Assembly: GCA_946699065.1 (NCBI GenBank)
Contig: CAMPDV010001751.1
Span: 1 to 64,000, forward strand
Length of the DNA stretch: 64,000 nucleotides
DNA from: Loxodes magnus
Lineage: Eukaryota; Ciliophora; Karyorelictea; Loxodida; Loxodidae
Direction of reading: 5' to 3'
Below, one piece after another: positions 1-64,000 of the stretch. Numbering within the stretch: position 1 is the stretch's first letter; every line of letters begins with the position of its first letter. A program made the position numbers and the translations under genes. The notes beneath the pieces are model-generated. The model saw nothing but the letters and a program-made list of their open reading frames with translations, was not told the origin of the DNA and did not search any database.

Positions 1-3000
1 AGTTTTACTTAAATTTAATTTTAGTTAAATTAAAATCAGTTTTACTTAAATTTAATTTAAGTTAAATTAAAATAAGTTTTACTTAAATTTAATTTAAGTT
101 TTACTTAAATTTAATTTTGAGTGAATTAAAATCAGTTTTACTTGAATTTAATTTTAGTTAAATTAAAATAAGTTTTACTTAAATTTAATTTTAGTTAAAT
201 TAAAATCAGTTTTACTTAAATTTAATTTTAGGTAAATTAAAATCAGTTTTACTTAAATTTAATTTTAGTTAAATTAAAATCAGTTTTACTTAAATTTAAT
301 TTAAGTTAAATTAAAATAAGTTTTACTTAAATTTAATTTAAGTTAAATTAAAATAAGTTTTACTTAAATTTGATTTAAGTTAAATTAAAATCAGTTTTAC
401 TTAAATTTAATTTTGAGTGAATTAAAATCAGTTTTACTTGAATTTAATTTTAGTTAAATTAAAATAAGTTTTACTTAAATTTAATTTTAGTTAAATTAAA
501 ATAAGTTTTACTTAAATTTAATTTTAGTTAAATTAAAATCAGTTTTACTTAAATTTAATTTTAGTTAAATTAAAATCAGTTTTACTTAAACTTAATTTTA
601 GTTAAATTAAAATCAGTTTTACTTAAATTTAATTTTAGTTAAATTAAAATCAGTTTTACTTAAATTTAGTTTTAGGTAAATTAAAATAAGTTTTACTTAA
701 ACTTAATTTTAGTTAAATTAAAATCAGTTTTACTTAAATTTAATTTTGAGTGAATTAAAATCAGTTTTACTTAAATTTAATTTTGAGTGAATTAAAATCA
801 GTTTTACTTGAATTTAATTTTAGTTAAATTAAAATAAGTTTTACTTAAATTTAATTTTGAGTGAATTAAAATCAGTTTTACTTGAATTTAATTTTAGTTA
901 AATTAAAATCAGTTTTATTTAAATTTAATTTTAGTTAAATTAAAATCAGTTTTACTTAAATTTAATTTTAGTTAAATTAAAATAAGTTTTACTTAAATTT
1001 AATTTTGAGATAATAGAAATCAGTTTTACTTAAGCTTGATTTTGGTTAAATTAAAATCAGTTTTACTTAAGCTTGATTTTGAGTGAATTAAAATCAGTTT
1101 TACTTAAATTTAGTTTAAGTTAAATTAAAATCAGTTTTACTTAAATTTAATTTTAGTTAAATTAAATCGGTTTTACTTGAATTTAGTTTAAGTTAAATTA
1201 AAATCAGTTTTACTTAAATTTAATTTTGAGATAATAGAAATCAGTTTTACTTAAATTTAATTTTGAGTGAATTAAAATCAGTTTTACTTAAGCTTGATTT
1301 TGAGTGAATTAAAATCAGTTTTACTTAAATTTAGTTTAAGTTAAATTAAAATCAGTTTTACTTAAATTTAGTTTTAGTTAAATTAAAATAAGTTTTACTT
1401 AAATTTAATTTTAATTAAATTAAAATAAGTTTTACTTAAATTTAGTTTAAGTTAAATTAAAATCAGTTTTACTTAAATTTAGTTTTAGGTAAATTAAAAT
1501 AAGTTTTACTTAAGCTTAATTTTGAGTGAATTAAAATCAGTTTTACTTAAATTTAATTTTAGTTAAATTAAAATCAGTTTTACTTAAATTTAATTTTAGT
1601 TAAATTAAAATCAGTTTTACTTAAATTTAATTTTAGTTAAATTAAAATCAATTTTACTTAAATTTAATTTTGAGTGAATTAAAATCAGTTTTACTTGAAT
1701 TTAATTTTGAGTGAATTAAAATCAGTTTTACTTAAATTTAATTTTAGTTAAATTAAAATCAGTTTTACTTAAATTTAATTTTAGTTAAATTAAAATCAGT
1801 TTTACTTAAATTTAATTTTAGTTAAATTAAAATAAGTTTTACTTAAATTTAATTTTAGTTAAATTAAAATCGGTTTTACTTGAATTTAGTTTTAGTTAAA
1901 TTTAAATCAGTTTTACTTAAATTTAATTTTAGTTAATTTAAAATCAGTTTTACTTAAATTTAATTTTAGTTAAATTAAAATCAGTTTTACTTAAATTTAA
2001 TTTTAGTTAAATTAAAATCAGTTTTACTTAAATTTAATTTTAGTTAATTTAAAATCAGTTTTACTTGAATTTAGTTTTAGTTAAATTTAAATCAGTTTTA
2101 CTTAAATTTAATTTTAGTTAAATTTAAATCAGTTTTACTTAAATTTAATTTTAGTTAAATTAAAATCAGTTTTACTTAAATTTAATTTTAGTTAAATTAA
2201 AATCGGTTTTACTTGAATTTAGTTTTAGTTAAATTAAAATCAGTTTTACTTAAATTTAATTTTAGTTAAATTAAAATCTGTTTTACTTAAATTTAATTTT
2301 GAGTGAATTAAAATCAGTTTTACTTGAATTTAATTTTAGTTAAATTAAAATAAGTTTTACTTAAATTTAATTTTAGTTAAATTAAAATCAGTTTTACTTA
2401 AATTTAATTTTAGTTAAATTAAAATAAGTTTTACTTAAATTTGATTTAAGTTAAATTAAAATCAGTTTTACTTAAATTTAATTTTGAGTGAATTAAAATC
2501 AGTTTTACTTGAATTTAATTTTAGTTAAATTAAAATAAGTTTTACTTAAATTTAATTTTAGTTAAATTAAAATCAGTTTTACTTAAATTTAATTTTAGTT
2601 AAATTAAAATCAGTTTTATTAAATTTAATTTTAGTTAAATTAAAATCAGTTTTACTTAAATTTAATTTTAGTTAAATTAAAATAAGTTTTACTTAAATTT
2701 AATTTTAGTTAAATTAAAATAAGTTTTACTTAAATTTAATTTTAGTTAAATTAAAATCAGTTTTACTTAAATTTAATTTTAGTTAAATTAAAATCAGTTT
2801 TATTTAAATTTAATTTTAGTTAAATTAAAATCAGTTTTACTTAAATTTAATTTTAGTTAAATTAAAATAAGTTTTACTTAAATTTAATTTTAGTTAAATT
2901 AAAATCAGTTTTATTTAAATTTAATTTTAGTTAAATTAAAATCAGTTTTACTTAAATTTAATTTTAGTTAAATTAAAATCAGTTTTATTTAAATTTAATT

Positions 3001-6000
3001 TTAGTTAAATTAAAATCAGTTTTACTTAAATTTAATTTTAGTTAAATTAAAATCAGTTTTATTTAAATTTAATTTTAGTTAAATTAAAATCAGTTTTATT
3101 TAAATTTAATTTTAGTTAAATTAAAATCAGTTTTACTTAAATTTAGTTTTAGTTAAATTAAAATCAGTTTTACTTAAATTTAATTTAAGTTAAATTAAAA
3201 TAAGTTTTACTTAAATTTAATTTTAGTTAAATTAAAATCAGTTTTACTTAAATTTAATTTTGAGATAATAGAAATCAGTTTTACTTAAATTTAATTTTAG
3301 TTAAATTAAAATAAGTTTTACTTAAATTTGAGTTAAATTTTAAGTTAAATTAAAATAAGTTTTACTTAAATTTAATTTTAGTTAAATTAAAATCAGTTTT
3401 ACTTAAATTTAATTTTTTTCAGTTTTACTTAAATAATTTTAGAAATCAGTTTTACTTAAATTTAATTTTAGTTAAATTAAAATCAGTTTTACTTAAATTT
3501 AATTTTAGTTAAATTAAAATCAGTTTTACTTAAATTTAATTTTAGTTAAATTAAAATCAGTTTTACTTAAAATTTTAGTTAAATTAAAATCAGTTTTATT
3601 TAAATTTAATTTTAGTTAAATTAAAATCAGTTTTACTTAAATTTAATTTTAGTTAAATTAAAATCAGTTTTACTTAAATTTAGTTTTAGTTAAATTAAAA
3701 TCAGTTTTACTTAAATTTAATTTAAGTTAAATTAAAATAAGTTTTACTTAAATTTAATTTTAGTTAAATTAAAATCAGTTTTACTTAAATTTAATTTTAG
3801 TTAAATTAAAATAAGTTTTACTTAAATTTAATTTTGAGTGAATTAAAATGAGTTTTACTTAAATTTAATTTTAGTTAAATTAAAATCAGTTTTACTTAAA
3901 TTTAATTTTAGTTAAATTAAAATCAGTTTTACTTAAATTTTTTTTAGTTAAATTAAAATCAGTTTTACTTAAATTTAGTTTTAGGTAAATTAAAATAAGT
4001 TTTACTTAAACTTAATTTTAGTTAAATTAAAATCAGTTTTACTTAAATTTAATTTTGAGTGAATTAAAATCAGTTTTACTTAAATTTAATTTTGAGTGAA
4101 TTAAAATCAGTTTTACTTGAATTTAATTTTAGTTAAATTAAAATAAGTTTTACTTAAACTTAATTTTAGTTAAATTAAAATCAGTTTTACTTAAATTTAG
4201 TTTTAGGTAAATTAAAATAAGTTTTACTTAAATTTAATTTTAGTTAAATTAAAATCAGTTTTACTTAAATTTAGTTTTATTTAAATTAAATCGGTTTTAC
4301 TTGAATTTAATTTTAGTTAAATTAAAATCAGTTTTACTTAAATTTAATTTTAGTTAAATTAAAATCAGTTTTACTTAAACTTAATTTTAGTTAAATTAAA
4401 ATCAGTTTTACTTAAATTTAATTTTAGTTAAATTAAAATCAGTTTTACTTAAATTTAATTTCTGCTAATTAAAATCAGTTTTACTTGAATTTAATTTTAG
4501 TTAAATTAAAATCAGTTTTACTTAAATTTAATTTTGAGTGAATTAAAATCAGTTTTACTTAAATTTAATTTTAAGTTAAATTAAAATCAGTTTTACTTAA
4601 ATTTAATTTTAGTTAAATTAAAATCAGTTTTACTTAAATTTAATTTTAGTTAAATTAAAATAAGTTTTACTTAAACTTAATTTTAGTTAAATTAAAATCA
4701 GTTTTACTTAAATTTAATTTTAGTTTTAAATTAAAATAAGTTTTACTTAAATTTAATTTTAGTTAAATTAAAATCAGTTTTACTTAAATTTAATTTTAGT
4801 TAAATTAAAATCAGTTTTACTTAAATTTAATTTTGAGTGAATTAAAATCAGTTTTACTTAAATTTAATTTTAGTTAAATTAAAATCAGTTTTACTTAAAT
4901 TTAATTTTGAGATAATAGAAATCAGTTTTACTTAAGCTTGATTTTGGTTAAATTAAAATCAGTTTTACTTAAGCTTGATTTTGAGTGAATTAAAATCAGT
5001 TTTACTTAAATTTAGTTTAAGTTAAATTAAAATCAGTTTTACTTAAATTTAATTTTAGTTAAATTAAATCGGTTTTACTTGAATTTAGTTTAAGTTAAAT
5101 TAAAATCAGTTTTACTTAAATTTAATTTTGAGATAATAGAAATCAGTTTTACTTAAATTTAATTTTGAGTGAATTAAAATCAGTTTTACTTAAATTTAAT
5201 TTTAGTTAAATTAAAATCAGTTTTACTTAAATTTAATTTTAGTTAAATTAAATCGGTTTTACTTGAATTTAGTTTAAGTTAAATTAAAATCAGTTTTACT
5301 TAAATTTAATTTTGAGATAATAGAAATCAGTTTTACTTAAATTTAATTTTGAGTGAATTAAAATCAGTTTTACTTAAATTTAATTTTAGTTAAATTAAAA
5401 TCAGTTTTACTTAAATTTAATTTTGAGTGAATTAAAATCAGTTTTACTTAAATTTAATTTTAGTTAAATTAAAATCAGTTTTACTTAAATTTAATTTTAG
5501 TTAAATTAAAATCAGTTTTATTTAAATTTAATTTTAGTTAAATTAAAATCAGTTTTACTTAAATTTAATTTTAGTTAAATTAAAATCAGTTTTACTTAAA
5601 TTTAATTTTAGTTAAATTAAAATCAGTTTTACTTAAATTTAATTTTGAGTGAATTAAAATCAGTTTTACTTAAATTTAATTTTAGTTAAATTAAAATCAG
5701 TTTTACTTAAATTTAATTTTGAGATAATAGAAATCAGTTTTACTTAAGCTTGATTTTAGTTAAATTAAAATAAGTTTTACTTAAATTTAATTTTAGTTAA
5801 ATTAAAATCAGTTTTACTTAAATTTAATTTTGAGTGAATTAAAATAAGTTTTACTTAAATTTAATTTTAGTTAAATTAAAATCAGTTTTACTTAAATTTA
5901 ATTTTAGTTAAATTAAAATAAGTTTTACTTAAATTTAATTTTAGTTAAATTAAAATCAGTTTTACTTAAATTTCATTTTAGTTAAATTAAAATCAGTTTT

Positions 6001-9000
6001 ACTTAAATTTAATTTTGAGTGAATTAAAATCAGTTTTACTTAAATTTAATTTTAGTTAAATTAAAATCAGTTTTACTTAAATTTAATTTTAGTTAAATTA
6101 AAATTAGTTTTATTTAAATTTAATTTTAGTTAAATTAAAATCAGTTTTACTTGAATTTAGTTTAAGTTAAATTAAAATCAGTTTTACTTAAATTTAATTT
6201 TGAGATAATAGAAATCAGTTTTACTTAAATTTAATTTTGAGTGAATTAAAATCAGTTTTACTTAAACTTAATTTTAGTTAAATTAAAATTTGTTTTACTT
6301 AAATTTAATTTTAGTTAAATTAAATCGGTTTTACTTGAATTTAGTTTAAGTTAAATTAAAATCAGTTTTACTTAAATTTAATTTTAGTTAAATTAAAATC
6401 AGTTTTACTTAAATTTAATTTCTGCTAATTAAAATCAGTTTTACTTGAATTTAATTTTAGTTAAATTAAAATCAGTTTTACTTAAATTTAATTTTGAGTG
6501 AATTAAAATCAGTTTTACTTAAATTTAATTTTAAGTTAAATTAAAATCAGTTTTACTTAAATTTAATTTTAGTTAAATTAAAATCAGTTTTACTTAAATT
6601 TAATTTTAGTTAAATTAAAATAAGTTTTACTTAAACTTAATTTTAGTTAATTTAAAATCAGTTTTACTTAAATTTAATTTTAGTTAAATTAAAATAAGTT
6701 TTACTTAAATTTAATTTTAGTTAAATTAAAATCAGTTTTACTTAAATTTAATTTTAGTTAAATTAAAATCAGTTTTACTTAAATTTAATTTTGAGTGAAT
6801 TAAAATCAGTTTTACTTAAATTTAATTTTAGTTAAATTAAAATCAGTTTTACTTAAATTTAATTTTGAGATAATAGAAATCAGTTTTACTTAAGCTTGAT
6901 TTTGGTTAAATTAAAATCAGTTTTACTTAAGCTTGATTTTGAGTGAATTAAAATCAGTTTTACTTAAATTTAGTTTAAGTTAAATTAAAATCAGTTTTAC
7001 TTAAATTTAATTTTAGTTAAATTAAATCGGTTTTACTTGAATTTAGTTTAAGTTAAATTAAAATCAGTTTTACTTAAATTTAATTTTGAGATAATAGAAA
7101 TCAGTTTTACTTAAATTTAATTTTGAGTGAATTAAAATCAGTTTTACTTAAATTTAATTTTAGTTAAATTAAAATCAGTTTTACTTAAATTTAATTTTAG
7201 TTAAATTAAATCGGTTTTACTTGAATTTAGTTTAAGTTAAATTAAAATCAGTTTTACTTAAATTTAATTTTGAGATAATAGAAATCAGTTTTACTTAAAT
7301 TTAATTTTGAGTGAATTAAAATCAGTTTTACTTAAATTTAATTTTAGTTAAATTAAAATCAGTTTTACTTAAATTTAATTTTGAGTGAATTAAAATCAGT
7401 TTTACTTAAATTTAATTTTAGTTAAATTAAAATCAGTTTTACTTAAATTTAATTTTAGTTAAATTAAAATCAGTTTTATTTAAATTTAATTTTAGTTAAA
7501 TTAAAATCAGTTTTACTTAAATTTAATTTTAGTTAAATTAAAATCAGTTTTACTTAAATTTAATTTTAGTTAAATTAAAATCAGTTTTACTTAAATTTAA
7601 TTTTGAGTGAATTAAAATCAGTTTTACTTAAATTTAATTTTAGTTAAATTAAAATCAGTTTTACTTAAATTTAATTTTGAGATAATAGAAATCAGTTTTA
7701 CTTAAGCTTGATTTTAGTTAAATTAAAATAAGTTTTACTTAAATTTAATTTTAGTTAAATTAAAATCAGTTTTACTTAAATTTAATTTTGAGTGAATTAA
7801 AATAAGTTTTACTTAAATTTAATTTTAGTTAAATTAAAATCAGTTTTACTTAAATTTAATTTTAGTTAAATTAAAATAAGTTTTACTTAAATTTAATTTT
7901 AGTTAAATTAAAATCAGTTTTACTTAAATTTCATTTTAGTTAAATTAAAATCAGTTTTACTTAAATTTAATTTTGAGTGAATTAAAATCAGTTTTACTTA
8001 AATTTAATTTTAGTTAAATTAAAATCAGTTTTACTTAAATTTAATTTTAGTTAAATTAAAATTAGTTTTATTTAAATTTAATTTTAGTTAAATTAAAATC
8101 AGTTTTACTTGAATTTAGTTTAAGTTAAATTAAAATCAGTTTTACTTAAATTTAATTTTGAGATAATAGAAATCAGTTTTACTTAAATTTAATTTTGAGT
8201 GAATTAAAATCAGTTTTACTTAAACTTAATTTTAGTTAAATTAAAATTTGTTTTACTTAAATTTAATTTTAGTTAAATTAAATCGGTTTTACTTGAATTT
8301 AGTTTAAGTTAAATTAAAATCAGTTTTACTTAAATTTAATTTTAGTTAAATTAAAATCAGTTTTATTTAAATTTAATTTTAGTTAAATTAAAATCAGTTT
8401 TACTTAAATTTAATTTTAGTTAAATTAAAATCAGTTTTACTTAAATTTAATTTTGAGTGAATTAAAATCAGTTTTACTTAAATTTAATTTTAGTTAAATT
8501 AAAATCAGTTTTACTTAAATTTAATTTTGAGATAATAGAAATCAGTTTTACTTAAGCTTGATTTTAGTTAAATTAAAATCAGTTTTACTTAAATTTAATT
8601 TTAGTTAAATTAAAATCAGTTTTACTTAAATTTAATTTTGAGTGAATTAAAATAAGTTTTACTTAAATTTAATTTTAGTTAAATTAAAATCAGTTTTACT
8701 TAAATTTAATTTTAGTTAAATTAAAATAAGTTTTACTTAAATTTAATTTTAGTTAAATTAAAATCAGTTTTACTTAAATTTCATTTTAGTTAAATTAAAA
8801 TAAGTTTTACTTAAACTTAATTTTAGTTAAATTAAAATCAGTTTTACTTAAATTTAATTTTAGTTAAATTAAAATCAGTTTTACTTAAATTTAATTTTAG
8901 TTAAATTAAAATCAGTTTTACTTAAATTTAATTTTGAGATAATAGAAATCAGTTTTACTTAAATTTAATTTTGAGTGAATTAAAATCAGTTTTACTTAAG

Positions 9001-12000
9001 CTTGATTTTTAGTTAAATTAAAATCAGTTTTACTTAAATTTAGTTTAAGTTAAATTAAAATCAGTTTTACTTAAATTTAATTTTAGTTAAATTAAAATCA
9101 GTTTTACTTAAATTTAATTTTAGTTAAATTAAAATCAGTTTTACTTAAATTTAATTTTAGTTAAATTAAAATCAGTTTTACTTAAATTTAATTTTAGTTA
9201 AATTAAAATCAGTTTTACTTAAATTTAATTTTAGTTAAATTAAAATCAGTTTTACTTAAATTTAATTTTAGTTAAATTAAAATCAGTTTTACTTAAATTT
9301 AATTTTATTTAAATTAAAATCAGTTTTACTTAAATTTATTTTTAGTTAAATTAAAATCAGTTTTACTTAAATTTAATTTTAGTTAAATTAAAATCAGTTT
9401 TACTTAAATTTAATTTTTGTTAAATTAAAATCAGTTTTACTTAAATTTAATTTTAGTTAAATTAAAATCAGTTTTACTTAAATTTAATTTTAGTTAAATT
9501 AAAATCAGTTTTACTTAAATTTAATTTTAGTTAAATTAAAATCAGTTTTACTTAAATTTTTTTTAGTTAAATTAAAATCAGTTTTACTTAAATTTAATTT
9601 TAGTTAAATTAAAATCAGTTTTACTTAAATTTAATTTTGAGTCAATTAAAATCAGTTTTACTTAAATTTAATTTTAGTTAAATTAAAATCAGTTTTACTT
9701 AAATTTAATTTTAGTTAAATTAAAATCAGTTTTACTTAAATTTAATTTTAGTTAAATTAAAATCAGTTTTACTTAAATTTAATTTTATTTAAATTAAAAT
9801 CAGTTTTACTTAAATTTATTTTTAGTTAAATTAAAATCAGTTTTACTTAAATTTAATTTTAGTTAAATTAAAATCAGTTTTACTTAAATTTAATTTTTGT
9901 TAAATTAAAATCAGTTTTACTTAAATTTAATTTTAGTTAAATTAAAATCAGTTTTACTTAAATTTAATTTTAGTTAAATTAAAATCAGTTTTACTTAAAT
10001 TTAATTTTTGTTAAATTAAAATCAGTTTTACTTAAATTTAATTTCTGTTAATTAAAATCAGTTCTACTTGAATTTAATTTTAGTTAAATTAAAATCAGTT
10101 TTACTTAAATTTAATTTTAGTTAAATTAAAATCAGTTTTACTTAAATTTAATTTTAAGTTAAATTAAAATCAGTTTTACTTAAATTTAATTTCTGCTAAT
10201 TAAAATCAGTTTTACTTAAATTTAATTTTAGTTAAATTAAAATCAGTTTTACTTAAATTTAATTTTAGTTAAATTAAAATAAGTTTTACTTAAATTTAAT
10301 TTTAGTTAAATTAAAATCAGTTTTACTTAAATTTAATTTTAGTTAAATTAAAATCAGTTTTACTTAAATTTAATTTTATTTAAATTAAAATCAGTTTTAC
10401 TTAAATTTATTTTTAGTTAAATTAAAATCAGTTTTACTTAAATTTAATTTTAGTTAAATTAAAATCAGTTTTACTTAAATTTAATTTTATTTAAATTAAA
10501 ATCAGTTTTACTTAAATTTATTTTTAGTTAAATTAAAATCAGTTTTACTTAAATTTAATTTTAGTTAAATTAAAATCAGTTTTACTTAAATTTAATTTTT
10601 GTTAAATTAAAATCAGTTTTACTTAAATTTAATTTTAGTTAAATTAAAATCAGTTTTACTTAAATTTAATTTTAGTTAAATTAAAATCAGTTTTACTTAA
10701 ATTTAATTTTTGTTAAATTAAAATCAGTTTTACTTAAATTTAATTTTTGTTAAATTAAAATCAGTTTTACTTAAATTTAATTTTAGTTAAATTAAAATAA
10801 GTTTTACTTAAATTTAATTTTAGTTAAATTAAAATCAGTTTTACTTAAATTAAATTTTAGTAAAATTAAAATCAGTTTTACTTAAATTTAATTTTAATTA
10901 AATTAAAATCAGTTTTACTTAAATTTAATTTTAGTTAAATTAAAATCAGTTTTACTTAAATTTAATTTTTGTTAAATTAAAATCAGTTTTATTTAAATTT
11001 AATTTTAGTTAAATTAAAATCAGTTTTACTTAAATTTAATTTTAGTTAAATTAAAATCAGTTTTACTTAAATTAAATTTTAGTTAAATTAAAATCAGTTT
11101 TACTTAAATTTAATTTTGAGTGAATTAAAATGAGTTTTACTTAAATTTAATTTTAGTTAAATTAAAATCAGTTTTACTTAAATTTAATTTTAGTTAAATT
11201 AAAATCAGTTTTACTTAAATTTTTTTTAGTTAAATTAAAATCAGTTTTACTTAAATTTAATTTTGAGTCAATTAAAATCAGTTTTACTTAAATTTAATTT
11301 TAGTTAAATTAAAATCAGTTTTACTTAAATTTAATTTTAAGTTAAATTAAAATCAGTTTTACTTAAATTTAATTTCTGCTAATTAAAATCAGTTTTACTT
11401 AAATTTAATTTTAGTTAAATTAAAATCAGTTTTACTTAAACTTAATTTTAGTTAAATTAAAATCAGTTTTACTTAAATTTAATTTTAGTTAAATTAAAAT
11501 CAGTTTTACTTAAATTTAATTTCTGCTAATTAAAATCAGTTTTACTTGAATTTAATTTTAGTTAAATTAAAATCAGTTTTACTTAAATTTAATTTTGAGT
11601 GAATTAAAATCAGTTTTACTTAAATTTAATTTTAAGTTAAATTAAAATCAGTTTTACTTAAATTTAATTTTAGTTAAATTAAAATCAGTTTTACTTAAAT
11701 TTAATTTTAAGTTAAATTAAAATCAGTTTTACTTAAATTTAATTTCTGCTAATTAAAATCAGTTTTACTTAAATTTAATTTTAGTTAAATTAAAATCAGT
11801 TTTACTTAAATTTAATTTTAGTTAAATTAAAATCAGTTTTACTTAAATTTAATTTTATTTAAATTAAAATCAGTTTTACTTAAATTTATTTTTAGTTAAA
11901 TTAAAATCAGTTTTACTTAAATTTAATTTTAGTTAAATTAAAATCAGTTTTACTTAAATTTAATTTTTGTTAAATTAAAATCAGTTTTACTTAAATTTAA

Positions 12001-14200
12001 TTTTTGTTAAATTAAAATCAGTTTTACTTAAATTTAATTTTAGTTAAATTAAAATAAGTTTTACTTAAATTTAATTTTAGTTAAATTAAAATCAGTTTTA
12101 CTTAAATTAAATTTTAGTAAAATTAAAATCAGTTTTACTTAAATTTAATTTTAATTAAATTAAAATCAGTTTTACTTAAATTTAATTTTAGTTAAATTAA
12201 AATCAGTTTTACTTAAATTTAATTTTTGTTAAATTAAAATCAGTTTTATTTAAATTTAATTTTAGTTAAATTAAAATCAGTTTTACTTAAATTTAATTTT
12301 AGTTAAATTAAAATCAGTTTTACTTAAATTAAATTTTAGTTAAATTAAAATCAGTTTTACTTAAATTTAATTTTGAGTGAATTAAAATGAGTTTTACTTA
12401 AATTTAATTTTAGTTAAATTAAAATCAGTTTTACTTAAATTTAATTTTAGTTAAATTAAAATCAGTTTTTCTTAAATTTTTTTTAGTTAAATTAAAATCA
12501 GTTTTACTTAAATTTAATTTTGAGTCAATTAAAATCAGTTTTACTTAAATTTAATTTTAGTTAAATTAAAATCAGTTTTACTTAAATTTAATTTTAAGTT
12601 AAATTAAAATCAGTTTTACTTAAATTTAATTTCTGCTAATTAAAATCAGTTTTACTTAAATTTAATTTTAGTTAAATTAAAATCAGTTTTACTTAAATTT
12701 AATTTTAGTTAAATTAAAATCAGTTTTACTTAAATTTAATTTCTGCTAATTAAAATCAGTTTTACTTGAATTTAATTTTAGTTAAATTAAAATCAGTTTT
12801 ACTTAAATTTAATTTTGAGTGAATTAAAATCAGTTTTACTTAAATTTAATTTTAAGTTAAATTAAAATCAGTTTTACTTAAATTTAATTTTAGTTAAATT
12901 AAAATCAGTTTTACTTAAATTTAATTTTAGTTAAATTAAAATCAGTTTTACTTAAGTTTTACTTAAACTTAATTTTAGTTAAATTAAAATCAGTTTTACT
13001 TAAATTTAATTTTAGTTAAATTAAAATCAGTTTTACTTAAATTTAATTTCTGCTAATTAAAATCAGTTTTACTTGAATTTAATTTTAGTTAAATTAAAAT
13101 CAGTTTTACTTAAATTTAATTTTAGTGAATTAAAATCAGTTTTACTTAAATTTAATTTTAAGTTAAATTAAAATCAGTTTTACTTAAATTTAATTTTAGT
13201 TAAATTAAAATCAGTTTTACTTAAATTTAATTTTAGTTAAATTAAAATCAGTTTTACTTAAATTTAATTTTAGTTAAATTAAAATCAGTTTTACTTAAAT
13301 TTATTTTAGTTAAATTAAAATCAGTTTTACTTAAATTTAATTTTGAGTCAATTAAAATCAGTTTTACTTAAATTTAATTTTAAGTTAAATTAAAATCAGT
13401 TTTACTTAAATTTAATTTCTGCTAATTAAAATCAGTTTTACTTAAATTTAATTTTAGTTAAATTAAAATCAGTTTTACTTAAATTTAATTTTAGTTAAAT
13501 TAAAATCAGTTTTACTTAAATTTAATTTTAGTTAAATTAAAATCAGTTTTACTTAAATTTAATTTTAGTTAAATTAAAATCAGTTTTACTTAAATTTAAT
13601 TTTAGTTAAATTAAAATCAGTTTTACTTAAATTTAATTTTAGTTAAATTAAAATCAGTTTTACTTAAATTTAATTTTAGTTAAATTAAAATCAGTTTTAC
13701 TTAAATTTATTTTAGTTAAATTAAAATCAGTTTTACTTAAATTTAATTTTGAGTCAATTAAAATCAGTTTTACTTAAATTTAATTTTAAGTTAAATTAAA
13801 ATCAGTTTTACTTAAATTTAATTTCTGCTAATTAAAATCAGTTTTACTTAAATTTAATTTTAGTTAAATTAAAATCAGTTTTACTTAAATTTAATTTTAG
13901 TTAAATTAAAATCAGTTTTACTTAAATTTAATTTTAGTTAAATTAAAATCAGTTTTACTTAAATTTAATTTTAGTTAAATTAAAATCAGTTTTACTTAAA
14001 TTTAATTTTAGTTAAATTAAAATCAGTTTTACTTAAATTTAATTTTAGTTAAATTAAAATCAGTTTTACTTAAATTTAATTTCTGTTAATTAAAATCAGT
14101 TTTACTTAAATTTAATTTTAGTTAAATTAAAATCAGTTTTACTTAATTTAATTTTATTTAAATCAAACTAAGTTTTACTTTAATTTAATTTTAGATAAAT
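1..14200. repeat. 37-bp AT-rich satellite array
   Basis: About 380 head-to-tail units fill this stretch. The common unit is 37 bp, begins agttttacttaaatttaatt and contains almost no G or C. Variants (gagtgaatta, gagataatag, aagcttgat, tctgctaatt, atttttgtt) recur in fixed order and define higher-order blocks. For example, the pattern starting at 4441 recurs at 6401, a 1,960-bp shift. The region from about 9.1 to 14.1 kb is more homogeneous. Each unit can fold on itself because tttaattt and aaattaaa flank a 5-nt loop. The left end lies outside the window; the right end degrades between 14140 and 14200. I see no gene in it. The unit length is not a multiple of three, so a coding repeat is unlikely. 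A centromeric or other heterochromatic role is possible but unproven. Confidence 0.98.
4441..8360. repeat. 1.96-kb higher-order repeat inside satellite
   Basis: Diagnostic variant units (tctgctaatt, then the gagataatag and aagcttgat variants) occur in the same order from 4441 and again from 6401, a shift of 1,960 bp or about 53 monomers. Matching lines can be read for well over 1.5 kb. A related partial block occurs near 1007-1330. This points to segmental duplication by unequal exchange or replication slippage rather than single-unit expansion only. Confidence 0.85.
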
Positions 14201-15470
14201 TTTATTATTTTTTTACTTTTTACTTTATTTAGTTCTTTTTTTTAAATTTTGTTAAATATATAGTAAGATGCAATCTTAAACTTACGATGACTTTGAATCG
14301 AGTTTCAGCAATTTTAAATAATCAAAGAATTAAACGAGAATCTTTTTGGATCCAACGGAAAAGACAAAGACCTTAATATAAAAAATAGCGTGCTCAATGA
14401 ATAATTACTGAGATTTAAATCTTTTATTTTTATTCCGATCATATTTATTGGCAGACAAAACTCAAAGAGAATACTTCATAGTGTAAAACTTCATAATGAA
14501 TTTTTTTACTTTTAAAATCTTATTTATAGTATAATTGTGGTACTATGTGCTTCTTATCTTATTTATTTACATCCTAAATTATCTTATAGATTTTGAATTC
14601 TTTTTACACTAATTTCTTTTGTTTTTTGTAACGTTAGTTTATTTTGATTTAATTAAAAAGTCTTTTTATAAGAAAAATTTTATTTCTTTTTACACCCTTA
14701 TTTAATGATAAGTAAAATAATACATAGATATTATTTTGAAACTGCTATTTATATATACATTTTTACTTTTATTTAATCATACTTTTAATACTTTTAGCTT
14801 TAATTTTATTAAATATTTAAAAAAAAAGATTTTAGTAATTATTTCGATTAAAAAATAATATATGCACAAATTAAATTATTCAGAATATTTAGAATTTTTT
14901 ATTTATCTTTTTAATCTATAAAATATAATAATTTATCTATCTAATTTCTTATTACTATTTCATTCAAATTTTGTTAATTTATGTCTATTATTTTCTAACT
15001 TCTTAAAATCTCTATAATGCATGTTGAATTTTGGAAATCAATGATAATTGTTACTTTTTAAAAGGAGTTGCTATTTCTTTTTAGCTCTATCAATGGTGCA
15101 TAAATTACTGAAAAATTTACTTGATGACTTTTTTTATTATTTTAGCTTAGGATAAAAGTTTAACAACTTAATTTTGTTCTGCAAACCTTAATTCTTTTAG
15201 CAAGATTTATTTCTTTTTCTCGAGATTTTGGATCTTATTTTACTTACTAGAATTTTAGATAAAAACCTTTCGCTCAAAGTATCAATTATTATTATAAAAG
15301 TTCTACATTTTTTGAATTTAGCTTCTTAAGAATTGATTTATGATAAATTTTGATCTTTTTCCAAATCCGCTTAAAAGCTTATTATTTCTTATTTTTCTAT
15401 TTTTTAGTTTTTTATTAAATAATTGCAATAAAAATCACCTAAGAAATAGTTTCTCCTCTTGATAAACTTG
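14201..15470. other. AT-rich spacer after satellite
   Basis: Very A+T-rich DNA with no recognisable domain. The frame opening at ATG 14287 reads about 60 codons of a basic, tryptophan-containing peptide (phrases such as RVSAILNN and RESFWIQRKR) under the TAA/TAG=Gln, TGA=Trp code. It might be a short gene relic, but nothing about it is diagnostic. The rest shows no feature. Confidence 0.4.
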
Positions 15471-15479
15471 TTAAAAAGT

Positions 15480-17037
15480 AAAAAGAATAATCTAATTTAT
15501 ATAAATACTTAATGAGTTTAAGAAAATAGTCTCAAAAATCTTAAACATTTCCAATTAAGAAACAAATATTTAATATCTAAAAAGAAAAAATAGAATAAAT
15601 AGAATAAAAAAAGTGAAAAATAGAAAGTAAGCAAGAAAATTGATCAATAACTTGATCTAAAATACCCCTAAAGAAAAAATTATATAAAATTTAATAGTAA
15701 ACAGTAATTAAATATAAACTATTGTGAAAACAAGGTAAAACGCAAAATTTAAAAGGCTAAGGATTAAAACGACGAAAAGTTCAGAAAAAATTAAAAAAAT
15801 GAGCAGAAAAGATAGAATGCAAGATTTTTTAAATCTAGACAGCAAACATTTCTTATAGAAATGATAGGAAAAAAAGTAAGGAAGAATCTAAGAAACATGT
15901 GGATATATAGCATACACAATGAGAAAATAACTCTATAGAAACAATAAGACAAAAAAAATTTAGAAAGTAAGAGAAGCAGGTTAAAAGGTTGATAAGATAA
16001 GGAAACTTTTACATAGATCGGTAAATAAAATTGAGACAAGAAGAAAGAAGTAGATACAGAATTTAAGAAAGAAAAAACAGAAGAAATTAATTCAATATTT
16101 TTCTTGATAAGGGAAATCAAGGAAGCCTAAATGATACTTCTAAAAATATATAAAAGTGGTTCAAATAAAGAAAATATGCTTTCTGAATACTACTAAACGA
16201 AGAAAACATCTAGAAATTTATAAAATTACTGAAAAGAACTATACAAGAAAGGTGAAAGCAGATTACCAGATCATATAAAAATAAAGATTCAGATAAAAGA
16301 CATAATAAATTATATATTAGTATTGAAAAATGGAAAACTTCTTGTAAAAAACCTCTTCTCAAAAGGATTCATCTTACGAGCAATAAAATATATTTTAAGT
16401 ACTCCAATTGCTGTAATAAGAAAATTTCAACCTCCTAAGAACAGTTCAAGAACTAGAAAGAAAAATAGAGCACTTGATGTACAATTAATAAGAATAAATG
16501 AAAAATGAAAATAAATAGACAGGAAACAACAAAATAGAAGAGCTAGAGAAAAAATTCGACTAATTCGCAGAACTAACTGAAAGCATATTTTTGCAAAATA
16601 TACAGGGGAATAATCCTATGGATGTGGAGAAACAGCCTGCAATAAAAGATATTCCCTATAGGAAAATACTGCGATGCTGATACTGCAAGAGACCAGGACA
16701 CAAAGCTAGAAACTGCTTCTAATTCCAATAAAAACAGAAAGCAGAAAATTTAAAGCTATGAAGAACCATAAGTAAACTATATTGCACTGCGGAAGGAAGA
16801 ATTTATAGAAGAAAGATGTAAGCAGGGCATGAAATTCTAGAAGACGTGATTATAGCAGGACAAAGAAGAAATGAACAAATGCTTGGAATGAAGATTGATT
16901 GAAGCAAGATTACGAAAATAAAAAAGGGAGAACACAGCACAGATAGATATGTGCTTCAAGAAGAAGACCCAGAAGAAGACTGGAAATGGAAATTTTAGCA
17001 AAACTATTAAACTTTAAAAAGTGACGAACCTTATTGA
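15480..17037 (+). pseudogene. gag-like CCHC zinc-knuckle ORF (retroelement ORF1)
   Basis: Read with TAA/TAG=Gln and TGA=Trp this gives roughly 510 codons of a basic, coiled-coil-rich protein. It ends in a zinc knuckle of the form C-x2-C-x4-H-x4-C (16675-16716, containing CKRPGHKARNC) followed by an acidic tail. Such CCHC proteins bind nucleic acid and are typical of ORF1/gag of retroelements. One frameshift lies near 16490-16500: the frame ending at 16508 continues in the frame opening with ATG 16499. Four in-frame TGA codons fall at plausible Trp positions, one of them the second residue of the zinc knuckle. The 5' limit is unclear because the frame stays open without a good ATG. The tail (YCTAEGRIY) resembles that of the CCHC ORF at 29.2 kb (YCNPDGSIY), so the two are paralogues. 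The frame ends at TGA 17035 followed directly by TAG. Confidence 0.7.
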
Positions 17038-17259
17038 TAGGTGGTATCACTATAATTAATTATTATTATTATATAAATAAACTAAGTAAATGAAAGGTTA
17101 CTGAATCAGACTAAATATAAGCAGGTGGTGAAAATCTTTTGAATTTAGCAGCAAAAAAATACAGAAAATTTTACAATCGGAGAAAATACCGTAACAACTT
17201 AAAGAATCTTATATAGTGTTGTTTAAAAAAAAATGAAGCATAGAATATCCTAAGAACAA

Positions 17260-18149
17260 TAGGTCGAAATCAATTTTAATCACATTCTAAAAATCATAGA
17301 TCTTCGACTATTTAAGCAAATAAACCCTTCTTTGGTAAAATTTAGTACTAATTATTTACAGAGTAACAAATTGATCAGTTAGAAAGTAGAGATTTTTAAT
17401 TTTATTTTTCTTTATGTATCGAGGAAAGTTGTATCTTGGATTGGATCTTTGCATTTGCGCTTAAATTCTCTCATTAAATCCGATAATTGTTATCCTGCTA
17501 GATTTAATTCATAAGGTAAGAATTATAGAATATGCGCATTAAAATCACCTTGAATTAATGTCTATAATTCTTGACTAATTGTCATGTGTATAAATTGTCT
17601 TAATTCCACATAAAAAGGATTTAACTATTCCAGCTCTGTTTTGCGGGCGTGTATGCATTTATTATTGCTATCCTATTATCTCTCACAAGCATATTATTCT
17701 TCCTCCCTAAATGATTTCAGCTTGATTAATTCCAACTGCATCTCATTCTTTTATTCTTTTTATAATTTGCTCTTTTTATAGAAGGTTACTCCCTTACTGT
17801 GTTTATCTATCCTGTTTTTTTATTGCCTGATAACCAAAGATCTTTGGTATTTCGATATTTATTCACAAAAAATTTCTAAAATCGCTATTTAATCTATTTC
17901 TTTGTCTTGCAAGAATTTACTTAGTTCTATTTTGTTTGACTTGATTCCTCTTACGTTTGCTGTTCCTAATTTTAGTTGATTTAAAAATATCATACTTGCT
18001 TATGTCTGATTTATTATTTCTTTATTTTAGATTTCTTCTTTTTTGATCTAGTTTATTTTGAGTTACAAAATCCAAAATCTTCTAGCGTTTTTTGGTTTCT
18101 ATTGTGTCATGTTTTTTAATTGCATAACTGTTTTTCTCTTTTTTGGCAT
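17260..18149 (-). pseudogene. APE-type endonuclease fragment of a non-LTR retrotransposon
   Basis: On the minus strand, starting near ATG 18149, the frame gives LKLGTANVRGIKSNK (around 17938-17970), then a segment around EIDQIAILE, then NRIAIINAYTPA, then QGDFNAH (17532-17549). These are the successive blocks of the apurinic-endonuclease (exonuclease III-like) domain that opens ORF2 of non-LTR retrotransposons and nicks target DNA. The NAYTPA block lies in another frame than its flanks, so two compensating small indels are present between about 17570 and 17700. The following TTFLDTQRK segment fits the end of the domain. No reverse transcriptase follows: about 220 bp further on, sequence of the oppositely oriented CCHC ORF begins. 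This is a truncated, decayed copy. Assignment to the APE family is firm; the exact clade is not. Confidence 0.78.
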
Positions 18150-19260
18150 TATACTTTATTTGTGTTTATTCTTGGTAACGATCTTTATTCTATTAAAAAA
18201 TTTCTATTCTTCATTATATTCTTGTTTTTTCTACCTTATTTTACTACTATGTTTTACTTCATGTTTTGCATCTTCTTAAGAAAGTCCATGTTTTCTTATC
18301 TTGTTCATTTAAATGACTTTTTGCGCTGCCAAAAGATAATATTTGTCTGTGAATAGGTTCAATATAAATTGAACTTATTCTTACTTTTTATTGCTTAAAT
18401 TTACCTTTTATTATTATGCTATTTTCTCATTACTTTCACATTATTTCCTTCTTCTATATTTTCCAAATTCTCACTATTTTTAGAGGAAGCATCTTTTCTA
18501 TTTATTTATTGAAAAGTTTGCATTTAAAAATTTTCGGCCTTTTTGACTATGTCTATTATAGCTTCATTCCTTCTGCTTTATTTTGTTTGAGTCCAGATAT
18601 TTGGCATGCTTCATATTTAAAATAGTTGGATGACTGATTTTAGTAATCCATCCTTCTAAAATTACCTCCCTTGAGATTTTTTTAATTCTCTTCATTACGT
18701 AGCTCTAATTATGTGGATATATTTCCATTCACTCACTTTTTTTATTTTAAAATTTGTATATCTGTCTGCTTTATTGCTCCAAAATGCTATAGATCCAACT
18801 CTATTTAACTCAAACAAGTGCCTATATCGAATTTCCAATGTAATGGATAATTCTTAATGATATCTTAAAACTATTAGAACTTTCTTTTTTCAGCGAGTTT
18901 AGATTACATCTTTTATTGTCCTTCTTTTATTTAGGCGAATTCTCGATTGATTATTATTATTGAAAAGATATTGATAATTCTACAAGGAAGCAGTGTAATT
19001 ATTTTAATGCACTATTCGTATTTTCTTCTTAAATATTAGAGAAATTACTTAATTACTTCATCTTTTTGCATATCTCCTATTTTAAAAAATAATTTTTTTA
19101 TTTTACTTTAGATATATATTTAAATTAACAACTCCTATGCTTTATGAATGGATATTTTATGTACTATCTATCAAAAGCCCGCTTTTGAATTGGGAGTGAT
19201 TATTTCAAGAATTCAAGAGTTTTCCTGGCTGTTGTTAAGCTCCTCCTATGCCATTTTTTT
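18150..19260 (-). pseudogene. probable upstream part of the same retroelement (ORF1-like)
   Basis: Minus-strand frames upstream of the endonuclease read as basic, Gln/Lys-rich protein under the altered code, for example phrases SLTTARKTLEFLKQ, DIIKNYPLHWKFDIG and EDAKHEVKHSSKIRQ. At least two frame changes separate the pieces. No zinc knuckle was seen. Position directly upstream of an APE domain suggests the first ORF of a non-LTR element or the 5' part of ORF2, but no motif proves it. The standard-code plus-strand ORFs in this stretch (18058-18625, 19148-19339) are the antisense of these frames. Confidence 0.4.
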
Positions 19261-20800
19261 TATCCAGCAACTCCTTACTTCTTTTTCCTACATACACAAA
19301 TTATGGGAATATTTAAAAAATTTAATTATTGTAGTTTGATCTTTTTATTACTTCATAATATTAGCTTTTACACATCCATGAGTGCTTATCCAAATAGTCC
19401 TCAACTAAATTTTGGCGGCACGTTGGTAATCGAGAGACTATTTCAAAATTGTATAGCTATCTAAATATTTTAATATTTATCATTTATATCTTTATTGATC
19501 TTATAATATTGCTTGACATTCTATTAATTAATGATATTATTATTATAATAAAAATAGAGATCAATTTAATTTTGTGATTTTTTAGTTATTCAGCCTCATC
19601 CTCATCCTCACACCCTACCAGAAAAATATCTTACTATATAATAAAAAAAGTCTATAAAGTATTTATAATTCTGCATTATAGTATTCATATTTATAATTTC
19701 CAGTGTTTTTAATTGTATATCTTTTTTAATACTTAAACTTAGAATTAATCTTGCATTATCCTATGCATTCACTCTACTTAAGAAGATAATTAAGAATTAA
19801 GAATATATCTTTTCATCAATCTATTATTTCTATCCCTAAAATTTAGTTTTTTACTATTTATTTGAGTTAATTGGTGTATTTAAGTTTCAAATAAGAGATA
19901 ATGTAAAAAAGCCCTTTCTTGATGACCCTTTAATAGTTAAGGTACTTTCATTATCATACTTACTTAATGTTCTCAGATATGATTGAATGACTAAAAGAAT
20001 GAAAAGTTAATAAGAAAGTAGAGTTAAGTATTGTAATAGCAGTAAAGTCTTATGATTTACTTTCTAATATTAAATTATGATTTAGTTACTTTATTTTTAA
20101 TTAACTCTCTGCATTGTAATATTTAAAATTCTCTTAGTGTTATCTAGTTAAGATAGAAATAATAGTATGTGGTTTAAGGGAATTATGATTTTTTTTAATA
20201 TGGGGATTAAAATGGAAGAATTGGATGATTGGTTGCTATTTAAGATAATGATCGATTAGTGCATTTGCTGATATAGGAGTCTAAGGAGTTTTTATTAATA
20301 TTTAGTTGTTAACTAAGCCTAATAACTATTTTATAGCTCTAATATGGCTGCTAGATCTTTATCTCATAACAAAGTTATTAATCCTTTAGAAACATATGCT
20401 AGCAACCAAAATAATAATGAGAAATATAAATTTTTCAATAATATTACTCAATATGATTGCTAGACATTAAGTATAACTAAATTCTCAAGGATGACTTTCA
20501 TCATTTTATTTACGCTTTGATAAATAAAATTATCTATAGTTTCCTCATAAATTATTGGTCTATTTAAAGGCAAAATTCAAAATTTACTAGAACAAAATTA
20601 TATAAAATGAAATGTAAAAATAAAAATATCTCAAGTACAAAAAATTTAGTTTAATTGCTTTAATAAAACATTAGTCAGATATCCATTTTATATTTTTAAA
20701 TAAAAAAGAATACTAATTTCCTAAATTTCCTTAACCAATTTTATATTCAAATAACTAATTATAAACTTCACATCTTTATATTTCTTATAAATATAATCAA
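19261..20800. other. intergenic AT-rich DNA
   Basis: I find no motif, RNA or convincing ORF here. A short less AT-rich patch near 19405-19440 stands out only by composition. Confidence 0.4.
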
Positions 20801-20801
20801 A

Positions 20802-21388
20802 ATGTCTTCTCAGCCATTGACTTCTGTTGACGAAGAAGCTTAAAGCCAATAGTAGTAGACTAATAAACGTCCTACAATAAGTTGATTATAAGTACTTAAA
20901 ATCATATTCTCAGTTGTACTGATACTTGTGAATGCTGTTTCAAGATACTAAGTATCGTAGTTCTTTCTTATAACTATAAGTGCTTTACTGTAACTTTTGA
21001 TTATTGGAATTATTATGAAAATTACGAAGATGTGACAAATAAAATAAGGTCTTGGCTTATCGTATTTTTCATACTCAACGCTCTACAATAGATTAGTTTA
21101 CTATGTCTATGGTTCAATAAACGATTGTCTTTATGAACCTTTTTACTAGTCATCTTTTTGTTTGATAGTGGATTTATCCTTGGATGGACAAGCTATGGGT
21201 TAAATTTAAGATATTCTGGCGATTTTATGGAATGCACGAATAATGAAGTACTAAAACTTTTCAATTCTGCCTTGTGAATTTAACTTATAACAGAATTAAT
21301 TCTTTCTTTTGGTGTCTGCATTTCTAGGATTTGGTTCCGAAATTTAATTTGGTTATGAGAAGATAATGGAAACAAAAAATTTCTTTAA
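20802..21388 (+). CDS. small multi-pass membrane protein, unknown family
   Basis: The start ATG 20802 opens a hydrophilic, Gln-rich N-terminus (SSQPLTSVDEE, then Gln residues encoded by TAA, CAA and TAG). A first membrane segment follows (VLKIIFSVVLIL). The rest is in the -1 frame: an extracellular-looking stretch (YKCFTVTFDYWNYY), then hydrophobic segments SWLIVFFILNAL, WTFLLVIFLFDSGFILG and IQLITELILSFGVCI, and a short charged tail. Four TGA codons fall at Trp-like positions inside or next to membrane segments. The frame change near 20930-20950 can be explained either by an indel or by removal of a 17-nt GT...AG segment, 20929-20945, which joins the frames cleanly inside the first membrane segment. 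The first TAA after the tail (21386) is taken as the end, but this is uncertain. Function unknown. Confidence 0.6.
20929..20945 (+). other. candidate 17-nt intron
   Basis: The segment gtgaatgctgtttcaag starts with GT, ends with AG and, if removed, restores one frame through the first membrane segment of the surrounding gene. Some ciliates have introns of about 15-17 nt, so this is reasonable. A simple 1- or 2-nt indel in a decaying gene explains it equally well. Confidence 0.3.
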
Positions 21389-21840
21389 ATTTCATTTAAA
21401 TCTAATGATAGTTTATTATTATTAACTTAATGGAAAAATAGCAACAAAATCTATCATTTAATTTCCCTGTCTTCTTTTATTGTATTCACAAATGAAATTT
21501 AAAAGTCATTGAATTTGTAAACATTAACAATAAATATCAAACAATTATCATAATTTTGCTACATTACTCCATGATTTTTTATAATATACTTTATCAAAAA
21601 ACTGTTTTTTTAAAGTTTGACGAACACTTAGATTTTTAATAGACCAAAAGTAATATGGAAAAATAAAATAATAAAGAAAATGTGTGTGTAATTTATAATT
21701 CATATAGAAGCATCAATAAATGTATTGAAAGATTTTCCTTATGAGTTAAACTGAAACTTTCCAATACAAATTTGGGGAAACCAGCCATTTTTGGATAATA
21801 CTACTAATATATCTTTTGTGCAACTACACTTATCCCTGTA
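21389..21840. other. intergenic AT-rich DNA
   Basis: Low-complexity A+T-rich sequence between the membrane-protein gene and the hairpin cluster. No feature seen. Confidence 0.4.
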
Positions 21841-22110
21841 TTAGTAGGGTATGGGAAAGATATTACTCGACCGTACCCCATAGAACACATATCATAGCCT
21901 ATATATTTCCTACGTCTTGTGGATAAGTACACTGGTAAAGCTACGATTATCTTGTGGAGTCAAATCTATCCTGCAGGTAGCTGAGTTAGACTATATAGGA
22001 TTGCGCTAGCATGAACACTAGCGTCCAATCCGTCATTGCAGACATATTTCTGCTCAAGATTATTGGCTAACATTTAATGGCTGCATACATCCATTAAACT
22101 GACTCTCAAA
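21840..22110 (+). ncRNA. candidate structured non-coding RNA
   Basis: This stretch is clearly richer in G+C than its surroundings and holds three good hairpins. GGGTATGG (21847-21854) pairs with CCGTACCC (21871-21878) including one pair that is U-G on the plus strand and A-C on the minus strand, which favours plus-strand transcription. GGATTG-CGCTAG (21998-22009) pairs with CTAGCG (22018-22023) and CAATCC (22026-22031) around an 8-nt loop with a 2-nt bulge. TTTAATGG (22073-22080) pairs with CCATTAAA (22091-22098). I could not match it to tRNA, snRNA, SRP, RNase P/MRP or telomerase RNA motifs from memory. The exact ends are unknown. Confidence 0.5.
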
Positions 22111-22436
22111 CTATTACTCTTTAGGAATTGAACTACCAATGCTATTATAATGGTTAATTACAGTATTTACAGTTAATATTTGATATAGAAGGACCAATAA
22201 ATGTAATATAGAGGATTTAATATATGCAATTTTCCTGCTCAGGCATTTAATTTATTTTCCAATCTGAGTGTTTTATATTCACTAGAAAGATTACTATCTA
22301 CCATTTCAATCGTTTTTAAATTTATAAAAACGAATGAGATTAAAATAGTAAAGTCCTTAATGAACAGAAATGTATTAGAACATAAGCAATTAGAAATCAA
22401 TAACCTATAAACATTTCTTACCATTCATCTAAAAAC

Positions 22437-22730
22437 GTTCTAACTAATAGAACCTGAACTTTAGAATTTTTCCTTAGTGTTTGTCTTAATAACACTAAAG
22501 GATTCGGGATTACTAAAAAATCCTTACGAATAGCTTGGAAACAGCAAATTATATGAACATTTAACTAAGAAAAAAATGTCGAGAAAGACTAGTTAATTCT
22601 TAGCCATCGTATTTAAACTGAAACTAGGAATTTTAACGCAAATAACCAAATGAAGTTTTTATAACTTACTCGTAGTTGAATCAACTTAAAAGTCGATAAA
22701 TATTCACAGTCTCTAGAATCAAGAGACTGA
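22437..22730 (+). other. second group of hairpins
   Basis: GTTCT (22437-22441) can pair with AGAAC (22449-22453). CCTTAGTGTT (22472-22481) can pair with AACACTAAAGG (22491-22501) with one bulged A. CAGTCTCT (22707-22714) pairs perfectly with AGAGACTG (22722-22729). They lie a few hundred bases downstream of the structured-RNA candidate and may belong to the same transcript or to a second one. The standard-code minus ORF at 22239-22424 lies between the two groups and shows no protein character. Confidence 0.35.
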
Positions 22731-22917
22731 CTGTGGATAAAATTGAATACAGATCTAGGACTCTGAAGACTGTGGATATGCTTAATATACTAGCTTAAGA
22801 GATTGGCATTAGAGATTTCTTAGAGATTAGAAATAGAAATTTAGCAAAATAAGTAAATTTATTAGTTAAAAGGGAATATGTAGACTATGCTATATACAGC
22901 AACAATTACTAAAAGAC

Positions 22918-23343
22918 ATGCAAAACCCTTTGTTCAAGCCCCAAAATTTGCATCTTTCAACTAGAAGCACTTTTAGAGTTTACGTAAAGGATGAAAATTG
23001 AACTCGAAAAAACAATGGCAATCACTACAATGAATTGATAAAGAGTCCCAGAATAACTTAATCACCAAGGAAAAATATATAACAGTTCAGATAAAATAAA
23101 AGCTAAAAAGATTTATTTTGGCGAAAAGGATGTCAGGAATATCTAAAGAATTCATATTAGTTTTGTATGAATTCGTCTAATCAATCAATAGTGAATCATT
23201 TGAAGTTCAGATATACTTTCTACAATTCGAATCCGAAGTAGGAAGACAAGGAAGAAGTGCTGAGAATTCAAATAGCCTAAATTAACCATACTCTTGGTGA
23301 TAAATTGCTTCTCTGTAGATTTTTAAAGAAGCATGAAACTTAG
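22918..23343 (+). CDS. unrecognised basic protein ORF
   Basis: ATG 22918 opens a frame of about 141 codons under the altered code, ending provisionally at TAG 23341. The predicted protein starts MQNPLFKPQNLHLS, contains RSTFRVYVKDENWTRKNN with TGA at the Trp, and continues with Lys/Asn/Gln-rich sequence (DLFWRKGCQEYLKN, EDKEEVLRIQ). The balanced residue use and a slight rise in G+C suggest real coding sequence, now or in the past. No known domain was seen. The end is arbitrary because downstream codons also read through. Confidence 0.35.
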
Positions 23344-24385
23344 CCATATTCTAGACTTAAGATTCACTTATTTTCTTTTTCTATTTTTATTATTAATTCT
23401 AGTGATAAGGTAAAGTTAAAAGCTTAAGACAGGAAAGGGGTAAAAGAATGAAGCTAAATAGTTTTAGCTTAAATATAAAATCTTATATAGAAAATAAAGT
23501 TAAAGTGAGATCAATGTATATAGCTTGTATTTATATAGCCTTATTAATTAAGCATTACTTATTTGAATATTAACTGTAGAATATTCAAATAGAAAATTCA
23601 AGTTCTTAAACTAAATACTTGCAAAACGAATTCAAATACAGTGCAAAATTAGCAATAAGAAGGATATAAATTTGAAGGATAGCCTTTATATCTAGTATCT
23701 AGTAGCAATACAAGAATAAAGAAAGAAAATACAAATACACTTAATGCAACAGTCGTAATTTTTCATGCAATATTAAATATAAAAAACAAATCTATTAAAA
23801 AAATGGAATTGAAGAGCAATTATAATAATTAGAAAATAAAATCCACATCTATCGCTTAATTCTTCTATTTAGGTAATTAAATATTCAACTAGAGATAAAA
23901 TAGTAAATAATTAGCTACATTCAACTCTAATTTCTAGAATCATTTACTTATCACATTCAAAAAAATAAGACATAAAACAACTCTCTGCTACGACAGTTCA
24001 ACAACTTACTACCATAAAGATTATTTATTGTAAATAATGGAAACGGAATAGGAGTTAGAAGTAGCTTGCCTTCTAATAAGACTGCTCTTAAATAAACTGT
24101 AGGGAAAAATTTAAAATTCAATGAAGAGGTATACTTAATTCCTTAATTTCTAGTAGCTATTTAAAAGTCTAATTCTAGGACTGTGAAGAGGAAAGAATAT
24201 TATCTTAAAGAAATCAACAAGATTGTCTCGTTTTAACCATAGTAAATTATACCTAGAAAATAGATTTTCAAACAGAGGCAAAAAGCTTAGTAATGCCCTT
24301 TATCTGGTAGATAGTTAAAAAATACCTTTGTAATTATCAAGGCAACTTAGCTAAGTACTTAATTTAACATCTTTTTTTAGATATA
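23344..24385. other. intergenic AT-rich DNA
   Basis: No recognisable gene or structured element. A few short frames of basic peptides are open but show no motif. Confidence 0.4.
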
Positions 24386-24389
24386 ATGA

Positions 24390-25770
24390 AATCACCAAAG
24401 AAGCAGAAATATCAAATTCCAAAAATAATGAAAAGGAAACAAGTCTCTAACGAATTCCGAAGAAGTATAAAGAAGTTAAGTAGAATATAATTACTTTGAG
24501 AATATACTAGAGAGTATAAAGGAAAGCTAAGAGGAAATAAGAGCTACTCCAATATAGACTGCCAAAGAAGAGAATAACAGTGAGGAAATCAAGCAGCTGT
24601 CTTAAATTACATTCAATAAACTAGGCTTTCAGAGCTAATTACATAGGAAAGCAGAAAATAACATCAGCCGCTTAGGTTCAGAGTGAAATCTACATCATTA
24701 ATTTCCATCTTTTACTTCTGATACCAGTTTCAGGTCTTTTCTTATTCCATAAATAACAAAAATGTCTCCTATCAAATACAACAAATTAAATCTAAGCAAA
24801 GTATTTTGTTCAAAATTAGAAGAAGATAATAAAAGAAAAAATAATCCAGGAATATACAATATGAGGCAGTTAAATTTTGCTCAGAACAATGAAGTAGAGA
24901 AAGAAAAACCAGCTGATAAATAAGTTATATAAGCTGATTCTAAATCCTTCAGCAATTTTACAGGGAGAAAAATCTCACTAAATAACTACTGCCTAGGGAA
25001 ATTAATTGGACGTGGTGCTTATGCGTCTCTGATTTATGGAAAAAACAAGTACAGTGAACAAAAAGTGGCTATAAAAGTATATGAAAAGTTTAAGCTTATG
25101 GATACACATATAATGAAATCAGTAAATGAGAAATTTTAGTACTACAAAAGCTAAGGTATCCTAACATAGCGAAGCTATAAGAGGTAGTTAGTTAAAATAA
25201 GCAAATAATCTGGTAACTAAATATATGGATGGACCTGAATTGTATACATTTCTCAAAAAAAAACTAAACGCAGATTCCAGAAGAAACCGCAAAAATGATA
25301 ATTAAATAGCTACTATAAGCTCTGGATTATTGCTATGATTTAAACATTGCGCATAGAGATATTAAACTAGGAAATTTTCTGCTTTAGAACAATAAATCGG
25401 ATTATTAGTTAGGCGTCAAGCTTATTAACTTTGGCTTTTCAACAAAAATTCCACCTGGTTAGAAGGTAGAAATGTTTTGATGCCCTTTTAGTTATATGTC
25501 ACCTTAAGTAATTGGTGATAAAGAGCATAGCGGCTTACAAGAATATATTTGAGCGATTAGAGTACTTATTTTTGTCACCTTTAATGGATTTTATCCTTTC
25601 AGAGGAAAAACGGCAAAGAGCTTTACAGTTAGATTATCAAAGGTGATTTTACATTAGGAGAATAATTGATCGAAATTTCAAAGGCTATTATAAATAGAAT
25701 GCTTGTATTAAACTCTAGAGAACGACCGAATGTCAAGAAAATACTAAAAAATCCTTGATTAACTTCAGCA
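24390..25770 (+). pseudogene. Ser/Thr protein kinase pseudogene (CAMK/AMPK-like)
   Basis: An acidic N-terminal region (SEEVQRSQVEYNYFENILE) runs in frame into ATG 24762 and the kinase domain. The nucleotide loop GKLIGRGAYAS, the ATP-binding lysine in QKVAIKVYEK, the catalytic loop HRDIKLGNFLL, the activation segment (INFGFS, with Asn replacing Asp of the usual DFG), SYMSPQV and NGFYPF are all readable, and the domain ends near RERPNVKKILKNP. At least four single-base frame changes occur, near 25130, 25210, 25260 and 25630. With DFG lost, the gene is very probably dead. TGA stands at two positions where this family has a nearly invariant Trp: the I-W-A after the APE-like motif and the N-P-W near the end. 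A third TGA, next to the altered GTP site, is not clearly Trp. The order of motifs makes the family certain; the subfamily is a guess from spacing. Confidence 0.88.
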
Positions 25771-25806
25771 CTTTCTGAAGTTAAAATCATATGATATTCA
25801 TCTATC

Positions 25807-26243
25807 ATCATTACAACTTTAAATTAATAACTTCAGTATTTTATAAGAATCAACATAAGATATTTGGCAAAAGATATAAATTAATAATTGAAGTAAACTA
25901 AGCTAATATAAGCAAAGGAACTTGGGTTACTATTTAAAAATGGTTAACTAAATATAGCTTAATTCCTAATAATATTAAAAGTTAATTTATCCTGGATTTT
26001 ATAACTAATGAAACTAATAATAATAATCTTTCAAAAGCTTAAGATAGAGTTATTATCAAACCTTTTAATTATTTATAAATGTTCATTAAAGATCGAATTA
26101 AAGAGACAGTAAATTAAAGAGTCACTTAACCTTTTATTTATAATAGAACAGCTTAAAAATTAAACTAGGTAAAAGATTTGTTAAACTAGATTAAAAGTAA
26201 ATAAAATAAGTAGCTTTATCTAATGTAATATGATCTATTATGA
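25807..26243 (+). CDS. unrecognised ORF downstream of kinase relic
   Basis: A frame under TAA/TAG=Gln reads HYNFKLITSVFYKNQHK, then GKRYKLIIEV, KGTWVTIQKWLTKYSLIPNN and FIKDRIKETVNQRVTQP, and meets TGA at 26241. No start ATG is evident; the only internal Met is late. The Trp residues here use TGG. The protein-like composition suggests a gene piece of the decayed neighbourhood, and the KWLTKY segment could be a helix of a DNA-binding or transposase protein, but I do not recognise it. Confidence 0.3.
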
Positions 26244-26532
26244 TAATTAATGTTAATAGCTATTATATTTAAATAAGTAGTAGCTTTAGTTAAATTTATA
26301 ATTATTAAAATGATTACTCTAAACATACCTATAATACTACTATTTACTATCTATAACTAAAGTTATTAATTAAAGTAATAAAGCCCTTTAATCATATTGA
26401 TATTAAGAGTTTAAAGTTTATTAATTAACTAATCTCTATTGTATTAAGTTGAATAGCGTTTGCTTATTATCTTATTGCTTAGTATATTATTATTTTAACA
26501 AGCTTATTGAGCTATTTAAAGAGTTATTAATA

Positions 26533-27000
26533 TTAAATAAATCAAATCTTTATTTTCTTTACTAAGCTAAAAATCTATTATCTTCTCTTGGAAATCAAAA
26601 ACTATAGCTGTAGAAACTAAAATCTTGGTGTTGCTAAATTTCTGTTAAGATAGAAAAAGAAAGCTAATTCTTAAAAAAATTCTAAAATGATTATATTTTT
26701 AAAAATTATGAAAAGCTCTATGATTCTATTAGTTGATTATTAAAAGCAGAAACTATAAAAATAGAGCTTATACACCAAACTCTTGCTTATTTAATGAAGC
26801 AGAGAAATAAAATAAAAAAGAAAATGAAATTTTATTTTAGTAAGTAATGAAAAGTATAGACCATAAGCCTTAATTCTATTAACTAAAAAGATTTGTAGTT
26901 AAAGATAAGAAAGTGACGATAATTTTGAAGCAGAATAAAGAATTTCGTTAAAAAGTAGTGAAGGGAGATAGATAAAACAAGATAAGTTGAATAACTTAAT
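26533..27000 (+). pseudogene. unrecognised helical protein ORF
   Basis: Under the altered code this frame gives a long Lys/Gln-rich, mostly alpha-helical protein: phrases KNLLSSLGNQKLQLQKLKSW, IEKESQFLKKFQNDYIFKNY, LIHQTLAYLMKQRNKIKKK and LKIRKWRQFWSRIKNF. Several TGA codons are read as Trp. No start is visible and no domain is recognised. It converges with a minus-strand ORF that ends at about 27010. It could equally be a piece of a larger decayed gene. Confidence 0.33.
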
Positions 27001-27009
27001 AACCTTTAT

Positions 27010-27700
27010 TAAGCTTATACTAGCTCCACTTTTTTGACTAATTTTTTAAAATTTAATTGCATATCCAATTTTTATGATTACTTGGTAATAGAAATGGCAG
27101 ATTTGCTGTCTAATTACTCAAAAGTTTGCTTATGATGTTACAAAGCTGAATTCTTTAAAATGCATTAGCTTTTAAAATGCTAGCTTCAATTTTCTAAAAA
27201 TAGCTAAGATTTTTTAGCTTCATTTTTTATCTTATGACTAGAAATTTCTTTAATTTGAAGTAGCTTTAGAATCTTGTTCTTAAGAACATTCTCATTCTTA
27301 AAATGTTCATTGAAGCTATTATTCTGAAGAATTACTCTTTTTCATTTTATTAAGTGCTTTCCTTTATCTCTTAATATTTTAATTTCTGATAATTGTCAGA
27401 AGGTATATAAGATACTATGTAAAAATCTCATAGTTTTAAGTGTGAATAACTCTCTTTCCTTAAAGAACTTAATTCTACATTTGCATATGTTTTTTGTCAT
27501 TTCTTCAGTAAGTTATCTTCTAGATTTTCAATTAATTCAAGCAAGCCTGAAAAGATTCTTAAAACCTATCTCTGTTTTTTATAAATAGATCTAAAGAGTT
27601 ATTTCTTCTTACTCTAGTTATTAGAAGATTTAGCAGGCAGAAACGCAAATAAATTGATAAATAAATTGGTTAATTTTTATAAAATGCCTACCTATGTCAA
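27010..27700 (-). pseudogene. unrecognised coiled-coil ORF, minus strand
   Basis: Reading leftwards, the frame gives RFCLLNLLITRVRRNN, RDRFQESFQAWINWKSRRQL, MTKNICKCRIKFFKEREL, RFLHSILYTFWQLSEIKIL and KGKHLIKWKRV, then Lys/Asn-rich sequence to about 27010. Trp residues recur, mostly as TGA, within helical segments. The composition is protein-like and consistent for more than 200 codons, but the start is not defined and no family was recognised. Confidence 0.33.
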
Positions 27701-29150
27701 ACTTCTTTTAACTCTGCTAGATAAAATTTATCCTTCTTAATTTTGCACTTCAAATTACTTCAAATTACTGTTACTAGAACTTAAATCACTATTTCTCCTT
27801 TTAAATCCGCTCAAACATTTTTAATCTAATTAAAAAGTTCTGGTAGTGATTTTGTTTTTGCTGATTTAAGTTTAAAATCTCATAGACTGACTTAGAACTT
27901 CTAAAATTATTCTCATTCAAAATTTACTTAAGATCTGATTTGTCTTATTATCTCTAACTTAGTATTTTAGCTAAGACAAATCTCTTAATGCCTAGAAATA
28001 TTATGCTTTACATATTTGATTCTCAAATTTTCTTTAATTCATTTGTTATTCACTCTGAAAGCAAGCCAAAAACTACTTAAGGAAGCAAAGCTAGAGATTT
28101 AAGTATTAAACTAAAACGATTTCTTTATATGATGATATAAATCTTCTGCTTGAAGGGTTATTTCTTTATATATCCAAATTCTAACTCAGATCAATTCATC
28201 TTGCTTCAATAATGATTTGATCCTCATTCACTTAAGACAACTCAGTATCTATATATCCGATTTTTTATTAAGGACTACTCTATGTGAATATTATTAACCC
28301 ATAATCTCATAGTAAAGACATGATTCTACTATTTTGAACTAGATAATTAAATATCTTTGAGTAATAAAACCATAAGCATTTTAAAATTAAAAGCAATTTA
28401 TAGTTCTAGAGACAGAAATAGCCTTAGTAAAGAGTCTAAGTTTACTAAAGATCTAATTGCTTATAAATCTTAAATTCAATTAAGAGATTGTAAAAGTAAT
28501 TGATTAAACTACCTAAATTATAATTGAAAGCTTAATAAGTATTATTATACAAACCTTTCAAGTTAGTATATTCATAATAAATATGCATTTATCTTAATAA
28601 AAGAAGCTATTTCTTTTAATTTGTCTATAAAAAGAGGCTTCTATGTATATGCTTTTGAAATATCATTTCAAATTTTAAAATTTAAGTTGTATAATTTGGA
28701 AGGAAATTAAAGCTATAAATTTGGAAAATAGAAGATAAAAGTTTTAGGTGAAAGAAAGCATTGTGCTTAGCCACCTAAAAGTAACAAAATATTATCTTAG
28801 AGAAAAAGATTAAATCAAAAATAGCTTAATAGACAGCTATAGAAAGATATATTAAAAAGCAACCATTTAGAATAAAAATATCTATAAGTAATTATTTACT
28901 TATAATTGATAGGCATTAATAATAAAGCTATCCTAATTCTTTTAAGAAGGGTTAATCTTAATCAAGCAATTAAAGTATAATTCAATCATTTTAGTTATTT
29001 TAAAAGTAAAGGCAAGGATAAAAATAGTTTACCGCTATTTTTTATTATTATTAATATATACAACTTTAATAAAAAATCTATTAAATAGTGATTACCTTTA
29101 AGATACTAAAGATAAATTAACATAATAAAGTTAAGTGATTGATATTATAA
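27701..29150. other. intergenic AT-rich DNA
   Basis: Mostly low-complexity A+T-rich sequence. No convincing ORF, RNA or repeat was seen. Confidence 0.4.
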
Positions 29151-29870
29151 AGATGCTAATTCGTTTTATACAAAAGAAAAACTTATTAGCAAGGAAATTA
29201 TAAAAATAACTAAAATACATGAATCTATTGCTATTTATATGCTAGATCAAGAAAACATTTTAAGCTATTTAATAAACTTAATGTTAAAGTTAGAAATAAA
29301 AAATATGTAAAAAATATTAAATAAAAGGAGTAATAAGGAAAGAGATCTTAACGCCTTTTGGAATATCTCACAAAGTCAGATTAACGAATCCTAAACCTAG
29401 CTTTAGAAACAGACTGAACTGGATAATAGACTCGAAAAAGCAGAAGAGAAGTTATAAACTTTTAAGAAAGAGTAAAGCGAAACTGGAGCTATACAAATGG
29501 AAATCGAAACCTAGAAAGAGCAAAAAAATCAAGGGAAATAATTCAAAATAAAAAAGAAATGTTTCTGCTGTGGAAGCGTATGACATTTTTATCGGAAGTG
29601 TTAGAAATTCTAATAGAAATAAAGAAACTATTGGATTAAAGAACAACAAAAGAAGAAAAAAGAAGAGGAAGAATGAAAAGAATGTATTGCAACCCGGATG
29701 GTTCAATATACAAGATTAAGATGGAACTAAGGCAAGTTAAAGGAGGGAAAACCTGGAAAAATCTGAGTTCCCAATCTCGCTAAAATTGGGCGACCCGAAC
29801 TCTTTTATTTAACAGCAGGGAGCATGAACTGCTGTCTTCCTGACGGGGTTGGAAATCCCTAAAACGGAAA
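29150..29870 (+). pseudogene. second gag-like CCHC zinc-knuckle ORF
   Basis: The frame begins as a helical region (phrases HESIAIYMLDQENILS, ERDLNAFWNISQSQ, ELDNRLEKAEEKLQTFKKEQ) and leads to a zinc knuckle C-x2-C-x4-H-x4-C at 29560-29601 (CFCCGS ... HFYRKC). TGA stands just before the His, where most knuckles have Gly, so here it could be Trp or a mutated GGA. A Glu-rich stretch follows, then a frameshift near 29670, then YCNPDGSIYKIKM, which matches YCTAEGRIY in the CCHC ORF at 15.5-17.0 kb. The two are therefore copies of one retroelement-like family. The standard-code minus ORF 29452-29706 is its antisense shadow. Confidence 0.65.
29770..29860 (+). other. cluster of short hairpins at retroelement 3' end
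   Basis: CCCAAT (29770-29775) pairs with ATTGGG (29785-29790), GGG and CCC flank cga directly after it, ACAGCAG (29812-29818) pairs with CTGCTGT (29829-29835), and GGG and CCC flank gttggaaat near 29845-29860. The patch is much richer in G+C than the surroundings. It may be a structured 3' end used for template recognition by a retroelement, or simply the tail of the coding sequence. Confidence 0.35.
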
Positions 29871-32800
29871 ACTTAAAATTAATATTATTATAATAAAAGG
29901 AGCAATACATAAATTTGGTTTAAAATCTGTGAATGCATAGGTATTTAATAAGAGCAAAGATTAATGCATCAAATAATTTAAGACAAAGTTCTAGTAAGTA
30001 ATTAATCCTCTGAAAGATAATCTTAACTAGATAAAGCTAATTTAAAAATATGATTGAAAATTAGCTATAATACAACTCATTAGCACTTGACTTTTTTCGT
30101 TTGTATAGGCTCTGCAATAAAAGCAGCTTGCTCTTAGTAACCATTTAATTGAATGCAAGATATTAACAAAGTAATCTCAAATTAATCTATTGATATAGAA
30201 GTAGTTTGAGATAAAATTTTAAAGTTATAACGACAATAAAAGTTTTAATAGTGTATAAAGCAAGGCAGAAGTTATTTTTTATAAAAGGATTACTAAATAA
30301 ACAATGACTAGACATTTATCTAAAATGTAGATTATATGATAACAGTATTGAAAATACTACGTATAATATATAAAAGGAATAAGCGCTATCATAGAAGTTT
30401 AAAATTAAATTATTTATTTTAAAAGTAAAAGAACGAAGTTAAACTAGCCAAAAGTATATGGATTACCCACAAATGAAGAATAATAAATAATATTTATAAA
30501 TAAATGATATTAATAAAAATTGTTATTATTGTCTATACAAATCTAAAACTTTAACATTGTGCAAGTACATTGTTCTGAAAATTGAACCTCATATTTTAGA
30601 AAAGACTTATATAAAAAAGGATTTATAAACCTTTGCGAAGAATCTATACCTTAACAACGAGTTGATATTTAAAATTTGTCTTTCATAGTTTATGTTTATA
30701 TAGGGATTTTTTTTACAATTCAAGATCTTTTTCAAACTAAAATGCTATAGAAGATTACTAAAAATACAGGGATTAAAAATATGTTTAACACATTTCTAAA
30801 ACATTAAAAATTTATTATTAGTCGCAGATTGACTAAACAAATACTATATAACCTTCAAATATTTTAAAGATCTTAAAATTTCGTAACTTATCCATAATTA
30901 CTAAAATTACTAAGAATTTAAAGTATAGAAAGTTTAAAATATTAATTTTGAAGTATTTCTTGTTTATCATTTTTATTAGCTTCCCTCTAATGCTTGCTCA
31001 TTGTTTCATTATAATTGTAATGTTCTCATTTTTAATATTGTTCTGTATCTTTGTTGAAGTATTTTAAATAAAGATATATTTCCTTTAGCATTTAATGTTT
31101 TATTATGAATATAAATTAGTTAGTGATTTATCTAATAATTTTTGCAATGATTTAATTTATTTAAATAAGACTATTAATTTGCTTGATTGTTTCTTAAATA
31201 TTATTTAAATTTTAATCTTTTATCTATAAATTATTTAATCAAAATAATATTATCATCTTATTTAAAAATAAAGGGTTTATTAAAATAATAATAATGAGAC
31301 TTAAATTTAGATAAAGAGAGTTAGTATTATTAAATAATTAGGAAGATAATAATTAGTAGACTATTAAACTAAAAGTATTTCTATTATTAGAATATTAATA
31401 TATCTTTAATTTAGTATATATCTTAATTAAATTAAAGAAAACTTCCTATTTCACTTTAATTAAAAATCATTAATTGGGAGTAATCTAAGTTTTAATATCT
31501 TAGAAATTTTAATTAAAATCTTATTTGCATCTAAACTAACTGAGAAACTATTCGGAAAAAGAAAGTTTAAGTCATAAAGCTAAAAGAAATTAATAGATAT
31601 TAGAAAGTTAAAATCTTAAGACTTTAAGGATTCACTGAAGGTATTGGAAGCTATTTTAATTTGAAAGGGAAAAAGAATTAATTGAGTAGAATAAGTATAA
31701 ACCACTAAAAATATTCGGTAGAAGCAAAATCTAAGATGTTTAAATAAATAAAAAGTGTTATAATCATTTTGAATTTTAATTAGAGTCCAGAGGAATCTTC
31801 ATTAAAAAAAATCATTAAATAATTGAAAAATTAGCAAAAATAAATAAATTAAGCTAACTTAAGACCATAAAATGAGCTACAGCCTTCAATTCTATAAATG
31901 GAAAGAGGAAATGGAATTTAAAGAAAGATATTTAATGTAATAAAAAATAGGAAATAAGACATAGATAAAGATAACTAAAATGAAATCAATCTAGAAAGCC
32001 AATTTTAATTTTCTCTAGTAAAATTCTGTTAGCATCTACTCATAGAAAGTGACTGAAGGATTTTTAACAATGATTTCACTAAATTATTTAAGATATCTTA
32101 AGTTTAAATTAGGATTATAAAACTTACCTTTGTATCTTGCAAAAACTGAAGAAATGTAAAAAGATAAATGCCAGAATATAAATTTTTAATTTAGCTATAT
32201 TTAAATTATTATTCTTACCAATCTTAAAATATAAACTTTATAAATAATAGATAAAAGAAGTACTAAATAATCTATAACTACTAGATACATTTAATTATAA
32301 GGAAATGTCTATGGCTTAAATAATAAAGTATTAAAACTAAATAAAGGAAATTAATAATAAAATTAAAATTAAAAATAATAGCATTAGTAAGCTTATATAT
32401 GTAATTTAGCTAAAACTAAATAACTATTATTAAGAAGCTTAGTATTTTAAAAGTAACTAATAAATTAAATATTCCTTTCTTAAGTTAATCTTAATCAATA
32501 GATATCTTATATTACTATTATTACTATTTATTTTATTAGCATATTATTTATTTTTACTTATTAAACCAAAGTTTCATTAAAATAATTGAATGAACTACAT
32601 TGCTGAAATTTATCTTAAAATATTAGAAAGATACTAAAAATTTTAAAATAAAATATATGAAACACTATGCTTGATACACAGCTAGAATAATAAAATAAAA
32701 TAATGATAGATATAATCACTAATATAACAAACAATTATAAATTTATTACCTCAAGTATTTAAATAGTGTCTTAATTTTGGATATAAGATTGATTAATAGA

Positions 32801-33290
32801 ATCTACAGTTAAGCCTTAATTATTTATGTGGTTGGGTCATAAGAAAGAACTTAAATAAAAATAAGAAATACTATAAATTTAGAATAAAAAACACAAAAAT
32901 AAAACTTAGAATATTAAAACCTAATTGGTGATTATTATTTCTATAAAGCTAAGATCTTCCTTTAATTTTAAGATTCTTTTTTATTCAAATATATAGTAAT
33001 ACAACTAAATAACTTTAATTATCTCTTAACTTTAATATTACTCTAAAAATTTGCTTTAGATGTTATCTAGCTTAATAACTTTTTTAGTTTGAGTTAATTT
33101 TAAAATTCGAAAATCAAATAAAATGGATATTATTCAAATTACAACATAGAAACACTAATCCACAGAAAAAATAAAGACTAGCAAATATTTAGCAAATAAA
33201 GAAGAGATGAAAGATTAATCTTACTATTTAAAATAATTAAATTGATAGAGGATTCTTAATCTATAGTCCATCTGATAGTTTTGCAATTAA
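29871..33290. other. long AT-rich region without assigned gene
   Basis: Very A+T-rich, with many short runs of alternating A and T. No domain, RNA or long repeat was recognised on either strand. Confidence 0.4.
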
Positions 33291-33299
33291 ATATATTAG

Positions 33300-35100
33300 A
33301 AAGACCCAATCTAAGTAAAAAGAGCTGGAGCTAAAATAGAATTAGGAAATCAAGAGATGTTTTCAGCGTATTTGCTTCTGATTAATAAAAGATTAAATTA
33401 GCTTTGATCTCCGAGAAAAAAAGGAATCTCCTTAAAATTATAATATTAATAGTAATAAAGAGTAGCAAAAGACATTAATTCTGGAACTATATTTCAATCA
33501 AAGAATAAGAATAGGTAAGAAAGATAAGACCTGAAACTTCTAATATGAGCAGAACTAGTTCAGTGGCAAAAAGATGAGTTAATCTTAGCAAACATTGAAA
33601 AATGCCTAAAATTTTATCAAGCTTTGAGACATTTTTAGAAGAGTCTGAATTTTTCATAACATTCAAAATTTCAAAAAAAAAACTAAGGTTTCTCGCAAAT
33701 ACTAAATTAAACTGAGTCACATTTAGTTCTTAAAAAGTAGAGTTTATGCATATCTTATAACAAAAGAATACTGTAAGTATTATTTATTTAGACGCTAGAA
33801 AAATCCCTTTTTATTATAGAACATGCCAAGCTTTTAGATCTTAAAAGTTCAAATGCCTTAGCTCTATAGCAAGCTGAAAAAAATAGCAGCTATTCAATCT
33901 AAAAGGCAATTATGAGCTTTAAAGCAGATTCTAAGAGATAATTATTACTTGGCAGCTAAATTTTAAGTACCTATAAATAGATATTAGAAATGAAGCTTTT
34001 TCTTTTAACAAGCTCGACTTCAAGTGTTCTTAATTCCTCACAATTAATTTTAGAATTTGTAAGATAATATATAGAGTCCAGCTCTAATTAATAAAGGAGA
34101 GAAGCTTAGCAAGTACTAGAGATAGTAATGCTTGAAAGGAAAATTATAAGCTTAAGTGAAAATCATAAGTTTCTTAGTCAATTCTGAAGAATTAAAAAAG
34201 CAGATTCATGGAACTGAGTTCTAGGAAGAATATCATTAGTTTTTATAAAATTAGATTGATTACTTTAGAACATTTACCGACTGAAAATAGTCCTTATATA
34301 AATATGAAGAAGACCCTATAGTTTCCTAAATAAACTTTAGAAGCATCTGGATTATTTATTTAGCATAAAAAACTAACTTCTCCTGAATAATATTGAGTAA
34401 TCAGTAGTTCTAATTGAGCACCCAAAAATTAAAGTAGACTGAATTGGAATTTTTAGCACTCAAACTTAAATGAACGTTAAGTTTATGTAATTCTTAGAAG
34501 CTTTGATTTCAGATTATTGAGAAATAAAATTAAGAAAAATTGTAGAAAACTACTTTTAATAACTTAGTTGGGCTTGGGAGTTTATCTGATAAAAGATATC
34601 TGAAACTATATTAGGAAGAGACATAAATATCTACAAAATTTCACTTAAAGAAAAATTCACAGTTCCTAATATATCTTACTAAAAAATCTAAAACAAATAC
34701 TCAGCTTACTATAAGAATATTCTGGCTAGGTGGATGCATGCAAATTTAATAAGTATTGCAGTAAAATTTGCTAAATTGAAGCAAAAAAATAATAATAAAC
34801 TGTTTTAGCGATTTTTAAACGACTGCAACTAAAATAAAGACTAAATTGGTAGGAATTGAAAAAAAGTAGACACCAACTCCTTAAAATATTTGGAGGATTC
34901 AAGAATATTAGAAATAAATAAATATAATAAGCAAGAGTAAAAAACAAATCACATGAAATAATAAGATTTTTTAATTATTAGTGCCTATTTACTTATGAGA
35001 ACTCAGGGATATTTTTGAAAAATTTCTTCAAAAAAATAGGAGATATAGTCACTTAATTAAATAGATCTTAAAAAATATCTTGATTTAATTTAAGTCATAA
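33300..35100 (+). pseudogene. relic of a ciliate-expanded large membrane/PAS-like protein family
   Basis: From about 33300 to 33960 one frame reads IELGNQEMFSAYLLLINK and AELVQWQKDELILANIEKCL. From about 33990 the +1 frame continues with ARLQVFLIPHNQFQNL, KGEKLSKYQRQQCLKGKLQA, QVKIISFLVNSEELKKQIHG, YHQFLQNQIDYFRTFTDWKQ and, after 34560, LGSLSDKRYLKLYQEE and HLKKNSQFLIYL. The order of these phrases resembles the long multi-domain membrane proteins that are greatly expanded in ciliates (often annotated as PAS-domain proteins), as I remember them; this is not a database match. The frame change and several TGA codons suggest decay. Membrane segments are not clear in what remains. The standard-code minus ORF 33487-33720 is antisense to it. 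Confidence 0.45.
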
Positions 35101-37919
35101 CTTAAATTAATCAAGGGCTGAAAGATATAAAATTAAGTTTATCATTTTAATTGAATAAAGTAAAAACTTTAAAAGATATAATATCATGCCAAAAATTCTT
35201 AAATAAAATTTCTAAAGTTTGCTTTAGCTTTAAAATTTCAGGATTAATTCCTTTTGATAACATCACGAAATATCAAATTATAATAATCAATTATTGGCTA
35301 GTTATCATGATTAATAATCAGCTCTATCTATTCTCACTAATTTAGCTAAAAATTGAATATATATCTGCTATTTCCTTGTCTTAAGATAGATTAATATCAG
35401 AACAGTACTAATATGTTTCTATGCTTAAGAAGTCTTTATATCTTTCTACTTTTAAGAGCTTCTTAGCATGTATCTTATGTTTAAAAGCTTTTAGTATTTA
35501 AATTGCAGCATATTTACCAGTTTTAGTATCAATAGCAGAAAATATTAATAAATATACCATTCTACTCATTATATCTTATATTTACAACCTTCTATCCAAT
35601 CTGAAAGAAAAGTCTAAGATAGTTAAATTGATAGTCTTAATACCTTAAGGTATTTAAATTTAGATGATAGAATATTGATTTTTTAGGCTAGCAATTGAAG
35701 AAGTTAGAGAAGTAATATTTTGTTTAAAGATGATATCAATTTATAAAAACAGCTCTATTATTACTTGGTAAGCAAAATATCGATAATGAATATCTATAAA
35801 TAATGATCATAAATCTCCAAGCTGTAAATGTTAATAAGATAAGATTTAGTTTAATTATATAATAGAAGCTATTAAATTGATAAATGCTAATATATGAAAG
35901 ATAACTTTCTAAGTCTTTTTAAATAAGTAGATTATTATTAAATATACACAAGATAATATTAATAATACTAAGATAAATTAAAGATCTCTTTATTGAAAAT
36001 AGGTTTTAATATACTAAAGTGTCTATTTTATAAATACAATACTTTTTAATTATTTAAGAGTATAATAAAGAAATTAATTATGTAAGCCAGTCCTAGATAT
36101 ATAAAGCGTCGCTTAGATCTTTTTATTTAAATTGATTTACTTATTTTATTATGTATTAATGACAGTTAAATGATAACGAATTATTTTATTGTAAGAATGA
36201 AATCTAACTATAGGACAAGTTAAAATACTTAACTAGGTGAAGAGTTAATATCGAAGATATTAAAGTTAGAAAAATTACTTAGTAATATAATTCAATAATA
36301 AGACAAAGACTATTAAATTTAAATCAAATGTTAAAGAATCTTCACAGTTAAGTAGTAACGACATAAGATACTTTTGATACGAATTTAGTTGAAGAAAGTC
36401 ACTTTAAATCCTCTAAACTTATTTTATTATAGTATCTTTTCATGTTTAACAATTTTAGTTGGAGAATATCTTTAATCGATTTTATAAAATGAATAAGAAA
36501 AATAAAGAAAGTTTACTCTTTAGGTCGTCTCTAATGTAATATTTAATTTTTTCGTTTATCTGAAGAAATTTCAATGCTAGATTTATTTAGCTACTTTGTA
36601 GAATACAAATAGCCATTTCTTGAAGTGCTTCTGTTTCTTTAAGAGTATTTAATTTACTTCAGCAAGTCTCTAATCATCTCCCCGCTTCCTTGTACTTTAT
36701 CATTTTCACAGCACAAAAGATAGTTTGAAAATACTATTATTAGACAAGTTACCTTCTTTTTCTTCTAGACATTTAAAATACTCTTTACACTATACTTAGC
36801 TGCTACGATAAATTTCACTTTCTTAAGTATCCCATAAGCAAGACCTCGTTCAAGTTATTAATAGCCTAGTTTAAAATAGGCTATAATGTTTGAAATTACT
36901 AATTCGTCACTAAAGATCTCAATAGTCTGAATCTAGTTGTATGTCTTATTTAGAGAAATCTATTGGAATTGACTTAACCTTTTATATTATTTTCTTCCTA
37001 AAAGAATCTTATTTAATTGAGTCCAAAATAATTATTCAAAGGCTGAATGGTTTATGCTTGCTATTAAAGATCGCCAAGATTAGCTTTTACAGTTATCCTG
37101 ATTTTATAAAGAGTAATTACGGATTCTCTTATTCTGAAGGCGTTCTTTTAGTAAATCTCTTTTTCTTGTTTATGATTAGTTAGTTTCTACTAAGGATAAG
37201 TTGAAGATACTTGTAGAGGATTACTTTAAACGTTCTTTCTAAGTAAGTTTGTTTTTTCCTAATTCTTCAATTATTTCGCTATTGTAAGATTTTTAATTTA
37301 TTAAGGTCTAAATTTGAATTACTGTGATTTGTTACGTGTTACCTTAAGGAGAGAATGCGCTAGGTCATATTCTTTAGTAGTACGATCAAAAAATGTTATT
37401 GTAATCCTAAAATAATCTATTTATTTCCCTGAAAATTTTCTTTCTATTTGTAAAATAAATTTTGAGGAAAATTAGCTCTTCTTCTAAGGATTTAGAAAGT
37501 TTTGCTAATATTATTAAATGTTGCCCTTTCTGCTTTAGAATAGGGAAAAGTTTCTATAATTTGCACTTGAAATATTTGTAATATGGGCTGATATATCATC
37601 ACTCCTCTTTTACAGCTAGAAAAAAATAATTTTCGGAGTCTTGTTAATCATATATCTCTATTATTTTCAGCTTCATTAATCAGCTCTTAAAAGAATTTGA
37701 GCCATCATTTGATTCAATATTCAGTTTAGTATCAATGCAGCGTATTATTGATATATAATTCAGAGTTCTTCTCATAATTTCTGCGTTTTGCTTTTTAGAA
37801 TTTATTCTTTTCTCTAAATTCATTGCTAATTAGAATCGCATTTTTCTAGCAATTAAAAGGTTTTATTTACATTTATTAAGCGTTTTAAATATTTTAAATA
37901 TTTTTTAACTTATAAAGGC
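35101..37919. other. AT-rich region left of the palindrome, gene content unclear
   Basis: Both strands of 36.4-37.9 kb read as protein-like sequence under a code without stops, for example minus-strand ERGLAYGILKKVKFIVAAKY and RLRKLFFSSCKRGVMIYQ, so coding pieces may exist. I looked for reverse-transcriptase blocks and did not find convincing ones. The plus ORFs 35151-35345 and 36941-37183 show no known domain. Confidence 0.35.
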
Positions 37920-38190
37920 TACCTAATTTTTAAGATTTTTCCTCGTTTACGAATAGACAAAGTAGATTTTTTAATATTTTGCTACCTTTTTTGTACTAGA
38001 TTTATATTAGTCAGGAAAGCTTTAATTTGCATAATAATTTTGCAGATGCTTTAGAGTATATAATGCAGTAAGAGCAAGGTAGATAAGGATTTTGTGTTGC
38101 TTGGTAGGAAAGTTGGCCTCAAAAGATGTAAAGGTTTAGATCTATAATAAAAGGAATAAATAATCTAAAAGTGAAGTTGGTTTAGTTGCA

Positions 38191-38421
38191 TTAATCTGGC
38201 ATTGTATGGCAATTGAGGTACATAATAGTTGAAATTTTATAATAATAGTGGTTATAAGGTAAGTCTGATTGATTAAATAATGTAATTAGATACTTAAAGG
38301 ATTTTTTGGGATAGGAGTATAAGATGATTAGAGTGAAGATGATTGATATGAATTGATAATATTGATGTAAAATAACTGTACTTGTTACTAAGTATCTTAT
38401 ATATAAATATGGTTTTAGCAT
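38191..38421 (-). CDS. 76-codon ORF in left arm, unknown
   Basis: The ORF starts MLKPYLYIRYLVTSTVILHQ, holds a hydrophobic centre (FISIIFTLIILYSY) and has no TAA, TAG or TGA before its end TAA, which is unusual in this A+T-rich DNA. It is repeated in the right arm at 62826-63056 with one change (Met to Ile near the end). It could encode a small single-pass membrane protein or be a chance open stretch. No family recognised. Confidence 0.3.
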   Translation of the reverse strand: MLKPYLYIRYLVTSTVILHQYYQFISIIFTLIILYSYPKKSFKYLITLFNQSDLPYNHYYYKISTIMYLNCHTMPD

Positions 38422-39261
38422 TTGAACTAAAGATTGACTAAGATTAAACTATTGTTAAATACTTTAAGATATAGCATGATAGTGATTATGAGCTGATTTT
38501 AAATGAATGATTAGCATTTAGTTTAGATTAAAATACATAGAAGTAAGATTTATTAAGCACTTGAAGAATAATAGGATTAAATAGCTTTAAATGACTTATC
38601 ATTATACTTTAGTATTAGTTTATATAGTTAACCTAAATGATTCACTTATTAGTTCCTAATTAAATATAATCTATCTAATATTAAATTAACCAAGATATAT
38701 GTAACCCACTTAACTCTATTAATAATAAAGGCATCATTTACATTTAAAGATTAAAAGCTAATTTTAATAATTAAGTCAAACTAATTAAGTTAGATTAGAT
38801 AATTTTATCTATAATTTAGTAACTTAATTATAGTAATTTATAATAGTTAATATAATTAAGTTTTGATAAAACTTAACTAATAAATCATTATATTCATAAT
38901 CAGTATAATCATAGATCAGTATAAAACTACAAACCCCAATTTAAAAATCAAACTCTATATAGTCAAAACTTAAGATAAATATAAACTTAGTTTTAAATAA
39001 CAATAGTAACTAGATTAGATTTATACTTTTATACTAAATAAGTACAACCTAACCAACCTATATATTTTAACCAATCATAATCAATTATATCAACTTAAAT
39101 CATAACTAAACTAAATACCATTCAGATTACTTTATATTAGTCAAGATATCCTAACAACCATCTTTAGATTACTATTCAAATACATCCAAATATTACTATT
39201 TATTTAATTTACTCTAAAATTGCTTCTAAAGATACGAAAGATTAATCTTATAGAAATAATT

Positions 39262-40957
39262 TATATTAAATCCAGTTTTAATTGTTTGCACACTTCTTCA
39301 GCTTCTGCTAATCTTCAACTCTCATCCTTAAAACTTTAATTAGTCTTTGTTTTATTAACCCTTTCAGTCCATTCTTCTTTTAAAGATACTCTTGTATTAT
39401 TGGATTTTAGTTAATTTAATCACTTCTTAAAGTTTTCTTCAACTAAATGTGTTTATTAATTATCGCTAAAGGATACTTATTTATCGTTGAAGATATCTTA
39501 ATCTAGTTCCAATTTTTTAAGTCACGAGGTAATTTCTAGTTATCGATAATTTTTTTAATTTAAATCTTTATTTCTTAATTTCATTGTCTTGGTTAACGCC
39601 TTTTTATTTCTTACTTACTCAGATCTCCTTAATATCTACTAATATAAGCTTGACTATAACTTATGCTTTTATATATTAAATCACTGTTGTCTTCAGCTTC
39701 AATATTACTTCTGCTTTAGAAATCCTTTTTTTAGGCGAACTTCGTTTAAATTGAAATTTTCCAATCGTTATATTTCCCTAAGCTATGCATCTTTCATCCT
39801 CGTAAACTTGGATTGGAACATTTTATTAATATCTCAGCTCTGTAATCAAACCTTTAATCCCAGTTGGAGTTACTATAATTTTAGGAGTAACTACTTCAAA
39901 TAATCCTGATGCTGCCTTTACTCCAAGGCAGGGGTTAAATCTCCACTAGGGATTTAATTATCTCTGGAATATTATTAATTAATGTAGTACCCAATTAGCA
40001 GCTCTATGTACTATTACTTCTTCTGATTTGTACTTTTAAATATCTCTTTCCACTTAAAAATAGCTAAACTTACTACTGAATTCTAGGAATCTTTGCAGTT
40101 TCTCCTACTTGAAATACCTCAATTCTTTATTGCTAAATCGTAGCTCCTTATTGAAGCTGGTCTATAATGTCTATAATACTTGGAAAAGCCCAGAGTTAAA
40201 TTCCTTGAAACAAGCTCTGTAATTTAGTTGCATAATTAATTTCTAAGAATAAGCTATTATTTTAAATATCAGCACCTAACTAATTCGCTAATTTTCTTTT
40301 GTACTTTAATCTAATTTTAATCTTCTCTACTTTTTAATTATTTCGACTGTTTAAACAGGTTTTTCTTAAAAAGCTGTTGAAGAATTCCTATATTCCTGCA
40401 ACAAAAATCTTATTCTCCTATATGGATTTACAACTATTGCCTTTATTCGAAAACTTCATCATCTGATAGCAAAAGCTGGATCTAAAATTTCTTCTTCTAA
40501 GCTATATATAAATGTAATTTTTTGCTTTAAATCTTTTTTCATATCCCGATGAATACTCTACTGCTGTTTATTTTTTAATTACTCTTTTTGCTTCTAATCC
40601 TGCGTTAACTCCTGCTTAGTTAAGGTATTATCTTTATAGATTCTTGAAGTAACTAAGATTAGTAATAACTGCGTGCTTAGTAAATAGTCCTAAATGGCTT
40701 TCTGCATCTTTCTTCACTGTTGCTAAAATAAAGGAAATATCTATTCTTGGATAAATTATCTACTTCTCATCTCTAAAATTGACTATCTACTTGGTTTAAT
40801 CTCTTTTACCAGATACCAGCTTAAAAGAGGCTATATGATTTTTCTTAAGCAGCAGTTTCTTAAAAGTTTCTACCTATTGACAACTTCTGAACGAAAATCA
40901 TACTATTAGGGTTTCTAAAAATTAGACATAAATCTTAATCTACTTTAACCTATCTTA
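39262..40957 (-). pseudogene. Hsp70 pseudogene, left copy
   Basis: This is the mirror image of the right-arm copy at 60290-61985; see that entry for motifs. Hsp70 chaperones bind unfolded peptides with an N-terminal ATPase and a C-terminal peptide-binding domain. The left copy shows the same blocks on the minus strand, including the Gln-Arg-Gln motif with TAA codons at about 40629-40637 and the same frame changes where I compared them, so both copies descend from one already decayed gene. The left-most bases hold the C-terminal helical part. Confidence 0.8.
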
Positions 40958-42209
40958 CAGAGATAAGGCAACATAAGAAGATATAGTTGTATTCTCTTAA
41001 ATTTTAGCTTATATTGAGCAGCTTAGTAGGTGTAAGTAATTTCTAGCCTAAATCTAAATGATTTAACTAGGTTCTTAAATAATGTAAAATTTGAATGATC
41101 TAGCAAAGATAATTAGTCTATTATTCTAGTAGCCCGTTCTGATTATAAGACTAGTTGATTTAATTGTGTAAGTAATGTTTATTAATAAGGTAGAATTTAG
41201 TTAGACATAATAGTTTATATTTAGTAGAAATGTAGTGAAGATGATAAAGTTATGAAATATGTAAATACTTAGGTACATAATGACTATTGATTACTTGCTT
41301 GCACTTTATGATTATTAAATTGATTAATATGAATATTTCTTAATTTATAACTAAATAGACATAAAATGTTCTAACTATTTTTGAATGTCTTGATAAGCAC
41401 TAAGTATCCCTAATAATTAGTCTATTTATTAATAGAAATAGCTAAGAGTTAATTTGAATGGTTGTAATAATCTTCTCTAATGTATTTAGTGTAGAGTATT
41501 AAATTTAAGGTATACTATTATACTATTATAATATAAGCTTATAATAACTAAAGTTAAATTAATTAATAAGATTATTATTTTTAAATATCTAGAGTACTTA
41601 AATTCTATTTATTATTAATAGTCTTTATTTCTCTATATTTTACTATATTAGTATAAAGAGTTTAGAGTTATATTGTACTAATCTATATTTAATTAAATCA
41701 ATAGCTTTGCTTCTTATTAATTAAAGATAATTCATTATATTTAGTAGATATTAAACAAAGTTAAATATAGAACTACCAAATTACTTTATTTTCTATTCAA
41801 TGTCAAACTCATACTCTCTCTAATTCTTAGATTATACCTCAACTTACTATAACCATTACTTTAAGACTCATACCTAATATTACTTCCATCCAATATTCAA
41901 ACAATACAATCTTAACCAATATTCAAAACTTACTAACATACATCCAAATATTATACATATCACACTCTTTTTACTCAATTTAAGTCTACAATCAAATAAC
42001 AACAATGCTTTACTTCTATAAACGCTAACTTAATTGAGAAAAAAACCTTTATTCCTATTAATTTACAACAAGATTGCACCAAAATCAAAAACAGAGCTAA
42101 AAGAAAACAACTTTAAAATAAACTTTCAAGATAAGTAATTAAAGCTAGAGTAATTAAGATTAGAGAAATCTCTTATTACTACAAACTAAACTTTTAAAAT
42201 CTAAAAGAT

Positions 42210-42575
42210 TCATTCATCTAAAGAAATGCTAGAAATTTACTTTTTTCTCTTCTGTAAATTAGAGAACTTTACGCCGCTTATTTTCCTTTCGCCACTTATC
42301 CCTCCAAGAATTTTGACTGCTATATTTCCAAGCAGATGCTAAAAAGCATAAAGGCTATTTAAAAGGTTGCCAATTTTATTATTTTAAATAGCTGAGAATA
42401 CTCCTAGTAAAGCTTCAAAATACGACTAGATTATTTCTTTGAATTTCGCTTTTCTCTCATTCTTAATGATCTTGCTTATTTTTCAAAGTTTGTGCTGTTA
42501 GTTACTTTTAAATTATTTTATATTTTCCTTGGAGCTTTTCTTTAAATCTTTTATTATTGTTCAAAGTTTTGACAT
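42210..42575 (-). CDS. 121-codon ORF, left copy
   Basis: This is the mirror of 58672-59037 (coordinate sum 101247), with ATG at 42575 and TGA at 42212-42210. See the right-arm entry for the protein description. Confidence 0.38.
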
Positions 42576-45330
42576 ATCAAAAGGGGGTGAAGAGATTCAG
42601 ATGTTGTAACGATAGCATATTTTTAACTTAAGAAATTTAATTAATCATTTATAAATCTTTCCTATTTGATTAAATCTTTTATTGCCACTAAATATACTTA
42701 AGTTCTTAAAATAAATTGGGGTAATTCTATAAACTTGAGTCCATCCATTTATAAGGTGAACAAAAAACAGTTTCATTCGATTCTAACTCCATGAATTGTC
42801 TCTAGAGAGAACTATAAGCAAAAATAGTAAAACTAGGAGGCACATAAAATCTCAATGCTGAGACTGTATAAATATAATTAAATCCAGGCTTCGCTTATTT
42901 GTTCTGCTATACTGTAAAAAATTCCACTTCTTGAAATATTTATTAATAATTAGCTTACTTGGCTTTCTAGATCTCCCTTTCTTATTTTTTGACGTTCTAG
43001 ACTTTTTGCTCAAATTAATGCATTTTTCTATTAAGTCTAAAGCTATTATTTCTTGTTAATTTAAGCTTCTAAATTAATTTGGCAATTTTAATATTTTGTT
43101 CTGTTTACCGCTAATTTTTATTTTACTATTAAATCTTAATCTGCTCCTCCTTTTAATATTCTACTTCTGATTTAGTTGTCACATTAAATTGATTTTGTTC
43201 TAAGTTTTAATTTGCTTTTATTTAAAAATCTTTTATTAACAGGCTTTATTTCTACTCTATTAACTATGCTTTTATCTCTTTTTTATCCAGTTAAAATATT
43301 AATCAGAGTATGTCTTAGATAATCCAGATTAAAGACATAATCGAAAAACTAGCGAATTCTTAATATAAGGACTGTAATTCTTCCACTCGAAGATTTAAGC
43401 TTAAAAGTAATCCTATAAACGTAGAATATAAGAAATCTCTTGCAACTCTAATTTATACATCATTTAGTTTAAAATCTCACAAAGGTTTCTATACTTGATT
43501 TAGCGTAATTAGTAAGAAAAGTTTGAGCTATTCATTAATTATTCTCTATTAGTCAAGGCTTGATTATAATATTTTGATATGCTCATTTTCTATTAACTTC
43601 GAATTAAGACTTTAGTTATAAGACAAGATCTATAAAAACTCTTAGATAGTCTCAAGCAGCTTTAGAGAATCTTTTAAGAATATGTGGCATTTTTTGATTT
43701 ATCATTAGAAGGCTGTTGCTTAAATTCAGGCTATTATGATAAACCAGAATTATATTGTTCAGTCTATAATTTAATTCAAGTTTCTGGCTTTAAAGAATCA
43801 AGATGTTTTATAAGAACTATTGATTAAGCAGCTAAATTTGTTACTTACTGAGCAAGCTTTTCTAAAATATCCCTTTGTTCCTTCAAAATCTTAAGCTTAA
43901 GGGAGGTTATTTTCTACATATTCATATGAGATATTCTTTTACTCCTACTAACTTGGATTTATTGACTTCTGAGTCTCCTTGTGGCCTTAAATTTTACGAG
44001 TAACTAATGGTTTAAAAGTTTTCACCTTCTTGTAATAAATCCTATATTTCTATAAATTATTTAAACTACCAATAAAGCAGATTTTCTATATTTTTTTAAT
44101 AAAAATAATTTATTTTTTCTACAACTTTTGCAAAATTTGTGCAATAATTTCATTTTATCCTTGTGAATTTATTTAAAAAAAATTAACTGAAACCTGTTTA
44201 GACTTTCTAGCAATTCATACTAGAAAGCTTTCACTTTTCTTTAACTAGATTTATTATCTACTTATGATTTTTTGAGTATGTTTCAGATATAATTTCGATA
44301 GATATGATCCCAAATTTTATTGAATTATTTATAATCTAGTCAATTATCGGTTTAAACTTTTCTTGCATTTCTCAAGGATTAGCAAGTAGAGTTTTAAGAT
44401 CCAACTTAGATAAATTTTAATAAATGTTCGCTTAATTTTTTTACGCTCTAAATAAGTTTCTCGTAAGTTTGGATTTCATCAAAGTGACAGGTTATTTTAT
44501 ATTTTTCCAATAAGAAGCTTCTTTTTATGTTAGATAAATATCCCAGATATTTCTATAGTTTGATTTTGTAATTTTAGTATTTTACTCTTAATATTTAGTC
44601 TGTGACTATTTTAAAATTGCAAATGTTTCTAAATAATCTTACTATCTTATTTATTTATTTATTTATTTATTTAATTTATCAATCCTGCAACCACCAACTA
44701 AGTTCTTTAGTCTATTTTCTAAAATCTTAAGAATATACTCAATTACTCACTAGCTTCACTTAAATTTTACTTTTTTACTATTTTTATATTTTTAAGCGCT
44801 AAAAATGATTAGTCTCTTCTTCTTAAAAAATCTTAAGAGTTAATGAAAATTATAGATGTATTTCAATGTTAGCTAAGACTGACTCAGACTTAAGTCACTA
44901 TACTAGTTCTACTCTACTTAATATTTTCCAGCCTAATTAATTATTACCTATATTTTAGTTACTAACTGAAAGAAAGGAAATCAGAACGAATTATTTCACA
45001 CTTTTCTTTAATTGAAGGAATTTTTCCTTTTTGCTTGGAGATATTAGATAACTACAATATCGACTAAGTAGAAACAGAAACTTTGAAGAATAACTCCTTG
45101 GTTTTCCGGATCTATTATAGTTATAATTCTTTTACTTAGGCTAAACTCCCTAATGTTTTTTAGAGTAGAAATATAAAATACACTTCAGAATAAAAAGTCT
45201 TCTAAGCTTTTAGTTTTTTAAATAATAAACTAATCTATAATTTCTTCCTTTGATAGTCTAAATATTAGCTAAGTCTTTATCATATTTCTATAAAGGAGTT
45301 TATCTTCAGCTTTAGCTTTTATAGCATCTA
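42576..45330 (-). pseudogene. long coiled-coil gene relic, left copy
   Basis: Mirror of the right-arm relic at 55930-58671. The internal ATG equivalent to 57094 lies at 44153, which fits the sum 101247. The TTTA microsatellite at about 44647-44672 lies within its upstream part and has six units here against three in the right arm, which by itself would not change the reading frame. Confidence 0.5.
44647..44672. repeat. TTTA microsatellite, expanded in left arm
   Basis: Six TTTA units here against three at the mirrored place in the right arm (near 56599-56613). It accounts for 12 of the roughly 25 bp length difference between arms. Confidence 0.85.
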
Positions 45331-46787
45331 TTTTATTAATTTTTTAAATGTAAAATAGCAAATCTCAAAGAGGTACTCAACCAAGATATTTAAGAATGTT
45401 ATAATTAAATAGGAATTAGAAATGTAGGAATAATAATGGCTATTCTTATTTTTATCTTCCTTGCAGTTGTTAGCTAAAGTAGTTGGGTTTTTTAAGTTTC
45501 ATATTGTTTATATGCGAAATACATAATTAATGATCTCTTAACTTATTGATTGTATTAATAATATTCCCTTTGTTATTTAGAGTTATTTTGTACTGATACT
45601 TATTAATAAAGAATGTATGGTAAATAATTAAATCTAAGTCTCTTGGTTTATTCTAAGGGTATAGCATAATATTATATATTTGTTTAGTATCTTTCTAGTA
45701 TCTTAGATTTAAACTAGAAGTAGTTAATTAATTGGATTTAATGTAAAAGTAGGTAGTAGTAAGAGTATGGTTATATTTAATAGTAATATTGGTATTAAAT
45801 ATTGGTAATATTAATTTAAATAATAGATATTTACTTAGTTTATTAGTTTCTATTTAGCATACTATTAGTTATTTACTCTTAGTATCTATTATATTAAGCT
45901 TATATTTTAGTATTCTTTAGATTTATTATCTAACTAATTTACTAGAATGCATTACCATTATTAAAAACTAAATTTACTACTTCTATTATCATAACAGAAT
46001 TAGGTCCAAGTAAAGTAGTAGGTTTCCTTATAAAGGCATTACTTTAATTCAATTAATTCTAAATCCTTTCAATAGTTCTCTTAATTCAAGAATCAATTGC
46101 TAAAATACCTTACAAGAACAACCTTTTTATTCATTCGATATTTGTAATTATAACTCTCTTTATTGCTTTCTATTTTAACTTAATTCAAGAATAAATATCT
46201 TATAATATACTAAGCGTACTAAGTCATATATTCTGTATAGAATTATTAGAGATATGCATATATAGTAAATTTAATAAAAGAGAGAAATTAGAAAAGTAAT
46301 AGACTACTAAATAGAAACTTTTAGTTAAATAGTAGGTTAATTGCCAATTAAGATGCAGTCAATTCTAATTAATTTAGAAAGTATTATAAAATTAATAATC
46401 ACGAAATATTTTAATTTATCCTAAAGATAAAGATAATTAAACTAATAATAGAGAGCTTCAATAGCTAAAGGATTATATTAATATTTTATTAAGGTTATAA
46501 TAATTAAATATATCAGAAAGCTGTTTTATAAGATAGCTTTATTTTAAACCATTAGACTTAATTGAACCTATTATTTGCTTAGCATTAATAATCTTAAGAT
46601 AATTAAGAAAAATAGTTATTAGCTATATAAAATAATAATCCAATATTATATAATCTATTAGGGTTAATTATCTTTATTATTAAGTTAATATGCAGGCTTT
46701 CAATTATTAATTTGAAAATAATTAATTGAATATATGTTTAGTTAACTATTTATATTTCTTTATATTTTAAAGGAAATATAAATAAAT
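45331..46787. other. inner part of left arm without gene
   Basis: A+T-rich repeat-poor sequence mirrored at 54485-55930. No recognisable feature. Confidence 0.4.
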
Positions 46788-47104
46788 AACCAACTTTGAT
46801 TAATTCAATACTTTGGTTTACTAGAGCTATTTTATTTAAAGGTATCTTTATCTTTATTTTTGAAATAAAAAGACAACTATAGAAATATTTAAGGATTTTT
46901 TCAAAGAAAGTAAATTATATACTATTAGGAAGACTTCAAAAGTATAAAAATTTTGATTTAAATAATTAGCATAAGGAAAAAAAGAATCCATAAAAAGTAA
47001 ATATAAATAATGAAATCTCTAAAATTGTTTGTTAATTAAATAAGAAAATAATAAAAATATATTAAATTTAGATAATTAATTTAATTGATGTTATAATATT
47101 TTCT
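46788..47104. other. unique spacer between MORN gene and left arm
   Basis: Presumed 3' flank of the giant gene. The gene frame stays free of TGA through it and into the left arm as far as 46458, but the translated sequence becomes a low-complexity hydrophobic stretch, unlike the gene. Confidence 0.5.
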
Positions 47105-50100
47105 ATATTAGTTTATCATTTGTCCACAATTCTTCACAGATTTCTCCATTTTTAGTTTTAAATTTTCCTAATCCATGCTTTTTATCTTCTACCCAACTAC
47201 CCTCATAGTTATCTCCATTTATGAAGATAATACTTCCTTTTCCTTGTCTTTTTCCTTCATAGATATCTCCATTTATAAATATATATTTTCCTTATCCATG
47301 CTTTAAGTCTTATAGCCAATCACCCTCATAACAACCAAAATTTACGTAATTTTAAATTCCTTTTCCTTGTCTTTTTCCTTCATAGATATCTCCATTTATA
47401 AATATATATTTTCCTTATCCATGCTTTAAGTCTTATAGCCAATCACCCTCATAACAACCAAAATTTACGTAATTTTAAATTCCTTTTCCTTGTCTTTTTC
47501 CTTCATAGAATTATCCTTCATAGATATCTCCATTTTTAGATTTACATTTTCCTTATCCATGTATTTTTCCTTACAATCAATCGCCCTCATAACTATCTCC
47601 ATTTATTTAATAAGCAATTATATTTTAAGCACCCATTTTATTTACGAATAACCCTACTATTATTTGATCATTTAGGTTTAATGAAATACCATTTTAAAAA
47701 TTGCATCTCTAGTCCTTTTATTCTATTTAATAATCTGTTTTTAAATACTATTATTACATTTAGTATAATTACGCTTCATTTCTTTCACCTAGTTTATTTA
47801 AAATTAGTTACTTGTTCTATGCTTAAAATTTCTGATTTATTTGTGACCTTGAAAAGTATATTATCAAATGCTGTAATTTTAAAACTTTCTATTTTATTTC
47901 CTTTTTTAAGATTTATTTAGTAAGTTCATATAACTAAACTACTTCTTTTAAGCTTTTAGACATCTAATTTTATTAAAATTTTGTATCAATTTCATGTTAT
48001 AAATTTTAGAATAGTTCTATTATTTTAATCATTAGCATTTAATTTACATTTCTAGTATTTAAGCTAATTTTTTATTTTTATTTTGTTATATAAAATTATC
48101 ATAGATCTATTTATAGTCTTTCTTTTTCAATTACTTGGAATGATTGCTTTAATGTTTAAAACATTCACTAAAATAGCTCTTCTTACATAAAAGATAAATA
48201 GCTTTGTAGTTCTTATTAACTTAAATCATGCTCTATATTTTGTATGTTTTTCAGTTTCTTATACTGAAAAGATCATTTTACAAACTTTTTATCTCATTTC
48301 CTTGTATTTTAAAATTCTACTGGATCATTTATTATTTTTTTATTTAAAAGTATATTAAAGCAGTGCTTAGTTCTTATTATTTTTTAGTCTTCTAAATCTA
48401 TTAAAATGCCTTTTCCCTATATTAAACCATTTATAAAAAATCCTTAGAATATTTTGTTTTCTTACCTATTAAAGATTTTTCCATAACCATGTGGTTTTTT
48501 TTGTGAATCTATCTCTCCTTCATAGATTTCTTATTAATTAATATTAATTAAGCAAAGTCTATTTTTTTCTATAGCTACCTTTGTATTCATTATTTCAGTA
48601 AATCTTTCTATTAGTTTCTTTATCCTTAAATCATTAATTTATAGTAATGGAAAGTATATGTTAGTATCTATAATTGAGATATCTAGTTTGTAGTTTAGAT
48701 TTAGTATTAGTTATTAGTATATTTTTTTATCATACTCGTAATGAGCTCTCTCTATAGTTTTGTTCTCTAGGTTAATGAGAATTCCATTTCCATTTTTAAA
48801 TCCATTTCTAAATTCTCCTTCATAATACATTTCTTCATATAAAAGTCTTCCCATTCCCTCAGGAAATAATTAGGAGTTAACTTATCCAATGTAAACTTTT
48901 GATTGATAGACAACTTAACTAGAAATGAAGTATTTAGTATATTGTTATGCATAAAGCTTTTACTACTATAGGTAAATCAAATAAAAGGATTAAGAATAAT
49001 TAGATTCTATTTCATCTAGTTTAAGATAAGGAATTTTCTCTAATTTTTATAAAATTTGTAAAACATTTAGTAATTTATGAGATAATTTCATTGTTTAAGA
49101 AGACTTTGAAGAATTTAAATTATTATTTTGCTATTTTTTAAAGTCACATGTTTGAATATCATAAATTTTAGAATTTACATATTCAGAAAATAATTGTGAA
49201 TTTGAAATTTCGAATATAATCGGAGAAGAACTAGCTCTAGATTCGATTTATATTTAATTGCTTTATTTACTTTGATTTTGTATTTACGGGCTTTAACATA
49301 AATATTCCTATTTTATATTAAATTTTGTATAATCTATTTATTCATTGCTATAAGCTAACTATAATTATTTAAAATCATATCTTATTTCTTCATCATACTA
49401 AAGCATCAAAAATAGAATTCATTACAAGCGTTCTTTTTTTTATTTTGGATAATATTAATCTATTAACTATCCTATCAAATTACATAATTCATAATTATCT
49501 CTTTTTACTTCATTCAGTTTAAGATGATCTTGGCTTCTAAGAGTTATAACTTCAAGTAAAGTAATTCCTAATGAAAATGCATCTGACTTATATAAATTTC
49601 TATCTTTATAGAATATTTAAGGAGATTGGTAGCCTTAAGTATAGATAGTTGAAGTAGACTGTTGAATCTAACTTTAAGGATCTGAGTAATCAAAATCTCC
49701 TATTTTTAAATTTCCTTGCTAGTCAATGAAGATGTTATGAGGCTTGATATCTTAATGGGAAATTTCTAAATTTTAAAGAAAAGCAAATGCATCTATAAGA
49801 AATAGAGTGATTCTATTAATTCAGTCAAACTCAAAGTTTGATTAATTTCTATTATTGCTCAGTTGATATAAGGATCCTTGCTCACAATATTACATTTCTA
49901 TCCAATACTAATTCTTTTGAGAGATATCATAGCTATAAATTCGAACACAGTACTATTAGTATGTTTCATTAGAATTTCATAGTTTTTTGATGATTTACTC
50001 AATTCTCCGATGATTTCTAGCTGATTTAATAAACTTTATAATTCTAACTTCCTATTATCAGTTTAATACTTTTATGATGCAAACTTTATCTGTTTCATAT

Positions 50101-52868
50101 ACTTTTTCTTTTAAACTATATCCAGGGAATTTATGCTAGAATGTTCATAGTGTGTCTTATTCACTATACTGATTAAAATAAACTTCTATAATCTCATTTT
50201 ATGAGAACTAAGAAAATCTATATTCATATTAACGAAACTATACTAAAATTGTACTTCAGTTATATTCTTTTTGCTCTAAAATATTAAAAATAATATAAAG
50301 ATCATTTTGTCCTAAAAAGTAAGGAGATATAATATTTCTATTCAGTTAATCTAAAGAAATTCAGTATAATATCTACTGATTATCTATAAAAAATAGATCC
50401 CTAATGTTATTATAGGTATCTCTTAACTTTTGCTCTACAATAGAATAAAATTCTTCCATTTGGTTATTTTGTAATAAGTGTATATATTTTTAATTTTGAT
50501 CTTTTAGATTATAGAAATCATTAATAGCATTTATTATTTATGAAAACTCTTCTATTTCTTAAAAGAAAATTAGATAAACTAGATGTATTAAGTCAAACCT
50601 AGTAAGTTTACTTATAAACTCTTACTTCTCATTTTCTTCTTCTAAATGTTCTCTACAGAGTCCAATCATTTCTTTATTAACTATTTTTCTAAAACTATAT
50701 CAGTTATTATTCTATTCAACTCTTTCAAAAATCAAAATATTATTATGCTCTTATGACTAAAATAAGAGTGAAATAGTAAAATACATTATTAAGTTTGCTT
50801 TATTTAACTCTTTATTCTAATTCATTTCTAGCAAATTTAATTTAGATAACTAATCAACTTTTCTTTTTTCAATTCTCTAATTAGCAAATATATAGATTTC
50901 ATTTATCCACTATATCTACTTTCTATCATATTTCTATCAATTATTTTAATAGATTTAACTTATTTATTAGTATATAATTAAATACTCTTATGCAAATCTA
51001 CATTTTTCCTTTTCCTATTTATCTTCACCTTATACTTCTTCTATCTTCTCTTATATCATTTTATAAATTACTTCAAACCAATTTTCTTTTCTACCATTTT
51101 AATAGGTCAAAAGACTTTCTTTAACTAACTATTCTATATCTTATTTTATTTATTCTATTATGCTTTACTTCTATTTGAACTATTGGCTTTGATATAGGAT
51201 TCAATCTTCTTAATTATCACATTTACTCATTTATTTCATTTCAATTCAATTGCTCATCATTTAGCTCTCTTGCTATAAACTTTCATTTTTTAGTTCTTGA
51301 GTTAAATATTTTTTCCTTTAGCATAGTTTTTCTTCTCAGAACTCTAAATAGTCTATTTCACTAATTTGATTTAAGTCACATATATTTTAATATTTAAGTT
51401 ACCTTTCTTTATCATATAAACTTAGTTAACTAGTATCATTTTTAATTTCTATTCTTTCTATATTTCTAATATCCTATCTATTCTCTAATTCCTCTAAACT
51501 ATTCGTTAGAGTAAATCTTTAAGTTTTTTAGTTGTCATATCTGAAAAACTTAGTCATGTAAAATCCTCAAAATTGCATTTTTATTTTTATTGTTTTCTTA
51601 TCGAATAGATAGAAACAGCCTAACATATCTTCCTATTATATTGATAGTTATTCATTCAAATATTGCTTTAGTTAGTCTTTTTTGTATTCTTCTATCATAT
51701 TAATAACTATATATTTATCCTATGAGTATTTATATTAGTTTTTGGGAAATAAATTTAGTATTTCCTCAAGACTTTGTGACAATGAACCCTATAAAGCAAA
51801 TGCCTACAAAATTTAAAAGAGAGGGAAGTCACGTTCTAAAACTGAAATTAAATGCTAAGATAGACTCGATGATTTCAATATTTGATCTAGTTTATCAATT
51901 AAAAGTTAAATATCAATTTTAGTATATTCAGTTTAGTCTTAATTTTAACTATTTTCTATGAAAATTTAGATATTCTAAGTGCTATTATCGAATATTTATT
52001 GCTTATCATTAATGTTCAGCTCTACTTTTTATAACTCTTCATATAGATAATACTATCAATCCTGACATCTATATATATTTTTAAGAATTTCATAGGTTGA
52101 ATATTGTCTTTCTATTCTATAAAATTGCGATTCTATTTGCTTTTTATTTTCTAAATAAAAAGCATTTAGTTTTCCATTACAACCCATTAAATTTATCTTC
52201 ACTATTGCCAGATCCCCTTCCCAAATGTTTACTCTTTCCAGGTTTAAAAACTTAAAATTATAATTTTTTAGATATTTTCTATTTCCTAGCTTTAATAGTT
52301 TCTACTTTTATTCATCAAAGTTATAAAGTTCTAAATGGTTTTGAGTGAAGGAAATGAAATATATTAAATGCTAATTTCCAAAAGTAAAAATATGTTTTCT
52401 CTTTTCTTTTGTTTAGATTCATTTATTAATTTATTCTTTAATTACTTTTAGTTACTTTATTCCTTCATTTTAGATAGATAAAACTATTTCTTCTGATTTA
52501 ATTGGATCGTCATATGAAGTCTTTCATTATTCTAGAATTTTAGACACTTTTATTTATAAAATGTCTTTAATTACTAAAGCATATAACACTTTCATGGATC
52601 CATAATTTTATTCCAAGTATTTAAGTAATTTAAATTATAAGTTTGAGTTTTAAATTTACACTCACTTTTCTATTAGTTTTGATTCTTATATCATTACAAA
52701 ATCCATTTTAGAATTACTAGATAAACTCTGTCCCTTAGCTTAGTAAGATACAAAAAATTTTTCTTTCAAAATAATTGATTGTTTTTAAGAGTCAATCAAT
52801 ATTTTATCTTCACACTTTATTTCTTTTGCATTTTAGACATTTTAATTAGTATTTTTTATCTTAATCAT
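47105..52868 (-). CDS. giant coiled-coil / protein kinase / MORN-repeat protein
   Basis: From ATG 52868 one frame stays continuous for about 1,921 codons when TAA/TAG=Gln and TGA=Trp; codon phase was checked at five sites down to 47195. Residues 1 to about 900 are helical and coiled-coil (NYGSMKVLYALVIKDILQIK, LCREHLEEENEKQEF). A kinase domain follows at about 915-1170: lysine K933 in VCIIKVLN, hinge MQYCEQGSLYQL, catalytic loop HQDIKPHNIF (D1040, K1042, N1045; Gln replaces Arg of HRD), DFD at 1058-1060 instead of DFG, and YKSDAFSLGITLLEV. One MORN-like unit lies near 1335 and a MORN array at about 1755-1915 (YEGDWLQ, HGQGKY). MORN repeats bind membranes or scaffold proteins. About 22 TGA and 8 TGG codons encode Trp. 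Catalysis may be weak or altered given HQD and DFD. The end is unsure: TAG 47105 or TAA 47093 just after the MORN array fits best, since no TGA follows for about 215 codons. Confidence 0.9.
47205..47610 (-). repeat. MORN repeat array with 123-bp tandem duplication
   Basis: Within the giant gene, units carrying YEGDW or YEGSW occur with the Trp at codons 1764, 1810, 1851 and 1892. The Trp codon is TGA in the first (47579-47577) and TGG in the others (47441-47439, 47318-47316, 47195-47193). The second and third units are a near-exact 123-bp tandem duplication, equal to 41 residues, so it keeps frame. The array matches the usual MORN pattern of YxGxW followed by HGxG. Confidence 0.9.
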
Positions 52869-54484
52869 CTCTCCAGATTTTTTTCTTCTTTTGGTTCTTT
52901 GATTTAGTTCTCTAAATTGAGCTAAGTAGTTGTATTTTCCTAATTTTAATTGGTTTCTTTTACTTTTTTCTTTCGCTATTTTTATAACTAATTTATGAGA
53001 AAAGTTTCCTAAAGAAAGCCTGGACTAAAATATTTGTTACTGCAAAGAAAACTAAAGGTTGACAAGGCTTTTTATTAAAAAAGAGAGGTGCTTTGATTTT
53101 GCTACAGTGGATCAGGAGGAATATTTTAAGGATTAGATAGCAATGTCATAATTAGATAATTTGGTTATGACATTTGATTAATTTTCTTAAACAATAGTTA
53201 GACTTGAATGAAGCTACCTAATTTATTTATAAAATTTTATTTCTGTCTATTTTAAAATAATTGCAAGCTGTATAAGGTACTAGTAATAGAAAATTAGGTA
53301 TTTTAAAATAAAGAATGAAAGTAAATAGCTAGAAGTTAATAAATGAAAGTTATATCTAAATTAAGATAATTTATAAATACATACATTTGCATAATTTATC
53401 TTTTCTTCTAAATTTAAGATTATTTCACTAGAATAAATTTAATAACGAAGATTGAAGCTGCTGTTTTATGAATATGATATTAAGGAATATTTAAAATTTC
53501 GTTTATAAAGAGTAAAATATTAAAAAAGAAGAAAGTATTGGAATAATGAAAATCTCTAAAGCTAAAAATACACAGAACTGTCTATTTATTTTGATTATAA
53601 AATTTAAAAGGTAAAAAATATAAATCTTAAGTTATCTAGAAATGTTTATAGAAAGTAAATATTAGGAGTTTTAGTAAGAAAATCTTTAAAATACAGAAGG
53701 TTTATGAATAATAGCCTACTAAAAAGTTAATTATTTATCAACAAATTTCAAAATCAATTTATTCATTCGAGGAAATATTTTTTAACTTAAAGGATATATT
53801 TTAAAAAATTTAAATTTTACTGGCAAAATTAGCAAGAATATGCCAAACTAAGAAATGAATAAATACTTTAAATTTAAAAAATCATATTTATTTTGCTAAA
53901 TTTAAGAGATCCTTTTAAATTACTTAGACATCAAAACCTAAAAAATAAATTAAAACTAAAGCTTTTTAAGAAATAGTTATTTTAAGTATGTTAGAATTGC
54001 TATCTATGCTTATTAGTGAAGAAAAAATGAGGTAGTTGTAAAAATATAATTGATAAACTTATAATAACTTAAAATGAAAATCAGTGTTTTTGAGTAAAAT
54101 AATTAAACTTATTTAATGCAAAGCAGTTTAGCTATTTTATTATACTATACCTTTTAATTTTGCTAGGAGTATGTTTAAATTAGAGGATATTATTATATTC
54201 CTTTAGAGACTTATGAAACTTCTTAACTAGATGAATAAATTAAAAGATCAAATTTCTCAAATTTAAATTTATTTTTTATTTCTTTAACCAAAATGTTAAA
54301 AATTACCATTATTAGTTTTAGACAAATAAAAAAGTAAAAAGCTCACAAAATAATTTTATGGTTTAAATAGTTAAAATAATAAAAATATAAAATGCTTAAA
54401 GCTTATTATAACTAAATAATAATTAAATAAAACTTAATTAATATCCTCAAGATAATTAAATATTAAAATATTTCATCTCCAGAA
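52869..54484. other. upstream region of the giant gene
   Basis: Presumed 5' flank. The gene frame remains open upstream to at least 53.4 kb without an ATG, so an earlier non-ATG or spliced start cannot be excluded. A+T-rich; no other gene recognised. Confidence 0.4.
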
Positions 54485-54485
54485 A

Positions 54486-55929
54486 TTTATTTATATTTCC
54501 TTTAAAATATAAAGAAATATAAATAGTTAACTAAACATATATTCAATTAATTATTTTCAAATTAATAATTGAAAGCCTGCATATTAACTTAATAATAAAG
54601 ATAATTAACCCTAATAGATTATATAATATTGGATTATTATTTTATATAGCTAATAACTATTTTTCTTAATTATCTTAAGATTATTAATGCTAAGCAAATA
54701 ATAGGTTCAATTAAGTCTAATGCTTTAAAATAAAGCTATCTTATAAAACAGCTTTCTGATATATTTAATTATTATAACCTTAATAAAATATTAATATAAT
54801 CCTTTAGCTATTGAAGCTCTCTATTATTAGTTTAATTATCTTTATCTTTAGGATAAATTAAAATATTTCGTGATTATTAATTTTATAATACTTTCTAAAT
54901 TAATAAGAATTGACTGCATCTTAATTGGCAATTAACCTACTATTTAATTAAAAGTTTCTATTTAGTAGTCTATTACTTTTCTAATTTCTCTCTTTTATTA
55001 AATTTACTATATATGCATATCTCTAATAATTCTATACAGAATATATGACTTAGTACGCTTAGTATATTATAAGATATTTATTCTTGAATTAAGTTAAAAT
55101 AGAAAGCAATAAAGAGAGTTATAATTACAAAGTATCGAATGAATAAAAAGGTTGTTCTTGTAAGGTATTTTAGCAATTGATTCTTGAATTAAGAGAACTA
55201 TTGAAAGGATTTAGAATTAATTGAATTAAAGTAATGCCTTTATAAGGAAACCTACTACTTTACTTGGACCTAATTCTGTTATGATAATAGAAGTAGTAAA
55301 TTTAGTTTTTAATAATGGTAATGCATTCTAGTAAATTAGTTAGATAATAAATCTAAAGAATACTAAAATATAAGCTTAATATAATAGATACTAAGAGTAA
55401 ATAACTAATAGTATGCTAAATAGAAACTAATAAACTAAGTAAATATCTATTATTTAAATTAATATTACCAATATTTAATACCAATATTACTATTAAATAT
55501 AACCATACTCTTACTACTACCTACTTTTACATTAAATCCAATTAATTAACTACTTCTAGTTTAAATCTAAGATACTAGAAAGATACTAAACAAATATATA
55601 ATATTATGCTATACCCTTAGAATAAACCAAGAGACTTAGATTTAATTATTTACCATACATTCTTTATTAATAAGTATCAGTACAAAATAACTCTAAATAA
55701 CAAAGGGAATATTATTAATACAATCAATAAGTTAAGAGATCATTAATTATGTATTTCGCATATAAACAATATGAAACTTAAAAAACCCAACTACTTTAGC
55801 TAACAACTGCAAGGAAGATAAAAATAAGAATAGCCATTATTATTCCTACATTTCTAATTCCTATTTAATTATAACATTCTTAAATATCTTGGTTGAGTAC
55901 CTCTTTGAGATTTGCTATTTTACATTTAA
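54486..55929. other. inner part of right arm without gene
   Basis: Mirror of 45331-46787. A+T-rich; nothing recognised. Confidence 0.4.
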
Positions 55930-58671
55930 AAAATTAATAAAATAGATGCTATAAAAGCTAAAGCTGAAGATAAACTCCTTTATAGAAATATGATAAAGAC
56001 TTAGCTAATATTTAGACTATCAAAGGAAGAAATTATAGATTAGTTTATTATTTAAAAAACTAAAAGCTTAGAAGACTTTTTATTCTGAAGTGTATTTTAT
56101 ATTTCTACTCTAAAAAACATTAGGGAGTTTAGCCTAAGTAAAAGAGCTATAGATATAATAAATCCAGAAAACCAAGGAGTTATTCTTCAAAGTTTCTGCT
56201 TCTATTTAGTCGATATTGTAGTTATCTAATATCTCCAAACAAAAAGGAAAAATTCCTTCAATTAAAGAAAAGTGTGAAATAATTCGTTCTGATTTCCTTT
56301 CTTTCAGTTAGTAACTAAAATATAGGTAATAATTAATTAGGCTGGAAAATATTAAGTAGAGTAGAACTAGTATAGTGACTTAAGTCTGAGTCAGTCTTAG
56401 CTAACATTGAAATACATCTATAATTTTCATTAACTCTTAAGATTTTTTAAGAAGAAGAGACTAATCATTTTTAGCGCTTAAAAATATAAAAATAGTAAAA
56501 AAGTAAAATTTAAGTGAAGCTAGTGAGTAATTGAGTATATTCTTAAGATTTTAGAAAATAGACTAAAGAACTTAGTTGGTGGTTGCAGGATTGATAAATT
56601 AAATAAATAAATAAGATAGTAAGATTATTTAGAAACATTTGCAATTTTAAAATAGTCACAGACTAAATATTAAGAGTAAAATACTAAAATTACAAAATCA
56701 AACTATAGAAATATCTGGGATATTTATCTAACATAAAAAGAAGCTTCTTATTGGAAAAATATAAAATAACCTGTCACTTTGATGAAATCCAAACTTACGA
56801 GAAACTTATTTAGAGCGTAAAAAAATTAAGCGAAAATTTATTAAAATTTATCTAAGTTGGATCTAAAAACTCTACTTGCTAATCCTTGAGGAATGCAAGA
56901 AAAGTTTAAACCGATAATTGACTAGATTATAAATAATTCAATAAAATTTGGGATCATATCTATCGAAATTATATCTGAAACATACTCAAAAAATCATAAG
57001 CAGTTAAGAAAAGTGAAAGCTTTCTAGTATGATTTGCTAGAAAATCTAAACAGGTTTCAGTTAATTTTTTTTAAATAAATTCACAAGGATAAAATGGAAT
57101 TATTGCACAAATTTTGCAAAAGTTGTAGAAAAAATAGACTATTTTTATTAAAAAAATATAGAAAATCTGCTTTATTGGTAGTTTAAATAATTTATAGAAA
57201 TATAGGATTTATTACAAGAAGGTGATAACTTTTAAACCATTAACTACTCATAAAATTGAAGGCCACAAGGAGACTCAGAAGTCAATAAATCCAAGTTAGT
57301 AGGAGTAAAAGAATATCTCATATGAATATGTAGAAAATAACCTCCCTTAAGCTTAAGATTTTGAAGGAACAAAGGGATATTTTAGAAAAGCTTGCTCAGT
57401 AAGTAACAAATTTAGCTGCTTAATCAATAGTTCTTATCAAGCAACTTGATTCTTTAAAGCCAGAAACTTTAATTAAATTATAGACTGAACAATATAGTTC
57501 TGGTTTATCATAATAGCATGAATCTAAGCAACAGCCTTCTAATGATAAATCAAAAAATGCCACATATTCTTAAAAGATTCTCTAAAGCTGCTTGAGACTA
57601 TCTAAGAGTTTTTATAGATCTTGTCTTATAACTAAAGTCTTAATTCGAAGTTAATAGAAAATGAGCATATCAAAATATTATAATCAAGCCTTGACTAATA
57701 GAGAATAATTAATGAATAGCTCAAACTTTTCTTACTAATTACGCTAAATCAAGTATAAAAACTTTTGTGAGATTTTAAACTAAATGATGTATAAATTAGA
57801 GTTGCAAGAGATTTCTTATATTCTACGTTTATAGGATTACTTTTAAGCTTAAATCTTCGAGTGGAAGAATTACAGTCCTTATATTAAGAATTCGCTAGTT
57901 TTTCGATTATGTCTTTAATCTGGATTATCTAAGACATACTCTGATTAATATTTTAACTGGATAAAAAAGAGATAAAAGCATAGTTAATAGAGTAGAAATA
58001 AAGCCTGTTAATAAAAGATTTTTAAATAAAAGCAAATTAAAACTTAGAACAAAATCAATTTAATGTGACAACTAAATCAGAAGTAGAATATTAAAAGGAG
58101 GAGCAGATTAAGATTTAATAGTAAAATAAAAATTAGCGGTAAACAGAACAAAATATTAAAATTGCCAAATTAATTTAGAAGCTTAAATTAACAAGAAATA
58201 ATAGCTTTAGACTTAATAGAAAAATGCATTAATTTGAGCAAAAAGTCTAGAACGTCAAAAAATAAGAAAGGGAGATCTAGAAAGCCAAGTAAGCTAATTA
58301 TTAATAAATATTTCAAGAAGTGGAATTTTTTACAGTATAGCAGAACAAATAAGCGAAGCCTGGATTTAATTATATTTATACAGTCTCAGCATTGAGATTT
58401 TATGTGCCTCCTAGTTTTACTATTTTTGCTTATAGTTCTCTCTAGAGACAATTCATGGAGTTAGAATCGAATGAAACTGTTTTTTGTTCACCTTATAAAT
58501 GGATGGACTCAAGCTTATAGAATTACCCCAATTTATTTTAAGAACTTAAGTATATTTAGTGGCAATAAAAGATTTAATCAAATAGGAAAGATTTATAAAT
58601 GATTAATTAAATTTCTTAAGTTAAGAATATGCTATCGTTACAACATCTGAATCTCTTCACCCCCTTTTGAT
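55930..58671 (+). pseudogene. long coiled-coil gene relic with possible crystallin-like end, right copy
   Basis: Several consecutive frames give continuous protein-like text under the altered code: KAKAEDKLLYRNMIKTQLIF, KTKELFFKVSASIQSIL, SIKEKCEIIRSDFLSFSQQL, KITCHFDEIQTYEKLIQSVK, then from about 57320 KILKEQRDILEKLAQQVTNL and YQLRQIKYKNFCEILNQMMY, then after another frame change near 57985 EIQKAKQANYQQIFQEVEF. The end (VSALRFYVPPSFTIFAYSS ... KWMDSS) resembles a beta/gamma-crystallin-like unit. At least four frame changes mark it as decayed. The first half recalls the coiled-coil proteins with cysteine/histidine clusters common in ciliates. Function unknown; the crystallin suggestion is weak. 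Confidence 0.5.
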
Positions 58672-59037
58672 ATGTCAAAACTTTGAACAATAATAAAAGA
58701 TTTAAAGAAAAGCTCCAAGGAAAATATAAAATAATTTAAAAGTAACTAACAGCACAAACTTTGAAAAATAAGCAAGATCATTAAGAATGAGAGAAAAGCG
58801 AAATTCAAAGAAATAATCTAGTTGTATTTTGAAGCTTTACTAGGAGTATTCTCAGCTATTTAAAATAATAAAATTGGCAACCTTTTAAATAGCCTTTATG
58901 CTTTTTAGCATCTGCTTGGAAATATAGCAGTCAAAATTCTTGGAGGGATAAGTGGCGAAAGGAAAATAAGCGGCGTAAAGTTCTCTAATTTACAGAAGAG
59001 AAAAAAGTAAATTTCTAGCATTTCTTTAGATGAATGA
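58672..59037 (+). CDS. 121-codon ORF, right copy
   Basis: ATG 58672 to TGA 59035-59037 gives 121 codons in one frame. The protein begins MSKL, then TGA (Trp), TIIKDLKKSSKENIKQF, has a second in-frame TGA at codon 31, a hydrophobic helix region EIIQLYFEALLGVFSAIQ, then NLLNSLYAFQHLLGNIAVKI and a basic tail ISGERKISGVKFSNLQKRKK, ending LDE before TGA. The higher G+C of its 3' half suggests real coding. It overlaps the end of the upstream relic. If real, it uses TGA both as Trp and as stop, which fits a context-dependent code. No family recognised. The left arm has an equal copy at 42210-42575. Confidence 0.42.
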
Positions 59038-60289
59038 ATCTTTTAGATTTTAAAAGTTTAGTTTGTAGTAATAAGAGATTTCTCTAATCTTAATTACTCT
59101 AGCTTTAATTACTTATCTTGAAAGTTTATTTTAAAGTTGTTTTCTTTTAGCTCTGTTTTTGATTTTGGTGCAATCTTGTTGTAAATTAATAGGAATAAAG
59201 GTTTTTTTCTCAATTAAGTTAGCGTTTATAGAAGTAAAGCATTGTTGTTATTTGATTGTAGACTTAAATTGAGTAAAAAGAGTGTGATATGTATAATATT
59301 TGGATGTATGTTAGTAAGTTTTGAATATTGGTTAAGATTGTATTGTTTGAATATTGGATGGAAGTAATATTAGGTATGAGTCTTAAAGTAATGGTTATAG
59401 TAAGTTGAGGTATAATCTAAGAATTAGAGAGAGTATGAGTTTGACATTGAATAGAAAATAAAGTAATTTGGTAGTTCTATATTTAACTTTGTTTAATATC
59501 TACTAAATATAATGAATTATCTTTAATTAATAAGAAGCAAAGCTATTGATTTAATTAAATATAGATTAGTACAATATAACTCTAAACTCTTTATACTAAT
59601 ATAGTAAAATATAGAGAAATAAAGACTATTAATAATAAATAGAATTTAAGTACTCTAGATATTTAAAAATAATAATCTTATTAATTAATTTAACTTTAGT
59701 TATTATAAGCTTATATTATAATAGTATAATAGTATACCTTAAATTTAATACTCTACACTAAATACATTAGAGAAGATTATTACAACCATTCAAATTAACT
59801 CTTAGCTATTTCTATTAATAAATAGACTAATTATTAGGGATACTTAGTGCTTATCAAGACATTCAAAAATAGTTAGAACATTTTATGTCTATTTAGTTAT
59901 AAATTAAGAAATATTCATATTAATCAATTTAATAATCATAAAGTGCAAGCAAGTAATCAATAGTCATTATGTACCTAAGTATTTACATATTTCATAACTT
60001 TATCATCTTCACTACATTTCTACTAAATATAAACTATTATGTCTAACTAAATTCTACCTTATTAATAAACATTACTTACACAATTAAATCAACTAGTCTT
60101 ATAATCAGAACGGGCTACTAGAATAATAGACTAATTATCTTTGCTAGATCATTCAAGTTTTACATTATTTAAGAACCTAGTTAAATCATTTAGATTTAGG
60201 CTAGAAAATACTTACACCTACTAAGCTGCTCAATATAAGCTAAAATTTAAGAGAATACAACTATATCTTCTTATGTTGCCTTATCTCTG
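59038..60289. other. arm segment without assigned gene
   Basis: About 1.25 kb between the 121-codon ORF and the Hsp70 relic, mirrored at 40958-42209. Frames are open because stops are scarce, but none reads like a known protein. Confidence 0.4.
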
Positions 60290-61985
60290 TAAGATAGATT
60301 AAAGTAGATTAAGATTTATGTCTAATTTTTAGAAACCCTAATAGTATGATTTTCGTTCAGAAGTTGTCAATAGGTAGAAACTTTTAAGAAACTGCTGCTT
60401 AAGAAAAATCATATAGCCTCTTTTAAGCTGGTATCTGGTAAAAGAGATTAAACCAAGTAGATAGTCAATTTTAGAGATGAGAAGTAGATAATTTATCCAA
60501 GAATAGATATTTCCTTTATTTTAGCAACAGTGAAGAAAGATGCAGAAAGCCATTTAGGACTATTTACTAAGCACGCAGTTATTACTAATCTTAGTTACTT
60601 CAAGAATCTATAAAGATAATACCTTAACTAAGCAGGAGTTAACGCAGGATTAGAAGCAAAAAGAGTAATTAAAAAATAAACAGCAGTAGAGTATTCATCG
60701 GGATATGAAAAAAGATTTAAAGCAAAAAATTACATTTATATATAGCTTAGAAGAAGAAATTTTAGATCCAGCTTTTGCTATCAGATGATGAAGTTTTCGA
60801 ATAAAGGCAATAGTTGTAAATCCATATAGGAGAATAAGATTTTTGTTGCAGGAATATAGGAATTCTTCAACAGCTTTTTAAGAAAAACCTGTTTAAACAG
60901 TCGAAATAATTAAAAAGTAGAGAAGATTAAAATTAGATTAAAGTACAAAAGAAAATTAGCGAATTAGTTAGGTGCTGATATTTAAAATAATAGCTTATTC
61001 TTAGAAATTAATTATGCAACTAAATTACAGAGCTTGTTTCAAGGAATTTAACTCTGGGCTTTTCCAAGTATTATAGACATTATAGACCAGCTTCAATAAG
61101 GAGCTACGATTTAGCAATAAAGAATTGAGGTATTTCAAGTAGGAGAAACTGCAAAGATTCCTAGAATTCAGTAGTAAGTTTAGCTATTTTTAAGTGGAAA
61201 GAGATATTTAAAAGTACAAATCAGAAGAAGTAATAGTACATAGAGCTGCTAATTGGGTACTACATTAATTAATAATATTCCAGAGATAATTAAATCCCTA
61301 GTGGAGATTTAACCCCTGCCTTGGAGTAAAGGCAGCATCAGGATTATTTGAAGTAGTTACTCCTAAAATTATAGTAACTCCAACTGGGATTAAAGGTTTG
61401 ATTACAGAGCTGAGATATTAATAAAATGTTCCAATCCAAGTTTACGAGGATGAAAGATGCATAGCTTAGGGAAATATAACGATTGGAAAATTTCAATTTA
61501 AACGAAGTTCGCCTAAAATAAGGATTTCTAAAGCAGAAGTAATATTGAAGCTGAAGACAACAGCGATTTAATATATAAAAGCATAAGTTATAGTCAAGCT
61601 TATATTAGTAGATATTAAGGAGATCTGAGTAAGTAAGAAATAAAAAGGCGTTAACCAAGACAATGAAATTAAGAAATAAAGATTTAAATTAAAAAAATTA
61701 TCGATAACTAGAAATTACCTCGTGACTTAAAAAATTGGAACTAGATTAAGATATCTTCAACGATAAATAAGTATCCTTTAGCGATAATTAATAAACACAT
61801 TTAGTTGAAGAAAACTTTAAGAAGTGATTAAATTAACTAAAATCCAATAATACAAGAGTATCTTTAAAAGAAGAATGGACTGAAAGGGTTAATAAAACAA
61901 AGACTAATTAAAGTTTTAAGGATGAGAGTTGAAGATTAGCAGAAGCTGAAGAAGTGTGCAAACAATTAAAACTGGATTTAATATA
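60290..61985 (+). pseudogene. Hsp70 pseudogene, right copy
   Basis: Blocks of an Hsp70/DnaK chaperone occur in order: NPNSMIFVQKLSIGRNF; ILATVKKDAESHLGLFTKHA; VITNLSYFKNLQRQYLNQAG with TAA at both Gln (60611, 60617); VNAGLEAKRVI; RACFKEFNSGLF; VGETAKIPRIQ (normally VGGSTRIP); KSEEVIVHRAA; VVTPKIIVTPTGIKGLITEL; VPIQVYEDERCIAQGNITIG; and a helical C-terminus (HLVEENFKKWLNQLKSNNTR, SWRLAEAEEVCKQLKLDL, Trp as TGA). The N-terminal phosphate-binding loop was not found. At least six frame changes separate the blocks, so it cannot make a full protein. The family is certain; the compartment of the ancestor (cytosolic or mitochondrial) cannot be told. The left arm has a mirrored copy at 39262-40957. 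Confidence 0.9.
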
Positions 61986-62825
61986 AATTATTTCTATAAG
62001 ATTAATCTTTCGTATCTTTAGAAGTAATTTTAGAGTAAATTAAATAAATAGTAATATTTGGATGTATTTGAATAGTAATCTAAAGATGGTTGTTAGGATA
62101 TCTTGACTAATATAAAGTAATCTGAATGGTATTTAGTTTAGTTATGATTTAAGTTGATATAATTGATTATGATTGGTTAAAATATATAGGTTGGTTAGGT
62201 TGTACTTATTTAGTATAAAAGTATAAATCTAATCTAGTTACTATTGTTATTTAAAACTAAGTTTATATTTATCTTAAGTTTTGACTATATAGAGTTTGAT
62301 TTTTAAATTGGGGTTTGTAGTTTTATACTGATCTATGATTATACTGATTATGAATATAATGATTTATTAGTTAAGTTTTATCAAAACTTAATTATATTAA
62401 CTATTATAAATTACTATAATTAAGTTACTAAATTATAGATAAAATTATCTAATCTAACTTAATTAGTTTGACTTAATTATTAAAATTAGCTTTTAATCTT
62501 TAAATGTAAATGATGCCTTTATTATTAATAGAGTTAAGTGGGTTACATATATCTTGGTTAATTTAATATTAGATAGATTATATTTAATTAGGAACTAATA
62601 AGTGAATCATTTAGGTTAACTATATAAACTAATACTAAAGTATAATGATAAGTCATTTAAAGCTATTTAATCCTATTATTCTTCAAGTGCTTAATAAATC
62701 TTACTTCTATGTATTTTAATCTAAACTAAATGCTAATCATTCATTTAAAATCAGCTCATAATCACTATCATGCTATATCTTAAAGTATTTAACAATAGTT
62801 TAATCTTAGTCAATCTTTAGTTCAA
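61986..62825. other. outer arm segment without gene
   Basis: Mirrored at 38422-39261. A+T-rich; no feature recognised. Confidence 0.4.
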
Positions 62826-63056
62826 ATGCTAAAACCATATTTATATATAAGATACTTAGTAACAAGTACAGTTATTTTACATCAATATTATCAATTCATA
62901 TCAATCATCTTCACTCTAATCATCTTATACTCCTATCCCAAAAAATCCTTTAAGTATCTAATTACATTATTTAATCAATCAGACTTACCTTATAACCACT
63001 ATTATTATAAAATTTCAACTATTATATACCTCAATTGCCATACAATGCCAGATTAA
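62826..63056 (+). CDS. 76-codon ORF in right arm, unknown
   Basis: Right-arm copy of the ORF at 38191-38421, with Ile where the left copy has Met near the end. Hydrophobic centre, no recognised family. Preservation of the frame in both arms may only reflect how recent the duplication is. Confidence 0.3.
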   Translation: MLKPYLYIRYLVTSTVILHQYYQFISIIFTLIILYSYPKKSFKYLITLFNQSDLPYNHYYYKISTIIYLNCHTMPD

Positions 63057-63327
63057 TGCAACTAAACCAACTTCACTTTTAGATTATTTATTCCTTTTAT
63101 TATAGATCTAAACCTTTACATCTTTTGAGGCCAACTTTCCTACCAAGCAACACAAAATCCTTATCTACCTTGCTCTTACTGCATTATATACTCCAAAGCA
63201 TCTGCAAAATTATTATGTAAATTAAAGCTTTCCTGACTAATATAAATCTAGTACAAAAAAGGTAGCAAAAGATTAAAAAATCTACTTTGTCTATTCTTAA
63301 ACGAGGAAAAATCTTAAAAATTAGGTA

Positions 63328-64000
63328 CTCATCAAACACACTTTAGAAAAAGAAAATTCTTCAGTAATTAAATGAGAAAGCAAGAGTAGTTCTTGAGGAA
63401 TCTATTAATTTACTTATAGTATAAATACTAAGATCTTAACCTTTGATACTGTTCTCTTTATGATTCAGAAGCTGAATTTAATTTTTCTTACACATGAAAC
63501 TATCGAGGAGGAAGATCTCTTGACTTTATTTGCTTCTAAAAATTGAGATCTTTATTATGGAAAAACTTTCTAAGCTTCAGCTTAATTTATCAATCTTTTA
63601 TGTTTGCAAGTATGCCAGAAAAATTTTATCTTACATTATTTAATAGCAGCTATCGATTATTAAGCTAAATTTCTACCTTTTAATATTTATCCAGGCAAAT
63701 TAGATCAACAGCAAATACACAATTAGTCAAAAATTTTTAAATCAGCAACATTAACAAGAATCATTCTTTTACAACTCTAGTAGTTAGCATTTTTCATTGC
63801 AAACTCAATAGCATTTCCTAAGTTTTGAACACTAAAAATTAACCTCAGAATGGCGTATTTTACACTTCCCTAATTTTTTATAAATCCTAACTAGATAAAT
63901 AAAGTAAGTGACGAATATTATAGAGTTATTTAAAGTTAAGTTTAAACTAATATTATAAATATTATAATAATAAGGGTACTAGTATCATTGCCTAAGATGT
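63328..64000 (+). other. right flank of palindrome with possible ORF
   Basis: Unique sequence that does not match the left flank of the palindrome. From about 63595 the plus strand reads NFILHYLIAAIDYQAKFLPF, NIYPGKLDQQQIHNQSKIF and LQLQQLAFFIANSIAFPKF, with one TGA as Trp, up to about 63880. It may be the end of a gene; no family recognised. Confidence 0.25.

Follow-up and report, generated by a model that had tools for sequence, protein, structure and literature searches.

The window, i.e. the whole stretch of 64,000 nucleotides that was analysed, carries one long open frame on the minus strand at positions 47106..52868. The frame begins with ATG at 52868 and extends over 1,921 codons without a frameshift, and three-base periodicity is present along it. 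It contains 22 TGA, which are read as Trp together with 8 TGG, and 175 TAA/TAG (128 TAA and 47 TAG), which are read as Gln together with 46 CAA and 8 CAG. The preliminary description had reported the same frame for positions 47105-52868, and its code, frame length and TGA count are reproduced here. It gave no strand; the plus strand of this region was rejected as the coding strand, as there is no coding on it. Under the standard code not a single closed stop-to-stop frame of 150 amino acids exists anywhere in the 64-kb window, and apart from this gene only short pieces that switch between frames emerge from the codon-usage map of the window. TGA accounts for 73% of TGA plus TGG in the frame (A is found in 73-85% of the other purine-ending pairs), and it is rarer than would be predicted from independent codon positions (22 observed vs 33.6).

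The encoded protein comprises a protein kinase domain (residues 937-1169, positions 49362..50060 of the minus strand; Pfam PF00069 Pkinase, E 2.2e-24) and C-terminal MORN repeats (residues 1758-1908, positions 47145..47597 of the minus strand). The latter were assigned by Pfam PF02493 (E 4e-34) and by alignment to MORN proteins of solved structure. Codon 1764 (47577..47579, minus strand), previously considered decisive for the meaning of UGA, is indeed TGA within YEGD-TGA-LQGKIHGQGK, at a place occupied by Trp in the MORN proteins of solved structure. The sister repeats carry TGG here (codons 1810, 1851 and 1892), also as described before, and a further TGG is found at codon 1915.

Two relics lie in the same window. 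The kinase relic on the plus strand (25124..25762; Pkinase E 6.4e-31) has a TGA in EYI-TGA-AIRVLIF, at the Trp of subdomain IX. TGA had been claimed for several conserved Trp sites of this relic; the plural was too strong, as the other TGAs do not stand at recognised conserved Trp. In the Hsp70 relic, an N-terminal piece on the minus strand (40052..40840; HSP70 E 6.3e-16), both Gln of the QRQ motif are encoded by TAA, in agreement with the earlier reading. The kinase-MORN gene itself is carried by the 7.7 kb spacer of an inverted repeat (positions 37920-46787 and 54485-63327), whose arms of ~8.9 kb are 98-100% complementary in four pieces. The GC content of positions 1-14000 is 11-13%, about half of that in the remaining window, with an abrupt shift near 14-16 kb.

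The genome searched is an assembly of 705,730,643 bases in 7,843 contigs; the window makes up bases 1-64000 of its contig 1751, which is 97,697 bases long. A protein search with the kinase-MORN product gave 38 matches, namely the window copy, 14 short MORN pieces and 23 further long copies. Of the latter, 21 span 1,800 or more query residues (the remaining two span 1,478 and 1,187), and each of the 24 long matches has 17-31 in-frame TGA. The copies recur within single contigs (G000:C298, G000:C209 and G000:C673). On G000:C298 three same-strand copies are located at 107850, 173040 and 237915, and their spacing of ~65 kb suggests a large repeated unit.

The presence of broken kinase and Hsp70 relics in the same window would be in keeping with the long frame being a pseudogene too, its in-frame stops being plain stops. 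This explanation is extremely improbable in view of the uninterrupted length of the frame, the 23 other long copies, most of them nearly as extended, and the in-frame TGA that are common among kinases of this assembly. It is also at variance with dN/dS values of 0.32-0.51 under table 27 in the ten pairs of five kinase-MORN copies (window, C723, C380, C209 at 148 kb and C216), though few changes underlie the values for window, C723 and C380 compared with one another. The first 1,750 codons of these five copies were used for the paralogue alignment.

Codon exchanges were counted in both directions among the three diverged copies (window, C209 at 148 kb and C216). The 136 TGA cells face 96 TGA, 12 TGG, 11 TAA and 17 other codons, and the 20 TGG cells face 12 TGA, 6 TGG and 2 others, i.e. 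TGG swaps chiefly with TGA among these copies. The 11 cells opposite TAA and the 17 opposite other non-Trp codons count against the reading of UGA as Trp. Tyr and Phe are opposite TGA in 4 cells each, as might be expected if UGA encoded a residue other than Trp.

This last possibility is practically negligible in the light of a kinase alignment across the genome. Of the 136 kinase matches listed, 68 were used; TGA, TAA and TAG were all masked, and no pair of kept rows has 80% of codons in common. Three columns of the alignment have at least 8 TGG; 49 of the 66 TGA fall in these columns vs 2 of the 489 TAA/TAG. Bit scores were obtained only in columns with enough sequences, so that 48 TGA were scored and 18 skipped. 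The enrichment of Trp at TGA amounts to 6.33 bits, which is of the same order as at TGG (6.47 bits); the next residue at TGA is Phe with only 1.02 bits. At TAA (2.11 bits) and TAG (2.32 bits), as well as at CAA (2.66 bits) and CAG (2.13 bits), the top-enriched residue is Gln. The assignment of UGA to Trp and of UAA/UAG to Gln holds both in the kinase-MORN gene and in other genes of the genome. Table 6, where UGA is only a stop, does not describe a genome with in-frame TGA at Trp positions of kinases.

UGA is found as a stop at conserved gene ends as well. Hsp70 ends were read at 30 loci of 68 matches. The 25 cytosolic-type loci, many of them near-identical, form two arrays and one single gene; in 23 of them EEVD is directly followed by TGA, and in the other two (L078 and L095) the frame changes just upstream of the end. 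The locus L103, a BiP-like Hsp70, ends with HEDL-TGA. Hsp70 genes and their fragments are arranged as near-identical tandem arrays on G000:C45, G000:C86 and G000:C854. Fifteen histone ends were fetched: the 4 canonical H3 all end with RGERT-TGA, 8 sequences stop short of the C-terminus, and 3 divergent H3-like ends lack TGA at the canonical H3 stop place. TGA at the expected C-terminus is present in both eRF1 genes. Since Hsp70, H3 and eRF1 end in TGA that is Trp elsewhere, UGA has both meanings, and its use as a stop at gene ends favours table 27 over table 28. The preliminary description had pointed to the combination shared by these two tables; its codon meanings stand, and what its account left out is UGA as the terminal stop.

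The codon meanings of table 27 and its use of UGA as a stop at gene ends are therefore present, and the window is almost certainly nuclear DNA of a karyorelict (Loxodes magnus) in which UAA/UAG encode Gln and UGA encodes Trp inside genes and serves as a stop at their ends. The code was correct as first read, but it is not new, having been published already for Loxodes. Karyorelicts including Loxodes are described as using table 27, with UGA as the only stop and also as Trp (PMC11441545), and the same assignments of UAR to Gln and of UGA to Trp and stop are seen here. This code has been published for another karyorelict, Parduczia, too (PMC4967479).

The ends of the kinase-MORN genes do not follow this pattern. 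In the window gene the last MORN-like residues (LWTNDKLI) are directly followed by TAG at codon 1922 (47103..47105, minus strand). No in-frame TGA occurs in the next 215 codons, the first one downstream being codon 2137 by frame reading (46458..46460, minus strand). Such an end is odd, because 3'-UTRs of L. magnus are short, with a reported median of 41 bases (PMC11441545). Ends were sought in 14 copies, of which 12 were readable (the ends of C80 and C527 were not reached), and 9 of these 12 have no in-frame UGA close to the end. In six of the nine (window, C723, C380, C323, C298 at 238 kb and C673) the next in-frame UGA is located 225-759 bases beyond the anchor codon; in C3499, C209 (232 kb) and C1179 there is none within the 41, 21 and 15 codons read, respectively. 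TAG stands at the same place in 7 of the 9 copies, and C298 (238 kb) and C209 (232 kb) have AAG at this place and TAA four codons on. As for the other readable copies, a UGA end is plausible in C209 (148 kb), and C216 and C2556 gave no clear picture. In C673 and C1179 the length differs by one base directly after TAG, as noticed by eye, which suggests that coding does not continue there. Six copies were tested for a single GT-AG intron (15-35 bases) whose removal would bring a UGA into frame shortly behind the last MORN residues, and none was found; a seventh, C3499, was read by eye.

The lack of a nearby terminal UGA in most readable copies counts against the table 27 reading. On its face, and from genomic DNA alone, the rule that UGA is the only stop, published for L. 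magnus (PMC11441545), does not seem to hold at 9 of the 12 ends. The UAG and UAA codons found instead are what might be expected if the genome used table 28 (Condylostoma type), where each of the three codons has a sense meaning within genes and can act as a stop at gene ends. It is nevertheless very unlikely that this is the case: UAG or UAA near the gene end is seen in the kinase-MORN family only, the other ends judged (Hsp70, canonical H3 and eRF1) use TGA, and L. magnus has been published with UGA as its sole stop (PMC11441545). The family ends may reflect a UAG stop, another ending route or decay. It is conceivable, though rather unlikely, that kinase-MORN proteins end at UAG (at UAA in one subgroup) and that the karyorelict release factor stops at UAR at the very 3' end. 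In the literature searched (supplements and most subscription papers lay outside it) no report on the missing UGA of this family was found, and the words kinase and MORN are absent from the main text of PMC11441545.

A stricter tRNA-Trp pattern had no match in the genome, and a looser one gave 128 matches vs 5 in the control. Among the matches listed, all but two share the sequence TCGAC for the 3' half of their anticodon stem; C67 and C148 are the contigs that carry them. In four array copies with TCGAC that were fetched, pair 27-43 is absent (A.C or U.C), which leaves an anticodon stem of four pairs; ARAGORN assigns all four to tRNA-Trp(CCA). The two exceptions are a tRNA-Trp(CCA) with a five-pair stem on C110 and a match on C12 that was not called a tRNA. 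The former (L109, G000:C110:470069-470156) is a lone full five-pair-stem gene vs the large short-stem arrays, and its existence counts against the short-stem explanation of UGA decoding. A UGA-reading tRNA-Trp and an altered eRF1 had both been proposed as signs of such decoding. The search for tRNA-Trp with the UCA anticodon, performed with one pattern, turned up none (1 match vs 5 in the control, the match not being called a tRNA). The eRF1 proved to be altered: in the alignment with the human protein, Ser70 is replaced by Ala, TASNIKS reads RAQNIKS and YLCDNKF reads FLCENTF. These changes are common to L072 and L073, two close eRF1 genes ~35 kb apart on G000:C196. L071, which gave the best match to PF03463, was rejected as eRF1, as it looks like Pelota/Dom34. 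The tRNA-Gln pattern for UAA/UAG gave 21 matches vs 58 in the control. Two matches of the UUA-anticodon pattern (G000:C1668:14664-14693 and G000:C7439:1264-1293) look more tRNA-like by eye and are candidates for tRNA-Gln reading UAA.

According to PMC13092985, Loxodes has a short-stem tRNA-Trp, and in Blastocrithidia the eRF1 replacement Ser70Gly goes with UGA read-through (PMC12153298). By analogy with this published work, UGA in Loxodes magnus is probably decoded by the short-stem tRNA-Trp(CCA), which would read it as a near-cognate codon and outcompete eRF1; near the poly(A) tail of the mRNA termination would win over UGA decoding. It was pointed out by Swart et al. 2016 that no single eRF1 change explains the ciliate codes (PMC4967479). 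Loxodes shares with Blastocrithidia (PMC12153298, PMC13092985) the short-stem tRNA-Trp(CCA) and an eRF1 change at human Ser70. The two differ in the replacing residue (Ala here, Gly there), in the meaning of UAR (Gln here, Glu there) and in the terminator (UGA here, UAA there). Parduczia sp. and Condylostoma magnum are described with the same UAA/UAG as Gln and UGA as Trp, the transcript end deciding on the stop; in contrast to the present case, UAA and UAG are stops as well in Condylostoma (PMC4967479). UGA usage is given as 0.120% of codons in Parduczia (PMC4967479) vs 22 of 1,921 codons in the kinase-MORN gene.

Genomic DNA by itself thus confirms that table 27 is the code required for this assembly, and gene calls made with the standard or the Tetrahymena code therefore go wrong. 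The missing UGA in the kinase-MORN family tests the strictness of the published UGA-only rule. If proteins of this family do end at UAR, Loxodes would have retained, in some of its genes, a hidden capacity of the table 28 kind.
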